64,000 nucleotides of DNA from assembly GCF_000015045.1 (NCBI RefSeq), contig NC_008609.1:1054001-1118000 (forward strand), in the 5' to 3' direction. The notes under the pieces are model-generated. The model was not told the origin of the DNA and ran no database searches. It saw only the letters and a program-made list of their open reading frames with translations. Origin of the DNA: Pelobacter propionicus DSM 2379. Lineage in GTDB: Bacteria; Desulfobacterota; Desulfuromonadia; Geobacterales; Pseudopelobacteraceae. A program made the position numbers and the translations under genes. This document shows, one piece after another, positions 1 through 64,000 of the stretch; positions within the stretch are counted from its first letter, which is position 1, and the number at the start of each line of letters is the position of its first letter.

Positions 1-204
1 CTCTGCCACTGGGCTTTCGATGAAGGAATGTTGGGGGTATCCGACGACTACAACGTAATTACCTCCCGCCAGATCTCCACCAATCCCAACGCCCCAGGTT
101 TTCTCTCAACCCTCTCCGGCCGCGGCATCATCCCGCCCGGGGACCGGGAACTCTGGCCCTCAAGACAGTACCTCGCCCAGCACCGCCGGGAGTGGCGGCT
201 GTAG
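1..204 (+). CDS. HNH endonuclease, C-terminal part (5' end outside window)
   Basis: Reading frame 1 is open from the first base to a TAG at 202-204, giving 67 residues. The N-terminal LCHWAFDEGML segment resembles the end of HNH_2-type nuclease domains, where a Leu-Cys, a His and an Ala-Phe-Asp follow the catalytic core. The rest (Ile-Pro-Pro-Gly-Asp-Arg-Glu, then a basic tail) also fits the C-terminus of such restriction-type HNH proteins. The first HNH histidines lie upstream of the window, so completeness cannot be judged. It is followed after 31 bases by the NERD gene on the same strand and may belong to the same gene row. Confidence 0.6.
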   Translation, partial: LCHWAFDEGMLGVSDDYNVITSRQISTNPNAPGFLSTLSGRGIIPPGDRELWPSRQYLAQHRREWRL

Positions 205-235
205 GGGGAAATTATCCATCAGAAAAGAGGAAGTT

Positions 236-1270
236 ATGCTGATCAAACAGAAGGACGGTCGTCAGGAGGACGTCCGGGAACTCAACCGTCTGCTCACCTT
301 GAACATTACGGCCAAGCAGCGTTTCGCCATCGAACGGGAACTGAAGTGTCTGGCCTCCGGCGACAGAAATGAGCAGAATTCCGCCTATTACCTGGATTTC
401 AGCTACAAAGACTCGCAACACTGGGCAGTGATTCACGACCTTCGCATTGAGCACAGGGGTAGGGTGGCGCAGATTGACCACCTGATCATCAACCGTTTTC
501 TGGATGTGTACGTCCTAGAGTCCAAGAACTACTACTATGGCGTGAAGATTACTGACGAGGGGGAATTTCTCGTCTGGGACGGTAAGGGGTATCAAGCCAT
601 AGAATCACCGTACGAGCAGAATCAGCGGCATATACTGGCGTTGCAGCAGGCGGTTGCCGATAGAAATCTTGCGCCAAAACGGCTTGGCTTTGCCATACCG
701 CTCAACTTCCGTAACGTTATACTGGTTGCTCCAACCTCAAAACTCATAAAACCGCCATCGGCCACGTTCGATCTCTCTGCGGTGATCAAGGCGGATGCCT
801 TCGTTTCCGTGGCAGCAAAAAACGTGGAGAAAAAATCCATCATCGAAGCGCCAAAGATCATTGGGAGCGATACCCTGCGCGAGTTCGCCGAGAAGCTGGC
901 GCGTCTCCATCGCCCCGGCTCAATCGATTATGCTGCCAAGTTCGGTATTAAAGAGGTAAGCATGGCGCAAGCCGTTACCGTGGCTCCGGTGGTTGCCATG
1001 CCGGAGGCCCCACCCTATGCGCCGGTTCCCGCAATGGTGGAAAAGAAGGCTGCCAAGCCCCTTTGCAAAGCATGCCGGAGCGAGAACCTTGCCATTGTCT
1101 ACGGCAAATTCGGCTACTACTTCAAATGCGGAGAGTGCAGCGGGAATACTCCCATACGAATCGGCTGCGGCAAGGATGGTCACAGCGAGCGGATACGCAA
1201 GGAGGGGAACAACTTCTACCGTGAATGCTCGGAGTGCGGGACCAGTTCTCTCTATCACACGAACCCATAA
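236..1270 (+). CDS. NERD-domain nuclease-like protein with C-terminal zinc-finger motifs
   Basis: The 344-residue protein has a NERD (nuclease-related) domain at about residues 55-160. The PD-(D/E)xK-like core is visible as QIDHLIIN followed by VLESKN, giving the Asp and Glu-x-Lys positions. After a Pro/Ala-rich linker (about 245-270) the C-terminus carries Cys pairs (CKAC, CGEC, then CSECG) like the small zinc fingers of topoisomerase I. Such a tail usually binds DNA. An SD-like GAGGAAG lies about 5 bases before the ATG. The gene is followed after 12 bases by the HIT gene and then an HNH nuclease gene, which suggests a cotranscribed nucleic-acid-processing or defence cassette. The fold assignment is from motifs; substrate and role are inferred. 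Confidence 0.8.
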   Translation: MLIKQKDGRQEDVRELNRLLTLNITAKQRFAIERELKCLASGDRNEQNSAYYLDFSYKDSQHWAVIHDLRIEHRGRVAQIDHLIINRFLDVYVLESKNYYYGVKITDEGEFLVWDGKGYQAIESPYEQNQRHILALQQAVADRNLAPKRLGFAIPLNFRNVILVAPTSKLIKPPSATFDLSAVIKADAFVSVAAKNVEKKSIIEAPKIIGSDTLREFAEKLARLHRPGSIDYAAKFGIKEVSMAQAVTVAPVVAMPEAPPYAPVPAMVEKKAAKPLCKACRSENLAIVYGKFGYYFKCGECSGNTPIRIGCGKDGHSERIRKEGNNFYRECSECGTSSLYHTNP

Positions 1271-1282
1271 AGATCGTGATCT

Positions 1283-1660
1283 ATGGCGCCTTGTCCCTTC
1301 TGTAATATTGACCATTCCCGTATCATGATAGCCAACGACCATGCCTTGGCCATTATGGACGGCTTTCCTCTGTCGCCCGGCCATGCTCTTGTCATACCCA
1401 GGCGACATATTGCATCGCTGTTTGAGGCGACTAAGGATGAGCGAGAGGCATTACTTGATCTGTTGGAACAGACAAGAACGGAGCTGATTGGACAGTACAA
1501 CCCCGATGGCTTCAACATCGGTATCAACGATGGCGCATATGCCGGACAGACCGTTATGCACCTGCACATTCACCTGATTCCCCGTTACAAAGGAGATCAA
1601 CAGGACCCACGTGGTGGTGTGCGCTGGATTTTTCCTAACAAGGCGGTGTATTGGAAATAG
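1283..1660 (+). CDS. HIT family protein
   Basis: The 125-residue protein is a histidine-triad hydrolase/transferase. The triad is seen near residues 92-96 in VMHLHIHLIPRY (His-x-His-x-His), preceded by the usual GFNIGINDG and HALVIPRRH segments. HIT enzymes cleave nucleoside phosphoramidates, dinucleoside polyphosphates or AMP-linked products. An N-terminal CPFC pair suggests a bound metal. The C-terminal GGVRWIFP-KAVYW ending occurs in a subset of HIT proteins. The SD is poor, so translation may be coupled to the NERD gene ending 12 bases upstream. The stop lies 2 bases before the ATG of the HNH gene, pointing to one mRNA. The true substrate cannot be told from sequence. Confidence 0.88.
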   Translation: MAPCPFCNIDHSRIMIANDHALAIMDGFPLSPGHALVIPRRHIASLFEATKDEREALLDLLEQTRTELIGQYNPDGFNIGINDGAYAGQTVMHLHIHLIPRYKGDQQDPRGGVRWIFPNKAVYWK

Positions 1661-1662
1661 CT

Positions 1663-2706
1663 ATGTCAATACCATCAGCTGAAGAACAACTCAAGTTCAT
1701 CACAAATATCCAGCGAATTCTCGATGAAGGATCATTTGTGGCGACATACAAATTTGCCTTACTCATGTCCCTTGCTGACTATGCCATTAAGTCTGGCAAT
1801 GACTCTGCTGACCACTGCCAACTGACAACTCATGATATTGCAGAGAGTTTTGTTGAATATTATTGGAGGCAGGCGATCCCATATGCACATCATAAAGGAA
1901 CTGTTCGAGTTTTGAAACAGGGGACAGGGTTGCAGCCCGTTGTGATCAGCCGAATAATTGAACTTCATCAGCAATTTCAAGGATCATTGGCTGCTGTTCG
2001 AAAAAACCACAGGGTTTGGCGGACGTTATTAAGCAAAGTTGCCTCCACCATTGGGCAGATGCCATTGTGGAAACTTCAGATGGTTGGCCGAACGTTTATA
2101 CCTTTTTTGTATGATCAGCATGGTTCTGGGAATTTAATAAATCTAAAGCACGGTGTAGTTTTTTGTTTCAGAAGGTTTTACGACCTGATTCGCAACCTTG
2201 TACAGTCTACCTGGATTCGCCACGTTAGGATGCTAAATGTTGAGATTATTGGAGAATCGGATCTTGCAGAATTTCTCTTTGGTTCAGAACGATCTGTATT
2301 GCCCGGCCTGCGGGCTATGCTCAGAGATATTCAAGCGAATGAGTGTTTTTACTGCAATACGCAACTTCGCGAAGGGGGGGATATCGACCATTTTGTTCCT
2401 TGGTCTCGCTATCCGCTCGATCTCGGCCATAACTTTGTATTGGCCCATGCAACATGCAACCGGAGTAAACGGGCTTTTTTAGCTGCCCCTTGTCATCTGG
2501 AGAATTGGTGCAAAAGGAATCAACTTCACGGAAATATCCTCAGGCAAGAGTTCGATACACTTAGAATCAATCACAACCTTGAAGCAACTGAGAAGATTGT
2601 TGTTTGGCTGTATTCTCAGGCGGAAGTATCTGGAGCAAGCCTATGGCTAAGGAAAGATGATGTTACACCAATTGATTTAAGTTGGAGAAATATATTAGTA
2701 GTATAG
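1663..2706 (+). CDS. HNH endonuclease domain protein
   Basis: With the ATG at 1663 the protein has 347 residues; an in-frame TTG at 1651 is a less likely start. The C-terminal third carries a full HNH nuclease: CFYC, then GGDIDHFVPWSRYP (Asp-His), an Asn in GHNFVLAH and CNRSKR. The Cys pairs should hold the structural zinc. The first 230 residues form a helical domain that I do not recognise, possibly for sensing or target binding. It directly follows the HIT gene. Base composition is more AT-rich than the housekeeping genes in the window, in keeping with acquisition by transfer. Nuclease activity is inferred from the motif; a defence role is inferred from company. Confidence 0.85.
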   Translation: MSIPSAEEQLKFITNIQRILDEGSFVATYKFALLMSLADYAIKSGNDSADHCQLTTHDIAESFVEYYWRQAIPYAHHKGTVRVLKQGTGLQPVVISRIIELHQQFQGSLAAVRKNHRVWRTLLSKVASTIGQMPLWKLQMVGRTFIPFLYDQHGSGNLINLKHGVVFCFRRFYDLIRNLVQSTWIRHVRMLNVEIIGESDLAEFLFGSERSVLPGLRAMLRDIQANECFYCNTQLREGGDIDHFVPWSRYPLDLGHNFVLAHATCNRSKRAFLAAPCHLENWCKRNQLHGNILRQEFDTLRINHNLEATEKIVVWLYSQAEVSGASLWLRKDDVTPIDLSWRNILVV

Positions 2707-2932
2707 TTTTTGTCCGAAAACCATAGCTTTGATACGAACGGGGTCGAGAGGATCGTTTGGCTCTGGGATGAGCAGTGATATGGTCCGCATGAACAAAACA
2801 GCCGGTTATTGAAATTCGTTTGATCTTGATTCCCTCGATTGCGGAAGATGTCTCGATGTTACGTGCCATCGCTTCTTCCCGTTTTTGGGGATCTTTCAGA
2901 TAGGGATTTGTGGTGAGCAGAGATCTTTTCAT
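2663..2932 (-). CDS. Small hypothetical protein
   Basis: An 89-codon frame on the minus strand begins MKRSLLTTNPYLKDPQKR and continues into NIETSSAIEGI. The SSAIEG stretch recalls the region before the Fic fold in Fic-type proteins and small antitoxin-like proteins, but the rest matches nothing I know. The last 44 bases overlap the end of the HNH gene tail to tail. The C-terminal third is rich in Arg and Ser and may be beyond the true coding part. There is no strong SD. It could be a short intact gene or a remnant. Confidence 0.4.
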   Translation of the reverse strand: MKRSLLTTNPYLKDPQKREEAMARNIETSSAIEGIKIKRISITGCFVHADHITAHPRAKRSSRPRSYQSYGFRTKTILLIYFSNLNQLV

Positions 2933-2951
2933 GGTGCTAAAATAGCATGCT

Positions 2952-3254
2952 TTGTGCCGGGTTTTCCATTGTTTGTATGCCCGGCTGCCGGAAGTGCGGA
3001 ATAACTACGCTAAGCCCCAGTTGATCCAGTTTGAGGAATTCGCCGGCTGTCTGTCGTGGTGGCACAGCCGGAAGGAAAACGAGCGGGCCTGGCCGATGCC
3101 GGTGGCGCGGATCATTGAGCAGCGGATATTGGAGATCGTGGAAGGGATCAGACATGTGCTAGCGGGAGGCGGGTCGTCCCTGTCGGCTAGACCAGCAGCA
3201 TCGCCTTTCCCTTCTCCCGCCTCTCTCGCGAACCGAGAGCGGGACGGGGAATAA
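2952..3254 (+). pseudogene. Remnant of an N-6 DNA methylase (HsdM-like), C-terminal piece
   Basis: The frame has no ATG at its head. The stretch PEVRNNYAKPQLIQFEEF, followed by CLSWWHSRKENERAWPMPV, looks like the C-terminal part of type I or type IIG N6-adenine methylases, where FEEFA and CL-WW---ENE-AW are typical. No catalytic NPPF motif or SAM-binding part is present, and the reading frame runs on into unrelated Ser/Pro-rich sequence. I read it as a leftover of a lost restriction-modification system. No hsdS or hsdR gene is visible next to it. Confidence 0.55.
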
Positions 3255-3288
3255 CTATCATTGCTCCGGAGTAATGGAGGCATACCGG

Positions 3289-4283
3289 ATGAATTCAGGC
3301 CATAGACAGGGACTGGTGGAACTGGGCGCGGAACGGTTGGCGGATGCGTTGCTGGAGCTGGCAAGCCGGGATCATGGGGCCGAAGATCTGGTCGAGCGAA
3401 TGATCGCCACCCCTCAGGAGAATATCGAACGCTTCAAGAAGAGGCTGGCCGGCATCAAGCGGAGCCGCCGCTTCATCCGCTGGGGTGAATCCGCGGCCTT
3501 TGCCCGCGAACTGCAAGAACTCCTGCGGGATGTGGAAACAGGCGTTTCCACCCCCCGCACGGGCGCCGAACTGGTGGCCTCGTTCTACGAGTGCGATAAG
3601 GGGGCGCTGGGCAACTGTGACGACTCCAGCGGCCATGTCGGCGATGTTTTTCGTTATGATGCGCGGGAGCTCTTCCTCGGCTACGCTTCCCGGTGCGACG
3701 ACAAGGCGTGGCTTGGTGACCTGGTGTTCAAGCTGAACCGGGCGGATGATTACGGTGTGCGGGATACGCTTGTCGGTTGTGCGGCCGACTATCTGCCGGA
3801 GCCGGTCATTCGCACCATGGCGTGGCGCTTTCAGAAGCAGGCGGACAAGGAGAGCGAAGAGTACGCGAAGCGGCACTGGCTGCTGCTGGTGGAGTCCCTG
3901 GCACGGCAACTGAAGGATGCGCCGCTGTTCGAGCGGACCCGGCTCGCATCCTGGGGGAGCCTGTCGACGGCAGCCTGTGTGGATATTGCCCGGGTCCATC
4001 TGGAAAGCGGTGATGCTCCAGCGGCGCTGGGGTGGCTGGAGAAAGCCTCCTCGGACGAAGGCCATTATGCAGCGGAGCGGGATGAGCTGCTGTATGAGGT
4101 GCTGGGTACTCTGGGCGACAGGGCAGAACAGGCCGACACCGCCTGGCGGATGTTCCGGCGCAGCCGTTCGCTGTCTTCCCTGGAGCGCGTGCTGGAGGTT
4201 CTCGGACCCGGGCAGCGGGAGCAGGTTGTGGCGGGTGAAGTTACCACCATCCTTGCCGGCGGAAGACTTTCCCTCGGGGATGC
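3289..4283 (+). pseudogene. DUF6880-like hypothetical gene, 5' part (split by IS21)
   Basis: About 331 codons of an alpha-helical, repeat-rich protein, with segments such as DLVERMIATPQENIERFKKR and TPRTGAELVASFYE. I associate these with DUF6880-like proteins of unknown function. An ATG at 3289 has GGAGG 8 bases upstream (3276-3280) and is a better start than 3274. The frame is broken exactly at 4283 by the IS21 element. Joining 4283 to 6482 restores one open frame of 453 residues (Asp-Ala-Ala-Phe-Leu-Val across the junction). The gene was therefore intact shortly before the insertion. The function is not known; tandem helices suggest a scaffold or binding role. Confidence 0.75.
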
Positions 4284-4357
4284 TGTCAATGGGGACGCAA
4301 AAGTGTACCAGTTTCGGGAATTGAAAAGTGTACCACCCTGCTGGTTAGAGAAGTTCC

Positions 4358-6381
<2,024 letters not shown>

Positions 6382-6476
6382 GGGCACCCCTCCTTTCTCC
6401 AGAAGGGATACCACGGCTTCCAGGGCGGTACACTTTTCGTTACCGCTTTTGGGACATTATTGCACTACCATTGACA

Positions 6477-6833
6477 GATGCCGCCTTTCTGGTTGCCGCC
6501 GGGCAGTTTGACGCCGCGGAAAACTACCTGCTCACCCATGCCAGGGAGCTGAACGGCGACTTTTACGGCACTCTTCTCCCCATGGCCGAGGCCATGGAGA
6601 AACAGGGCCGCCATCTCTGCGCCTCCCTGCTTTACCGTGCCCTGCTCGATTCCATTCTCCAGCGGGCCCAGACCAAAACCTATCCCCACGGGGTGCGGTA
6701 TCTGAAGAAGCTCGACCTACTGGCCGGGGTGATTGCCGACTGGCGCACCCTCGAATCCCATGCCGGGTACAAGGCCGGTCTCGTGGAGCACCATGGCCGT
6801 AAAAGCAGCTTCTGGTCGCGGTACCGCACATGA
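6477..6833 (+). pseudogene. DUF6880-like hypothetical gene, 3' part (split by IS21)
   Basis: The frame continues the 3289-4283 gene beyond the IS21 element, after the duplicated GATGC. Its ending, DSILQRAQTKTYPHGVRYLKKL, then LAGVIADW and HAGYKAGLVEHHGRKSSFW, is the conserved C-terminal signature I associate with the DUF6880 group. In that group an Ala-rich helical repeat is followed by a Tyr/Lys-rich tail. The ORF can begin with a TTG inside the IS end but has no SD, so it is probably not translated alone. Confidence 0.75.
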
Positions 6834-6963
6834 CTTGTGGAGAATCCACGGGTTGCTACCCGGTTTTACTCTCGGAACTTGAATGTGCTGTTTAACTTTT
6901 CCCGGCGGCGGGCGTGCCGCTGGGGCAGACCAGCAGCATCGCTGGATTTTGTGAGGGTACAGC

Positions 6964-7209
6964 ATGAACAAAGACGATAACGCGATTGTCCTCTATCAGG
7001 CTCCTGACGGGTCATCTTCCCTTCTGGTCCATCTCGACCATGACACCGTCTGGCTGACCCAGCTTCAAGTCGCTGAATTTTTTGGCGTGAATGTTCCTGC
7101 GGTATCAAAGCGTATCAGGAATATTCTGGGCAGCGGAGAGCTGGATGCATCTGCAACTGTTTCCAAAATGAAAAGAGTTCAGCTTGAAGGTGGGCGGAAG
7201 GTCAACTAG
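6964..7209 (+). pseudogene. RhuM-family protein, N-terminal fragment
   Basis: The 81 codons match the first domain of RhuM-like (virulence RhuM) proteins: NAIVLYQAPDGSS, VHLDHDTVWLTQLQVAEFFGV, then an ELDASATVSKMK segment. Full-length members have about 330 residues. Here the frame stops after the region that normally reads VQLEGGRKV-R, so three quarters of the gene are missing. An ATG stands at 6964 but there is only a weak SD. I regard it as a truncated remnant, common in islands with restriction and toxin genes. Confidence 0.7.
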
Positions 7210-7672
7210 AACAACTGAGTGAACGCAACTGGCTGCGACATGACCAATTTCACCGCCTCCCTCAATCCCTTCTTCTCCCTCGCCTGCGAACCGGTCTGGG
7301 AGCAGATCCCCCAGCTGAGCAGCAGAGCAATAACTCTATTAGCCGCAGATCAGGGCGGAAAAGGTGGATTATAACCCAACCGAAAGGTTTCATGCCGTTG
7401 ATCGGCCTTTATCCGCCGTTTCCAGTTTTTCCGCGTACCATTCGTTTCAAGAAAGTGGCTACATAGTCAATCATGATCCGCATGTAGTGGTACTTTGATT
7501 GACATGGTGCATATTGCTGTAAGTATTGTATTTTATGGCAAATAAATGTTGCGTGAAACGGTTTTCTTGTGTAGGTTAAATGTAACTTTACCCGTCAGGG
7601 TTATCTCTCATTGAGAGAGTCGTTCTCGGACACCTCTGGTTCCAGGGATCTTACGAAAACAAAGCAGTAAGC
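7210..7672. other. About 460 bases without a convincing gene
   Basis: The stretch has low coding character. A 44-codon frame at 7240-7374 on the plus strand (starting MTNFTASLNPFFSL) may be the first codons of a lost gene. The remainder is AT-richer and holds only a small inverted repeat (TCTCT/AGAGA near 7605). I see no RNA gene. Confidence 0.4.
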
Positions 7673-7674
7673 AA

Positions 7675-7706
7675 GGGAGTAGTACGTCATGTGCTCTCCC
7701 TTTTTT
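7675..7706 (+). terminator. Rho-independent terminator
   Basis: GGGAG-T-AGTAC pairs with GTGCT-CTCCC around a five-base loop GTCAT and is followed by six T. No intact plus-strand gene ends just before it, so it probably closes a transcript from the degraded stretch or insulates the region. Confidence 0.7.
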
Positions 7707-7726
7707 ATGCCGGCATCACAAAACGG

Positions 7727-8209
7727 TTACTTTTCTACCGGAAATTCCGGGTGCCCAGTAAATACCTTGTGCAAATAGCGCCTGTCGACCTCAAGCTGGT
7801 GGTACTCGAACAAGTAATTGCTTACCTTCTGCCACGACAGCCCCTCTTTTCTCAACTGAATCACAACTGGCAGCAGATCAGCGTGTAGCCGGTCCAATAT
7901 GGGTGACGGCTTGGCTTTTGCCGTGGCTTTTGCCACCGCAATCCTTTGCTTTGTCACCTCTTCCAGATCATCCGTACTCTTCAGTCTTCGGTTGTCCTGC
8001 AACCGCATTCTTCGTTCGATCCCCCATATAAAGGCGCGGTAGTACACATCACCGCTGTCCTCAACCTTCTCGCCCCTCTTGCGGGCGTCATTCATCATCA
8101 CGTTGATCTGTTTCCTCTGTAAAACGTGACATTCCTTCCGTTCAATCTCCGGCTGCCTTGTGTACCAAGCCAGGAGTTTCTTGGTCGTCTGTTGTGAAAA
8201 CGGGCGCAT
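7727..8209 (-). CDS. Basic hypothetical protein, possibly plasmid mobilisation/transfer related
   Basis: The 160-residue protein is rich in Lys and Arg. GGAGA lies 8 bases before the ATG, so it is well placed for translation. The middle holds an Ala/Lys-rich segment (AVAKATAKAKPSP). The C-terminal 60 residues read like a winged or helix-turn-helix unit: LRKEGLSWQKVSNYLFEY, then a short basic end. I have seen this layout in small DNA-binding proteins of mobilisable elements, but I cannot assign a family. Its 5' end faces a dense cluster of inverted repeats (8224 onward), as in oriT-binding protein genes, which is why a transfer role is suggested. Confidence 0.55.
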   Translation of the reverse strand: MRPFSQQTTKKLLAWYTRQPEIERKECHVLQRKQINVMMNDARKRGEKVEDSGDVYYRAFIWGIERRMRLQDNRRLKSTDDLEEVTKQRIAVAKATAKAKPSPILDRLHADLLPVVIQLRKEGLSWQKVSNYLFEYHQLEVDRRYLHKVFTGHPEFPVEK

Positions 8210-8223
8210 TTTTTTTGTCTCCT

Positions 8224-8341
8224 ACGTTGTCTCCTGACAACGTCATCTGATGATGGTTCAATCATCAGATGTAAGCGGTTTGGCGTCAAGTCAAAACCGC
8301 GTAAACACTGGAGCTGTGCTCCATGCTTCGCCGTTTTTGTC
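8224..8341. repeat. Cluster of five adjacent inverted repeats
   Basis: Within 118 bases there are dyads ACGTTGTC/GACAACGT (8224-8243), CATCTGATGAT/ATCATCAGATG (8244-8271), GCGGTTT/AAACCGC (about 8275-8300) and GGAGC/GCTCC (about 8310-8322). The left half of a 17-bp dyad GCTTCGCCGTTTTTGTC (8325-8341) has its right half at 10028-10044, beyond the IS1182 element. Further dyads follow at about 10034-10065. Serial hairpins of this kind occur at origins of transfer, single-strand origins and recombination sites. Which applies here cannot be decided from sequence alone. Confidence 0.75.
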
Positions 8342-8347
8342 GTCTAG

Positions 8348-10024
8348 GAGTCTGTCGGGCTTAACGCATTCAGCCGTCATCTCCAGGGCGTTTTCAATTG
8401 GTTAACCTGCTGTATTTATTGAATAAGTCGTCAGCTTTAGCTTGCGTTTTCTTGGTGTATCCCGTATATTTGTCCGGTAATATCAACTGGTTAGGTATCG
8501 GGGTTGACTATGAAATCAAAGTTTATTGAAGTTGACCGGGAAACACCCTATCTGCTCCCGCCATCGCTGCAGGATTGGCTACCAGAAAAGCACTTGGCCC
8601 GGTTTGTGGTCGAAATTGTCGAACAGCTCGACCTGCGCTCTTTGAAAGCTACCTATGCCGGCCGAGGCTCGCAGCCCTATAACCCTGAGATGCTGGTAGC
8701 ATTGTTGTTTTACGGTTATGCGACAGGCGTATTCTCCAGCCGGAAGCTTGAGCGCAGCACCTACGACTCCGTGGCATTCCGGTTCATAGCGGCAAACAGT
8801 CATCCTGACCACGATACCATTGCCACCTTCCGCCGGCGTTTTCTGCCGCAACTGAACAAGCTGTTTGCCCAGATTCTGCTGATCGCTCATCAGATGGAGG
8901 TGCTGAAACTGGGCAACGTTAGTTTGGATGGCAGCAAAATCAAGGCGAACGCCTCCAAGCACAAGGCGCTGAGCTATGAGCATGCCTGCAAGCTTGAAGA
9001 GCAGATCAAGGCTGAGGTTGGCGAACTGCTCAAAAAGGCCGAGGCAGCGGACCGTGCCGATATTCCGGACGGCATGAACATCCCCGAAGAACTGGAACGT
9101 CGGGAAAAGCGTCTTTCCGCCATTGCCGCAGCCAAGGTCGAGATCGAAAAACGAGCCGCTGAGCGCCATGCTCGTGAACAGGCCGCTTATGAGAAGAAAG
9201 TCGCCGAACGGGCCAAGAAGGAGCAGGCAACGGGCAAGAAGGCCAAGGGGAAAGAGCCGAAACCGCCCAAATCCGGCCCCACTGCCAAAGATCAGGTCAA
9301 TCTGACCGATGAAGAGTCGCGGATCATGCCGACCTCCGGTGGCGGATTCGAGCAGACTTACAACGCCCAGGCCGGTGTGGATACAGCATCAAAGCTCATC
9401 GTTTCGGCCCATGTTACCCAGAATCCCAATGACAAACAGGAGCTGACACCGACCCTGGAGAACCTGGCGGCGCTGCCTGAGAAGCTTGGCAAGGCAACCG
9501 ATCTGGTAGCTGACAGTGGCTACTTCAGCGAAACCAATGTAACTGCCTGTGAGGAGAACGGGATAACTCCCTACATTGCCGTAGACCGGCAGAGTCACAA
9601 CGTGCCACTGATGGAGCGCTTTGCCGAACCGCCGCCGTTACCCGAAGATGCCGATTCCGTGGCCAGAATGAAGCATCGCCTGAAGACACCTTCCGGCAAG
9701 GCGATCTACGCCCAGCGAAAAGTCACCTCGGAACCGGTCTTCGGCATCATCAAGGCGGTCATGGGATTCAGAAGCTTTCTTCTTCGTGGCTTTGAAGCAG
9801 TAAAAGGCGAATGGAACCTCGTCTGCATGGCCTACAACATCAAACGGCTGCATGTCTTGGCCGGATAGAATGAGAAATAGCGAAAATCAGCCTGTAATAA
9901 CCGCAGTCATCGCTGAAAGGGCTGAATTAACCAGGTTGCCGGTGGGAAGACGAACACATACGGAACTTTTTTAATCGGCTTGGCCACAAAAGAGGGCGCC
10001 CCTGAGGTCAAGCCCGACAGACTC
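8348..10024 (+). mobile_element. Complete IS1182-type insertion sequence (1677 bp)
   Basis: Perfect 15-bp terminal inverted repeats GAGTCTGTCGGGCTT lie at 8348-8362 and 10010-10024. The element is flanked by a 4-bp direct repeat CTAG (8344-8347 and 10025-10028). It contains one transposase gene on the plus strand. The insertion point is at the centre of a 17-bp palindrome whose arms now stand on either side of the element. Excision would recreate a perfect hairpin with a five-base loop. This suggests choice of a hairpin or cruciform target. Confidence 0.92.
8510..9868 (+). CDS. IS1182-family transposase
   Basis: The 452-residue DDE transposase starts at ATG 8510 with GGGG upstream; a TTG at 8504 is also in frame. 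The N-terminus has the family signature YLLPPSLQDWLPEKHLARFV. Catalytic-type acidic residues are seen in NVSLDGSKIKANAS, ATDLVADSGYFSE and the Glu of SEPVFGIIK. A Lys/Ala-rich coiled insertion (about residues 165-260) separates the first and second, typical for IS1182. The gene is full length and without frameshift, so the element may be mobile. Confidence 0.95.
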   Translation: MKSKFIEVDRETPYLLPPSLQDWLPEKHLARFVVEIVEQLDLRSLKATYAGRGSQPYNPEMLVALLFYGYATGVFSSRKLERSTYDSVAFRFIAANSHPDHDTIATFRRRFLPQLNKLFAQILLIAHQMEVLKLGNVSLDGSKIKANASKHKALSYEHACKLEEQIKAEVGELLKKAEAADRADIPDGMNIPEELERREKRLSAIAAAKVEIEKRAAERHAREQAAYEKKVAERAKKEQATGKKAKGKEPKPPKSGPTAKDQVNLTDEESRIMPTSGGGFEQTYNAQAGVDTASKLIVSAHVTQNPNDKQELTPTLENLAALPEKLGKATDLVADSGYFSETNVTACEENGITPYIAVDRQSHNVPLMERFAEPPPLPEDADSVARMKHRLKTPSGKAIYAQRKVTSEPVFGIIKAVMGFRSFLLRGFEAVKGEWNLVCMAYNIKRLHVLAG

Positions 10025-10293
10025 CTAGACAAAAACGGCGAAGCCGTTGCTGGGTTCGCGCGGAACGCGCGCACTTACCGGTTGCCAGGCCGATGCCACT
10101 GACAGGGCGATAACTGGCGCAAAAGTTTTAGTGCAAAAGCGAGCACGAAAAAAAACGCTTTTTCTTATCTGTCTGTCCCTCGCGGGGGGTCCACAAATAC
10201 CGCCACCCATATCAGATGAAAACATAAAACCGGACTCCCTCCTGATCTTTATAGGTGAGTGATCATCACACATCATAGAGGAGGAATCGAATC

Positions 10294-11262
10294 ATGAGAG
10301 GGAGTATCCGTGGACAGGCCCTGCACCTGTTCAATGCATCAGGGATCAATTGCATCGGTGAGAGCAAATTTCAGGCAAAAGACAGCGCCCGCGTGGAACT
10401 TGCCAGCGAAGGAAGGGGGGCCACCTCGACGGCAATTGCAGAAAAGACCGGAATCCATTCGTTGGGGACAAGGGACAATTATTTGGAAAAATGGCAGGAG
10501 ATCGGACGGTTCGCAAAAGAAACATTTGCCGTCAGAGACCTCGAACGGCTTACTGGAGACCACGTCCGCCAGTTTTTGAACTACAAGATCGAGCTGGGTG
10601 TCTCGTATTCTCACTGGAACGGCTACTGCGCGGCAGTGGGCAAGCTGGAGAATGCCCTGAACGCGTACAGCGACAAGAACGACCGTGGAAATGTATATGA
10701 CTTCCGCTCCGTGGTGCATGAGCTGCGGCCGGAGGCCAGGAGCGAATTGCCGCGTTTTGAAGGAACACGCAATTATGATAGCCCTGAGAGGCTGGCAGAG
10801 GCCGTGTCTAACCCGTCACACCAGCTTGCAGCCCGGATCCAGCATGAGAGCGGTTTGAGGATCGCCGGAGCGAGCAGTATCAGCGCAAACCAGCTTAAGG
10901 GGCTGGGCAGGGATGTGCATACGGGCAAACTGGTCGGCCTGCTCGATTACACCGGTAAGGGAGGCAAGCCGGGCACGGCACAGATGACGCCGGAGACGTA
11001 CCAGCGCCTGGCTGATCACATCAGAACCCATGGCCCATTCAAAGTTTCAGCCGACGGTTACCGGGCAAGCCTTGAGTCCGCTGCGGACCGGACTGGGCAA
11101 GATTACAACGGCAGCCATGGCCTGCGCTGGAATTTCGCTCAGGAGCGGTTTTCTGAGCTGCAGGCAGCAGGACATTGCTATGAGAAATGTCTCGGCGTGG
11201 TTTCCAACGAATTGGGACATAATCGCATCGAGATAACCACACATTATCTTTTCGGAAAATGA
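10294..11262 (+). CDS. Tyrosine recombinase-like integrase
   Basis: The 322-residue protein has a core-binding-like N-terminal half (about residues 55-140) and a C-terminal catalytic half. The tyrosine-recombinase residues can be followed: Arg in HESGLRIAGAS, His and Arg around GSHGLRWNFA, His in ELGHNRIEITTHY and the final Tyr four residues before the stop. Such enzymes catalyse site-specific recombination through a 3'-phosphotyrosine link. AGGAGGAA precedes the ATG, and a terminator follows. It differs from the second integrase at 11831-13087, so two mobile units may be nested here. The 250 bases upstream contain GC-rich dyads and no other gene. Confidence 0.75.
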   Translation: MRGSIRGQALHLFNASGINCIGESKFQAKDSARVELASEGRGATSTAIAEKTGIHSLGTRDNYLEKWQEIGRFAKETFAVRDLERLTGDHVRQFLNYKIELGVSYSHWNGYCAAVGKLENALNAYSDKNDRGNVYDFRSVVHELRPEARSELPRFEGTRNYDSPERLAEAVSNPSHQLAARIQHESGLRIAGASSISANQLKGLGRDVHTGKLVGLLDYTGKGGKPGTAQMTPETYQRLADHIRTHGPFKVSADGYRASLESAADRTGQDYNGSHGLRWNFAQERFSELQAAGHCYEKCLGVVSNELGHNRIEITTHYLFGK

Positions 11263-11276
11263 TTTTCCCCTGTCGA

Positions 11277-11305
11277 CCGCCGGGCTTGGGATGCCCGGCG
11301 GTTTT
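11277..11305 (+). terminator. Rho-independent terminator after recombinase gene
   Basis: CCGCCGGGC (11277-11285) pairs with GCCCGGCGG (11293-11301), followed by TTTT. It starts 14 bases after the stop of the recombinase-like gene. Confidence 0.85.
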
Positions 11306-11320
11306 GTGATTTTTCCCAAC

Positions 11321-11369
11321 AAAAAAAGGCCCCTTCGGTCGCTGAGTGCGACTGGAGGGGCCTTTTTTT
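11321..11369. terminator. Bidirectional terminator
   Basis: AAAAAAAGGCCCC at the left is complementary to GGGGCCTTTTTTT at the right, with further pairing of the inner bases around GGTCGC-TGAGT-GCGAC. A-run and T-run flank the stem on both sides, so it can stop transcription from either strand. Confidence 0.85.
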
Positions 11370-11520
11370 GTTCGTGGAGAAAAAATGGGGAAACCCGGGA
11401 TAAAGCCCGTACGCCGCCCTGATCTTATCTAATAGAGGGGAATTTTCGGCAAATTACTGTTTGAGCCCCCATATCCATAAGTGAAATCAGCATGATGACA
11501 TGCTTGTGCAGGACGATGTT

Positions 11521-11742
11521 ATGGCAAAGACGCAAGACAAAACAACCAGCGGAAAATCACCGTACATCTCACCAGCGGAACTGGCAGTGCGTTGGGATTG
11601 TGCGCGTTCCTCCGTCGACCGGATCGCTCGCAGGGAACGTTTTACCAGAATCTGTCTCGGTGAAGGGCGAAACGGCATGGTTCGCTATGACAGGGAGGAG
11701 GTGTATGCCTATGAGGCGTCATGCCGTATCGTGATGCAGTAA
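11521..11742 (+). CDS. Small excisionase-like DNA-binding protein
   Basis: From the ATG at 11521 the product has 73 residues; an alternative start lies at 11500. The stretch YISPAELAVRWDCARSSVDRIARRE followed by GEGRNGMVRYDREEVYAYE has the winged-helix layout of MerR/Xis-type small DNA binders. There a helix-turn-helix is followed by a short wing with a conserved Arg-Tyr. It lies convergent with the tRNA-adjacent integrase gene. A role as excisionase or regulator of the island is inferred from size and place. Confidence 0.65.
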   Translation: MAKTQDKTTSGKSPYISPAELAVRWDCARSSVDRIARRERFTRICLGEGRNGMVRYDREEVYAYEASCRIVMQ

Positions 11743-11830
11743 CCGCACAGTTCAAAATTGGATACATACCCCGCGAAACGCCCCGGATCCGCAAGTCCCC
11801 GGGGCGTTTGCTTTTTCACGGCTGCTGTGG

Positions 11831-13087
11831 TTAGCGGTTGTTGACCACCAACTTCAACCGGGGCCGTGTTTCGGCAGGCGGTTCAGCGGCTGAAGGCTGG
11901 GGAGGAGCGGGGGGCTGGGGTGGGGCGGGATGAGGCGGGGCCGGCTGTTGTGGGTCATCGCCAAACTCCACCGAGGCGTGCAGGGATTCGGGCAACGCTG
12001 TCGCATAGTGTTTTTCGCAGATAAGAATGCTGTTCCCCATCAGTTTGGCGACCTTGAAGAGGCTCTCGCCATTGGATGCGAGGAGTGTACCAAAGGTGTG
12101 CCGGTAGTCCAGGCAGGTCCAGCTGAGTTTTTTTTCCTTGTTGGCGGCGCGGAGCAGCGCGGAAAAATTATCCGGGTCCCAGCGGCACCCCTCGGGCGTG
12201 CTGAAAAACCAGGTTCCGGGAGTGACCTTTTCGAGATATTTATCCAGGTAGCGGCGCAGATCGCTGCTGATCGGCACGGTCCGGTTTATACTGGTTTTGG
12301 GTTTCCAGCGTTTGCCGTCGAATTCCTTGTTTCGGATTCTGATGGTCCCGTAGTGGCCCTCAGTGAAATCAAAGTCGGAAGGCATCAGCCAGAGCGCTTC
12401 CTCCCTCCGCAGGCCGCTATAGATATAGGTGGCGACCATGGTCTGCAGAAGCAGGTTGCCTGCCAGGGCATCGAGTTGTTTAGCGATGTCCTGGTGCTTC
12501 AGGTAGCTGATATCACTCTTCACTTCATTGTAACGACTGATATCTGCCAACGGGTTTTTGCCGCCGGGGAACCGTACGCCTCCTTCTTTCATGGCCCAGT
12601 TGCAGAAGGTTATAAGTATCTGACGATAGTGATTGACCGTTTTGGGAGAGAGCGCTTTTTGTTTGCTGATGGTTGCCAGGAATAACGAAACCCGTTCTGC
12701 GGATAACTGCTCCAGGGCTCCGAGCTCAAGCAGGTCGTATTTTTGGGCAGCGGGGCGTTTCACGGCCTTTCGGGCGATTTTGGGGTTTTTGATTTTGAGG
12801 CTCTCGCAGACCGGGCCGAAGATGCTTCTGAAATAGGTGATCTGCTTCTGGACGTTGTTTTCCGAACAGCGTGCCCTGCGGAAAAAGAGGTACTTCTCGA
12901 TGATCTCGGGGAGAGGAGTCTTGGTCGTGAGGGGGATGTCGTCCTGGCGGAACAGGGCGGATTCGATCTGCCGGATTTTTTCCTTGGCGATCTGCAGCGA
13001 GGTCGTATTCAGATTGACCCGCTTCTGCTCGCCGTTCAGATAGTACTGTGCGTAGAATTTTTTGCCGCGTTTTAAAAGACTTGCCAT
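11831..13087 (-). CDS. Phage-type tyrosine integrase of the tRNA-fMet island
   Basis: From the ATG at 13087 (AGGAG upstream) the protein has 418 residues: an N-terminal arm-binding region (SLLKRGKKFYAQYYLNGEQ), a SAM-like core-binding domain (about 60-190) and a catalytic domain. Visible active-site residues are Arg in YSGLRREEAL, Arg in LDYRHTFGTLL and Tyr in ICEKHYATAL. The usual His before the second Arg is replaced (Leu-Asp-Tyr-Arg), and Asn stands where His/Trp is common (MGNS). The tail is Pro-rich, which is unusual. It lies about 100 bases from the tRNA 3' end, the standard site of an island integrase. Confidence 0.88.
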   Translation of the reverse strand: MASLLKRGKKFYAQYYLNGEQKRVNLNTTSLQIAKEKIRQIESALFRQDDIPLTTKTPLPEIIEKYLFFRRARCSENNVQKQITYFRSIFGPVCESLKIKNPKIARKAVKRPAAQKYDLLELGALEQLSAERVSLFLATISKQKALSPKTVNHYRQILITFCNWAMKEGGVRFPGGKNPLADISRYNEVKSDISYLKHQDIAKQLDALAGNLLLQTMVATYIYSGLRREEALWLMPSDFDFTEGHYGTIRIRNKEFDGKRWKPKTSINRTVPISSDLRRYLDKYLEKVTPGTWFFSTPEGCRWDPDNFSALLRAANKEKKLSWTCLDYRHTFGTLLASNGESLFKVAKLMGNSILICEKHYATALPESLHASVEFGDDPQQPAPPHPAPPQPPAPPQPSAAEPPAETRPRLKLVVNNR

Positions 13088-13151
13088 TGCACGAATCTCC
13101 TTTCGTGGTTGCGGCAAGTCCGTAGGGTACAAAATAGGGTACAATGGCTAC

Positions 13152-13181
13152 AAAAAAAGGACTTGCCGTTTATGCAAGTCC
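13152..13181 (-). terminator. Terminator of the tRNA-fMet transcript
   Basis: On the minus strand GGACTTGC pairs with GCAAGTCC around a seven-base loop and is followed by seven T. It lies 12 bases after the tRNA 3' end. Confidence 0.85.
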
Positions 13182-13192
13182 TTGATTTTGTT

Positions 13193-13269
<77 letters not shown>

Positions 13270-13283
13270 TTAAGTAGATACAC

Positions 13284-13312
13284 TTTATATCTCATCCGTT
13301 TTCTTCTGTCAA
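13284..13312 (-). promoter_or_regulatory. Sigma-70 promoter of tRNA-fMet
   Basis: On the minus strand TTGACA (13312-13307) and TATAAA (13289-13284) are separated by 17 bases, a near-perfect consensus. The tRNA starts 15 bases after the -10 box, so transcription probably begins close to its 5' end. Confidence 0.85.
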
Positions 13313-13346
13313 CAACTTAATTGCGCTCTTTACGATTTGTTGTCGG

Positions 13347-14168
13347 TCACTCTGGCGTGGCGATGGCGCCTTTGCCGATTTTGGCAGCCAGTTCCCTGGC
13401 TGCCTCCTGCTCAAGTTTTCTGCCCACCCGGACACGGTACCAGATCCCCTTGTTCCCCTGGTTGGATTCGCTGATGATGACGTTGTATCCCTTGCCGGCC
13501 AGTTTGTTCTTCATGGCCTCAGCCTCGGACCTGAGATTGTAGGAGGCGACCTGGACGGTATATCCTGAACGGGCTTTGACTGCCGGTTTTTCCGTGGCTG
13601 TTTTTTCGTCGGAAGCCGGTTTCTCCGGGGCTTGCTTTTCCTCGGTGGCGACTTTTTCAGGGGCTGCTTTCGGGGTGGGCGTAGCCGCAGCCTGCTGTCT
13701 TCTGGCGACGTTCGAGGGAATGGCGGCCTGGAGCGTCTGTCTCTCCCGCTCCTCCCTGCTGTTTATGCCGCTTCCCAGGAATGCGCTTTTCTGGCCGCCC
13801 GGGAGGGTCTTGTAGAAACTGAGTTGGGGAGATGCCGTTGTCGGCGTAGCAGTGGTGGCCGGGGGCGCGACTGCATCCGGTTGCTGAGAAGCGCTCTGTG
13901 GAACAGGTTGCGGCTGGGCTGGAAGAGGAGCGGGAGCGGTCGTCTGCTTGGGACTGCTTTCCAGGCTGCTCTGCTCCGCAGCTGCCTGAAATGCCTTCTT
14001 GGTGGATCGTTCGGACAAAAACCAGCCGCTGCCGAAACCAGCGGCAAAGGCTATCAGGCCGGTGATGACGATCAGGCCGGTGAACAGGCCGACCGGCTCC
14101 TTGCGGGGCCGGGGCTTGCTCTGGCTGGTGACGTAGGACTGTTTGGGGGGGCTGTAGTCGATCCGCAT
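13347..14168 (-). CDS. SPOR-domain membrane protein
   Basis: From the ATG at 14168 (GGAG upstream) the protein has 273 residues. One membrane segment lies near the N-terminus (LFTGLIVITGLIAFAAGFGSGW), followed by a long Pro/Ala/Gln/Lys-rich periplasmic spacer. The C-terminal SPOR domain (about 190-270) reads GYTVQVASYNLRSEAEAMK...GIWYRVRVG. SPOR domains bind denuded peptidoglycan at the division septum. The gene begins 10 bases after argS, and with ftsB upstream the row links translation and cell division genes. The bitopic layout resembles FtsN-type proteins, but orthology is not claimed. Confidence 0.88.
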   Translation of the reverse strand: MRIDYSPPKQSYVTSQSKPRPRKEPVGLFTGLIVITGLIAFAAGFGSGWFLSERSTKKAFQAAAEQSSLESSPKQTTAPAPLPAQPQPVPQSASQQPDAVAPPATTATPTTASPQLSFYKTLPGGQKSAFLGSGINSREERERQTLQAAIPSNVARRQQAAATPTPKAAPEKVATEEKQAPEKPASDEKTATEKPAVKARSGYTVQVASYNLRSEAEAMKNKLAGKGYNVIISESNQGNKGIWYRVRVGRKLEQEAARELAAKIGKGAIATPE

Positions 14169-14178
14169 GGGAGCTCCG

Positions 14179-15870
14179 TTACATCCGCTCGGGGGCCGAG
14201 ATTCCCAGGATGGAGAGGGCATTATTCAGCGTCTGTGCCGTGCGCTTGAGCAGGTACAGACGTGCTCCGGTCAGGTCGCTGTTTTCGGTGAGCACCCGGT
14301 TCCTGTTGTAGAAGCTGTGAAAGCTGGCCGCCAGATCGGTCAGGTAGTTGGTCAGGCGGTGCGGCTCGAAGAAGCGGGCGCTGTCGTCCACGGTGTTGGG
14401 CAGGGCGGCCAGCAGCTTGATCAACTGCAACTCCTCCGTGCTCTCCAGCAACTCCAGGCGAACGGATCCCGCATCAGTTGGCAGGGCATACCCCTTCTCC
14501 ACGGCGTTCTCGAAGATGCTGCAGATGCGCGCATGGGCATACTGGACATAGTACACCGGGTTGTCGGGCGACTGCTCCTTGGCCAGGTCGATGTCGAAGA
14601 CAAGCTGGGAGTCCGGCTTGCGCATGATGAAGAAGAAGCGGGTGGCGTCGCGGCCGACCTCGTCGATCAGGTCGCGCAGGGTCACGTAACTGCCGGCGCG
14701 CTTGGAGATCTTGACCTCCTCTCCGCCGCGCATGACCGTGACCATCTGGTGCAGGACGTATTCCGGCCATCCCTGGGGGATACCGCGGTCCAGCGCCTGC
14801 AGGCCGGCCCGCACACGGGTGATGGTGCTGTGGTGGTCGGAACCCTGTTCGTTGATGACCCTGGTGAATCCCCGTTCCCACTTGGCCAGATGGTAGGCCA
14901 CGTCCGGCACGAAGTAGGTGTAGCCACCGTCGCTCTTGCGCATGACCCGGTCCTTGTCGTCGCCGAATTCGGTGGTGCGCAGCCAGAGGGCTCCCTCCTG
15001 CTCGTAGGTGTGTCCCTTCTCCACGAGTTGGCGCACCACGTTATCCACGCGGCCGTCGTCGTACAGGCTGGACTCAAGGGTGAAGACGTCGAAATGTACG
15101 CCGAAGGCCTTCAGATCCAGGTCCTGCTCCCGCCGCAGGCTGGCCACGGCGAATTCGCGGATGGCGTCCAGGTTCTGGGGATCTCCAAGGGCGGTGACGT
15201 GCCGGTCATCGGCATCAACCGTCTCCCGTGCCAGATAGGCGGCAGCCACGTCCCTGATGTACTCGCCCTGATATCCGTCGGCAGGCCAGCGCGGATCGTT
15301 CGTGTCAATGCCCAGGCAGCGCGCCTGTACCGACAGGGCTAGGTTGGTGATCTGCTGTCCGGCATCGTTGTAATAGAACTCCCGGGTGACATTCCAGCCG
15401 GCGGCGTCCAGCAGGCGGCAGATGGTGTCGCCGATGGCTGCGCCGCGGCCGTGTCCGATATGCAGCGGTCCGGTCGGGTTGGCGCTGACAAACTCCACCT
15501 GAACCTTTCTCTCCTCGCCGGTGGCGGTCCGACCGTAGGTCGCCCCCTGGGACTCGATCTCAGGAAGGAGCCGCTGCCAGGCTGCCGGAGAGACGAAGAA
15601 GTTGATGAAGCCCGGGCCTGCGATATCGGTTTTCGACAAGAGTCCCTTTCCGTCGCCCAGGTGGCGGCTGATGGTTTCAGCCACCTGGCGCGGCGCCCTG
15701 CGTTCAGCCTTTGCCATCTGCATGGCGATGTTGCAGGAGTAGTCTCCGTGGTCCGGGTTGGCTGGTACGCCGATGGTGACGGCGGGAATGGAGGGGGAAG
15801 TGATTTCCTGGGCAGCGGAGGCGGCCCGCAGGGCGGTTTCTACCAGAGAGGCTATTCGGTGACGCATCAT
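14179..15870 (-). CDS. argS: Arginyl-tRNA synthetase
   Basis: The 563-residue class I synthetase charges tRNA-Arg in the cytoplasm. It has the N-terminal Add1 domain, the HIGH motif in [15 protein letters not shown] (about residues 130-144), the KMSKS-like [12 protein letters not shown] (about 380) and a C-terminal DALR anticodon-binding domain. Length is as usual. Its ATG overlaps the stop of the small Cys-rich gene by 4 bases (ATGA), which suggests coupled translation. The downstream SPOR gene probably shares the mRNA. Confidence 0.97.
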
Positions 15871-16037
15871 GTGTGGTGACGTTCCTTCGTGTCGGTTGGT
15901 GTATCGGTCTCTTTCCCGTCCCCCTTGATGCTCACATCGCGGGAAAAATCAGGGCAGTGCGTTCCGCAGTCAGTGACGGTGAAACGCTTGTTGCAGGTCT
16001 CTCGCCAGGCGCATACGGCACAATTTGACTGGGACAT
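15867..16037 (-). CDS. Small Cys-rich protein (56 residues)
   Basis: A short frame starts at ATG 16037 with GGTTACC-like sequence upstream. It begins [19 protein letters not shown] and continues to [11 protein letters not shown], giving five or six Cys in a spacing that suggests an iron-sulfur cluster or zinc site. It lies between ftsB (12 bases upstream) and argS (4-base overlap), and this position supports it as a real gene. I know no function for it; related short Cys-rich proteins seem usual beside argS in Geobacter-like genomes, but this is memory and unchecked. Confidence 0.7.
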
Positions 16038-16049
16038 GGTGGTAACCTT

Positions 16050-16346
16050 TTATGGTTTCGTTTCCGGCGAGAATTGATAGATGACCTCGTTGCTGCGAAC
16101 CAGCCCGAAGTCTTTGCGGGCGATGCTTTCCACGTAGCGGTGGTCTCCCTTCAAAGCCACGATCTCCCGTTTCAGCGTTTCGTTTACAGCGCGTGTATCT
16201 CCCAGGCGGGCCTGGACCCTGGCCATGTCCTGCCTGAGCTCGAAGATGCGCAACAGACCCTTGTCACCGAACACGGTGAAGAAGAGGATAAAGGTGATGC
16301 ATCCCGCCAGGATGAGGTACACCCTTTTCTGGAAAGGCCCCTTCAT
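16050..16346 (-). CDS. ftsB: Septum formation initiator (FtsB/DivIC family)
   Basis: The 98-residue protein has one N-terminal membrane helix (VYLILAGCITFILFFTVFG), a coiled coil (LRIFELRQDMARVQARLG...NETLKREIVALKGD) and the family's C-terminal ESIARKDFGLVRSNEVIYQF. FtsB links FtsL and FtsQ in the division complex at the inner membrane. It is the first gene of a minus-strand row leading to argS and the SPOR protein. Confidence 0.92.
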   Translation of the reverse strand: MKGPFQKRVYLILAGCITFILFFTVFGDKGLLRIFELRQDMARVQARLGDTRAVNETLKREIVALKGDHRYVESIARKDFGLVRSNEVIYQFSPETKP

Positions 16347-16698
16347 GCTCCTGGCCCTTGCGGCTCAGGCGCATGGGGGAAATTGTCGGGGAATATGGCG
16401 TTGTTCCGCGCCGCGCAGAGTGTCATCCGTCGTTTCTCGTCTCAAGTGATCCGTTCCGGAGCGGAACAGGGGGCGCTGCCCACGGGAGTCCTGTCGTCAG
16501 TGTGTCGGTATTGTAACGTTTTTTTCAGCAAATTCAAGGGTTCCGTTTCTGATTCGGAAGTATGGCTTGAACGTTGGATCCATGGCGCCTGAAGGTCGGA
16601 ACGGTTCCTGCGTTCGGTCATGGCGAAGGTTCTTGATTCATTCGCTCAATTGGCGTACGGCTGGATCTCCGCACCCAAAGCCCGGGGCCTGACACCTG
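16347..16698. other. About 350-base intergenic region
   Basis: Lies between the start of ftsB and the end of ugd on the same strand. It should hold the promoter of the ftsB row. I could not pick out a convincing -35/-10 pair, terminator or RNA. Confidence 0.5.
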
Positions 16699-18057
16699 CT
16701 ACTTCGCCTCGCCGCACATGCCGTTGCTATTTCGTCCCAGCGGGATGTAGCGGAAGCCTGCCGAGGCCATGCGGCTCGGTTTATATAGGTTGCGGCCATC
16801 CACGATCAGGGGAGTGGCCAGGGCTTCCCGGATGCGGTCGAAGTCCGGATTGCGGTACTCGTTCCAGTCGGTGATGATTGCCAGGGCATCGGCGTCGCCT
16901 AGGATATCGTACTGGTTGTTACTGTAGTCGATGGCATCGCCGAAGATTTTCCTGGCTTCGTCGATGGCCTCCGGGTCGTGGGCCCGTACCCGAGCTCCGG
17001 CGGCCAGGAGGCTCTGGATGATGGTGATGGCCGGCGCCTCGCGCATGTCGTCGGTGCGTGGCTTGAAGGCCAGTCCCCAGCAGGCGATGGTTCTCCCCTC
17101 CAGTGGCTTATTTTCGTCCGCCGAGCCCAGTGCCCTGATCAGTTTGTCCGCAAGAACCTGTTTCTGGCGCTCGTTGACCTCTTCCACCGCCTTGAGCAGG
17201 GTGAAGTCGTAGTCGCATTCCTTACCGGTTCTGATCAGTGCCTTGACATCCTTGGGGAAACAGGAACCGCCGTAGCCTGGACCGGGGAAGAGGAAGTCGT
17301 AGCCGATGCGGGAATCGGAACCGATCCCCTCGCGCACGGCTGCCACGTCGGCGCCCATGCATTCGCACAGCCCGGCGATCTGGTTCATGAAGGAGATGCG
17401 CGTTGCCAGCATGGCGTTGGCCGCGTACTTGCTCATTTCCGCGCTGCGGATGTCCATGACGATCATGCGGTTATTCTTGCGCATGAACGGCTCGTACAAT
17501 TCCTTCATGAACTCGGCAGTGCGCACGTTGTCGGTGCCGATCACCACCCGGTCGGGCTTCATGAAGTCGTCGATGGCAGCCCCTTCCTTGAGGAATTCCG
17601 GGTTGGAGACCACGTCGAATTCAAGGTCTGCGTTGCGCAGGTCCAGTTCCTCCCTGATGGCGTGCCGCACCCTGTCGGCGGTGCCCACCGGGACGGTGGA
17701 CTTGTCCACGATGATCTTGTAGCCGTTCATGGCGCGCCCGATTTCCCGGGCCACACCCAGGACGTACTTCAGGTCGGCCGATCCGTCCTCCCCCGGTGGG
17801 GTGCCCACGGCGATGAAGTTGACCAGGGAGGCCTGTACGGCCGCTGCGTAGTCGGTGGTGAAGGAGAGGCGCCCCTCTCCCTGGTTGCGCAGGATCATCT
17901 CCTTGAGTCCCGGCTCGTAGATCGGGACGATGCCCTGCTTAAGCCCCTCGACCCTGGCCTCATCCACGTCCACGGCGATGACGTTGTTTCCGCTTTCCGC
18001 AAAGCAGGCCGCAGCCACCAGGCCGACGTATCCTGCGCCAAAGATGCAAATTTTCAT
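16699..18057 (-). CDS. ugd: UDP-glucose 6-dehydrogenase
   Basis: The 452-residue enzyme oxidises UDP-glucose to UDP-glucuronate with two NAD+, for surface polysaccharides. It has the Rossmann motif GAGYVGLVAAACFA at the N-terminus, the catalytic Cys in GPGYGGSCFPKDV (about residue 262) and the C-terminal segment GLAFKPRTDDMREAP. Length is as expected. It starts 84 bases after the end of rsmI, so it could share the rsmI transcript or have its own promoter. A second, unusual member of the superfamily lies at 46638-48320. Confidence 0.95.
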   Translation of the reverse strand: MKICIFGAGYVGLVAAACFAESGNNVIAVDVDEARVEGLKQGIVPIYEPGLKEMILRNQGEGRLSFTTDYAAAVQASLVNFIAVGTPPGEDGSADLKYVLGVAREIGRAMNGYKIIVDKSTVPVGTADRVRHAIREELDLRNADLEFDVVSNPEFLKEGAAIDDFMKPDRVVIGTDNVRTAEFMKELYEPFMRKNNRMIVMDIRSAEMSKYAANAMLATRISFMNQIAGLCECMGADVAAVREGIGSDSRIGYDFLFPGPGYGGSCFPKDVKALIRTGKECDYDFTLLKAVEEVNERQKQVLADKLIRALGSADENKPLEGRTIACWGLAFKPRTDDMREAPAITIIQSLLAAGARVRAHDPEAIDEARKIFGDAIDYSNNQYDILGDADALAIITDWNEYRNPDFDRIREALATPLIVDGRNLYKPSRMASAGFRYIPLGRNSNGMCGEAK

Positions 18058-18141
18058 TGATTCACTCCAAAGTTACAATCAAAGTTCTATACCATACTGT
18101 CGGCCCTAAATTCCATCACAATCATGGCGACTTCCGCGGAT

Positions 18142-18990
18142 TCATGAATCCCCTGCAGCAGCCTTCAGCCTGAGCGCTTCGGCATAGGCCTGGTTGCGGG
18201 AAACACCCGTCATCTCTGTTGCCCGCCGGGCGGCATCCTTCACCGACAGCCCCTCCTGATCCAGCAGGCGCCGCAGAATGTCTTCCAGCGGCTCGGCCTG
18301 CTCCTGAACCGCCTCTCCCGGCGCGACCAGGATAACCACCTCGCCCCGCACCTTTCCCTGTGACACGGCATCCAGGACCTGGGAGATGCTTCCCCGGATG
18401 AACTCCTCGTAGATCTTGGTCAGTTCCCGCGCTACCACGATCTGGCGCTCACCCAGCATTGCCAGCATGTCCCGCAGGCACTCCTCCAGCCGGTGCGGCG
18501 CTTCGTAGAGCATCAGCGTGCCGGGCAGGGAGTCCAGGCTGGCCAGAAAGGTGCGCCGCCTGGCCTGGCGGGCCGGGGGGAAGCCGGCAAAGGTAAAGCT
18601 GTCGCTGGGCAGGCCCGAGGCGGAGAGGGCGGTGATGGCGGCACAGGGGCCGGGGATCGGGATAACCCTGATTCCTTGGGCCAGCGCGTCCCGCACCAGG
18701 CAATAGCCCGGGTCGGAGACGCAGGGGGTGCCGGCGTCGGAGATCAGCGCCACCGATTTTCCCTGGCGCAGGGCGTTCAGGATGCGCTCCCCCTTGAACT
18801 GCTGGTTGTGGTCGAAGTAGGAGGTCAACGGTTTGGATATGTTGAAGTGGTTGAGCAGCTTCAGGGAGTGGCGGGTGTCCTCGGCCGCGATCAGGTCGAC
18901 CTCGCCCAGGATGCGCACGGCCCGGTAGGTCATGTCTTCCAGGTTTCCCACCGGTGTGGCGACGATATAGAGGCTCGGGGGCATGGTCAT
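18142..18990 (-). CDS. rsmI: 16S rRNA 2'-O-ribose methyltransferase RsmI
   Basis: The protein methylates C1402 of 16S rRNA, working with RsmH. From the ATG at 18990, which has GGAAGGA upstream, it has 282 residues and begins MTMPPSLYIVATPVGNLEDMTYRA. Further family motifs are AAEDTRHSLKLLNHF, ISDAGTPCVSDPGY, PIPGPCAAITALSASGLP and FAGFPPA. The tetrapyrrole-methylase fold binds SAM at the glycine-rich segments. Longer in-frame starts up to 19200 lack family similarity. Confidence 0.95.
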   Translation of the reverse strand: MTMPPSLYIVATPVGNLEDMTYRAVRILGEVDLIAAEDTRHSLKLLNHFNISKPLTSYFDHNQQFKGERILNALRQGKSVALISDAGTPCVSDPGYCLVRDALAQGIRVIPIPGPCAAITALSASGLPSDSFTFAGFPPARQARRRTFLASLDSLPGTLMLYEAPHRLEECLRDMLAMLGERQIVVARELTKIYEEFIRGSISQVLDAVSQGKVRGEVVILVAPGEAVQEQAEPLEDILRRLLDQEGLSVKDAARRATEMTGVSRNQAYAEALRLKAAAGDS

Positions 18991-19479
18991 GGTGTGGGTA
19001 TGTCCTTCCCTTCGGTCGCCTGTCTCCGTCGCGGGCCCGGCCGGGACGGAGACAGACGGAAAACGTCCCGAAGGCGTCATGGATGTAAGAGAATCATCAA
19101 AAATAGAGGGAATAGCTTCAGCTGTCAATGCCGCACCAGGGAGCAGGTACGGTTTCAGCGCACAAAATTCGATGTCGCGAGTCCCGCAAGCCCTCCTCAC
19201 ATGCCGTTTCTACCGCGATTCTCTCCGTCGCGGCGCTGGGCGCGACATCTGTTGCGCTCTCCGCCGTGACATCTGTCGCACGCTCATCCGCTCTGTTCCT
19301 CCATCATCTGACGGAATGAAACCCTTGTTTTAATTGCTCCGCTTCGCGGGGCCGTTGCGTCGTGCTTGTTCTTATGTGCCTATCTGTCTGCAAGGTGTAG
19401 CAAAAACAAGGGTATGCGTGGTTTTGGCGTGCGTCGTTGTTTCGCGAAAAGCCCCTTTTCGGCCCCTTCCTGACTGATA
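18991..19479. other. Upstream region of the acetoin operon
   Basis: About 490 bases without a gene. It holds two activator-type dyads at 19242-19279. A perfect 10-bp palindrome TTTCGCGAAA lies near 19440, between them and the sigma-54 promoter. No other gene or RNA is visible. Confidence 0.55.
19242..19279. promoter_or_regulatory. Pair of putative activator-binding dyads upstream of acoA
   Basis: GCGACA-TC-TGTTGC (19242-19255) and GTGACA-TC-TGTCGC (19266-19279) are imperfect palindromes of the same form, spaced 24 bases apart. They lie about 200-240 bases before the sigma-54 promoter. Related dyads stand before the other sigma-54 promoters of the window (28869, 41801, 42005 and 63690). I infer binding by the AcoR-like activator encoded at 34734-36734. 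Confidence 0.6.
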
Positions 19480-19495
19480 TGGCATGCCTCGTGCT
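19480..19495 (+). promoter_or_regulatory. Sigma-54 (-24/-12) promoter of the acetoin operon
   Basis: TGGCATG-CCTC-GTGCT keeps GG and GC exactly 10 bases apart and matches the TGGCACG-N4-TTGCW consensus at most positions. Transcription should start near 19507, leaving a leader of about 185 bases before acoA. Sigma-54 control by AcoR is known for acoABC operons in other bacteria. Confidence 0.75.
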
Positions 19496-19611
19496 CTAAA
19501 GGAAATCGAACAGTCAAACAGAGACACGAATCCATCGCCGGATCCTGCCACCCTGGGCGGAGGAATCCCGGCGAGCCAGTTCACATACACCCTGATGCCA
19601 AGGAGGACCGC

Positions 19612-19673
19612 ATGAAGACATGAACAGCGAAACCGTCTATGAGACGTTTTTTAAACATGTTGCCGTACTTTGA
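19612..19673 (+). promoter_or_regulatory. Leader mini-ORFs with terminator-like hairpin
   Basis: A perfect SD AGGAGG (19601-19606) precedes a three-codon ORF (19612-19623). It is overlapped by ATGA with a 17-codon ORF (19620-19673) that reads across a small hairpin CGTCT-ATG-AGACG followed by six T (19634-19652). The layout resembles a translation-coupled attenuator before acoA. The stem is only 5 bp, so its strength is uncertain. Confidence 0.4.
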
Positions 19674-19680
19674 AGGATTT

Positions 19681-21687
19681 GAAAGGAGAAGCTATGACGT
19701 CCCAGTTGAAGAAGGAAGATCTGCTCAGGGCATACCGGACCATGAGGGAGATCCGCGAGTTTGAAGACCGCCTGCACATCGAGTTTGCCACGGGCAAGAT
19801 TCCGGGGTTTGTGCACCTGTACTCGGGCGAGGAGGCTGTTGCCACGGGCGTGTGCATGCACCTGACCGATGAGGACCGCATTTCCAGCACCCATCGCGGC
19901 CATGGCCACTGCATTGCCAAGGGTGTGGACATCCACGGCATGATGGCCGAGATCTACGGCAAGAAGACCGGCACCTGCGGCGGCAAGGGTGGTTCCATGC
20001 ACATCGCCGACCTGGAGAAGGGGATGATGGGCGCCAACGGCATCGTGGGCGCCGGGCCTCCGCTGATCTGCGGCGCGGCCCTGGCAGCCAAGTTCAAGGG
20101 TAATGGCGGGGTGGGTGTTGCTTTTTTCGGTGACGGCGCCTCCAATCAGGGGACCATCCTGGAGAGTATGAACCTGGCCTCGGTATGGAAGCTGCCGGTG
20201 ATCTTCCTGAACGAGAACAACGGCTACGCCGAGTCAACCGGCGTCTCCTACAACGTTCCGACCCCCAACATAGCCGACCGCGCCGCCGGTTTCGGCATGC
20301 CGGGCGTCACCGTGGACGGCAACGACTTCTTCGCCGTGTACGAGGCTGCCGGCGAGGCGATCCGCCGGGCCCGGGCGGGCGAGGGGCCGACGCTTCTGGA
20401 GTGCAAGACCCAGCGTTACTTCGGCCACTTCGAAGGTGACGCCATGACCTACCGTCCCAACGGAGAGAGCCAGAACCTGCGCAAGACGAAAGACTGCCTG
20501 AAGATCTTTGCCGAGAAGGCCATTGCCGCCGGCCTGGTTACTGCCGCGGAACTGGAAGCCATTGACAAGGAAGTTCTGGCCCTGATCGAAGACTCCGTGG
20601 TCAAGGCTCTGGCTGCGCCCAAACCAACGGCGGCGGATCTTCTGACCGGCGTCTACGTATCGTACTAGAGAGCGGAAAGGAACCGATATATGTCGAGAAA
20701 ACTCAATTATAAAGATGCGATCAACGAGGCTCTGTCCCAGGAAATGGCGCGTGACGAGAAGGTCATCGTCATTGGTCTGGACGTTGCCGGCGGCCGGGGA
20801 ACCCAGGGAGTCATGGATGCCTGGGGTGGTGTTCTGGGGGTAACCAAGGGACTGTACGCGAAATACGGGGATCGTGTCATGGACACCCCCATCTCCGAAT
20901 CCGCCTACATCGGCTCCGCCGTGGGCGCCGCCGCCTGCGGCATGCGTCCGGTGGTGGAGATGATGTTCGCCGACTTCCTGGGGGTCTGTTTCGACCAGCT
21001 GATGAACCAGGCGGCCAAATTCCGCTACATGTTCGGCGGCACGGCCGAGACGCCGGTTGTCTGTCGCATGATGTACGGCGGCGGTTTCCGTGGCGCTGCC
21101 CAGCACTCCCAGTGCCTGTACTCCATCTTCGCCCACATCCCGGGACTGAAGGTCGTGCTTCCCTCCACGCCTGCCGAGGCCAAGGGTCTCCTGATTCAGT
21201 CCATCCGTGACAACGACCCGGTCATCTTCATGGAGCACAAGGCGCTGTACGCCATGAAGGGCGAGGTCCCCGAGGAGAGCTACACCATCCCCTTCGGCCA
21301 GGCCAACATCGTCCGGGAGGGCAAAGACGTGACCATCGTGGCGCTGGGCCGCATGGTGCACATGGCCACCCAGGCTGCGGCCTCCCTGGCCAAGGCCGGT
21401 ATCGAGTGTGAGGTGATCGACCCGCGCACCATCTCTCCGCTGGACACGGCCACGATCATCAAGAGTGTGGAGAAGACCGGCCGGCTGGTGGTGGTGGACG
21501 AATCCCACCCGCGCGCCAGCATGGCCGGCGACATCTCCTCGGTGGTTGCCCAGGAAGCCTTCGGCTCCCTGAAGGGAGCGATCAAGTTGGTGACCGCTCC
21601 GCACACTCCGGTACCGTTCAGCGATGTGCTGGAAGACCTCTACCTGCCCAATGCCGCAAAAATCGAGGCAGCGGTAAAGGCGATCAT
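19681..21687. repeat. 2007-bp direct repeat, copy 1 (acoA-acoB)
   Basis: Bases 19681-21687 are repeated at 23161-25167 with a constant offset of 3480. I found no difference in line-by-line reading. The repeat starts just before the acoA SD and ends three bases into the last difference at the acoB stop. Confidence 0.93.
19694..20668 (+). CDS. acoA: Acetoin dehydrogenase E1 alpha subunit, copy 1
   Basis: The 324-residue subunit of the thiamine-diphosphate-dependent E1 cleaves acetoin into acetaldehyde and an acetyl group passed to the E2 lipoate. The TPP motif is seen as GDGASNQG (residues 146-153) ending in NENN (173-176). The His-Arg-Gly-His-Gly (67-71) and GKGGSMH (97-103) segments are typical of E1 alpha. 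AGGAGA lies before the ATG; an in-frame start at 19670 is less likely. First structural gene after the sigma-54 promoter. Its DNA is repeated as copy 2. Confidence 0.95.
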   Translation: MTSQLKKEDLLRAYRTMREIREFEDRLHIEFATGKIPGFVHLYSGEEAVATGVCMHLTDEDRISSTHRGHGHCIAKGVDIHGMMAEIYGKKTGTCGGKGGSMHIADLEKGMMGANGIVGAGPPLICGAALAAKFKGNGGVGVAFFGDGASNQGTILESMNLASVWKLPVIFLNENNGYAESTGVSYNVPTPNIADRAAGFGMPGVTVDGNDFFAVYEAAGEAIRRARAGEGPTLLECKTQRYFGHFEGDAMTYRPNGESQNLRKTKDCLKIFAEKAIAAGLVTAAELEAIDKEVLALIEDSVVKALAAPKPTAADLLTGVYVSY

Positions 21688-21691
21688 CTGA
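20690..21691 (+). CDS. acoB: Acetoin dehydrogenase E1 beta subunit, copy 1
   Basis: The 333-residue E1 beta subunit pairs with AcoA in a heterotetramer and completes the TPP site. Family segments are NYKDAINEALSQEMARDEKV at the start, MDTPISESAYIGSAVGAA, MMFADF and, in the C-terminal domain, GRMVHMATQAA and VEKTGRLVVVDESHPRASMAGDI. It starts 21 bases after acoA with AAAGGAA upstream. Copy 1 ends in Ile-Ile-stop (TGA), copy 2 in Ile-Met-stop (TAG); otherwise the proteins are the same. Confidence 0.95.
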   Translation: MSRKLNYKDAINEALSQEMARDEKVIVIGLDVAGGRGTQGVMDAWGGVLGVTKGLYAKYGDRVMDTPISESAYIGSAVGAAACGMRPVVEMMFADFLGVCFDQLMNQAAKFRYMFGGTAETPVVCRMMYGGGFRGAAQHSQCLYSIFAHIPGLKVVLPSTPAEAKGLLIQSIRDNDPVIFMEHKALYAMKGEVPEESYTIPFGQANIVREGKDVTIVALGRMVHMATQAAASLAKAGIECEVIDPRTISPLDTATIIKSVEKTGRLVVVDESHPRASMAGDISSVVAQEAFGSLKGAIKLVTAPHTPVPFSDVLEDLYLPNAAKIEAAVKAII

Positions 21692-21744
21692 AAACATTCC
21701 AACGTCTTGATAGACACGATTCATAGGACAAGAAAGGTACGACA

Positions 21745-23124
21745 ATGACTGCATCAGTACAGGAATTAACCATGCCCAAATGGGGGCTGACCATGGAAGA
21801 GGGCACCCTGGCCAAGTGGCTGATCGACGAGGGAAGCCAGATCGAACCGGGGATGGCTATTGCCGAGGTGGAGACCGACAAGATCGTCAACGTGATGGAG
21901 GCGAACCAGAGCGGTGTCCTGGCCAAGCAGATAGCCGATGAAGGCGATGTGCTGCCGGTGGGCGCGCTGATTGGCGTTATCACCCAAGGGGATGCCGCGG
22001 AAAGTGCCATCGCCGATTTTATCGCCAATTTCGGCTCTGATGAGGAAGCAGCGCCAGCGGAAGAGTCTGCCTGCAGCGCAGCATCCGATGACATCTACTG
22101 CCTGACCATGCCCAAGTGGGGGCTGACCATGGAAGAGGGGACCCTGGTCAAGTGGTTGATCGATGAGGGAACCCAGATCGAGCTGGGCATGTCCATCGCC
22201 GAGGTGGAGACCGACAAGATCGTCAACGTGCTCGAAGCCACCCACGCCGGTATCCTGAGACGCAAGATCGCCGATGAAGGGGACGAACTCCCTGTTGGCG
22301 CTCTGCTGGGAGTGATCGCCGATGCGTCTGTTTCCGACCAGGCCATTGACGCCTTCCTCGCCGGCGGGGCAACGGAGACGGCAGCGGAAGATGCCTCGGT
22401 GCCGGCAGCCGAGGAACCGCAGGCTGAATCGGCAGCAGCGGGACAGATCCTGGACGGCTCGCTGCCGCTGGAGGGGATGCGCGCGGCCATATCCAAGACC
22501 GTGACCACCTCATGGACGACCATCCCGCACTATATGGTGACGGTGGCCATCGACATGGGCAGGGCGGAGGCGCTGAGCAGCGCCCAGAAACAGGCCGGTA
22601 AGCGGGTCTCCATCAACGACATGCTGATCAAGGCATCGGCCCTGGCAATCGGCAAGTACCCCCTGATCAACGCCGCCTTTAGCGGCAAGAACATCACGCT
22701 GCACGGAGACGTGAACGTCGCCATGGCCATCGGTCTGGAAGAAGGAGTGATCATGCCGGTGATCAGGGAATGCCAGAAGCTCCCGGTCCAGCAAATCGGC
22801 GAGAGGAGCCGCGAACTGGTGGCACTCGCCAAGGAGGGCAAGCTGGGCAGCGCCGAATTGAGCGGTGGGACCTTCGCCATATCCAACATGGGGATGCTGG
22901 GGGTGGAGGATTTTATCGCCATCGTGCCGCCCAACCTGTCCGCTATCCTGGCCGTCGGCATGGTCAAGGACGAGCCGGTGGTGCGCGACGGCCAGGTGGT
23001 TGCTGCCCGCATGATGAGGGTGACCGTTTCCGCCGACCACCGGGTGCATGACGGCGCCTATGCCGCCAAATTCCTCGGTGAACTGAAGGGCATACTGGAA
23101 GCGCCGGAGACGATCCTGGCCTGA
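21745..23124 (+). CDS. acoC: Acetoin dehydrogenase E2 (dihydrolipoamide acetyltransferase) with two lipoyl domains
   Basis: The 459-residue E2 moves the acetyl group from E1 to CoA. Two tandem lipoyl domains (about residues 8-80 and 119-192) each have the target Lys in VETDKIVNV (Lys46 and Lys158). They are highly similar at the DNA level, so one arose by internal duplication. The catalytic domain (about 235-459) ends with the active-site ADHRVHDG. Between them lies only an Ala/Glu-rich linker: I see no peripheral subunit-binding domain, which normally docks E1 or E3. The gene sits between the two acoAB copies. Confidence 0.93.
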   Translation: MTASVQELTMPKWGLTMEEGTLAKWLIDEGSQIEPGMAIAEVETDKIVNVMEANQSGVLAKQIADEGDVLPVGALIGVITQGDAAESAIADFIANFGSDEEAAPAEESACSAASDDIYCLTMPKWGLTMEEGTLVKWLIDEGTQIELGMSIAEVETDKIVNVLEATHAGILRRKIADEGDELPVGALLGVIADASVSDQAIDAFLAGGATETAAEDASVPAAEEPQAESAAAGQILDGSLPLEGMRAAISKTVTTSWTTIPHYMVTVAIDMGRAEALSSAQKQAGKRVSINDMLIKASALAIGKYPLINAAFSGKNITLHGDVNVAMAIGLEEGVIMPVIRECQKLPVQQIGERSRELVALAKEGKLGSAELSGGTFAISNMGMLGVEDFIAIVPPNLSAILAVGMVKDEPVVRDGQVVAARMMRVTVSADHRVHDGAYAAKFLGELKGILEAPETILA

Positions 23125-23160
23125 TAACGGGCCGGCACATGAATTGGATTACACGAAGTC

Positions 23161-25167
23161 GAAAGGAGAAGCTATGACGTCCCAGTTGAAGAAGGAAGAT
23201 CTGCTCAGGGCATACCGGACCATGAGGGAGATCCGCGAGTTTGAAGACCGCCTGCACATCGAGTTTGCCACGGGCAAGATTCCGGGGTTTGTGCACCTGT
23301 ACTCGGGCGAGGAGGCTGTTGCCACGGGCGTGTGCATGCACCTGACCGATGAGGACCGCATTTCCAGCACCCATCGCGGCCATGGCCACTGCATTGCCAA
23401 GGGTGTGGACATCCACGGCATGATGGCCGAGATCTACGGCAAGAAGACCGGCACCTGCGGCGGCAAGGGTGGTTCCATGCACATCGCCGACCTGGAGAAG
23501 GGGATGATGGGCGCCAACGGCATCGTGGGCGCCGGGCCTCCGCTGATCTGCGGCGCGGCCCTGGCAGCCAAGTTCAAGGGTAATGGCGGGGTGGGTGTTG
23601 CTTTTTTCGGTGACGGCGCCTCCAATCAGGGGACCATCCTGGAGAGTATGAACCTGGCCTCGGTATGGAAGCTGCCGGTGATCTTCCTGAACGAGAACAA
23701 CGGCTACGCCGAGTCAACCGGCGTCTCCTACAACGTTCCGACCCCCAACATAGCCGACCGCGCCGCCGGTTTCGGCATGCCGGGCGTCACCGTGGACGGC
23801 AACGACTTCTTCGCCGTGTACGAGGCTGCCGGCGAGGCGATCCGCCGGGCCCGGGCGGGCGAGGGGCCGACGCTTCTGGAGTGCAAGACCCAGCGTTACT
23901 TCGGCCACTTCGAAGGTGACGCCATGACCTACCGTCCCAACGGAGAGAGCCAGAACCTGCGCAAGACGAAAGACTGCCTGAAGATCTTTGCCGAGAAGGC
24001 CATTGCCGCCGGCCTGGTTACTGCCGCGGAACTGGAAGCCATTGACAAGGAAGTTCTGGCCCTGATCGAAGACTCCGTGGTCAAGGCTCTGGCTGCGCCC
24101 AAACCAACGGCGGCGGATCTTCTGACCGGCGTCTACGTATCGTACTAGAGAGCGGAAAGGAACCGATATATGTCGAGAAAACTCAATTATAAAGATGCGA
24201 TCAACGAGGCTCTGTCCCAGGAAATGGCGCGTGACGAGAAGGTCATCGTCATTGGTCTGGACGTTGCCGGCGGCCGGGGAACCCAGGGAGTCATGGATGC
24301 CTGGGGTGGTGTTCTGGGGGTAACCAAGGGACTGTACGCGAAATACGGGGATCGTGTCATGGACACCCCCATCTCCGAATCCGCCTACATCGGCTCCGCC
24401 GTGGGCGCCGCCGCCTGCGGCATGCGTCCGGTGGTGGAGATGATGTTCGCCGACTTCCTGGGGGTCTGTTTCGACCAGCTGATGAACCAGGCGGCCAAAT
24501 TCCGCTACATGTTCGGCGGCACGGCCGAGACGCCGGTTGTCTGTCGCATGATGTACGGCGGCGGTTTCCGTGGCGCTGCCCAGCACTCCCAGTGCCTGTA
24601 CTCCATCTTCGCCCACATCCCGGGACTGAAGGTCGTGCTTCCCTCCACGCCTGCCGAGGCCAAGGGTCTCCTGATTCAGTCCATCCGTGACAACGACCCG
24701 GTCATCTTCATGGAGCACAAGGCGCTGTACGCCATGAAGGGCGAGGTCCCCGAGGAGAGCTACACCATCCCCTTCGGCCAGGCCAACATCGTCCGGGAGG
24801 GCAAAGACGTGACCATCGTGGCGCTGGGCCGCATGGTGCACATGGCCACCCAGGCTGCGGCCTCCCTGGCCAAGGCCGGTATCGAGTGTGAGGTGATCGA
24901 CCCGCGCACCATCTCTCCGCTGGACACGGCCACGATCATCAAGAGTGTGGAGAAGACCGGCCGGCTGGTGGTGGTGGACGAATCCCACCCGCGCGCCAGC
25001 ATGGCCGGCGACATCTCCTCGGTGGTTGCCCAGGAAGCCTTCGGCTCCCTGAAGGGAGCGATCAAGTTGGTGACCGCTCCGCACACTCCGGTACCGTTCA
25101 GCGATGTGCTGGAAGACCTCTACCTGCCCAATGCCGCAAAAATCGAGGCAGCGGTAAAGGCGATCAT
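23161..25167. repeat. 2007-bp direct repeat, copy 2 (acoA-acoB)
   Basis: Second copy of the repeat at 19681-21687. The junction bases differ on both sides (T/C before, CTGA/GTAG after), which defines its limits. Only acoC and short spacers lie between the copies. Confidence 0.93.
23174..24148 (+). CDS. acoA: Acetoin dehydrogenase E1 alpha subunit, copy 2
   Basis: The encoded protein is identical to copy 1 (19694-20668), with the same TPP motif, RBS and downstream spacing to acoB. It begins 49 bases after acoC, without a promoter of its own that I can see, and is probably read from the upstream sigma-54 promoter. Two copies may raise E1 output relative to E2. Absence of any difference suggests a recent duplication or continued gene conversion. 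Confidence 0.95.
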   Translation: MTSQLKKEDLLRAYRTMREIREFEDRLHIEFATGKIPGFVHLYSGEEAVATGVCMHLTDEDRISSTHRGHGHCIAKGVDIHGMMAEIYGKKTGTCGGKGGSMHIADLEKGMMGANGIVGAGPPLICGAALAAKFKGNGGVGVAFFGDGASNQGTILESMNLASVWKLPVIFLNENNGYAESTGVSYNVPTPNIADRAAGFGMPGVTVDGNDFFAVYEAAGEAIRRARAGEGPTLLECKTQRYFGHFEGDAMTYRPNGESQNLRKTKDCLKIFAEKAIAAGLVTAAELEAIDKEVLALIEDSVVKALAAPKPTAADLLTGVYVSY

Positions 25168-25171
25168 GTAG
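24170..25171 (+). CDS. acoB: Acetoin dehydrogenase E1 beta subunit, copy 2
   Basis: The protein is identical to copy 1 except for the final residue (Met in place of Ile). The repeat breaks off three bases before the stop, and the gene is completed by flanking sequence (GTAG). A GC-rich hairpin follows within 10 bases, then lipA. Confidence 0.95.
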   Translation: MSRKLNYKDAINEALSQEMARDEKVIVIGLDVAGGRGTQGVMDAWGGVLGVTKGLYAKYGDRVMDTPISESAYIGSAVGAAACGMRPVVEMMFADFLGVCFDQLMNQAAKFRYMFGGTAETPVVCRMMYGGGFRGAAQHSQCLYSIFAHIPGLKVVLPSTPAEAKGLLIQSIRDNDPVIFMEHKALYAMKGEVPEESYTIPFGQANIVREGKDVTIVALGRMVHMATQAAASLAKAGIECEVIDPRTISPLDTATIIKSVEKTGRLVVVDESHPRASMAGDISSVVAQEAFGSLKGAIKLVTAPHTPVPFSDVLEDLYLPNAAKIEAAVKAIM

Positions 25172-25180
25172 ACGAAGGAT

Positions 25181-25224
25181 CCTCCGCGGCGGCATCCAGG
25201 GATGTGGGGGGGACGCCGCGGAGG
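25181..25224. repeat. GC-rich hairpin between acoB copy 2 and lipA
   Basis: CCTCCGCGGCG (25181-25191) pairs perfectly with CGCCGCGGAGG (25214-25224). There is no T-run, so it is not a simple terminator. It may mark an RNA processing or stability site between the acoAB and lipA parts of the mRNA. Confidence 0.6.
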
Positions 25225-25353
25225 TGTCATGGGTAAGCGTATGGATAACCGTTCTCCCACAGGGAGCCGCAACGCCCTGGCAGCTGCTTTGTTGCTTTGT
25301 GTGAGTCAATGGTTTCCATGTCAGCATGGGGGAAATTCGGGGAGATGATCTCT

Positions 25354-26298
25354 ATGGACGTACAACCAACAACGATGCGGGGAGCGGTGAAAACCGCCCA
25401 TCTGGGAACGGATGTATCCCTTGCCACCAAGCCGTTGCCCAAGCCGGAGTGGCTGCGGGGAAAATCGGCCAGCACGCCGGATGTGGAGAGGTTGGTGAGG
25501 ATCCTTCGGGACAACCGGCTGCACACGGTCTGCGAAGAGGCATCCTGCCCCAACCTGGGCGAATGCTTCCGCAAGGGGACCGCGACCTTCATGATCATGG
25601 GGGATGTGTGCACACGGCACTGCCCGTTCTGCAACGTGGCCCATGGCTCACCCCATGAGCTGGCGGCCGATGAGCCGGTCAATCTGGCCCGGGCCGTTGA
25701 ACTCTTGAAATTGAGCTACGTGGTCATCACCTCGGTGACCAGGGATGATCTCCCTGACGGTGGCGCCGGCCATTACGGAGCCTGTGTCCGGGCCCTGCGG
25801 GACCTGAAGCGGAGCCTGAAGGTTGAAATACTGACTCCCGATTTTCGCGGTGCTGTGGCCGTGGCATTCGAAGAGCTGCGCATGAATCTCCCCGATGTGT
25901 TCAACCATAACCTGGAAACGGTGCCGCGCCTGTACCCCAGGGTGCGCCCCCAGGCCGATTATCATGGCTCTTTGGATCTGTTGCTCCGCTTCAGGGAACA
26001 GTTCGATCATGTCCCCACCAAATCCGGGCTGATGCTTGGCCTGGGTGAAACGGAGCAGGAAGTGCGGGATGTCATGGAAGAACTGCGCCGCCACCGCTGC
26101 GACATGCTGACCCTGGGGCAGTACATGCGACCCAGTCCGCATCATCTGCCGGTGGAGCGCTACGTCACCCCCGACGAATTCGAGCGTTACCGGCAGTTCG
26201 GGCTCTCCATCGGCTTTTCCCATGTGGAATCAGGCCCCATGGTGCGCTCGTCCTACCATGCGGACATGCAGGCACGGGAACTTATGCTGGTAAACTGA
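25354..26298 (+). CDS. lipA: Lipoyl synthase
   Basis: The radical-SAM enzyme inserts two sulfurs into octanoyl groups on E2 lipoyl domains. It has the auxiliary cluster motif CEEASCPNLGEC, the radical-SAM CTRHCPFC and the C-terminal RSSYHAD whose Ser binds the auxiliary cluster. From the ATG at 25354 (GGGGAG upstream) it has 314 residues. Its place inside the aco operon fits demand for lipoylated AcoC. Confidence 0.96.
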   Translation: MDVQPTTMRGAVKTAHLGTDVSLATKPLPKPEWLRGKSASTPDVERLVRILRDNRLHTVCEEASCPNLGECFRKGTATFMIMGDVCTRHCPFCNVAHGSPHELAADEPVNLARAVELLKLSYVVITSVTRDDLPDGGAGHYGACVRALRDLKRSLKVEILTPDFRGAVAVAFEELRMNLPDVFNHNLETVPRLYPRVRPQADYHGSLDLLLRFREQFDHVPTKSGLMLGLGETEQEVRDVMEELRRHRCDMLTLGQYMRPSPHHLPVERYVTPDEFERYRQFGLSIGFSHVESGPMVRSSYHADMQARELMLVN

Positions 26299-26402
26299 TA
26301 GACACGAGGCTCGCGTGACGTTCACGTCATCCCCTCAGGGGGGGCAACAGGGCCGGGACGTTTGCGCGTGGCTTAAACCACGAAAAACAAGAGGTGCAAG
26401 GA

Positions 26403-27818
<1,416 letters not shown>

Positions 27819-27833
27819 TGATGTGCATTGTTG

Positions 27834-27879
27834 CCCCCACCGGAGTCACCTTCCTCCGATTCCGGTGGGGGCTTTTTTG
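27834..27879 (+). terminator. Terminator closing the aco-lipA-lpd transcript
   Basis: CCCCCACCGGA pairs with TCCGGTGGGGG around a 16-base loop, followed by CTTTTTTT. It ends the lpd side and lies upstream of the lipB start. Confidence 0.85.
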
Positions 27880-27915
27880 ACCGTCCAGGTATGGCGGGAA
27901 TTCGGGAAGCGAACA

Positions 27916-28545
27916 ATGATTCTGAATGATCTCGGTGTCGTCGACTATGCCGCCGCCTTCAGCCTACAGGAACGCATCGCTGATGGGGTGTACCGCAACG
28001 CCACGCCGGAGACGCTACTGCTTCTGGAGCACCATCCGGTCTACACCATCGGACGGGCCGGCTGCGAAGAAAACATCTTGGACCACTCCATCCAGGCCAT
28101 CCGCATCAGCCGGGGCGGGGATGTCACCTTTCACGGGCCGGGGCAGCTGGTGGGCTATCCGCTGATCAACCTCAGGCCGCGGGGCTGCGATCTGCGGCAT
28201 TACCTGAGGTTCCTGGAGGAACTGCTGATTTCGGTGGTGGCTGATTTTGGTGTCAGCGCTTTCCGGGTGCCGGGAAAAACCGGTGTCTGGACCGACCAGG
28301 GCAAGTTGGCCGCCATCGGTGTAGGCGTGCGTCACTGGGTTACCATGCACGGTTTTGCCATGAACGTGAACAACGACCTCTCCTCCTTTGAGCGCATCAA
28401 TCCCTGCGGCATTGCCACCTGTCCCATCGCTTCCCTGGAGCGCCTCTGTGGCTGCCCGATTGCCATGGATGAGGTGAAGTCGCGCGTCGCCGGGCGCTTC
28501 CAGGGGCTGCTGGATGAGTGGCTCCCCGCAGCCGGAGCGCTGTAG
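27916..28545 (+). CDS. lipB: Octanoyl-ACP:protein octanoyltransferase
   Basis: The 209-residue enzyme attaches octanoate to lipoyl domains before LipA acts. Motifs are LLLEHHPVYTIGR, RGGDVTFHGPGQLVGYPL and, near the C-terminal half, GVWTDQGKLAAIGVGVRHWVTMHG with the Lys, and NPCGI with the catalytic Cys. The ATG at 27916 follows a terminator, so some read-through or a separate promoter is needed. With lipA it makes the operon self-sufficient for lipoate. Confidence 0.95.
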   Translation: MILNDLGVVDYAAAFSLQERIADGVYRNATPETLLLLEHHPVYTIGRAGCEENILDHSIQAIRISRGGDVTFHGPGQLVGYPLINLRPRGCDLRHYLRFLEELLISVVADFGVSAFRVPGKTGVWTDQGKLAAIGVGVRHWVTMHGFAMNVNNDLSSFERINPCGIATCPIASLERLCGCPIAMDEVKSRVAGRFQGLLDEWLPAAGAL

Positions 28546-28864
28546 GCAGGGCGCTTCACCGCTGTCCTTACGTCTTCTCGTGCGAATTTCCGGACTCTTG
28601 AAATCACTCTCTCCCATGTGTCGCTCGCCCTGCGCCGCTTCCCCTTCGTCTCCCCCTTTTTCCCTTCCCATGCATCGCCCCTGCGCTCCCTTGTGCCGAC
28701 TGTTCTTCAGTCCTCTCCCGTGCTTTTTCCGTTTTCCGACGCCGTACATCCCTTTTTCATGAACTGGATCCCTTTCGGGTTGCTGCCCCCCCCCCCCGGT
28801 GAGGCCGGGATGGTGCGCCGGCTCTCCTGGGGGGGGGATTGATACGGACGGATGGCGCGGCCAT
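28546..28864. other. Pyrimidine-rich intergenic stretch with C12 and G9 tracts
   Basis: After lipB the plus strand is rich in C and T for about 200 bases. It ends in a run of 12 C (28786-28797) and, after a 31-base spacer, a run of 9 G (28829-28837) that can pair with it. I find no credible gene. Confidence 0.6.
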
Positions 28865-28907
28865 GGCTGAAACAGGTGTAACGGTCGCGGCTGAAACAGG
28901 TGTAACG
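28865..28907. promoter_or_regulatory. Two identical 19-bp activator-type repeats upstream of thiC row
   Basis: The same 19 bases (GGCTGAAACAGGTGTAACG) occur at 28865-28883 and 28889-28907, 24 bases apart. Each contains the dyad GAAACA-GG-TGTAAC. They lie about 140-180 bases before a sigma-54 promoter. Form and 24-base spacing equal the pair before acoA. Confidence 0.65.
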
Positions 28908-29045
28908 CGTCCCCGCGCCAGCGGAGAAAGAGGTCGGCTCTATCCGGAAAAGCCACGGGTACTGAAAAGAGGCTGCTCTGCAAAATTGATCAATATCAGG
29001 TGGTTGCAAGACTTTTTGCGTGCAATGGCGTTGATTTCTCAATTC

Positions 29046-29061
29046 TGGTGCTGTTTTTGCT
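29046..29061 (+). promoter_or_regulatory. Sigma-54 promoter of the thiC-acoX row
   Basis: TGGTGC-TGTTT-TTGCT has GG and GC 10 bases apart and a perfect TTGCT -12 box. Transcription should begin near 29073 and read the small ORF, thiC and the genes up to acoX. Confidence 0.7.
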
Positions 29062-29152
29062 TTGTCTGCAGTGACGCCGCCGATGCTGGAGCAGGCCGCT
29101 TGCGGCTGCTTCAGCCGACGAGGAAATCCGTAAAGCCGGAAAGGAATCATGC

Positions 29153-29404
29153 ATGCCGGGACATTCAACGCGACTGCACGAGTCGGCGAACTGGCCGGGA
29201 GAACAGCGCACGCGCATGCAGCGGGCCGACAGCCTGCTGGATGCGATCTCTGTCTGTCTCAATGCCCATATCCATGGCGCCAGCGCCTTTAGCCTGGATG
29301 ACATCGCGCGCTCCATTGTCCGGGAGATCGGTTGTTACCGAGGCCAGGAGTTCCTGCCGGCTGAAGTGCGGCGCGATGCCGGCCGCCGCCCCGAGGCGTG
29401 CTGA
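29153..29404 (+). CDS. Small hypothetical protein
   Basis: An 83-codon frame lies between the sigma-54 promoter and thiC. It begins MPGHSTRLHESANWPG and contains a plausible helical segment SLLDAISVCLNAHIHGASAF and DDIARSIVREIGCYRG. AAGGAA stands before the ATG. No known family is recognised. It could be a true small gene of the row or chance open sequence in GC-rich DNA. Confidence 0.4.
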   Translation: MPGHSTRLHESANWPGEQRTRMQRADSLLDAISVCLNAHIHGASAFSLDDIARSIVREIGCYRGQEFLPAEVRRDAGRRPEAC

Positions 29405-31297
<1,893 letters not shown>

Positions 31298-31317
31298 CAA
31301 CGCACAACGGAGTCGTG

Positions 31318-32418
31318 ATGTCCCACGCTCATATTCACAAGCATCTGCTGATCAACTCCTACGGCTCCTGGCTGCGCCGCCACTTCGGCTGCCGGGTCAG
31401 CAAAGTCAACGTGGATGGCGGTTTCACCTGCCCCAACCGCGACGGCAGCAAGGGGACCGGCGGCTGTATTTTCTGCGACAACGCCGCATTCTCCCCGGAC
31501 GGGGCACGGCCGGACATATCCCCGGAGCAGCAGATCGACCATGGCATGGCCTACCACCGCACCAGGCTGGGGAGCGAGAAGTTCATCATCTACTTCCAGA
31601 AGTTCACCAACACCTATGCACCGGTGGAGAAGCTGCGCGACCTGTACGGCCGTGCCCTTGCCGCCCCGGACGTGCTGGGTATCTCCGTCGGCACCCGGCC
31701 CGATGCGCTGGGAGATGACGCCCTCGATCTACTGGCGGAGATCGGCCGCAGCCGCTACGTCTGCGTGGAATTGGGGTTGCAGTCCATGGACGCCTCCCTC
31801 CTCAGGTGGATGAACCGGGGACATACCCTGGCCGAATACCTGGAGGCAGTGAAGCGGGTTGCCGAGCGGGGGCTCCATGTCTGTACGCACCTGATCTACG
31901 GCTTTCCCGGGGAAACGCGCGCCTCGTTCCTGAAGACGGCCGACCTTCTGGCAGGGCTTCCCGTGGATTCCGTGAAGATTCACCAGCTCCATGCCGTGCG
32001 GGGCACCAGGCTGGCCGGGATGTGTGAACGCGGAGAGCTGCGGCTGATCTCCCATGGAGAGTATGTGGCTGGCGTCTGCGATTTTCTGGAACGCCTTCCC
32101 GGCCGTGTCGCCATCCAGAGGCTGTACGGCTCGGCCCCCTTGGACCTGCTGGTGGCCCCGTGCTGGGGGCTGAAGAACAACCAGATGTGGTATTCCATCG
32201 TTAATGAGTTGAAACGGCGCGGGAGCTGGCAGGGGTGCCGGCTGGCCGACGACAGGCTGCTGGTCGCTGACCGTACCGCCGGATTCGAGGATTGTTTCCT
32301 GACCGCTCTCCCCGGGAAAGCCTCTGATCGGCTGTTTCCGGATATGGCGTCGGCCGGAGCGACGTTTGCTCCGCAAGGAAGAGGGAATGGGTATGACACG
32401 CAAACGCTTCATCGTTGA
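31318..32418 (+). CDS. Radical SAM protein, TIGR01212/YhcC family
   Basis: The 366-residue protein has the family start SYGSWLRRHFGCRVSKVNVD and the cluster motif CPNRDGSKGTGGCIFC. Spacing of the three Cys is wider than CxxxCxxC, as is usual in this family. Later segments are YFQKFTNTYAP, GTRPDAL and ELGLQS. The substrate of the family is not firmly known. The ATG at 31318 has GGAG upstream and lies 20 bases after thiC. Confidence 0.88.
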   Translation: MSHAHIHKHLLINSYGSWLRRHFGCRVSKVNVDGGFTCPNRDGSKGTGGCIFCDNAAFSPDGARPDISPEQQIDHGMAYHRTRLGSEKFIIYFQKFTNTYAPVEKLRDLYGRALAAPDVLGISVGTRPDALGDDALDLLAEIGRSRYVCVELGLQSMDASLLRWMNRGHTLAEYLEAVKRVAERGLHVCTHLIYGFPGETRASFLKTADLLAGLPVDSVKIHQLHAVRGTRLAGMCERGELRLISHGEYVAGVCDFLERLPGRVAIQRLYGSAPLDLLVAPCWGLKNNQMWYSIVNELKRRGSWQGCRLADDRLLVADRTAGFEDCFLTALPGKASDRLFPDMASAGATFAPQGRGNGYDTQTLHR

Positions 32419-32755
32419 GTTGGGATATGGCTCTGACCTCCATGGGGGGGACATGACCAAGGCGGCCCGCCGGGCGGTACGGGATGCCCTGTCGCGCAGC
32501 TGCCTGTGCGGCCTGTTTGAGATTATGGGCATGACCGATCCCGGGGGGATGCATGTGGCGGTCAAGGTTGGCTGCAGCAGGCCGGAACAGGTTGACGCTG
32601 CGGCGGTGCTGGAGATGATCCCCTTCGGCACCAGGGAGCTGGAGGTCGTCTCCGGCGGCCTGTCGGTGAGGGGACTGGATCTCCCGGAACTGGGGGAGGG
32701 GGACAGCATCATTGTCGCCGTGGCGGCGCTCACCGTGTCGCTGGATCGGGCGTGA
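32393..32755 (+). CDS. Lin0512 family protein
   Basis: The 120-residue protein begins MTRKRFIVELGYGSDLHG and contains GGDMTKAARRAVRDALSRSCL and a KVGCSRPEQVD segment, as in the Lin0512 family (TIGR02058) of unknown function. It overlaps the end of the radical SAM gene by 26 bases and the next gene starts 5 bases after it, so the row is tightly packed. Confidence 0.75.
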   Translation: MTRKRFIVELGYGSDLHGGDMTKAARRAVRDALSRSCLCGLFEIMGMTDPGGMHVAVKVGCSRPEQVDAAAVLEMIPFGTRELEVVSGGLSVRGLDLPELGEGDSIIVAVAALTVSLDRA

Positions 32756-32759
32756 AGCC

Positions 32760-33527
32760 GTGCAACTGCACCATGAGATCCATGGATCAGGTCCGCCCCT
32801 GATCATCCTCCACGGCCTGCTCGGTTCGGGGGACAACTGGCGCACCATGGCCAGGTGGCTTGCCGGTCGCTACCGCGTGTTTAGCCTGGACCTGCGCAAC
32901 CATGGCCGATCTCCCCACTGTGACCGCATGGACTATCCGGCCATGGCTGAGGATCTGCGACAGTTCATGGAACAGCATTCCCTTGGACGGACGATCCTGC
33001 TGGGGCATTCCATGGGGGGCAAGGTCGCCATGCGCTTTGCCCTTGCCTGGCCGGAGATGGTGGAGAAACTGGTGGTGGTGGACATCGCCCCCAAGCCGTA
33101 CGGGGCCCGCCACGACGACATACTCCGTGGGCTGGTGGCCCTGGAGCCGGAGCGCTTCAGGGAGCGGGAGGATATTGATCTGGTTCTTCAGGCCTCCATT
33201 CCCGATCCGGACATGCGCCTGTTTCTGTTGAAGAATCTGGTTCGCACCCCCCGAGGTAGCTTTGCCTGGAGAATCAACCTGGAGAGTATTGTACGGAATT
33301 ATGACGTTATCAGCGGCTGGCCGGTCGATGTCGCAAGCTGTGGCGTATCAGCCCTGTTCATGAAGGGGGAATGCTCCGACTACCTGCGGGTTGCGGACGC
33401 TGGGCTGGTCAGGGATTCATTTCCCCGCGCGCGGTTGGTGACCATCTCACACGCCGGGCATTGGCCGCATGTGGAAGCGCCCGGAGTGTTCCGGGCTGCC
33501 CTGGATGGTTTCCTGGCAGCGGCCTGA
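32760..33527 (+). CDS. Alpha/beta hydrolase
   Basis: The 255-residue protein starts with GTG at 32760. It has the oxyanion segment LHGLLGSGDNW, the nucleophile elbow GHSMGGK (Ser), the acid in the region FMKGECSDY and the catalytic His in SHAGHWPH. It resembles YbfF-type esterases. It may act on an ester or diketone-like compound in the acetoin pathway, but this is guessed from its place before acoX. Confidence 0.85.
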   Translation: MQLHHEIHGSGPPLIILHGLLGSGDNWRTMARWLAGRYRVFSLDLRNHGRSPHCDRMDYPAMAEDLRQFMEQHSLGRTILLGHSMGGKVAMRFALAWPEMVEKLVVVDIAPKPYGARHDDILRGLVALEPERFREREDIDLVLQASIPDPDMRLFLLKNLVRTPRGSFAWRINLESIVRNYDVISGWPVDVASCGVSALFMKGECSDYLRVADAGLVRDSFPRARLVTISHAGHWPHVEAPGVFRAALDGFLAAA

Positions 33528-33567
33528 GCCTGTTTCGGTGTATGAAATCAGAAAGGAGAGACAAAGC

Positions 33568-34614
33568 ATGGGTGGAAAGATCTTGACACTTGCCGACAGT
33601 CCGGTCGTTGGCATTCTGGCCAACCCCGCCTCAGGGCGTGACGTGAGGCGACTGGTTGCGCGGGCCTCGGTATTTCCCACCGTAGAGAAGAGCAACATGA
33701 TTCTGCGCATGCTCTCCGCCATGGGGAGCCTCGGCGTGCGCGATGTGCTGATGATGCCGGATACGGGCGGTATCGCTGCCAGGGTCCTGCACGAGCAGGA
33801 GACCGCCATTGCCCGCCATGGCCGGAACTGGCCGCGGGTGCGGTTCCTGGAGATGCCGATCGAGTACGGCGAAATCGATACCATCCGTGCCGTTGAGCAG
33901 ATGGTCAGCCAGGGGGTTGAGCTGATCATCGTCATGGGGGGGGACGGAACCCACCGGGTGGTGTCCAAGGCCTGCGGATCCACGCCGCTGGTGGCGCTCT
34001 CCACCGGAACCAACAACACCTTTCCGGAGATCCGGGAGGCCACGGTTGCCGGCCTTGCCGCCGGACTGGTGGCCACCGGCAAGGTTCGGGTGGAGGAGGT
34101 GAGTTCCCAGAACAAGCTGCTGCACCTGGAACTGGGGGGCAGGGGAGAGGAAATAGCGCTGGTGGACCTGTGCGTCTCAACGGAATGCTGGGTCGGGACC
34201 CGGGCGCTCTGGCAGCCCGCCTGCCTGCGTGAATTGTTCGTGACCTTCGCCTCCCCCTCGTCCATCGGCCTCTCTTCCATCGTGGGCTATCTGCGGCCGG
34301 TGGAGCGCTGGGATCCCTTTGGGGTGCGACTGCTCCTTGCGCCTCCCGGTGAGGGGCGTTTCACGCTTTCCGTGCCCATTGCGCCCGGTCTTATGCAGCA
34401 GGTCGGGGTCGTGGAGATGGACGAACTCCACCCCCGGCAGGTCTGCGCTATCGGCACGGGCAGGGGGACCATCGCCTTTGACGGTGAGCGGAGTGTCGCC
34501 TTCACCGAGCAGGATCGGCCATTGGTCCGGCTGGAGATGGAGGGCCCCATCACCATAGACATCGACCGTGTCATGAGGGTGGCGGCCGAGGGGCATCTCT
34601 TTATATGCGACTGA
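33568..34614 (+). CDS. acoX: Acetoin catabolism protein AcoX (ATP-NAD kinase-like)
   Basis: The 348-residue protein has an NAD kinase-like fold: GILANPASGRDVRRLV at the start, then VMGGDGTHR and LSTGTNNTFP. AcoX is encoded in aco operons of several bacteria; its chemical role is not settled. Here it lies in the thiC row, about 8 kb from acoC. GGAGA precedes the ATG at 33568; longer frames start inside the hydrolase gene. A strong hairpin follows. Confidence 0.9.
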   Translation: MGGKILTLADSPVVGILANPASGRDVRRLVARASVFPTVEKSNMILRMLSAMGSLGVRDVLMMPDTGGIAARVLHEQETAIARHGRNWPRVRFLEMPIEYGEIDTIRAVEQMVSQGVELIIVMGGDGTHRVVSKACGSTPLVALSTGTNNTFPEIREATVAGLAAGLVATGKVRVEEVSSQNKLLHLELGGRGEEIALVDLCVSTECWVGTRALWQPACLRELFVTFASPSSIGLSSIVGYLRPVERWDPFGVRLLLAPPGEGRFTLSVPIAPGLMQQVGVVEMDELHPRQVCAIGTGRGTIAFDGERSVAFTEQDRPLVRLEMEGPITIDIDRVMRVAAEGHLFICD

Positions 34615-34673
34615 AGCGTCGCAGAGTGACGAATGGTGGGGTGGTGGACAAGAGGTGCGGTTCGTTCCGATGG

Positions 34674-34717
34674 GTTGTCGTCCGAAGTCCTTTGGTAAGG
34701 GCGCTTCGGACGACAAC
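34674..34717. terminator. Terminator-like hairpin between acoX and the convergent regulator
   Basis: GTTGTCGTCCGAAG (34674-34687) pairs perfectly over 14 bases with CTTCGGACGACAAC (34704-34717). It stands between two converging genes, so it probably ends both transcripts even though no long T-run follows. Confidence 0.65.
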
Positions 34718-34733
34718 AGAGGAGTGCGGAAGG

Positions 34734-36734
34734 TCAGAGCTCGTTGGGCGGAATGAGGTGGTATTTGCTCATCTTGCGGTACAGGGTGGAACGACTGACG
34801 CACAGCTCCCGCGAGGCATCGGTGATGTTCCACTTGTTCTTCTTCAGCGTTCGCAGCAGTTTCTCCCGTTCCTGGGCGTCCTGGGGAGGCAGGTCCGGCA
34901 GCAGTGAAGCCGGATCCTGTGCCGGAAGGGGCTCCGGGCTGGGGGCGGGCGCAGGCAGGGCTATGCCGGATGTCGGGGCTTTGAGCAGGTCAGGGGGCAG
35001 GTCCCTGGCATGAATGGTTTCACCCTCGCTGATGGCGATGGAGAAGCGCAGCGCATTGCGCAGTTGTCTGATGTTGCCCGGCCAGTCATAGGCGGCCAGG
35101 ATTTCCAGCGCCTCGGGGGCGAGGCCTGTTTCGACGCCCGGCTCGGCCTCGGCCGCCAGGGCGTTCTCGATCACCAGAGCCCTGTCCGTGCGCTCCCGCA
35201 GGGGGGGCAGTTTGATGGTGATGCCGTTCAGGCGGTAGTACAGGTCCTCCCGGAACTGTTTCTCGCGCACCAGCTCTTCCAGGTTCCTCAGGGTGGCGCA
35301 GATGATGTTGAGATCGACCTTGATGACCGATTCACTTCCCAGCGGCTGCACCTCCCGCTCCGCCAGCACCCGCAGCAGGCGCGTCTGCAGGTTGAAGGGC
35401 ATGTCGCCGATTTCGTCCAGAAACAGGGTGCCGCCGCTGGACTGCAGGATCTTGCCCCGCATCCCCTTGCTGTTGGCGCCGGTGAACGCGCCCTGCTTGT
35501 AGCCGAACAGCTCGCTCTCGATCAGCGACTCCGGAATGGAGGCGCAGTTCAGGGCCACGAACGGTTTGGAGGCCCTGTCACTGGCCTCGTGTATCGCCCG
35601 GGCAAAGACCTCCTTGCCGGTTCCGGTTTCTCCGATCAGGAGTATGGATATGTTCCTGTTCATCAGCCGTTTGGCGCAGTTCACGTTGTAGGCCATGCGC
35701 GGGTCGGTCCCGGCCAGGTAGTCCAGGGTGAAGTGGGGGGAAGGCTTGCTCCTGGTCTCTTTTTTGGGGGGCGAAAGGGGGCTCTTCTTCTCGGGCGCGC
35801 GGAAGGTGGCAAAGTACTGATATCCGGTATCCAGGAAGCGGATGGGAAGGATCGTTGTTGTCTTGTGGGTGGCATGCTCCACGAGCTCTTCCATGCGAAG
35901 ATCGAACACGGCACTGACGTGGCGGCCGATGGGGCTGGGGAGCTGCGGCCCCTGCAGCTGGGTCAGTGCGCTCTGGTTGGCGGCGATCACGTACCCCTCG
36001 TTGCTCACCGCCAGAAAACTCTCGGCCACTACCTCCACGAACGCCTTCATGCAGCTGAAGCGCACGATCCAGCAGTCCTTGTAGAGGCGCATGAAATAGG
36101 CGTTCTCGATCAGGCGGGCGGAATAGCTGAGCATCTGCAGGGCGAGTAGTTGCGAGTCCCGTGATTGCGGCGGATGGAGCTGGGATATGTCCAGTACGCC
36201 CAGCAGGGTTCCGTCGGGGAAGAAGAGCGGGGTGGTGGAACAGCTCAAGCCGATGTGGCGGGCGCGGAAATGCTCGTCGCGGTGGATGGTGATGGGCCGC
36301 TTTTCCTCGATGCAGGTTCCCACGCCGCAGGTGCCTTCCACGGATTCAGCCCAGAGCGAGCCCAGGTACAGACCAGCGTCACGATGCTCCTTCTCGGTGT
36401 CGGGGTTGCCCATGTAGTCGATGGTGACGCCGTTGGCGTCTCCCAGCAGGATCACGTAGCCGGCCGTGGCGATCTTCTCGTAGAGGCTCTTCATGCCGGA
36501 CTTGGCGATGAACAGGAACTCCTCCAGCGGTTCCTGGCACTCCTTCAGGGCGCTGCCGGTGATGATGCGGGGTTTGCTTTTTGATGAAGGGTCGATGCTG
36601 TAATCGTTGAAGCAGCGTTTCCACGAGCTGTGGATGACGGGGGCGGTAGTGTTGCTCCTGATTGAGGGCAGGTTGTTGGAATTGACCGAGCGGATGACAT
36701 CGCTGATATGGTTTTTCGTGTACGAGTTTGACAC
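34734..36734 (-). CDS. acoR: AcoR-like sigma-54-dependent activator
   Basis: The 666-residue enhancer-binding protein starts at GTG 36734 with AGGAGAGG upstream. It has an N-terminal GAF-type sensor (about 60-215), a PAS-like part (about 230-310), an AAA+ domain with GETGTGKE and the sigma-54 contact loop GAFTGA (about 430), and a C-terminal Fis-type helix-turn-helix (ITDASRELCVSRSTLYRKM). This order is that of AcoR, which responds to acetoin. It should act on the four sigma-54 promoters found in this window. Exact inducer is inferred. Confidence 0.85.
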   Translation of the reverse strand: MSNSYTKNHISDVIRSVNSNNLPSIRSNTTAPVIHSSWKRCFNDYSIDPSSKSKPRIITGSALKECQEPLEEFLFIAKSGMKSLYEKIATAGYVILLGDANGVTIDYMGNPDTEKEHRDAGLYLGSLWAESVEGTCGVGTCIEEKRPITIHRDEHFRARHIGLSCSTTPLFFPDGTLLGVLDISQLHPPQSRDSQLLALQMLSYSARLIENAYFMRLYKDCWIVRFSCMKAFVEVVAESFLAVSNEGYVIAANQSALTQLQGPQLPSPIGRHVSAVFDLRMEELVEHATHKTTTILPIRFLDTGYQYFATFRAPEKKSPLSPPKKETRSKPSPHFTLDYLAGTDPRMAYNVNCAKRLMNRNISILLIGETGTGKEVFARAIHEASDRASKPFVALNCASIPESLIESELFGYKQGAFTGANSKGMRGKILQSSGGTLFLDEIGDMPFNLQTRLLRVLAEREVQPLGSESVIKVDLNIICATLRNLEELVREKQFREDLYYRLNGITIKLPPLRERTDRALVIENALAAEAEPGVETGLAPEALEILAAYDWPGNIRQLRNALRFSIAISEGETIHARDLPPDLLKAPTSGIALPAPAPSPEPLPAQDPASLLPDLPPQDAQEREKLLRTLKKNKWNITDASRELCVSRSTLYRKMSKYHLIPPNEL

Positions 36735-37038
36735 CGTTCCTCTCCTGACATGACAACCGAATTGAGAGTGACACTTTGTATCGGTGAATCACTTTCATCG
36801 TCTTCACTACGGGCGGTTAGTCCCGGTACTTCTCAGCATGATCGCAAGAAAACATAGCACTTTCCCTGTGGAATGAACAGCGCTGATTGTGCGTTGCCGG
36901 ACATGCTTTCTGGTCTGTCTCCGGCAGGCGTGGGCGGCTGCCGACAGACTGGTGATATGGGTGGCCCAGATGCCGCATTCAACGCTCCAGCCGGCAGTTG
37001 GAGCCGCACAAAGCCCAGCTCCAACTGCCGCGTCCAGG
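36735..37038. other. Region upstream of the activator gene, with a strong hairpin
   Basis: About 300 bases without a gene. CGGCAGTTGGAGC (36992-37004) pairs over 13 bases with GCTCCAACTGCCG (37018-37030), just after the end of the DUF6506-like gene. It probably separates the butanediol operon from the activator gene. No clear promoter is recognised. Confidence 0.55.
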
Positions 37039-37341
37039 TTAGAACAACTCGTCTCCGCTCTTGAATTCCAGGCCGGGGTGGTTATCGAAGCGAACCACGC
37101 CCACCGCTGCCTTGCCGTTGACGGCACGCTTGACCAGGGCGGTGCCCTCGATGCCGAACCCCCCGCACAATTCGATGGCCACGAAACCATCCCGCACCAG
37201 TTCCTGGGCGACCTGTGCGGCTGCCTGATAGTCCTTGACGCCGACTGTCGCCAGGGTGACCTGCGCTGTTTCGATAAGGGTCCGGTGCTGTGCCGGGTCT
37301 GCTTCCGGTGCCACGAATATGAATGCTGCCTTCAGTGCCAT
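37039..37341 (-). CDS. DUF6506-like small protein
   Basis: From the ATG at 37341 (GGGAGG upstream) the protein has 100 residues. It begins MALKAAFIFVAPEADPAQHR, then has GVKDYQAAAQVAQELV and a conserved-looking AIELCGGFGIEG, and ends GVVRFDNHPGLEFKSGDELF. I associate this with the DUF6506 group, function unknown. The soluble alpha/beta character and single Cys in CGGFG suggest a ligand-binding or enzyme role. It is the last gene of the butanediol row. Confidence 0.65.
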   Translation of the reverse strand: MALKAAFIFVAPEADPAQHRTLIETAQVTLATVGVKDYQAAAQVAQELVRDGFVAIELCGGFGIEGTALVKRAVNGKAAVGVVRFDNHPGLEFKSGDELF

Positions 37342-37415
37342 CTGTATGACCTCCCTGTTACGTGGTTGAACAAAGTGCGGGTAGGGATGCATTGCCATGC
37401 GTCTCTACCCGGTTG

Positions 37416-37910
37416 TCAGGGGTTGGGGTATACCGCAACCGGTTCGGGCCACTTGAAATCGGGTGTCAGCTTGTAGATCTCGGCGATGACTCCCAGGTCC
37501 TTGCGCGAATCAAGATAGGTGTAGGTCATGCCCTCCCAGGTGCCTCCCTGCAGAATCGGAAGCCCCCTGTCCTGGTAAAACTGGACGGTCTTCTCGTAGT
37601 TTTCCGTGTCGAAGGCCACGTGATGCAGCCCCTCACCATTTTCCTTCAGGAATTGGGCATAGATGCTGATGTCATCCTTGGGTTCGATGAGTTCCCACTG
37701 CACTCCGCCGATGTCGGCCAAAGCAAGGCGCATTGAGTACTGGACCGGCTTTCCCTCTATGATCATATTGCTGACCGTGCTCGGGTTGAACTCATAGATC
37801 GACCAGGGGCCGATACCGTACTGGTCGGCATACTTCCTTACGGTGGCGTCGCAGTCCTTCACCACCAGGCCTATCTGCATGATCTTGGTAAAAATAGGTT
37901 TCTCAGGCAT
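37416..37910 (-). CDS. VOC (glyoxalase/bleomycin-resistance fold) protein
   Basis: The 164-residue protein starts at ATG 37910 with a strong GAGGAGG. It resembles methylmalonyl-CoA epimerase and related VOC proteins: IMQIGLVVKDCDATVRKY, then EGLHHVAFDTENYEKTVQFY and IAEIYK. The second His and the C-terminal Glu ligands are present, but the first metal ligand (normally His before Ile-Gly) is Gln. Metal binding may be altered. It probably acts on a small oxygenated compound of the pathway. Confidence 0.8.
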   Translation of the reverse strand: MPEKPIFTKIMQIGLVVKDCDATVRKYADQYGIGPWSIYEFNPSTVSNMIIEGKPVQYSMRLALADIGGVQWELIEPKDDISIYAQFLKENGEGLHHVAFDTENYEKTVQFYQDRGLPILQGGTWEGMTYTYLDSRKDLGVIAEIYKLTPDFKWPEPVAVYPNP

Positions 37911-37956
37911 TGCATGCCTCCTCATTAGTTGTGAAACCAGATTGTTGCGCCAGTAG

Positions 37957-39102
37957 TCACTGTTTTTTATTTAGACCGTAACAGCCGAAATAGCAGACGA
38001 ATATCAGCAGGACCGTGTTCAGAAGGTCGACCCAGGTCAGGGGGTCGCCACCGAATCCGGGAACGATCTCGGCCTCATGCAGCACATTGACGGCGAAACC
38101 TCTCATGTAGATAACGAATGCGCCAATTCCCAGGCCCCAGGTGATGATGAACCTGATGATGCGGTTCATGGCCGGGCTCAGGGAGGTCGGGGCGTTTCCG
38201 CAGCAGAGCGCCCAGAAGAGCAGGATGTTGACGATCCAGACTCCCAGTTGGGCCGGCCAGAGGTTGATGGCCGGGCCGATTTTCTCCAGGGCGTCGGCCG
38301 GTATCAGGACGTTCTTCAGCAGGGCCAACAGAATGAAGTAGAGAACGGTACCCAACGCGAAGTTGCCGAAGAAGGCGGCCAGTGCCCTTCCGGCGCGAGT
38401 CTTGAAGGAGCTGTACGGCCAGAGATCGAGCACCAGGACTGTCGTCAGCCAGACGGTAATGACCGAATAGAACCAGCCGACCGCGGTGGGAAGTGGCATG
38501 ACCACCCTGTCCGGCGCGGTCCAGCTTGCCATGCAGGGGTAGACCAGGACGATGTAGCCGACAAAGGTCAGGAAAAAACCGGTGAAGAGTTGTGCTACAC
38601 CAACCATGGGTTGCTTCAGGCCGGCATCGGTCCACGGCCAGCCGTCCATGCTGTTTGCCACTATGCCGAACCCGTAGAAGCCGATCAGGACGATCATGCC
38701 GGATGCGCCGTGCCCGGCGAAGTTTGTTGCGCTGAAGGCGGGATCCATCTGGCCGTAGCCGAAGATCAGCAGCATGGGGATGGCGAAGCCCAGCACCAGC
38801 GTCACCACCGTTGCCAGGATGCCTCCACCGGGTTGACTCATGCTGCTGAAGCCGTGCATGCCGAAGTTGAAGCCGATGAAGACGAGGACCATGATGGCCC
38901 AGAACAGATAGGCGCCGAAGGGTTGCGGATAGAATTTCCAGACCCCCACCTGCGGATCGGCGAACAGTATCCATACGCCGTAGCTGATGACCTGATAAAT
39001 GATGAAACAGGCGATTGCAAACCCGACCGCGCCCACCTGCAAGCCGAAGGGCTTTGCACTCACTACGCTGCTGTCGCCGGTTGCGTCAATTGAATGTGCC
39101 AT
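37957..39102 (-). CDS. Multi-pass membrane protein of unknown family
   Basis: The 381-residue protein from ATG 39102 has about nine or ten hydrophobic segments, for example FAIACFIIYQVISYGVWILF, LFWAIMVLVFIGFNFG, and a C-terminal LLNTVLLIFVCYFG. Loops carry His, Trp and Asp-rich motifs (GMHGFSSMSQPGGG, SMDGWPWTD). I recognise no transporter family. Between a butanediol dehydrogenase and a VOC protein in a sigma-54 operon, it may carry or sense butanediol/acetoin or form part of a membrane enzyme. Confidence 0.75.
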   Translation of the reverse strand: MAHSIDATGDSSVVSAKPFGLQVGAVGFAIACFIIYQVISYGVWILFADPQVGVWKFYPQPFGAYLFWAIMVLVFIGFNFGMHGFSSMSQPGGGILATVVTLVLGFAIPMLLIFGYGQMDPAFSATNFAGHGASGMIVLIGFYGFGIVANSMDGWPWTDAGLKQPMVGVAQLFTGFFLTFVGYIVLVYPCMASWTAPDRVVMPLPTAVGWFYSVITVWLTTVLVLDLWPYSSFKTRAGRALAAFFGNFALGTVLYFILLALLKNVLIPADALEKIGPAINLWPAQLGVWIVNILLFWALCCGNAPTSLSPAMNRIIRFIITWGLGIGAFVIYMRGFAVNVLHEAEIVPGFGGDPLTWVDLLNTVLLIFVCYFGCYGLNKKQ

Positions 39103-39243
39103 AAACATCTCCTCTTTTAGCTCTCAAAGCCGTTTTTATACTGCTTGGCTAGTGCTCCCCGTTTATCTGGCACCGAAGTGCGGAACGAAAAAGGGGAGGG
39201 GAGAGAACTCCCCTCCCCTTTGGGTGTCGAATCTGTTAGGGGC

Positions 39244-40305
39244 CTATGTCGGGCTGACGATGATCTTGATGTGGGCATCCTTGTTGTTAACCAATTCTTC
39301 GAACCCTTTGTCCACGATGTCGTCCAGCGAGATTTTGCCGGTGATCATCGGTTCGGCCTTGATCTTGCCGCTTGCCAGCAGCTTGGCTACGCCGGCGAAG
39401 TCATCGATGGTGTAGGCCAGGGTGCCGATGACGACCTTGTCGGTGGCGCTCAGGCTGAAGAAGTTGAAAGAGCTGGGCTCTTCGAAGATGCCGACGATAA
39501 CCGCCTTGCCGCAGTTGTGCAGTACGTCGATGGCCTGGGGGCCGGTGAATTTGTTGCCGATGCATTCGAAGGAGACGTCGGCGCCGGTGCCTTCGGGGCT
39601 CAGCCGCTTGACCTCCGCGACCACATCGCATTCCTTGGGGTCGAGGATGATGTCTGCGCCGCATTCCTTGGCCAGTTTCTTGCGTGCGGCGGACATTTCC
39701 ACCACGATTATCTGGGCTGCGCCCGAGGCCTTGACGCACATCAGGGTGCCCAGACCGATGGTGCCGGCTCCGAAGACGACGACGGTGGCGCCCATCAGGG
39801 AACCGGCCAGGCGTACGGCCTTGAAGCCGGTGGCCAGCGGTTCGATGACCGCGCCCGCCTGGGGGTCGAAGTTGGGGGGCAGGACGTAGCAGAGTTCGGC
39901 CGGCACATTGACGTACTCGGCAAAGGCGCCATCGGCCATCAGGCCGGTGAAGGCCAGTTTTTCGCAGACATTGTAGTTGCCCATGCGGCAGGGGAGGCAT
40001 TCGCCGCAGTGCTGGCAGGCATCGGGCGCCACCAGGTCGCCGACCTTGACGTTGTTTACGCCGGCGCCCACTGCCACGACCGTGCCGGTGAATTCATGGC
40101 CGAGGATCAGCGGGGCCTTGGCTCCGGTCAGCGGGTGGTTCTCGGTGGGTATGAAGATCGGACCGGCCAGGTACTCATGCAGGTCGGAACCGCAGATGCC
40201 GAACCAGGCGACTTTGATCTTGACTTCACCCGCCTTGGGGGCGGCCGGTTCGGGAACGTTTTCAACTCGAATGTCTTTCTTTGCATACCATTTTGCAGCT
40301 TTCAT
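39244..40305 (-). CDS. bdhA: 2,3-butanediol dehydrogenase (zinc-type MDR family)
   Basis: The 353-residue enzyme starts at ATG 40305 with GGAGAG upstream. Its opening AAKWYAKKDIRVENVPEP and the EYLAGPIFIPTENHPLTG segment are like (R,R)-butanediol dehydrogenases. Catalytic zinc ligands lie in GICGSDLHEY and LGHEFTG; structural zinc Cys are in CQHCGECLPC...C. The NAD-binding site is FGAGTIGLG. It should convert butanediol to acetoin, the substrate of the aco complex. Confidence 0.88.
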   Translation of the reverse strand: MKAAKWYAKKDIRVENVPEPAAPKAGEVKIKVAWFGICGSDLHEYLAGPIFIPTENHPLTGAKAPLILGHEFTGTVVAVGAGVNNVKVGDLVAPDACQHCGECLPCRMGNYNVCEKLAFTGLMADGAFAEYVNVPAELCYVLPPNFDPQAGAVIEPLATGFKAVRLAGSLMGATVVVFGAGTIGLGTLMCVKASGAAQIIVVEMSAARKKLAKECGADIILDPKECDVVAEVKRLSPEGTGADVSFECIGNKFTGPQAIDVLHNCGKAVIVGIFEEPSSFNFFSLSATDKVVIGTLAYTIDDFAGVAKLLASGKIKAEPMITGKISLDDIVDKGFEELVNNKDAHIKIIVSPT

Positions 40306-40410
40306 TCGTACTCTCCTTGGTAGTGAATAGGTCATCGCATAAGCGCGCTGCCTGTGAAACCTGACTGCTCGGTTTGTCCGGCCATCGTGGCGATGGTCGG
40401 ACCATGGGCG

Positions 40411-41307
40411 TTAGAATGACCAGATGGCCCTGAACATGCCTGCCTTGGTCTTGGTGGTGTTTTTTCCGGTGATACCCTGCTCGTACCAGGCGGCAAAGGA
40501 GAGCCGCTTGGTGATCTGGAACTGGTTGCCGACGCCGTAGGCCAGTTCGTTGTTGCTATGGACGACGATGTCCCCGGTATCCTTGTCCGTGCTGTTGCCC
40601 GTGGACTGGTAGTCCAGCTTGACGAACGGTTCCACCTGATTCATGAACTTGTAGGCGAATACCAGGTTGGCGAAGACCGTATCCTTCTGTTTCCTGTGCT
40701 CGCCGCCATGTTTGTAGTCGCCGCGGACTTTGTATCCGACGTCGCCGTCGAAGGTGAAGTTGCCCAGGACGTAGTTGGTCATGAAGGTGAAGTCATGATC
40801 CCAGGAGTGGGCGGAAAGCTCGTTATCGCCGAAGGGGATGTGCATCCAGTATTCCAGGCAGGTGACCCAGTTCTTGGTCGGCTTGGTCCAGACCACCAGA
40901 CCGGTCTGGGGGTCGAGCATGCCGCTCACGCTGTTGTCGTCTTTCATCGTGGCGTTTGCGTAACCCGCCACAGCCTCCCAGAGGAAGCCGACGTTGTCAA
41001 TGCCGTCGATCTTGAAGATGTGGGCCAGCTTGTTGACCGTCGCCACGGTGTTGCGGACGGAACTGTGGCCGTTGGTGTCCTTGCCCTTGAAGCCCTGGCT
41101 GTCGTCCCGGAAGAAGTTGTAGGAGAGCAGAAGGGTCTGCCCATTTTCCGGAATGTCGTCACCCACCGGCAACTGGTATTCGTGGGGGGCGATGACGACG
41201 TAGGGGATGCCGCCCGCCTCGGCCATCTTCGTGGCGGCGGACAGACAGATGGCTGAAAGCGATACAACAGCGATACCAAGGGAAAACTTTTTGAGGATAA
41301 AACGCAT
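40411..41307 (-). CDS. Outer-membrane transporter-like protein (phenol MetA-type family)
   Basis: From ATG 41307 (GGAGG upstream) the product has 298 residues with a signal peptide (FSLGIAVVSLSAICLSAATK). The rest alternates in short beta strands and ends in Phe (GMFRAIWSF), as expected for an outer-membrane barrel. Segments such as EAVAGYANATM, TCLEYWMHIPFGD and LSFAAWYEQGITGK fit the Phenol_MetA_deg family. It probably lets a small hydrophilic or aromatic-like substrate cross the outer membrane. First gene of the sigma-54 row. Confidence 0.75.
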   Translation of the reverse strand: MRFILKKFSLGIAVVSLSAICLSAATKMAEAGGIPYVVIAPHEYQLPVGDDIPENGQTLLLSYNFFRDDSQGFKGKDTNGHSSVRNTVATVNKLAHIFKIDGIDNVGFLWEAVAGYANATMKDDNSVSGMLDPQTGLVVWTKPTKNWVTCLEYWMHIPFGDNELSAHSWDHDFTFMTNYVLGNFTFDGDVGYKVRGDYKHGGEHRKQKDTVFANLVFAYKFMNQVEPFVKLDYQSTGNSTDKDTGDIVVHSNNELAYGVGNQFQITKRLSFAAWYEQGITGKNTTKTKAGMFRAIWSF

Positions 41308-41641
41308 AGAAGAACCTCCATGGTGTGTAGTGTGTCGTCTGGACGGGATGCTGATGCTGACTGGTTGCCCTGCTGTGATGCTCACTGGCCGGTCGGACAG
41401 CCTCCTGATCACCGGTGACGGTCGTTCCCGCGACAGGGGAAAGAGTCCCTTGCGCTTCATCATGTACGCTCCTTTGGGTCTGATTGTTCCATCGCCTGAT
41501 GGATCGGGGCACGGTTCCGTTCATGCGCCCAGGGGGGGAGGTGAGGGAAGTCGCGCCGCCCGTTATCAGGAGATTGGTGACAGACTGTTGATTGCTGTGT
41601 GTCCTGTTCTTTTGTAAAACGACTTTTTGGATTTGGGTAAG

Positions 41642-41657
41642 AGCAACACGTGTACCA
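41642..41657 (-). promoter_or_regulatory. Sigma-54 promoter of the butanediol row
   Basis: On the minus strand TGGTAC-ACGTG-TTGCT has GG and GC 10 bases apart and a perfect -12 box. Transcription should start near 41630, upstream of both possible starts of the porin gene. Confidence 0.75.
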
Positions 41658-41800
41658 AGGGAGGTCGCTGTTTTTGTTGTGGTTCTGCAAGATGTTGTAA
41701 TACTGTCCGATTTTTTTTTACTGCCGGGGGATTGATGGTGGGGCTGGCGCCCGGGGATCGATGTAACGCTGTGCCCGGGCCGGGATCGTGGGTGCGGCCT

Positions 41801-42018
41801 GCAACACCTGTCTCAGGGGGGCGTGGTTTACTAGAATGTGGTTTTGCTTTTTGTCGGTTCCAGGGATGCGGTTTTCGTGGGTCGATGCCGTTGGCCGGGA
41901 GGCGGTATCGCGGCTCAGGCGGTTCCGGGGGCGGAAAAAAGCGGTTTTCCGTCGGCTCTGTTGCGGAATGGAACAGTGTCTGGCCGGATTGATGCACCTG
42001 TATCGCAACAGGTGTTGC
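41801..42018. promoter_or_regulatory. Activator-type dyads upstream of the butanediol promoter
   Basis: GCAACA-CC-TGTCTC lies at 41801-41814, about 145 bases before the promoter. A perfect palindrome GCAACA-GG-TGTTGC lies at 42005-42018, with an adjoining weaker copy at 41991-42004. They share the form seen before acoA and thiC. Only the two listed spots within this span are meant. Confidence 0.6.
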
Positions 42019-42211
42019 AGGGTGGGTGTGCGATGTCACGCATGACGGGACAGGGAGCCGTGCGCAGGAGAAGAACGGCCTGGCTGAAGAATGTTGTGGA
42101 ACAGATGAGGGAACAGGTGCCGATGGTGGTGCCGGGAGGGAGACAGGGCTGCGGGATAGCGGCGTCCGGGGCGGCGAACGACGCGCGCCGCCCCGGACGA
42201 ACAGACACGTT

Positions 42212-43408
42212 TTACTGCGCTTTCAGCCCGGCCTCCTGTGCCAGCCCGGCCCATGCCGGCAGGCTCCGCTCGATGACCGCCCGGTCCACGCAGTAGGCGA
42301 TCCTGAAGAATCCGGGCGCGCCGAAACCGGCCCCCGGAACCAGCAGGATATGGTGCTTCTGGGCCAGCTTGACGAAGGCCACGTCGTCGGCCAGGGGGGA
42401 TTGGGGGAAGAGGTAGAAGGCGCCGTCCGGTATGACCATCTTGAACCCCAGGGCGGTCAGCTCCCGTACCAGCAGGTCCCGTTTGTCCTGGTAGGCGGCG
42501 ATGTCCACCGACTCGTCCTGCAGATTGGTCACCAGCCGCTGCATCAGCGCCGGCGCGTTGACGAAGCCGAGCACGCGGTTGCTGAACACCGCCCCGGCCA
42601 TGAACTGCATGACCGTGTCCATACGCGGGTTGGCCGCCAGGTAGCCGATGCGCTCTCCCGGCAGGGCCAGGTCCTTGCTGTGGGAGGTGACGATGACGGA
42701 ACTCTCGATCAGCGGGAAGATGTTGGGTACCTGCTTGCCGTCATAGGCGATGCGCGCGTAGGGCTCGTCGGAGATGACGTAGATCAGGTGGCCGTTGCGC
42801 TTGTGCACCTTCTTCACCACCTCTCCCAGCCTGGCCAGGCTCTCGGCGGGGTAGATCACGCCGGTGGGGTTGTTGGGGGAGCAGATCAGGATGGCGCGGG
42901 TCTTGAGGGTTATGGCCTGTTCTATGGCTTCGATGTCCAGCTGGAACGTCTGGTGATCGGTCCAGACCGGCACCGGTACGCCGCCGTGGTTGTCGATGTA
43001 GAATTTGTACTCCACGAAATAGGGGGCCAGGATGATCACCTCCTCGCCCGGGTTGAGGATGGTCTTGAGCACCACGTTCAGCGCCCCGCCAGCGCCGCAG
43101 GTCATGATCACGTGCTCGGCGGTCAGGTCGATGCCCGAGTCCCTGGCTAGTTTGGCGGCAACGGCGGCCCGGGTCTCGGGGTAGCCGGCGTTGTTCATGT
43201 AACGGTGCATGCCGGGCAGCGGATTCCGAGCCAGTGCCAGCAGTTCCTCCTGGAATGCCTGGGGAGGCTCCACATCCGGATTGCCCAGGGTGAAGTCGTA
43301 GACGCTCTCGTCGCCGAACTCCCGACGCAGGCGCTCTCCCTCCTCGAACATCCTGCGGATCCAGGAAGATTTTGAGATGTGGCTGGCGATCTTGGTGGCA
43401 ATGGCCAT
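42212..43408 (-). CDS. Class I PLP-dependent aminotransferase
   Basis: From ATG 43408 (GGAGG upstream) the protein has 398 residues. PLP-site motifs are CGAGGALNVVLKTI, CSPNNPTGVIYP, ISDEPYARIAYDG and the Schiff-base Lys in TSHSKDLALPGERIGY. It resembles aspartate/alanine-type aminotransferases of subgroup I. It probably takes part in amino acid metabolism. Frames that start further upstream lack similarity. Confidence 0.9.
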   Translation of the reverse strand: MAIATKIASHISKSSWIRRMFEEGERLRREFGDESVYDFTLGNPDVEPPQAFQEELLALARNPLPGMHRYMNNAGYPETRAAVAAKLARDSGIDLTAEHVIMTCGAGGALNVVLKTILNPGEEVIILAPYFVEYKFYIDNHGGVPVPVWTDHQTFQLDIEAIEQAITLKTRAILICSPNNPTGVIYPAESLARLGEVVKKVHKRNGHLIYVISDEPYARIAYDGKQVPNIFPLIESSVIVTSHSKDLALPGERIGYLAANPRMDTVMQFMAGAVFSNRVLGFVNAPALMQRLVTNLQDESVDIAAYQDKRDLLVRELTALGFKMVIPDGAFYLFPQSPLADDVAFVKLAQKHHILLVPGAGFGAPGFFRIAYCVDRAVIERSLPAWAGLAQEAGLKAQ

Positions 43409-43667
43409 GGCTGTTCCCTCCGAGGCATGTATTCTGGTATGATGCCCGACACTATACACACCGAAACCGGGAGAACTCAATGGAAAATCCCCTCCATCCC
43501 CCTGGCCTGCAGCCTGCTGCGGGGTGCAAGGCACGGTGGCAGCAGACCTTTCAGGTGCCAGGCTTCTCTCCGGCCGCAATGAATCCTGGCCTTGCGGACC
43601 CCTGCCGCGGCGCGCAGAGGGAGCCGGCCGTGGAGTGCTCTGCGCACCAGTCCCCGGAGTATGCGCC

Positions 43668-44558
43668 GTGAACCTGGTGTCTGCACTGCAGGCCATTGCG
43701 GGGCGCATCGGTTCCCGCTCATCGGGGGGGCAGGTCGACCTGCTGCGCTACCTCCCGCTGAGCGAACGGAGGGGGCACCTGTATCTGGTTGGGGACCTGC
43801 ACGGTGAATACGGCTCTCTGATGCTGGCGCTCAAGGCTTTGTCGTTCAATCCTGCGCTGGATCGGGTCCTGTTCACGGGTGACATGCATGACCGTGGCAG
43901 GAATTCGGCCGCCTGTCTGGAACTTTTACGCCAGCCCTGGGTCGATTCGGTGCTGGGGAACCATGAACTGATGCTGCTGAACAGTGTCGACGATGACGGT
44001 TCCCTGTCCAAAACCAGGAACAGCATGTATGCGGGCTGGATGGCCAATGGAGGGGAGTGGATCGAGGAGACGTCGCGGGAAGAGAGGAGCGCATGGCGCC
44101 GGCGCATCTTGGAGCGCGTTCCGCTCTACTGGATCGTTGAGCGCAGGGACGGCAGGCGGGTGATGGTCTGCCATGCCGAGACCGACCCGCTGCTGCTCCC
44201 CGATGTGGTGGGACTCAGGAACATGCCGGTTTCCCTGGGGGCACTGCACTCAAGCCCCACCCTGTGGGGACGCCACACCCTGGCAGTTAGCGTTGATGAA
44301 ACCATCTCTTCCCAGCGGAAAAAACAACTGTTGCCGCCCCTGGAGGGTGCCCTCTTTGCGGTGCATGGGCACAGCCAGCTAAAATTGGCCTCCTGGGTCG
44401 CCAACCGGCTCTTCATCGACACCGGTGCCGTGTACGGGAACCTGTTGACGTTGGTTGATGTGGATCACGCATTGCCCGGGCGTCCCGGTGGGGTGCAGGC
44501 TTGGGATATTGCATCGGAAAAGCTGATCGGCTATGCTGCCACGAATTTGCTGTTCTGA
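43668..44558 (+). CDS. Calcineurin-like metallophosphatase
   Basis: Starting from GTG 43668 (GGAG upstream) the product has 296 residues. The metal-binding signature is complete: VGDLHGE, FTGDMHDRG and LGNHEL, later HGHSQ. It belongs to the PPP-like group (PrpA/PrpB, ApaH). The substrate, phosphoprotein or dinucleoside tetraphosphate, cannot be told. Divergent from the aminotransferase gene. Confidence 0.82.
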   Translation: MNLVSALQAIAGRIGSRSSGGQVDLLRYLPLSERRGHLYLVGDLHGEYGSLMLALKALSFNPALDRVLFTGDMHDRGRNSAACLELLRQPWVDSVLGNHELMLLNSVDDDGSLSKTRNSMYAGWMANGGEWIEETSREERSAWRRRILERVPLYWIVERRDGRRVMVCHAETDPLLLPDVVGLRNMPVSLGALHSSPTLWGRHTLAVSVDETISSQRKKQLLPPLEGALFAVHGHSQLKLASWVANRLFIDTGAVYGNLLTLVDVDHALPGRPGGVQAWDIASEKLIGYAATNLLF

Positions 44559-44659
44559 TTCCGTGGCATGGTCAGGGACGTTGCGTGTCCCCGTCCGTTC
44601 GCCACTTCCCGCGATGAAGTTTTGTTGATGCTGCTCTGGAACATTTCAAGGACAGCCTG

Positions 44660-44902
44660 ATGATCCAGTCCATGCTCAAGGCTGTCCGGCCGGTGGTTGT
44701 GGGGCTGCTGCTCTGGACCGCCTACGACATGGCCTACACCGTCTTCGGCGTGAATAAGTTCGGCCTGACCGGGGCATTGACCATGGGGTGGGACAAGCTG
44801 CTCTTTGTGCTGGTGTCGTTTCTGGTGCTGACCATGACCGAGATCAATCCGGCGTTTGTCATCTTCGGGGCCGTGGTGCTGGGCGGGGTGCTGTATCGCT
44901 AG
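44660..44902 (+). pseudogene. Fragment of a chromate transporter (ChrA C-terminal part)
   Basis: The 80 codons give two or three hydrophobic segments and the pattern VRPVVVGLLLWTAYDM...INPAFVIFGAVVLGGVLY. This matches the last helices of ChrA-type chromate ion transporters, which have about 190 or 400 residues. Upstream parts are missing, so I take it as a leftover; a functioning small membrane protein is an alternative. Confidence 0.55.
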
Positions 44903-44938
44903 TCCGGGCATGCCATGCAACAAGGAAGAGAGGTGGGG

Positions 44939-45766
44939 ATGAACGATATGGAACATATGACACTCAGCGACAAGTACCAGCGCCTGAGGGACATTATTGC
45001 CGGGATGGGGGGGGGCGTGATCGCTTTCTCGGGTGGCGTCGATTCCACCTTCCTGTTCGCCGTTGCGGTTGACGTGCTGGGGGGCAATGCCCTGGCAATC
45101 ACGGCCAGCTCGGCAACCTATCCCCAGCGGGAGCTGCTGGAGGCGCGGGAGTTAGCCTCCCTGATCGGTGGTCGTCACCGCGAGATCGCCTCCGAGGAGC
45201 TGGATATCCCGGAGTTTCAGGACAACCCCCGTGACCGCTGCTACTACTGCAAGCGGGAACTGTTCGGCAAGCTGCGGGAGATTGCCGAACAGGAGGGGCT
45301 GCCCCACCTGCTGGACGGCTCCAATCTGGACGACCTGAATGACCACCGTCCCGGCCGCCGGGCCGCCCAGGAACTGGGGGTGCGCAGCCCGCTGGAGGAG
45401 GCGGGGCTGACCAAGGACGACATCAGAAGGCTCTCCCAGGCCCTGAAGCTGCCCACCTGGAACAAGCCGGCCTTTGCCTGTCTCTCCAGCCGCTTCCCCT
45501 ATGGCACCGCCATCACCCCTGAACGGGTCGGCAAGGTCGGGCAGGCCGAGGACGCATTGTATGAACTGGGCTTCCGCACCCTGCGCGTCCGCTATCACGG
45601 CGACGTGGCCCGCCTGGAACTGGGGGAGGCCGAGTACGCCGCCGCCACCGGGCCTTTGCGGGAGAAGGTGATCCGTTGCGTGAAAGAGGCGGGCTTTAGC
45701 TATGTGGCGGTGGACCTGCTGGGGTACCGCAGCGGCTCCATGAACGAGACGGCGCCGTCCGGATAA
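44939..45766 (+). CDS. larE: ATP-dependent sacrificial sulfur transferase LarE
   Basis: The 275-residue protein has the PP-loop IAFSGGVDSTFL, a CYYCK motif and RSPLEEAGLTK. LarE adenylates the pincer nucleotide precursor and gives up sulfur for the nickel pincer cofactor of lactate racemase. No larB or larC lies next to it here. The ATG at 44939 follows GAGAGGTGGGG. Confidence 0.88.
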   Translation: MNDMEHMTLSDKYQRLRDIIAGMGGGVIAFSGGVDSTFLFAVAVDVLGGNALAITASSATYPQRELLEARELASLIGGRHREIASEELDIPEFQDNPRDRCYYCKRELFGKLREIAEQEGLPHLLDGSNLDDLNDHRPGRRAAQELGVRSPLEEAGLTKDDIRRLSQALKLPTWNKPAFACLSSRFPYGTAITPERVGKVGQAEDALYELGFRTLRVRYHGDVARLELGEAEYAAATGPLREKVIRCVKEAGFSYVAVDLLGYRSGSMNETAPSG

Positions 45767-45849
45767 CGAAACCGGTGCGTGCCGGAATGGGCAGCTTGCC
45801 CGACGGACGCGAAATTGAACGAATGTGAGCATGAGGAGTACATGAAATC

Positions 45850-46443
45850 ATGAACTGTGCGAATTGCAGGGACTACGCCTGTTACACCGAGGGGCGCAAC
45901 TGTGCGGGGCTTTCGGATGATCAGTCGCTTGGTCTTTATGACGATGGTGATCGGCGGATCATGGAAGTTGCCGGCTCGGTGGAGGCCAGGCACTACATGA
46001 AAATGTGCCGTCTGGAGGAGAGCGCAGAATGTGCCAGGCAGTTGGGGGCACAAACCATCGGCCTGGCGTTCTGCATCGGGCTGGCAGAGGAGGCCAGGCT
46101 GATCTCGGCGTACTTTGAGAAGTCCTTCACGGTGCATTCCGTCTGCTGCAAGGTGTGCGGCACTGGAAAGGACAAGCTCGGTCTGGAGCAGATCAAGCCG
46201 GGAACGCGGGAAGCCATGTGCAATCCCAAGGCCCAGGCCGCCATGCTGGCCGATGCGGGTACGGAGCTTAACTTCACCATCGGCCTCTGCGTGGGGCACG
46301 ACATGCTGTTCAACGCCGCCTCCACTGTCCCGGTGTCCTGCCTGGTGGTGAAGGACCGCCTGCTCTCCCACAACCCGCTGGGCGCGGTCTACTCGCGCTA
46401 CTGGCGCAGACGGCTGGGGATCAACCCGACGGGGCAGGTGTAG
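45850..46443 (+). CDS. DUF1847 Cys-rich metal-binding protein
   Basis: The 197-residue protein begins MNCANCRDYACYTEGRNC and has further Cys at CRLEESAEC, CCKVCGTG and CNPKAQ, plus FTIGLCVGHD. This is the DUF1847 layout, expected to bind a metal or iron-sulfur cluster. The function is unknown. A three-codon frame (ATG AAA TCA TGA) overlaps its start and may couple translation. It follows larE by 83 bases and may be in one transcript with it. Confidence 0.82.
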   Translation: MNCANCRDYACYTEGRNCAGLSDDQSLGLYDDGDRRIMEVAGSVEARHYMKMCRLEESAECARQLGAQTIGLAFCIGLAEEARLISAYFEKSFTVHSVCCKVCGTGKDKLGLEQIKPGTREAMCNPKAQAAMLADAGTELNFTIGLCVGHDMLFNAASTVPVSCLVVKDRLLSHNPLGAVYSRYWRRRLGINPTGQV

Positions 46444-46637
46444 CGCCAAGGCCTGAATAGCGGTGGCACAGTTCAGTTCTCTTTTTGGTGTGCCGAGCTC
46501 GCACGGGGGCATGTTGAAACATTCAATGCCGTTGGTTCCCTAACGCTGAAAACAGCGTCGGCTTGCCAGCAGCAAAGCCACTCCCCTGCTGTTGGAGCAT
46601 CTGGTCACATGAACCGGGGTTTCCTGATGGGCAGTGG

Positions 46638-48320
46638 TTAATCGCGTCTTCCCTTGCGTACCTCTTCCTTGATGCGCTGGATATGCCCGCGGCCCAGGGC
46701 CTTAACCTCGCAGCCCAGCTCGAAATAACGGCGGATAGTCTTGTCGGAGAGTATTCCGAAACAGTCGATCACCGCCAGCGGCTTGCCGGTCCAGTCGATT
46801 ATCTCTTCCGGCTCCAGCTTCAGGTACGGGGAATGGGGAACGGCGAAGACAACCGCTTCGACACCCTTGAGCGCTTCGGCAAGGTCGCTTTGGACCCGTA
46901 TGTTCTGCAAACCGTCCTGGTTGCGGAAGAAGCGCTTCCAGGATTGCCCGGGTGCGGGATAGTCGTCCTGGTTCTCCAGTTCATGCCAGTGGTCCACGTA
47001 GGGGTCGTGCACGCGCATCTCCGCGCCCATCTCGGTCAGTTTGCGGACAACCATTTCGCTGCCGCTGTACCGGGTGTCGCCCACGTCCTGGCGGTAACTT
47101 GCCCCGCATATCAGGACGTCCGCGCCGGCAATGTACCGTCCCATGTTGCGCAGCGCATCCCGGGTGAGTTGCGCCACATGCAGCGCCCGTGTGTCGTTGA
47201 TATCGATTGCCAGGGGAGTGATCTTGAAAATGCTCTCCCCATCCTCGAAGCCCAAGATGTGACGGTAGGACCAGTAGCCGAGGCCTCCGTCCTTGGGCAG
47301 GCAATAGCCGCCGATCCCGGGGCCGGGGAATATCATGTTGCTGTGGGTGGGGCGCATCTTGATGGCGTCGATCACTTTTGTCAGATCCACCCCGTTTCTT
47401 TCGGCGAACAGGCTCCATTCGTTCAAGTAGGCCAGGATCGTCGCCCGGTAGGAGTTTTCGACAATCTTGGTCGTTTCCGACTCGATGGGCCGGTCCATGA
47501 CCGTCAGCGGATACTCCTTGGTATTCAGCACCTCCTTGAGAAACTTCACCACCCTCTTTTTCGCTTCGGCGTTGCAGCCGGAGCAGACCCGCCAGAAGTC
47601 ACGGATACTTGAGACATAGTGCCTGCCGGGCATGACCCTTTCGAAACTGTGGGCGAGGAGTGGTACGGAATCGATGCCGCGCGCGGCAAACGCCTTCTTG
47701 AGGATCGGCCAGGCAACGAACTCGGTAGTGCCCGGCGCAACCGTCGTCTCGATCAGCACCAGGCAGGAGGGTTGGATGCGCATGCCGATGGTGCGCATGG
47801 TCGTTTCCAGGGCAGCCATGTCCGCTTCTCCGGCACGCATGTTGCCGAGGCTTTTCTTGCTGTAATCGCACTGGACGTCTACCACGACGCAATCCGCCAG
47901 CTTGATGCAGTCGCAGGAGTAGGTGGCGACAAGGGTCTTCTTCTCCAGTACGCAGCGCTTGATGATCTCCTCGACTTCGGGGTCTTCCGCCTTGACGGGA
48001 GGTTCGCCCCGGTTGATCAGCGGGATTTTCCAGAAGCTTCGGGTACTGGGCCTCTGGCACCCGATGACGAATTTGGACGGGTGCCCCCCCTTGCTTTTGG
48101 TGTCGGCAATAATGGCGGCCATGACCGCGCCCACGAATCCCACCCCCATTACCACCACGATTTCCTTGCCTTCCGCCCGCGCCTTGACAACGAGTTTTTC
48201 GACGCGTTGGAACTCCTCTGCATATTCCTCCTTGCGTGGTATGGCGAATTTTTCTCCTGCCGGGCTGACTGAATACTCTACTGTTGTTTTTGGTGCGTCG
48301 GAAGTCGCATTTTTTGTCAT
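46638..48320 (-). CDS. Long nucleotide-sugar dehydrogenase (UDP-glucose/GDP-mannose family)
   Basis: From ATG 48320 the protein has 560 residues, about 100-130 more than usual. The Rossmann motif VVMGVGFVGAVMAAII comes only near residue 60, after an N-terminal extension. The catalytic Cys is in GPGIGGYCLPKDGG. It has AKKRVVKFLKEVLNT and the C-terminal ICGASYRQDVGDTRYSG. The exact sugar is unclear; it may belong to an unusual surface polysaccharide pathway. No polysaccharide genes are next to it. Confidence 0.85.
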   Translation of the reverse strand: MTKNATSDAPKTTVEYSVSPAGEKFAIPRKEEYAEEFQRVEKLVVKARAEGKEIVVVMGVGFVGAVMAAIIADTKSKGGHPSKFVIGCQRPSTRSFWKIPLINRGEPPVKAEDPEVEEIIKRCVLEKKTLVATYSCDCIKLADCVVVDVQCDYSKKSLGNMRAGEADMAALETTMRTIGMRIQPSCLVLIETTVAPGTTEFVAWPILKKAFAARGIDSVPLLAHSFERVMPGRHYVSSIRDFWRVCSGCNAEAKKRVVKFLKEVLNTKEYPLTVMDRPIESETTKIVENSYRATILAYLNEWSLFAERNGVDLTKVIDAIKMRPTHSNMIFPGPGIGGYCLPKDGGLGYWSYRHILGFEDGESIFKITPLAIDINDTRALHVAQLTRDALRNMGRYIAGADVLICGASYRQDVGDTRYSGSEMVVRKLTEMGAEMRVHDPYVDHWHELENQDDYPAPGQSWKRFFRNQDGLQNIRVQSDLAEALKGVEAVVFAVPHSPYLKLEPEEIIDWTGKPLAVIDCFGILSDKTIRRYFELGCEVKALGRGHIQRIKEEVRKGRRD

Positions 48321-48808
48321 CCTGGATACCTCCCTGGAAAAAGTTGGCACATACGAAAACATGAAAAATCCGCAGCCACATTTCCAAAAATGAACGGACC
48401 CGATTCGGGGCGCGGGGATTTTATACAAGACTACCACTTCCTCGCCTTTGGGCCACGCCTTGGGGGAAAAGTGTCCCTGTCTGTGGCTCCTCCATTCGTT
48501 CGACATGCGTGTATCGCCCACCTGCCTGCCGCTCCGCTCGTGTTTCCGCAAGACGGTCAGCCCGTTTTTTGTGGAGAGCGTCAGGACGTTTTTCCCGGTG
48601 CCGGGCAGGACGAACAGGGGGCGACTTTTATAAACCGGTCGTCATGACCGGCACGGTGCGCCCGTACGTGTTTACTTTTACGACCCGCTGCGTGGTGTGG
48701 TAGTGGGATTTCTGTCGCAATGACTCATGCGATTCGCGCCATGAAGGAAGGATACTAGGAGAGGGGTTGCCTGGGGGTGATGCGGGGGATTCACCTATGC
48801 TGCGTCCC
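48321..48808. other. About 490 bases without a gene
   Basis: Lies between the sugar dehydrogenase start and the LysE gene end, both on the minus strand. A small hairpin CCGGTC-GTCAT-GACCGG lies near 48633. The promoter of the dehydrogenase gene should be here but is not recognised. Short frames are not convincing. Confidence 0.5.
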
Positions 48809-49420
48809 TTATCTCTCGGAAAAAGCCAGGTGGAGTCCCAGGCCGGCGAAGGCGGCGGCAAAGCTCCGGCGCAGCCAGGCCTGGACCCGTGCCGACTCGA
48901 TCACCACCCCGCGGAACTGATGGGCGAGGAGCCCATAGACCACGAACACCGCGAAGGTCATGGCCATGAACACGCCGCTCAGGAGCAGCAGCTGGGGCAG
49001 GGGGCTGGCGACGGGGGTGACGAACTGGGGGAGGAAGGCGAGGAAGAAGATCGTCAGCTTGGGGTTGAGGATGTTCAGCAGCACTCCCCTGAACACCAGG
49101 GATAGGGCGGAGTTTTGTCGCGGGGCGTCGTCCAGGGCGAATGCCGACCGGTCCTTCCAGGTGGCCCAGGCGATGTACAAGAGATAGGCGACCCCGGCGT
49201 ACCTGAGGGTCTGGAAGGCCAGGGCGCTGGTATGCATGAGGGCTGTCAGGCCGAGGATGGTTGCCAGCAGGTGGGGGACGATCCCGGCGGTGCAGCCGAG
49301 GGAGGCGTACAGAGCGGCTCTTCGTCCCCGGGTGATGCCGGTGGAAACGGTGTAGATGACGCCGGTACCCGGGATGAGTACCACGACGAGGGAGGTGAGC
49401 AGAAACTGCACGCTGATCAT
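48809..49420 (-). CDS. LysE/RhtB family exporter
   Basis: The 203-residue protein has five or six membrane segments and the family start FLLTSLVVVLIPGTGVIYTVSTGITRG. Later segments are LNILNPKLTIFFLAFLPQFV and FGVFMAM-like helices. It should export an amino acid or homoserine lactone type compound at the inner membrane. The ligand cannot be told. Confidence 0.9.
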   Translation of the reverse strand: MISVQFLLTSLVVVLIPGTGVIYTVSTGITRGRRAALYASLGCTAGIVPHLLATILGLTALMHTSALAFQTLRYAGVAYLLYIAWATWKDRSAFALDDAPRQNSALSLVFRGVLLNILNPKLTIFFLAFLPQFVTPVASPLPQLLLLSGVFMAMTFAVFVVYGLLAHQFRGVVIESARVQAWLRRSFAAAFAGLGLHLAFSER

Positions 49421-49477
49421 GGGCGGCCTCCGGTTGATGAGGGGGATAGTACCTTGTAACGCTTATTTTTTCGCACC

Positions 49478-49557
49478 AAACCCCTCCAAACCTCCCCTTA
49501 TCAGGGGAGACTTAAAGGCTTCCCCCCTGACAAGGGGGGACTGAGGGGGGGTGGTTT
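49478..49557. repeat. REP-like palindromic element
   Basis: Two nested palindromes are present: CCTCCCC...GGGGAG near 49490-49508 and CCCCCCTGACAAGGGGGG at 49522-49539, enclosed by AAACCCCTCC and GGGGGGTGG. This looks like the short interspersed palindromic repeats common between genes. No other copy is seen in this window. Confidence 0.55.
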
Positions 49558-49599
49558 TAGATGTTACGCGGTAGTAGGACGATTCCCCGTGAATGATGG

Positions 49600-50178
49600 T
49601 TACCCCAGCAGGGGGATGTCGGGCAGGTTATGGAAGACGAGAGCTACGTCCCGGTATCTTTCCAGCACGCCTATGACCTCGGGCAGCGGCTCCGGCCAGA
49701 TCTCCGGCAGGTCCCGTTCCTCTCGCTCCCGTATGGAAAACGCCAGCGCTTCCCGGGGTGGGTGAAATTCGGCGCATATCCCCGGTCTGTTCCCCCGTGC
49801 ATCGATGCGGTACCAGCCGTGGTTATGCAGGAACACCGCGTTCAGCCCATGCAGGCAGTAGGGCGGGCCGCCATCGTTCACGGAGAGTCGCTGGTAGCAG
49901 AGCCCGGTGGGAATGCCGTTTGCCCTCAGCAATGCTGCCAGCAGGTGGCTCTTGGCGTAGCAGTACCCGGTGGCGTGGCGCAGCACGTGCGAGGCCTTGC
50001 AGGTCACCGGATTCAGCTGGAAGTCCCAGCTGTGCCGGATCTCGTCCCGGACGAACAGGAAGCAGCTCCGGACCAGTTCTTCCTCGTTCCCGGCGCTGCG
50101 TGCCAGTTCAGCTGCCTTCCCGGCCACCCCGGGGTCGTCGAAGTCGATGTAGGTGCTTGTTTCCAGGTATCTGTTCAT
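49600..50178 (-). CDS. Transglutaminase-like domain protein
   Basis: The 192-residue protein has the papain-like triad: Cys in GYCYAKSHLLAALLRA, His in YCLHGLNAVFLH and Asp in WYRIDARGNR. Bacterial members are proteases or amidases of unknown target. There is no signal peptide, so it should be cytosolic. The WDF segment before the Cys is typical. Confidence 0.88.
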   Translation of the reverse strand: MNRYLETSTYIDFDDPGVAGKAAELARSAGNEEELVRSCFLFVRDEIRHSWDFQLNPVTCKASHVLRHATGYCYAKSHLLAALLRANGIPTGLCYQRLSVNDGGPPYCLHGLNAVFLHNHGWYRIDARGNRPGICAEFHPPREALAFSIREREERDLPEIWPEPLPEVIGVLERYRDVALVFHNLPDIPLLG

Positions 50179-50313
50179 TCAGCCGCGCCCTTCCCGGTCC
50201 CCTCGGGCCCGTCATGGTCGATATGGATGCTTTTTTTGTGGTTGTTGTTTGTTCAACTTCAATTCTTCAATGCCAGGCACCGCTGGTTGCCACTCCTATG
50301 AAAAAGCAAATTC

Positions 50314-50703
50314 CTATCCGACCGAATCCGAGGGATCGATGTGTTCCAACTTTTCGAGCATACATGGCCTAATGTAGTCAAAGATCTCTTTTGACCATAC
50401 CGCAGACCATTTTCCTAACGGCAAAATGATGGCGCGCAGTTCCTTGCCTCGCGGAGTCAGCACGTAGCCATCAAGGGATTTTTCCACCAGATCGGCTTCA
50501 CGCAAATCCTTGATGCGGCTATTGAGGATGGAGGGGGAAATGTCGCCGCAACGTTCCTGTAAAGTGCGGAAAGTGCATGGACCTTCTTCCAGGTTCCACA
50601 GAACGCCGAGTGCCCAGCGGCGGCCCAAAAGGTCGAACAGGGCGTTGATCGGCGAACCGGAAAGAGAACCGCGTACTTTTTTTCCGGGACTTGGAATGGA
50701 CAT
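50314..50703 (-). CDS. HxlR-family winged-helix regulator
   Basis: The 129-residue protein has the HxlR pattern: LFDLLGRRWALGVLWNLEEGPCTFRTLQERCGDISPSILNSRIKDLREADLV and a wing with TPRGKEL. HxlR proteins often sense reactive aldehydes, quinones or oxidants through Cys. It follows the tautomerase gene on the same strand, and probably regulates it. Confidence 0.9.
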   Translation of the reverse strand: MSIPSPGKKVRGSLSGSPINALFDLLGRRWALGVLWNLEEGPCTFRTLQERCGDISPSILNSRIKDLREADLVEKSLDGYVLTPRGKELRAIILPLGKWSAVWSKEIFDYIRPCMLEKLEHIDPSDSVG

Positions 50704-50788
50704 CGGAAACGATCATCTCCTTTTCGTTGCGAATAATCAGGCACTGATTCTGTTGCCGCGGACAAGTGGAATCAGTGCCTGGAGTGAG

Positions 50789-50989
50789 TTAACGAGCTTG
50801 CGCGGCCTTGATTTCGGCGAGAGTCAGACCTCCAACCCCGATGTTGACGCTGTCGAGTTCATTAATTAAAATAGTGAACTTTTCAGCGGGAATATTCGTG
50901 GTCTCCGCGGCGGTCTTTGTCACGTTTTTGATTAACGCCTTTTTGGTTTCCGTATCCGTGCTGTGCATATCAATGGTGATAACTGGCAT
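50789..50989 (-). CDS. 4-oxalocrotonate tautomerase family protein
   Basis: The 66-residue protein begins MPVITIDMHS, so the catalytic Pro becomes the first residue after Met removal. It has TKKALIKNVTKTAAETTNIPAEKFTILINE as in the family. It tautomerises a small enol or keto acid. AAGGAG precedes the ATG. Confidence 0.88.
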   Translation of the reverse strand: MPVITIDMHSTDTETKKALIKNVTKTAAETTNIPAEKFTILINELDSVNIGVGGLTLAEIKAAQAR

Positions 50990-51395
50990 GAAAATCTCCT
51001 TGCTGGTTTTTTATAGCGCGCTATCGATTTTGTAGCATGCTGTTAAAAGCGTAGCAAGGGCTTTTTGTGTTTACCTTGGGGGGATTCCGGGGACAGTTTA
51101 CAAAATGGGAGCTGTTTCGGCGGCACCACCCGCCCCATTGCTGTAAAACTTTGCCAATCTATACGGGATGGGAAGCCTGGTCAATTTTTCTAATGATTGA
51201 GAGGGGCTTTATGCCATGGGCGTTTTGGCGTCATGGCGGAACCGGACGTCAGTTTGGAAACGTGTGAGGGGTAAATGTGCATATGTGGGATGCGACTACC
51301 GCCTCATCCGGCCCGCGACCACCTACTCCCTTGGGGGGAAGTGATAAGCCGAATATAGATACCGCTCGGCTTCCGAAATCTCGGTTCGCCTGATC
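50990..51395. other. About 400 bases without a gene
   Basis: The stretch holds AT-rich sequence near 51005-51060, probably the promoter of the tautomerase gene, and GC-richer sequence after. Short frames are not supported. I looked for a GEMM-type riboswitch and did not find its conserved core. Confidence 0.5.
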
Positions 51396-51722
51396 TCAAG
51401 GCGTATTTTTAGAAGTCTCTTCGGCATGTCGCTGCCCGACAGGTCTCGATTCCCCGGCCTTTGAATCCAGATATGCCGTATAGGGCAGGAGAAGCGTGTC
51501 GGCAACCAGGCTCAAGGGAAGATCCATAATCGCGAGTGGCCAGAAGGCACGGAGTACACCGGCGGATTTGTCCGTGGCCATGGAGATCATTACCGCATCC
51601 ACGCGTGTACCGCAATACACGCGGGTGCTGCCGCAGTGGAATCTTTCCTCAAAGGTTTCGGTGAGTGTGGCGCAGCCAGAGGTCAGTAACATCGCTGCAA
51701 TAACGGTGAATACCCAGCGCAT
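51396..51722 (-). CDS. YceK/YidQ-family lipoprotein
   Basis: The 108-residue protein has a signal peptide with lipobox (VIAAMLLTSGC) and the pattern YCGTRVDAVMI and LAIMDLPLSLVADTLLLPYT known from YceK/YidQ lipoproteins. It should be anchored to a membrane through its N-terminal Cys; function unknown. Frames on the opposite strand are shadows. Confidence 0.82.
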   Translation of the reverse strand: MRWVFTVIAAMLLTSGCATLTETFEERFHCGSTRVYCGTRVDAVMISMATDKSAGVLRAFWPLAIMDLPLSLVADTLLLPYTAYLDSKAGESRPVGQRHAEETSKNTP

Positions 51723-51859
51723 ATGTTGTGGTTCCTTTTCCGGTGTTCCGGGGGCACCGTAGAATTCCCCTGTCCCATACGGGATGGGGAGGGGTAAAAC
51801 ATCAGCGCCCCGGCTCCTGTGGGAACCGGGGCGCTCTGCTTAGGGCATGTCCGGAGCCG

Positions 51860-53539
51860 TCAGGCCCTGGTCAACTGGCGGTACTTGATGCGGTGCGGCT
51901 GGTCGGCTGCCGCGCCAAGCCTTCTCTTCCTGTCCTCCTCGTACTCCGAGTAGTTGCCGTCGAAGAAGACCACGCTGGAATCCCCCTCAAAGGCCAGGAT
52001 GTGGGTGGCGATGCGGTCCAGGAACCAGCGGTCGTGGCTGATGACCACGGCGCAGCCGGCGAAGTTCTCCAGCGCCTCCTCCAGGGCGCGCATGGTGTTC
52101 ACGTCCAGGTCGTTGGTCGGCTCGTCCAGGAGGAGAAGGTTGGCCCCCTCTTTCAGCATGCGGGCCATGTGCACCCGGTTCCGCTCGCCTCCGGAGAGCA
52201 TGCCCAGTTTCTTCTGCTGATCCGACCCGGAGAAGTTGAAGCGCGAAACGTAGCCACGGGAGTTAACCGAAATCTTGCCCAGCTGGATCTGCTCGTCGCC
52301 GCCGGAGATGGCTTCCCAGATGGTCTGGTCCGGCTTGAGCGCGTCCCTGGACTGGTCCATGTAGCCCAGCTTGACCGTCTCGCCGATGCGGATGCTGCCG
52401 GAATCGCACTGTTCCTGGCTGGTGATCAGGCGGAAGAGGGTGGTCTTGCCGGCGCCGTTGGCGCCGATGACGCCGACGATGCCGCCCGGCGGCAGGTTGA
52501 AGGTCAGGTTCTCGTACAGCAGGCGATCGCCATACCCCTTGGAAACGCCGTTGAACTCCACGACCACTCCACCCAGGCGCGGTCCGGGCGGGATGTAGAT
52601 CTCCAGATCCTTGGCCTGCTTCTCGCTCTCCTGGGTGAGCAGCTGCTCGTAGGAGCTGATACGCGCCTTGCCCTTGGCGTGGCGCCCCTTGGGAGACATC
52701 CTGATCCACTCCAGCTCCCGCTGCAGGGTCTTCTGGCGCTCGCTGGCATTTTTTTCCTCCTGGGCCAGTCGGTTCTGCTTCTGCTCCAGCCAGGATGAGT
52801 AATTTCCTTTCCAGGGAATCCCCTCGCCCCGGTCCAGTTCCAGAATCCAGCCGGCAACGTTGTCCAGGAAGTAGCGGTCATGGGTGACGGCGATGACCGT
52901 GCCGGGGTAGCTGTGCAGGTGGTGCTCCAGCCAGGCCACGGTTTCGGCGTCCAGGTGGTTGGTCGGTTCGTCCAAAAGCAGGATGTCCGGTTTCTTCAGC
53001 AGCAGGCGGCAGAGTGCCACGCGGCGCTTTTCCCCGCCGGAGAGCACCTTGACCTGCGTGTCGCCCGGCGGGCAGCGCAGGGCGTCCATGGCCATCTCCA
53101 GGCGGCTGTCCAGGTCCCAGGCGTCCAGGTGGTCCAGCTTCTCCTGTAGCTCGGCCTGGCGCTCGCACAGCTTTTCAAAGTCGGCGTCAGGTTCGGAAAA
53201 CTTGTCGGTGATAGCGTTGAATTCCGCCAGCAGATCCACCGTTTCCTGTACACCTTCCTCGACCACCTGGCGCACGCTTTTGTCCTCGTCCAGAAGCGGT
53301 TCCTGCTCCAGATAGCCCACCGTGTAGCCGGGGGAGAGAACGGCCTGGCCGTTGAACTCCTTGTCCACGCCGGCCATGATCTTAAGCAGAGAACTCTTGC
53401 CCGACCCGTTCAGCCCCAGGACGCCGATCTTCGCGCCGTAAAAGTAGGAGAGCGATATATCCTTGATGACCGGTTTCTTGTCATAGAACTTGCTGACCCG
53501 CATCATGGAATAGATAACTTTATTTGGTTCGATTGCCAC
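51860..53539 (-). CDS. ettA: Energy-dependent translational throttle protein EttA (ABC-F)
   Basis: From GTG 53539 (GAGGAGG upstream) the protein has 559 residues, the standard length. Two ABC domains are seen: GLNGSGKSS with LSGGEKRRV and LLLDEPTNHLD; then GANGAGKTT with LSGGERNRV and LLLDEPTNDLD. EttA binds the ribosomal E site and adjusts initiation to energy state. Two Walker B Glu-Pro-Thr-Asn boxes are intact. Confidence 0.95.
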   Translation of the reverse strand: MAIEPNKVIYSMMRVSKFYDKKPVIKDISLSYFYGAKIGVLGLNGSGKSSLLKIMAGVDKEFNGQAVLSPGYTVGYLEQEPLLDEDKSVRQVVEEGVQETVDLLAEFNAITDKFSEPDADFEKLCERQAELQEKLDHLDAWDLDSRLEMAMDALRCPPGDTQVKVLSGGEKRRVALCRLLLKKPDILLLDEPTNHLDAETVAWLEHHLHSYPGTVIAVTHDRYFLDNVAGWILELDRGEGIPWKGNYSSWLEQKQNRLAQEEKNASERQKTLQRELEWIRMSPKGRHAKGKARISSYEQLLTQESEKQAKDLEIYIPPGPRLGGVVVEFNGVSKGYGDRLLYENLTFNLPPGGIVGVIGANGAGKTTLFRLITSQEQCDSGSIRIGETVKLGYMDQSRDALKPDQTIWEAISGGDEQIQLGKISVNSRGYVSRFNFSGSDQQKKLGMLSGGERNRVHMARMLKEGANLLLLDEPTNDLDVNTMRALEEALENFAGCAVVISHDRWFLDRIATHILAFEGDSSVVFFDGNYSEYEEDRKRRLGAAADQPHRIKYRQLTRA

Positions 53540-53906
53540 GCTGGCGCCTCCTCGTATGAATGATGCCATTCTTGTACACGTCCGGAGCAAAGCCTGTCAA
53601 CCGCTTTGGCGCGGCCTGGCAGCAGCATCTCCTTGACACTGCTGGTAAAAAAGGTACTATTTGTTCGTATCCGGACGCGAAGCGCCCATGACTTTTGTCA
53701 CCCCGAATACGGTGTTTTATGTGTGGGTGGCGTATCCTTCGCCGGCTTCGATCATCGCCCTTGAGTTTACCCCGGCCCAGGAGGTCAGCCCTCGCCGGGG
53801 CGTTGGCGTTGTCCGGGACAACCGGGCGAAAGCATTCCAGGCGGGAGCTGTCCTGGGCGTATCGCGGATGCTGGTTTACCTTTCATGAGCACAAGGAGAA
53901 TACCCG
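53540..53906. other. Divergent intergenic region of about 370 bases
   Basis: Separates ettA and the ferritin-like gene. TTGACA near 53633 and TACTAT near 53654 suggest a plus-strand promoter (TTGACA-15-TACTAT). A 75-codon frame at 53661 has no protein-like features. Confidence 0.5.
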
Positions 53907-54398
53907 ATGGGGATTGATGTTCAGGAGGCTATCAGACGCTCCATCTATACGGAACGAAATGCCATGTACTTTTATCTGCTGGGGGCGGAGAAGATACAGG
54001 ACGAGGCAGCCCGTGCCCTGTTTCTGCTCCTGGCCAGCGAAGAGCGCGAGCATGCGGCGCACTTTTACAGCATCTACCGGGGAGATGACATTCCCTCTCT
54101 GGACCAGTTTCTGGATACCGTCCCCGAGAACGCTTCCCTCTGGCTCTCGTCTCTCACCGAACTGATCGAGAGCGATTTCTGCGAGCAGCGGGCCATGGAA
54201 CTGGCCCTGGAGCGGGAGAGGAGCCTGGAGGAGTCGCTGCTGCAGATCGCTTCCACGATCGACGACCCCGAGGCGCGGGATGTCTACGAGAGCAACGCCC
54301 AGGAGACCAACAACCACTACCTGCTGATCGAGTCGGAGTATGCCCGCATCATGGGAATGGTTCACGAGTGCGACATGGACACCTACGTGAGGGAGTAG
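53907..54398 (+). CDS. Ferritin-like/rubrerythrin-type diiron protein
   Basis: The 163-residue four-helix protein has Glu in YTERNAMYFYLLGAEK, Glu-Glu-x-x-His in ASEEREHAAHFY, and a later pair ESNAQETNNHYLLIESEYARI. These fit a diiron centre. The rubredoxin domain is absent. A role in peroxide reduction or iron handling is likely. A hairpin at 54437-54467 follows. Confidence 0.85.
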   Translation: MGIDVQEAIRRSIYTERNAMYFYLLGAEKIQDEAARALFLLLASEEREHAAHFYSIYRGDDIPSLDQFLDTVPENASLWLSSLTELIESDFCEQRAMELALERERSLEESLLQIASTIDDPEARDVYESNAQETNNHYLLIESEYARIMGMVHECDMDTYVRE

Positions 54399-54436
54399 GT
54401 GTCTTCCGGCCAGCCCGAGCCGATTCACCCATGTGA

Positions 54437-54467
54437 CTGCCCATTCCGTGTGCCACCGAATGGGCAG
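54437..54467. terminator. Terminator-like hairpin
   Basis: CTGCCCATTC (54437-54446) pairs over 10 bases with GAATGGGCAG (54458-54467). The T-run is weak. It follows the ferritin-like gene. Confidence 0.5.
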
Positions 54468-54623
54468 AGCTGTTTGTGGTTACGCTGTTTTACAGCATAT
54501 GGCGGAGGCAGCCATGCATCCCGTCGCGGCTGAAAAGCCTGAAGTAACCTCCTGAAACTGCCGATGCGTTAAGTCAGACGGTCCGCCTGGACAGATCCAA
54601 CGACAGAGATATGGGGACGGGAA

Positions 54624-55022
54624 ATGGCTAACGCAGCGGTGGAGATAAAGGTTCCGGCTGATATCGAATACAGGGTGATCGGGAATGCCCTTGGCCTTAT
54701 GATCGCCTGCGGCGGCCTTCTGGGCGGCATGATGATATCCCAGGGGAGCACAGACTACTGGCGGGAGGATATCGTCCCGCTGGGGCTGGCTTTCCTGCTG
54801 GCGTTCCGTTTGATGAGGAGCCTCGTCATGACCATGGCCGCTGCCCAGGCACTGCCCGCGCGTTCAGTCCCTTCCGTTTCCCGTGGGGACATCCATCAGG
54901 AGCATGCCAGCATTGGGCAGCTTCCCGAAACCACGAACTACACCCCCGAACAGGTGATCGAAGAGGTCGCCAAGCGCATCGAGTCGCAGAAGGCCAATGC
55001 CGCCAAGCGTGCCGTGAAGTAG
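54624..55022 (+). CDS. Membrane protein of unknown function
   Basis: The 132-residue protein has two hydrophobic segments (ALGLMIACGGLLGGMMI and IVPLGLAFLLAFRLM) and a hydrophilic C-terminal tail with TPEQVIEEVAKRIESQKAN. I recognise no family. It is 22 bases before the GspE-like gene, so it is probably cotranscribed and may belong to the same machine. Confidence 0.65.
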   Translation: MANAAVEIKVPADIEYRVIGNALGLMIACGGLLGGMMISQGSTDYWREDIVPLGLAFLLAFRLMRSLVMTMAAAQALPARSVPSVSRGDIHQEHASIGQLPETTNYTPEQVIEEVAKRIESQKANAAKRAVK

Positions 55023-55044
55023 CGCCGGTCCTGCCGAAGGAACC

Positions 55045-56835
55045 ATGTCCGAAACCAGAGAACTCACCGTAGAAAACATCGCCCACCTCTTGAAGCAGCG
55101 CGGCCTCCTCTCGGCCGCGCAGGTGAAGGACCTCCTGGCGCGGGAAAAAGCCCAGCAAACGCGACTGGTTTCCTTGCACCACCCTGGCGCCCTGCGCCGC
55201 GGCCATCCCGTGGCGGAGCTGGTTTCTCCCGCCGAGCTGATCGCCTCGTTCAATCTGGAAATCTGCGACGCCCCTGGCTCCTGGCTGACCGAGGATGTCA
55301 TCACCGAGGTGGTGGCCGACAAGCTGGGCATCCCCTACCTGAAGATCGACCCGCTCAAACTCAACCTGGACGTCGTAACCGCCCACATCCCGCGTCCCTT
55401 CGCCCTCAAACACCTGATCGTTACCGTTGCCGAGGAACCGGGGGCCATCACGGTCGCCGTGGCCAACCCTTTCAACCTGCATCTGGTGGATGAACTGGCT
55501 GCCGCGCGGAGATTGGCGATCCGGCGGGTGCTCAGTTCCAAGAGCGATATCCTCAAGATCCTGCGGGAGTTTTACGGTTTTCGCGCCTCGGTGGTGGCTG
55601 CCGAGGCCGAGGCGGCAAACGGTGTTGACCTGGGCAACCTGGAGCAGTTTGTCAGGCTTAAGGGGCAGGGGGAGATCGAGAGTAACGACAAACATGTGGT
55701 GGCAGCGGTGGAATTCCTGCTGCAGTACGCCTTTGACCAGCGTGCCAGCGATATCCATATCGAGCCCAAGCGCGAGAAGTCGTTGGTGCGCTTCCGGCTG
55801 GACGGGGTCATGCATAACATCCACAGCATTCCCAAGCAGCTGCACGCCCCGATGGTGTCGCGCATCAAGCTTCTCTCCCGCATGGACCTGGCCGAGAAGC
55901 GCCGTCCCCAGGATGGCCGCATCAAGACCAGCGTCAACGCCAAGGAGATGGAACTGCGCGTCTCCACCGTACCGGTGGCCTTTGGGGAAAAGGTGGTCAT
56001 AAGGATCTTCGATCCGGATATCCTGCTGCAGGACCTGGACAGCATGGGCTTTAATCCCCGTGAGCTGACGCTGTACAACTCCTTCATCAACCGCCCCAAC
56101 GGCATTATTCTGGTAACCGGCCCCACCGGCAGCGGCAAGACCACCACGCTCTACTCCACCCTGAGGAAGCTCTCCTCGCCCGAGGTCAATATCGTTACGG
56201 TAGAGGACCCGATCGAGATGGTAATGGAGGAGTTCAACCAGATCGGCGTTCAGCATGCCATCGGCGTGGGGTTCGATACCATCCTGCGCAACATCCTGCG
56301 CCAGGACCCGGACGTGATCATGATCGGCGAAATCCGCGACCGGGAGACCGCTGAAAACGCCGTGCAGGCCGCTTTGACCGGGCACCTGGTGCTCTCGACC
56401 CTGCACACCAACGATTCGGTCTCGTCCATCATCCGCCTGCTGGACTTGGGGGTGCCGTCGTTTCTGATCTCGGCCACGGTAATCGGCATCATCGCCCAGC
56501 GCCTGGTGCGCAGGATCTGCCCTCGTTGCAGGAGCGAGCGGGAACTGACTTCTGCCGAACAGGAGTACCTGCGGCTGGGCAAGAAGGGGCTTACGGTCTG
56601 GGAGGGCAAGGGGTGTAAGGAGTGCCGCGGTACCGGGTACAAGGGGCGCACCGGACTGTTCGAGGTGCTGGATATGAGCGACCGTATCAAGGGACTGATC
56701 AGCGCCGACGTGGAACTGGCCGACCTGCTGGCTGCGGCTGGCGAGGATGGCCTGATAACCCTGCGCCAGGTGGCGGTGCGCAAGATGCTGGAAGGGATCA
56801 CGACCTATGAGGAAGTCATCGCCATGACAGGTTAA
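55045..56835 (+). CDS. GspE/PilB-type secretion ATPase
   Basis: The 596-residue hexameric ATPase has an N-terminal MshEN/T2SSE domain (about 1-150), Walker A GPTGSGKTTTL, Asp box and Walker B EIRDRETAENAVQAA, His box LSTLHTND and a tetra-Cys zinc site (CPRC...CKEC). It powers a type II secretion or type IV pilus system. No other secretion gene is in view, so GspE and PilB cannot be told apart safely. Confidence 0.9.
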   Translation: MSETRELTVENIAHLLKQRGLLSAAQVKDLLAREKAQQTRLVSLHHPGALRRGHPVAELVSPAELIASFNLEICDAPGSWLTEDVITEVVADKLGIPYLKIDPLKLNLDVVTAHIPRPFALKHLIVTVAEEPGAITVAVANPFNLHLVDELAAARRLAIRRVLSSKSDILKILREFYGFRASVVAAEAEAANGVDLGNLEQFVRLKGQGEIESNDKHVVAAVEFLLQYAFDQRASDIHIEPKREKSLVRFRLDGVMHNIHSIPKQLHAPMVSRIKLLSRMDLAEKRRPQDGRIKTSVNAKEMELRVSTVPVAFGEKVVIRIFDPDILLQDLDSMGFNPRELTLYNSFINRPNGIILVTGPTGSGKTTTLYSTLRKLSSPEVNIVTVEDPIEMVMEEFNQIGVQHAIGVGFDTILRNILRQDPDVIMIGEIRDRETAENAVQAALTGHLVLSTLHTNDSVSSIIRLLDLGVPSFLISATVIGIIAQRLVRRICPRCRSERELTSAEQEYLRLGKKGLTVWEGKGCKECRGTGYKGRTGLFEVLDMSDRIKGLISADVELADLLAAAGEDGLITLRQVAVRKMLEGITTYEEVIAMTG

Positions 56836-56856
56836 GCGCTCACCGACCTGCGTGAC

Positions 56857-56896
56857 GCACAAAAAAACCGCCCGGGAATCAGGCGGTTTTTTTGTG
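56857..56896. terminator. Bidirectional terminator after the ATPase gene
   Basis: AAAAAAACCGCC pairs with GGCGGTTTTTTT, with a short loop. It stands between convergent genes. Confidence 0.85.
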
Positions 56897-56938
56897 TGGA
56901 GAATCTTCGCGATGTCAGCAGGCGGAGAGCCGGCGACC

Positions 56939-57994
56939 CTAGTCCAGCCTCTGGCGGTAGGCGCTGAGAAGTCTCGCATCCTCCGCATAGGTGACCGGAT
57001 AGATGAACGGCACCGGCTGCGGCTGCATATCGCTGTCCACGTTGCGGAAGGTGAACAGGCAGGAGTTGGAGAGCGACTTGTCGCCGGCGTTGCGGTTGAA
57101 ACGCTCGATATCGGACTGTACCGTAACGGTCGTTCTGCCGGTGTAAACCACCCTGGCGGTGAATTTCAGCTGGTCCCCAAGCAGTACCGGCTGGTTGAAG
57201 TTGATGCGGTTTACCTGGCACGGCACCGCCCTGTTGGGGGCGACCATCTCGGCCGCCAGGGCTGCCAGTTCGTAGGCCTTCCTGATCAGATAGCCACCGA
57301 AGATGGTCTTGGGGACGTTCTCCTGTTCGGGATAGGCCCGGCAGGTGGACTCCAGCACCAGCTGGCCGGCGCGTATGCCGCTGAACCCCTCCTCCTCCTG
57401 CTCCTTGTGCAGTTTCTTGAGAAACAAGTACTCGTCCAAGGAGGGCATCTCCTCGGCCTGGGCCAGCCCGTCGCGATACGCCTGACGACGCAGTTCCGCC
57501 TTCTGGTAGCGCTTCTTGTCAAGCTCCTGCGGGTACTGGAGCGGAGGGAGGGAGAGGCTTCTGGCCTCGCCGCTGTCTGCGGAGCGGGCCACCATGGTGA
57601 AATAGCAGCTGGCCAGGTGGCTCGACCCCTCTCCCAAGCGCTCGACCCGTATGCCCACCTCCATGGATGACCTGCCCACGTGGTTTATCTGGGACGAGAA
57701 GACCAGGTCGCGCTTGGTGTCGGCGGGGTTTCTGAGGACGATGTTGTCCACCGCCGCGGTAACCACCCGCGCCTCGGGGTAGAATCTCTGCACATAGGCC
57801 ATGGCCGTATTCTCTGCCACCTTGTCCAGTGTCTCCAGGATTTTGCCGAAGCGTATGTTGCCGACTATGCTGCTGTCCCGTGCCAGGAAGCGCCTGGCGA
57901 CAACCGGGTCCGTGGAAAACGGCAGGATGAACAGGTACCGGGTGTCATGGGGGCTGAGCGCGGTGTCGCCATTCAGCTTGTTGTCATCGGTCAT
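56939..57994 (-). CDS. Double-hotdog acyl-CoA thioesterase
   Basis: From ATG 57994 (GAGGAGC upstream) the protein has 351 residues. Two hotdog halves can be seen: IVGNIRFGKILETLDKVAENTAMAY with NIVLRNPADTKRDL, and KTIFGGYLIRKAYELAALAAEM with INFNQPVLLGDQLKFTA. This is the BFIT/ACOT layout with two thioesterase domains. It cleaves acyl-CoA; chain length is not predictable. Confidence 0.85.
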   Translation of the reverse strand: MTDDNKLNGDTALSPHDTRYLFILPFSTDPVVARRFLARDSSIVGNIRFGKILETLDKVAENTAMAYVQRFYPEARVVTAAVDNIVLRNPADTKRDLVFSSQINHVGRSSMEVGIRVERLGEGSSHLASCYFTMVARSADSGEARSLSLPPLQYPQELDKKRYQKAELRRQAYRDGLAQAEEMPSLDEYLFLKKLHKEQEEEGFSGIRAGQLVLESTCRAYPEQENVPKTIFGGYLIRKAYELAALAAEMVAPNRAVPCQVNRINFNQPVLLGDQLKFTARVVYTGRTTVTVQSDIERFNRNAGDKSLSNSCLFTFRNVDSDMQPQPVPFIYPVTYAEDARLLSAYRQRLD

Positions 57995-58039
57995 ATTCAT
58001 GCTCCTCGTGGAGGTCTCATCACGCCGGATCGCGGCGGG

Positions 58040-59293
58040 TTACTTCAGGCTGGAGATGTAGGCGCGCACACCCTCCAGGATCCCCTCGGCGGTAGCTTCC
58101 TGGTAGGCGGGGTCCTTCAGGCGGGCTTCCTCCTCGACGTTGCTGACAAAGGCGGTCTCCACCAGGATGCTGGGCATGGTGGCGCCCACCAGGACATAGA
58201 AGGGGCCCTGCTTGACCCCCAGGTTCCTGACGTCGGCATGCAGTCCGTGGATCTTTTTGTGCAGCGCCTTCTGCACGTCGTTGGCCAGGTGTGCCGAGTC
58301 GTTCAGCTTGTAGTTGGCCATCAGGTCGAACAGGATGGCCTGCAGCACGCTGACCTTCTCCAGGGTTGTGCCGTTTTCCTTGGCCGCCAGGCGGGCCGCC
58401 TTCTCCGTCTTGGCGAGGCTCAGGTAGTAGGTTTCGATGCCCGATGCGGCGTGGTTGGGGGCGGCATTGGCGTGGATCGAGAGGAACAGGTCGGCGTTGA
58501 CCTTGTTGGCGATGGCGGTGCGCTCCTCCAGGGGGATGAAGACGTCGCTGGTGCGGGTCATGACCACATTCAGCCCCAGTTCCTCCCGAAGTAGCTCGCG
58601 CAGCTTGAGTCCGATGGCCAGCACCACATCCTTCTCCTGGGTGCCGCCCGCTCCCACGGCTCCCGGGTCGTGGCCCCCATGGCCGGGATCCAGCACGATG
58701 CGGCGAATCTTGGAGTGGCTGACCTTGCGCGGCGACTTTGTTCGCTTCGTTACCGCCGCCACTTCGCTGCGTCCGGGCTCCGCTGTCGGGGCGGGGGGCG
58801 TGCTGAGTGTCTGCTCCATGCGGGAAATCTCGGTGGGGCGTTCGCCGCGCACATCGATCACCAGGCGCGCCGGGGTGGAGAGGGGAAATACCTTGTAGCT
58901 CTTGATATTCTGCGTGTCCAGCACCACCCGCACCACCTCTGGCCGGTACTGGGCCACGCGCACTCCCTTCAGCAGGCCGTCGCCGATGGTGATGTTTTTG
59001 ATCCCCATGGCCAGCCTGCTGCGTTTGATGTCGATGAAGATCCTGCCCTGTTTGCCGTTGCCCCCCTTGCCCAGTTCATGGGCTTCCCAGACCACGTCCT
59101 GGTCCAGTTCTATTGAAACGCGGGTGTAGTCGGGGGTAGACCAGTGCTTGATGTCGTTCAGGACGGCCAGGGGGCGCCGGGTGGCGGAACTCTGTGACGT
59201 GAAGGCGGTCTGGCTCTTCCTGGCGGCCTGGCTATGCAGTGGCAGCAGGCAGGTCAGCAGCAGGCAGACGAGTATGTGCAGGATTCTGTTCAT
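58040..59293 (-). CDS. N-acetylmuramoyl-L-alanine amidase (AmiC type)
   Basis: From ATG 59293 the protein has 417 residues with a signal peptide (ILHILVCLLLTCLLPLHSQA). An AMIN domain (about 50-155) is followed by an Amidase_3 domain with zinc ligands in LDPGHGGHDPGAVG and SIHANA and a final VETAFVSN. It cuts septal peptidoglycan in the periplasm. Longer in-frame starts exist but would hide the signal peptide. Confidence 0.92.
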   Translation of the reverse strand: MNRILHILVCLLLTCLLPLHSQAARKSQTAFTSQSSATRRPLAVLNDIKHWSTPDYTRVSIELDQDVVWEAHELGKGGNGKQGRIFIDIKRSRLAMGIKNITIGDGLLKGVRVAQYRPEVVRVVLDTQNIKSYKVFPLSTPARLVIDVRGERPTEISRMEQTLSTPPAPTAEPGRSEVAAVTKRTKSPRKVSHSKIRRIVLDPGHGGHDPGAVGAGGTQEKDVVLAIGLKLRELLREELGLNVVMTRTSDVFIPLEERTAIANKVNADLFLSIHANAAPNHAASGIETYYLSLAKTEKAARLAAKENGTTLEKVSVLQAILFDLMANYKLNDSAHLANDVQKALHKKIHGLHADVRNLGVKQGPFYVLVGATMPSILVETAFVSNVEEEARLKDPAYQEATAEGILEGVRAYISSLK

Positions 59294-59620
59294 ATGGCTG
59301 GCTTCTTCCCGGAGCGGCATTCCGCCGGAGCGATTCATGATTGTTGCCCTCTCCCGAAATGGGCATTCGGGAAGGATGTTTCCAACGGGCCCAGGGAGTG
59401 TCATAGCAGAAATATTCAGTTTGTTCAATCTTTTGCAAAAACCGGAGTTGATCCGATGTGTCAGTTGGCCTGGTGCTTCTCCTGCCCCCCTGACTGGCCG
59501 GAGCATGCCCGCGGGCATTTCCGTGGATCAGGGATTAAAGGGAGTTGGAAAAAAATGCTGATATGCGTATAGTCCAAGCCGGAACGCATGCAACACGTAT
59601 CAGACAGGAAGGAGAACGAG

Positions 59621-59884
59621 ATGTTCATCGAGAGGGAAGTCAAGCCCATACTGCACCGGCAGAAGTGCTCCGCCTGCGGCTACTACACCATCCACCGGGC
59701 CATTCCCCAGGGGGAGCGGGCCTGCGACAGTTGCACCCACTGCGGCCACACGGTGGAGCTGCTCTGGTTCGCCGACCTGAAGGCGGCCATCAAGAACTTC
59801 GAGAGGCTGCTGAACGATCTGAGCGAGATCTATCCGGAGCTGAATGATCTGAAGGAGCCGGGGGATCATATCATGCTGGACTGA
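59621..59884 (+). CDS. Small zinc-ribbon protein
   Basis: From ATG 59621 (AGGAGA upstream) the protein has 87 residues. Two Cys pairs (CSAC and CTHCGH, with CDSC) suggest a zinc ribbon, followed by a helix (LKAAIKNFERLLNDLSEIY). No known family. Convergent with mutS, well separated. Confidence 0.7.
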   Translation: MFIEREVKPILHRQKCSACGYYTIHRAIPQGERACDSCTHCGHTVELLWFADLKAAIKNFERLLNDLSEIYPELNDLKEPGDHIMLD

Positions 59885-59913
59885 TCCCGGAGCGGGTCGG
59901 CGGCAGATTCGAC

Positions 59914-62526
59914 TCAGGCCATGCGCTTCAGTTCGTCCAGCAGGTTGAGCGCCTCCAACGGGGTCAGGGTGGCGATGTTCAGCTTCTTCAGCCGCGTGCG
60001 CAGCAGGTCCTCGTCGCTCTCGAACAGGGAGAACTGGGGCGAGGGGTCCGGGGTGCGTTGCCTTCGGCTTTTGGCGATGCGCGGCGCACCCTCCTCAAAT
60101 TCACCGTTCTCCAGGTTGCGCAGGATCTCTTTGGCGCGCTCGATGACGTCGGCCGGCATGCCGGCCAGACGGGCCACCTGGATGCCGTAGGAGTGGGAGG
60201 CGCCGCCGGGGACGATGGTGCGCAGGAAGATGACCTGGTCGTTCCACTCCCTGACCGCCACGGTGAAGTTCCTGATCCGCTCCCGGGTGGCCGCCAGTTC
60301 GGTCAGTTCGTGGTAGTGGGTGGCGAACAGGGTCCGCGAGCGGCAGGTGGGGGTGTCGTGGATGTATTCGGCCACGGCCCAGGCGATGGAGACGCCGTCG
60401 AAGGTGGAGGTGCCCCGGCCGATCTCGTCCATGACGATCAGGCTCTTGGGGGTGGCATTGCGCAGGATGCCGGCCGCCTCCATCATCTCCAGCATGAAGG
60501 TGGACTGACCCCGGGACAGGTTGTCGCCGGCCCCCACGCGGGTGAAGATGCGGTCGGCGATGCCGATGCGCGCCGACGCCGCCGGAACGAAGCTGCCGGC
60601 CTGGGCCATCAGGGTGATCAGGGCCACCTGGCGCATGTAGGTTGACTTGCCGGCCATGTTGGGGCCGGTGATCATCAGAATCTGGCTCTCGCCTCCGTCC
60701 AGCAGGGTGTCGTTGGGGACGAAGCGCTCCCCCAGCTTCATGGCCTCGATCACCGGGTGGCGGCCATCATGAATGTCGATCACCTGGGAATCATCAACTA
60801 AAGGCTTGCAGTAGCCGCGCTCGTCGGCCACGCCGGCCAGGGATATGAGCACGTCCAGGGTGGCCAGGCCAGAGGCCGAGCAGGCGATGCGGCTCCCTTC
60901 GCCGGCCACCCGTTCGCGGATCTCCTGGAACAGGCTGTACTCCAGTTCATGGATGCGGTCCTCGGCTCCCAGCACCTTCTCCTCGTAGTTCTTCAATTCC
61001 TCCGTGATATAACGCTCGGCATTGGCCAGGGTCTGGCGACGGATGTAGTCGGCCGGCACGCTGGCCAGGTTGCTCTTGGTGATTTCGATGGAGTAGCCGA
61101 AGACCTTGTTGAAGCGGATCTTCAGCGAGGAAATGCCGGTGCGCGCCCGCTCCTGGGCCTCCAGCCGGGCGATGAACCCCTTCCCCTCGTGGCTGATGCT
61201 GCGCAGTTCATCCAGCTCCGGGTTGTAGCCGGGGGCGATGATCCCCCCCTCGCGCAGGGAAAAGGGGGGATTCTCCACGATGCCCCGTCCCACCAGGTCT
61301 AGAATGTCCTCCAGCGGGTCGATCTCTTTGGTCAGCTGGCACAGCAGTGCTGTCTGCATGGTTGCCATGAGCTCCCTCAGGGGGGGGATGCGCTGCAGGG
61401 AGTCGTGCAGGGCGCGCAGGTCGCGTCCAGAGGCCGAGGCCATGCCGATGCGGCCATTGAGCCGCTCCAGGTCGGCGATGCCCTTCATCTGGGCGGCCAG
61501 CTCGTCGCGGGTGGTTGCCCCCTCCAGCAGCTCCTCCACCGCATCCAGGCGGCTGCGGATCGGCTCCAGCCCCACCAGGGGATAGCCGAGCCACTGCTTC
61601 AGGCGGCGGGCACCCATGGCGGTGACGGTGCGGTCCAGGCAGCCCAGCAGGGAGCCGCTCTTCTTCCCCTCGGCCATGCTGGCGGTGATCTCCAGGTTGC
61701 GCCTGGTGGCCGGGTCCAGGGCAAGATGCTCGCTGCGCTGGTAGACGCGGATGTCGCGGATGTGGGGGATGGCTGACTTGCGGTTTTCACGCAGGTAGTA
61801 CAGGGCCGCGCCGGCGGCCAAAAGCCCCGAGGGGAGCCCCTCCAGCCCCAGCACGTCGGGGGAGGCGGCGCCGAACTGATCGCAGATCAGCGACGAGGTG
61901 TAGTCGCGCTCATAGACCCAGGCCGGGGCGCGGGAAACGATCTTCTGAGCCAGGTATTCCTTCAGGTCGGCGGGGAATTCCTCCAGTCGCACACCATCGG
62001 CCAGCAGCACCTCGGCCGGATTGATGCAGACCGCCTCGGCCAGGGCCGACCCCGGACCGGCAAGTTCGGTTACCCGGAACTCTCCGGTGGAGAGGTCCAG
62101 CCAGGCCACCCCCCACTGCTCCTCAGCTCCCTGATGCAGCGCCAGCAGGTAGTTGTTGTCGTCCGGGGAGAGGTTCTCGGTCTCGATCAGCAGGCCGGGG
62201 GTGATCACCCTGACCACCTCGCGACGCACGATCCCCTTGGTCTGCTTGGGGTCTTCCACCTGTTCGCAGATGGCGACCTTGTGGCCGTTCTCGATCAGCT
62301 TGGTGATGTAGGGGGTGACGGAGTGGTAGGGGACGCCACAGAACGGGATCTCGTCGCCGCTCCCCTTGTTGCGCGAGGTCAGGGTGATGTCCAGGATGCG
62401 CGACGCCAGCAGGGCGTCGTCCAGGAACATCTCGTAGAAATCCCCCATGCGGAAGAAGAGGACTGCATCGGGGTACCCGGACTTGATCTCCAGGTACTGC
62501 CGCATCATGGGGGTATGGTCTGCCAT
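59914..62526 (-). CDS. mutS: DNA mismatch repair protein MutS
   Basis: The 870-residue protein has the mismatch-binding GDFYEMF (Phe-x-Glu, near residue 30), the connector and lever domains, the Walker [14 protein letters not shown] and Walker [13 protein letters not shown]. The C-terminal end [16 protein letters not shown] is the standard tetramer motif. Full length. Confidence 0.98.
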
Positions 62527-62575
62527 TGGTCGTTACAATCCTTCCTGGTGCTGTTTCTGATATGGAGCGGGTTTT

Positions 62576-63658
62576 TCAGCCGCGGTACTGTAGCAGAAAA
62601 AGCGCTTTTGTGTAAACATCCGCGGCCCGACGCTCTTCGGGGGAGAGTGACTCCCGGCTGACCGGGGTGAGGAAGCGACGCAGGAAGGCCCGCTCGCCCC
62701 TTCCCAGGGGGGGATTGGGGTGGCCGAGGCGGCCCGGTATCTGAACCGTTCCCAGGCGCAGCGGGGAGACCGCCCCGGCCAGGCAGGGGTTGAGCAGCAG
62801 GGAGCAGCCCCTGTCGGTGCAGGGAGAGGCTGTCCTCCGTCCCGCGTAGAGGACGAAATTGCCGGGCGAGTCGCGGTGTGTCTCCAGGCGGTGGAGTCGT
62901 TCAACCTCCTGGGCCACGGATTCCAGCGCGCCCTGATGGGCGAAGAGCAGCGGCTTGAGATCGCTCTGCTCCAGGAGTTCCATCAGGTGGTGGATGCGGA
63001 AGGTATGCACGCAGGGGTGCAGCAGGGCGTCGGCCAGACCTGCTTCGAAGCTGGCCTCGACGGATGTCCGGGCGAAGCTGCGCAGGCGCGAACCGGGGCG
63101 GGCGCGTGCGAGCAGGCGTTTCAGCGTGGCGGTGTCGCGCACCCCCAGCAGGCGCAATGCGCGCCGGATGGACTCCTCCTCGCGGCGCGCGTAACGGCTG
63201 TAGACCATCAGTCTCAGGATGCCCCCTTGTGCCAGGCGCGCCGACAGTGCCCTGAATCCCTGTAGCGGATCGTCCAGGTGGTGCAGCACTCCGTAGGCAT
63301 CGATCAGCTGGAAGGGGCCGGGCGCGATGGTCGGGTCCAGCAGGTCGCCGCCCAGGAAGGAGACGTTTCTTCGGCCGTGCAGCAGGCAGTGCAGGCGGGC
63401 GCGGTTCAGGCTCCGCCGGGAGAGGTCCAGGGCGGTGATCTCGGCATGGGGATTGGCGACGGAGAAGGGGTAGGGGGCGAAGCTGCCGCATCCCGCGATC
63501 AGCATGCGCCGTCCGTCGCCCGCAGGGAGCTCTCCGTTGAATCTGGCCCAGAGGGCGTCCAGGTTGAGGGCATAGCTGTCCTCCCGGCGCAGGGATGCAA
63601 GCAGGGGGTACTGGGGGTAGGGGTAGGTCTCGTAATGGCGGTGCACGGCATCTGGCAT
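62576..63658 (-). CDS. SAM-dependent methyltransferase
   Basis: The 360-residue protein has the class I motif MLIAGCGSFAPYPF, the acid at ITALDLSRRSL and IDAYGVLHHLDDP. The N-terminal HYETYPYPQYPL is common to tetratricopeptide-associated or polyketide-like methyltransferases. The C-terminal half lacks known domains. Substrate unknown. Confidence 0.8.
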   Translation of the reverse strand: MPDAVHRHYETYPYPQYPLLASLRREDSYALNLDALWARFNGELPAGDGRRMLIAGCGSFAPYPFSVANPHAEITALDLSRRSLNRARLHCLLHGRRNVSFLGGDLLDPTIAPGPFQLIDAYGVLHHLDDPLQGFRALSARLAQGGILRLMVYSRYARREEESIRRALRLLGVRDTATLKRLLARARPGSRLRSFARTSVEASFEAGLADALLHPCVHTFRIHHLMELLEQSDLKPLLFAHQGALESVAQEVERLHRLETHRDSPGNFVLYAGRRTASPCTDRGCSLLLNPCLAGAVSPLRLGTVQIPGRLGHPNPPLGRGERAFLRRFLTPVSRESLSPEERRAADVYTKALFLLQYRG

Positions 63659-63689
63659 GCCTCACTGTAGCAGTAGCTGGGGGCGGCTT

Positions 63690-63703
63690 TCAACACCTGT
63701 TGC
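63690..63703. promoter_or_regulatory. Activator-type dyad before the last gene
   Basis: TCAACA-CC-TGTTGC, the same form as the dyads before acoA, thiC and the porin gene; the core CAACA/TGTTG is a perfect palindrome. It is 162 bases before a sigma-54 promoter. Confidence 0.6.
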
Positions 63704-63864
63704 CGTTGGTAGTGATCGGGGAGCGGACTTTCGGCAGGATTTTTTTGGCGGATACCCCATATGCGGTATTGCTGGTTTGATATGGGGTGCCCTGTGCAGG
63801 CGCTCTGTCGGGTGTGGAATAGAATACTCTTGTGATATCGGCTTGTTGTGGATTTTGTCTTTGT

Positions 63865-63880
63865 TGGCACCCGATATGCT
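63865..63880 (+). promoter_or_regulatory. Sigma-54 promoter of the exported-protein gene
   Basis: TGGCAC-CCGAT-ATGCT has a perfect -24 box and GG/GC 10 bases apart. An inverted repeat ACCCCATAT/ATATGGGGT (63754-63788) lies between the dyad and the promoter. Confidence 0.75.
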
Positions 63881-63926
63881 TTACCTGTAACCTCGTAACA
63901 CCCAATTTTCCAAAGGAGATGTACCC

Positions 63927-64000
63927 ATGAAAAAAGTTCTGTCCTCCGTTGTTGCCGCTCTCGTAGCCCTGTCCTTCTCAGCCGTTGTTTTCGCCGCCGA
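63927..64000 (+). CDS. Exported protein, N-terminal part (cut by window end)
   Basis: AAAGGAG lies before the ATG at 63927. The visible residues MKKVLSSVVAALVALSFSAV and VFAA form a classical signal peptide with an Ala-x-Ala cleavage site. The mature protein is outside the window, so no function can be given. Confidence 0.8.
   Translation, partial: MKKVLSSVVAALVALSFSAVVFAA

Follow-up and report, generated by a model that had tools for sequence, protein, structure and literature searches.

Operons of the acoR-acoABC-bdh type in Pseudomonas, Ralstonia and Bacillus combine an AcoR-type activator, an MDR-type 2,3-butanediol dehydrogenase (BDH) and acetoin dehydrogenase, as does the locus described here. 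In Pelobacter carbinolicus, the acetoin/2,3-butanediol cluster consists of 28 genes around Pcar_0330-0351, most of which are upregulated on acetoin, and the membrane protein Pcar_0329 has already been proposed as an acetoin/2,3-butanediol transporter (PMC3543383). For Pelobacter propionicus, AcoABCABL has been described close to Bdh Ppro_1043 (PMC2669807); this published Bdh is matched by gene content to the BDH analyzed below, which is not a new call.

We analyzed a window of P. propionicus DSM 2379, i.e. the whole stretch of 64,000 nucleotides, and found five co-directional genes on the minus strand, which encode a porin, BDH, a polytopic membrane protein (MP), a VOC-family protein and a DUF6506 protein. 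An activator gene adjoins them on the same strand. Open reading frames and family matches agree with the gene positions and strand of the original prediction, and so do the strong Shine-Dalgarno sequences and small gaps that it reported: GGAG or GGAGG precedes each start, and the intergenic distances from porin through BDH, MP and VOC to DUF6506 are 105, 141, 46 and 74 bp. The five genes had been assigned to one sigma-54 promoter. An approximate matrix gives 12.6 of 17.4 bits for a motif read as TGGTAC-N5-TTGCT, a score that none of 300 shuffled sequences matched, and TGGTAY-N5-TTGC also occurs upstream of most homologous operons; judged by this motif, the promoter is real. The single-promoter model needs one qualification, however. 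The gap between BDH and MP contains a strong, GC-rich hairpin followed by TTTTT, the best terminator-like site of the terminator scan, and a hairpin was found at the equivalent position in all nine other folded operons that have a gap between BDH and a membrane-protein gene. The hairpin is a putative partial terminator or mRNA-processing stem. Expression therefore probably differs between the first and second halves of the operon, which suggests that the two are not one evenly expressed unit.

The activator possesses GAF, AAA+ (Sigma54_activat) and Fis-type HTH (HTH_8) domains by Pfam, and its homologues, 61-68% identical, occupy the equivalent position in closely related operons. The acoA and acoB genes of the nearby cluster are duplicated, and the transketolase-type E1 domains detected in it, which lie at 20.7 kb and 24.2 kb, score equally. 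Three defining features of an AcoR/sigma-54 butanediol operon are present: an MDR-type BDH, an AcoR-type activator together with a -24/-12 promoter, and aco genes in the cluster.

Table 1. Features of the butanediol locus, with positions in the window.
Feature	Position	Strand	Evidence or remark
acoABC-acoAB cluster with lipoyl synthase-like and dihydrolipoamide dehydrogenase genes	19670..27818	+	ORFs
AcoR-like sigma-54 dependent activator, 666 aa	34734..36734	-	PF00158, PF01590, PF02954
DUF6506 protein, 100 aa	37039..37341	-	PF20116, 128.5 bits vs cut-off 27
VOC (Glyoxalase_4) protein, 164 aa, candidate acetoin racemase	37416..37910	-	Glyoxalase_4, 59 bits vs 27
MP, polytopic inner-membrane protein, 381 aa, proposed C4 diol/acetoin permease	37957..39102	-	10 hydrophobic segments
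GC-rich hairpin, then TTTTT, in the BDH-MP gap	39197..39219	-	14-bp stem in fold
MDR-type 2,3-butanediol dehydrogenase (BDH), 353 aa	39244..40305	-	ADH_N/ADH_zinc_N
Outer-membrane porin-like protein, 298 aa	40411..41307	-	PF13557 (Phenol_MetA_deg)
Sigma-54 type -24/-12 promoter, TGGTACACGTGTTGCT	41642..41657	-	350 bp 5' of porin ATG

The porin matches PF13557 with 80.6 bits (cut-off 22), starts with a signal peptide (MRFILKKFSLG) and is conserved at 41-56% among operon homologues. In the PDB, BDH best matches 6ie0, an (R,R)-butanediol dehydrogenase (262 bits, 5.8e-77), and its homologues in related operons are 74-83% identical. We consider it somewhat better than an even bet that the operon is under sigma-54/AcoR control and that its products take up 2,3-butanediol (and acetoin) and carry out the first oxidation step. 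In the proposed pathway, the substrate, a neutral C4 diol or acetoin, would pass the outer membrane through the porin and the inner membrane by way of MP. BDH would then oxidize hydroxyls of R configuration, yielding acetoin. The VOC protein, acting as a metalloenzyme, would interconvert (R)- and (S)-acetoin via an enediolate, so that both could be used by acetoin dehydrogenase, and the latter, encoded 10 kb away, would be the consumer of acetoin. The DUF6506 protein may be a small alpha/beta accessory protein or an enzyme of the VOC step, and the activator may sense acetoin or a related inducer.

A gene-neighborhood survey showed that about 17 further genomes of Desulfuromonadia have a comparable module and that its genes are not mostly apart. 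VOC and DUF6506 genes are adjacent, 37-202 bp from each other, in 16 of the 17 genomes of the class that have both (co-occurrence p ~ 1e-21). The membrane-protein slot of the operon is filled by MP in 8 genomes, and by an unrelated membrane protein of the Pcar_0329 type with a DUF190 protein in 9-10, P. carbinolicus among them; the two are never found together in one operon. Homology between them was ruled out by an hhalign probability of 0.2% over 16 columns. MP, VOC and DUF6506 do not form the fixed unit that had been proposed, since 9-10 genomes pair VOC/DUF6506 with the other membrane protein; another genome (G590) has MP and DUF6506 without VOC. The original reading of the locus as a module for diol uptake and oxidation fits the MDR-type BDH, the AcoR-like activator, the aco genes and the slot exchange, but MP is dispensable for such a module, because an unrelated protein can occupy its place. 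The exchange also offers a clean genetic test, because either membrane protein should complement the other.

The ten hydrophobic segments of MP agree with the 9-10 helices predicted for it, and it has hairpin linkers of the W-P-x..QP type. That MP belongs to no known family was borne out: it exceeds no Pfam cut-off (best DUF1218, 12.8 bits vs 25.3), has no NCBIfam match and falls into no known transporter family, and sequence searches of the PDB with MP, the MP profile, MP2 and a family of ~430-residue membrane proteins returned nothing meaningful. Nor were any relatives found among viral contigs. Structure prediction, suggested together with the HMM search as a check on MP, gave an AlphaFold2 model from 9 sequences that is unusable (pLDDT 43), and the fold therefore lends no support. 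MP is remotely homologous to the ~430-aa family of Desulfobacterota (alignment A5; hhalign probability 97.8%, E 7.9e-13, 250 columns). Both have the W-P..QP hairpin repeat, whereas the longer proteins have an additional hairpin and a His-rich C-terminal part, are about 30% identical to MP locally, and neighbor genes for CoA ligases (acyl-CoA synthetases), a thiolase or a mutase rather than BDH. An internal repeat over the whole length of MP was not supported, as the repeat signal lies within the first three hairpins and comes mostly via the ~430-aa family. MP is a member of an uncatalogued family and most likely the uptake protein, a putative representative of a new family of permeases for small neutral C4 alcohols.

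It was also suggested that the locus serves a membrane reaction on the diol, for which we found no positive evidence. In such a case MP would be a membrane enzyme, or an electron-transfer or quinone-linked component, that acts on the diol or its product within the membrane. This seems unlikely to us, even though MP matches no known transporter family and numerous His, Trp and Asp residues (HHYFDD) are conserved among its ~430-aa relatives, which adjoin CoA ligases and mutases. The 381-aa family itself has no invariant histidine, CxxC or other cofactor-binding pattern, and the replacement of MP by an unrelated protein with DUF190 is easier to reconcile with transporters or channels taking each other's place than with enzymes doing so.

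The metal-ligand set Q12/E73/H97/E144 of the VOC protein was mapped by alignment to methylmalonyl-CoA epimerases, which share with it, as glyoxalase I does, the Glyoxalase_4 domain and the four ligand positions. Among 21 relatives, Q12 is found in 20 (E in the other one), and E73, H97 and E144 are invariant, which is the Q/E, E, H, E pattern of a metal-dependent isomerase with the glyoxalase-I ligand set. Human glyoxalase I (GLO1) binds its metal through Q/E/H/E, whereas methylmalonyl-CoA epimerases use H/Q/H/E. A role in the epimerization of a CoA ester, e.g. 3-hydroxybutanoyl-CoA from accidental condensation, was proposed for Pcar_0333 (PMC3543383). The sequence similarity to methylmalonyl-CoA epimerases and the acyl-CoA enzymes within the P. 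carbinolicus cluster speak for it; however, we find such a role quite improbable, given that the first two ligands are Gln and Glu and not His and Gln, that the surrounding operon handles a free diol, and that the protein scores 42.9 bits against the epimerase cut-off of 114.95 (TIGR03081). Two true methylmalonyl-CoA epimerases elsewhere in the genome count against that role as well, and together with the last value they rule out the VOC protein as the epimerase of this organism.

We infer instead that the VOC protein could be the orphan acetoin racemase (EC 5.1.2.4), for which it is a good candidate. This activity has been postulated, and no gene was named for it in the literature that we found, including PMC4709696. 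In its favor, each complete operon map contains VOC, a 2,3-butanediol SDR, or both. Against it, paired MDR and SDR dehydrogenases can stand in functionally for VOC, several operons have both VOC and SDR, and VOC relatives elsewhere are found near unrelated catabolic genes. Plasmid relatives of VOC and DUF6506 lie among mixed genes, which fixes no substrate. The partner protein, called DUF6506-like in the original prediction, is real and belongs to PF20116 itself. It has the conserved motifs ELCxGFG and VRFDxHPGL and a predicted alpha/beta (Rossmann-like) fold (AF2 pLDDT 88.5). Among the families listed, a search with this model returned common Rossmann-like arrangements only (no Foldseek match with E <= 0.001; VIA Z <= 6.8), from which no function can be read.

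Outside the Desulfuromonadia operons, MP adjoins BDH under AcoR-like regulators in a Burkholderiales locus (L147), with decayed copies in another locus (L148) and on a Paraburkholderia plasmid. In Methylibium PM1 and in G848, MP is located in or near a tert-butanol/2-hydroxyisobutyrate island. Both contexts speak for MP as a permease of small C4 alcohols. An alternative is that the substrate is not 2,3-butanediol but a different small alcohol or diol (ethanol, 1,2-propanediol or a branched C4 diol). Promiscuity is common among MDR enzymes, the tert-butanol island can be cited for this reading too, and a relative of MP adjoins an aldehyde-dehydrogenase microcompartment locus (L031). Nevertheless, such a substrate has a low probability in our view: the closest solved relative of BDH is an (R,R)-butanediol dehydrogenase, aco genes and the AcoR-like activator adjoin BDH, and Burkholderiales again pair MP with BDH and a 2,3-butanediol SDR.

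Returning to butanediol as the substrate, we note that neutral C4 alcohols cross membranes unaided, and uptake of small neutral alcohols is usually assumed to be protein-free. A permease may therefore be unnecessary, and free diffusion is assumed in the published model of these bacteria (PMC3022650). That MP instead protects the membrane or exports alcohol or acetoin (tolerance, product exit) is the least probable of the alternatives, for although its hosts handle solvent-like alcohols (butanediol, tert-butanol) and the direction of transport is unreadable from sequence, MP sits in catabolic operons with a sigma-54 promoter, an outer-membrane porin and dehydrogenases. It can be speculated, as a doubtful joint reading, that MP founds a permease superfamily of repeated two-helix hairpins for uncharged C4 alcohols and hydroxyketones, the substrates being 2,3-butanediol/acetoin in Desulfuromonadia and Burkholderiales and tert-butanol pathway diols in Methylibium-type hosts, and that VOC is the first acetoin racemase gene. 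If true, the link of such a permease family to the catabolism of butanediol and tert-butanol would change the assumption of protein-free uptake and bear on butanediol production as well as on the bioremediation of fuel oxygenates. For the racemase, postulated for decades, the operon supplies a concrete and easily assayed gene candidate.

Compared with the P. carbinolicus cluster, the locus has in common the MDR-type BDH, VOC (Pcar_0333), DUF6506, the AcoR-like activator and the -24/-12 motif, as well as a membrane protein adjoining BDH and aco and thi genes nearby. The two differ in gene order and in the membrane protein, Pcar_0329 being unrelated to MP and accompanied by a DUF190 protein. To our knowledge, genes for a porin, MP, VOC or DUF6506 are absent from the acoR-acoABC-bdh operons of Pseudomonas, Ralstonia and Bacillus. 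The locus of P. propionicus is probably a butanediol operon of a known kind, in a new version.

Searches against Pfam and NCBIfam assigned the first gene of the minus-strand operon to the PF13557 porins, the second (bdhA) to the MDR-type dehydrogenases (2,3-butanediol dehydrogenase, BDH), the fourth (VOC) to Glyoxalase_4 and the last, as predicted, to PF20116 (DUF6506); the adjoining AcoR-like activator possesses GAF, AAA+ and Fis-HTH domains. The third gene encodes a membrane protein of 381 aa (MP) that matches no Pfam or NCBIfam family, in line with its original placement outside known families. The original prediction also held for the positions of the open reading frames, the strong Shine-Dalgarno sequences (a good one precedes each gene) and the small gaps (intergenic distances of 46-141 bp). 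The proposed sigma-54 promoter is supported by a -24/-12 element, TGGTAC-N5-TTGCT, 350 bp upstream of the porin start, and by recurrence of TGGTAY-N5-TTGC upstream of most homologous operons. The score of this element, obtained with an approximate matrix, exceeds those of 300 out of 300 shuffled sequences; the recurrence does not depend on the matrix. The gap between BDH and the membrane gene forms a strong GC-rich hairpin in the window and in 9 of 9 other folded operons having such a gap (L023, L024, L027, L029, L101 and L103-L106), with either of the two membrane genes described below. The stem sequences differ and the pairing is preserved; among the ten folded operons, a T-run follows the window copy only.

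The porin, BDH, membrane gene, VOC, DUF6506 and activator are grouped in most loci, optional members being a 2,3-butanediol/acetoin reductase type dehydrogenase (SDR), ABM, USP and a small uncharacterised protein. Six Desulfuromonadia loci carry MP at 75-82% according to the genome scan, which also detected it in Burkholderiales at about 53%; among the 97 nearest genomes it occurs solely in the window's own. In the class-wide survey of 277 genomes, MP is present in 8, VOC in 18 (plus one weak match) and DUF6506 in 22. Seventeen genomes contain both VOC and DUF6506 (p 8e-22, a value inflated by genome relatedness); in 16 of these, the two genes are separated by 37-202 bp. All 8 MP genomes possess DUF6506 and 7 possess VOC, with p-values inflated likewise.

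In operons that lack MP, its slot is filled by a membrane protein of 329 aa (MP2), which is accompanied by a PII-like protein of the DUF190 family; with MP, no DUF190 protein was seen. Neither Pfam nor NCBIfam assigns MP2 to a family, and profile comparison found it unrelated to MP. No operon among those mapped contains both; in two MP genomes, a more distantly related MP2 paralogue is encoded elsewhere. MP2 is used even by the single relative of the window's genus. In a genome that we take to be P. carbinolicus, MP2 lies directly before BDH and matches Pcar_0329, for which a role in carrying acetoin and 2,3-butanediol, modulated by the DUF190 protein, has been suggested (PMC3543383). Chiefly because unrelated proteins are exchanged in one slot, we infer that MP does the same job as MP2; following the proposal in the literature, this job may be transport.

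The other contexts of MP have small uncharged alcohols or diols in common. One Burkholderiales locus (L147) contains, in a row, an AcoR-like activator, SDR, BDH with 63% identity to that of the window, and MP. A Paraburkholderia plasmid encodes an activator and an acetoin reductase together with a 38% BDH, its MP being frameshifted; a related genome (L148) has the row of L147, with MP decayed. On the Methylibium PM1 plasmid, MP precedes the 2-hydroxyisobutyryl-CoA mutase genes by ∼13 kb and, by ∼28 kb, a Rieske gene that matches tert-butanol hydroxylase by order in a published gene table (PMC4517660); IS elements and other genes intervene. In another genome (G848, locus L146), a distance of ∼1.6 kb separates MP from the Rieske gene (79% identical), the reductase belonging to it, a CoA ligase and a B12-binding mutase subunit. 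In L031, a frame break splits MP, which has an alcohol dehydrogenase on one side and, on the other, a microcompartment locus with an aldehyde dehydrogenase; this locus also encodes a malate/lactate dehydrogenase-like protein with an additional N-terminal part. The Methylibium-type loci (L021, L028, L031, L146) share near MP a conserved uncharacterised set of ∼415-, 152- and 149-aa proteins and a MarR-like regulator; the 149-aa protein is annotated as a PEP-utilizing enzyme, and neither Pfam nor NCBIfam gave a match for the 415-aa protein.

MP is homologous to a family of ∼430-aa Desulfobacterota membrane proteins (hhalign 97.8%, E 8e-13). Their neighbours include AMP-forming acyl-CoA synthetases (4 of 10), thiolase/acyl-CoA dehydrogenase (2 of 10) and a split methylmalonyl-CoA-type mutase (2 of 10, one also with a synthetase). 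The family repeats a two-helix hairpin with a linker of the W-P-x(5)-L-x-QP-x2-G type (units 1-2 and 1-3 at 89-92%), and units one and two of MP match the corresponding and third units; controls against MP2 gave <1%.

Features of the window and of compared loci
Sequence	Position	Feature
Window	19.7-27.8 kb	aco genes
Window	19670-25171	acoA and acoB twice in tandem (near-identical proteins), either side of acoC
Window	39197-39219	Strong GC-rich hairpin after bdhA, before MP
L103	4743-6233	MP2 with DUF190 protein
L098	6921-11037	MP2 with DUF190 protein
L022 (Paraburkholderia plasmid)	12001-13027	Disrupted MP; adjoining BDH and SDR intact
L148	9502-9919	Disrupted MP; adjoining BDH and SDR intact
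L031 (Burkholderiaceae MAG)	11185-16037	BMC shell proteins and acetaldehyde-dehydrogenase-like enzyme adjoining MP
L032	3621-6860	Split mutase (large and B12-binding subunits) and further gene beside ∼430-aa relative; resembles isobutyryl- or 2-hydroxyisobutyryl-CoA mutase sets
L036	10256-13655	As L032

Alignment to solved methylmalonyl-CoA epimerases shows the four metal positions of VOC to be occupied by Q12, E73, H97 and E144; among 21 relatives, Q12 is conserved in 20 and the other three are invariant. This ligand set is that of human glyoxalase I (Q33, E99, H126, E172). Glyoxalase I shifts a proton next to a carbonyl via an enediolate, which is the chemistry needed for acetoin racemisation, and VOC is thus a candidate acetoin racemase. 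Two true methylmalonyl-CoA epimerases are located elsewhere in the genome. It has been suggested that an MDR and an SDR enzyme acting as a pair might interconvert the acetoin enantiomers via meso-butanediol (PMC3543383); with VOC, SDR or both in all complete operon maps, VOC would fit as a second route beside this pair. The SDR of the window's genome lies outside the operon, at 3.41 Mb. One operon (G590) retains DUF6506 in the absence of VOC, which means that the two need not be partners. The DUF6506 model is a small alpha/beta domain (pLDDT 88.5) with conserved motifs E57-L-C59-x-G-F-G and R84-F-D86-x-H88-P-G and no outstanding match in structural comparison.

The papers found name no gene for an acetoin racemase, and the part of the literature searched contains neither the MP family, its exchange with MP2, the tie to tert-butanol genes nor the racemase reading. 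The BDH and aco genes of the window agree with the list published for Pelobacter propionicus DSM 2379, in which Bdh is Ppro_1043 and the tandem acoA/acoB arrangement is reported as AcoABCABL, Ppro_1024-1029 (PMC2669807). Earlier publications already cover these genes and, for P. carbinolicus, the suggestion that a transporter is encoded at this position.
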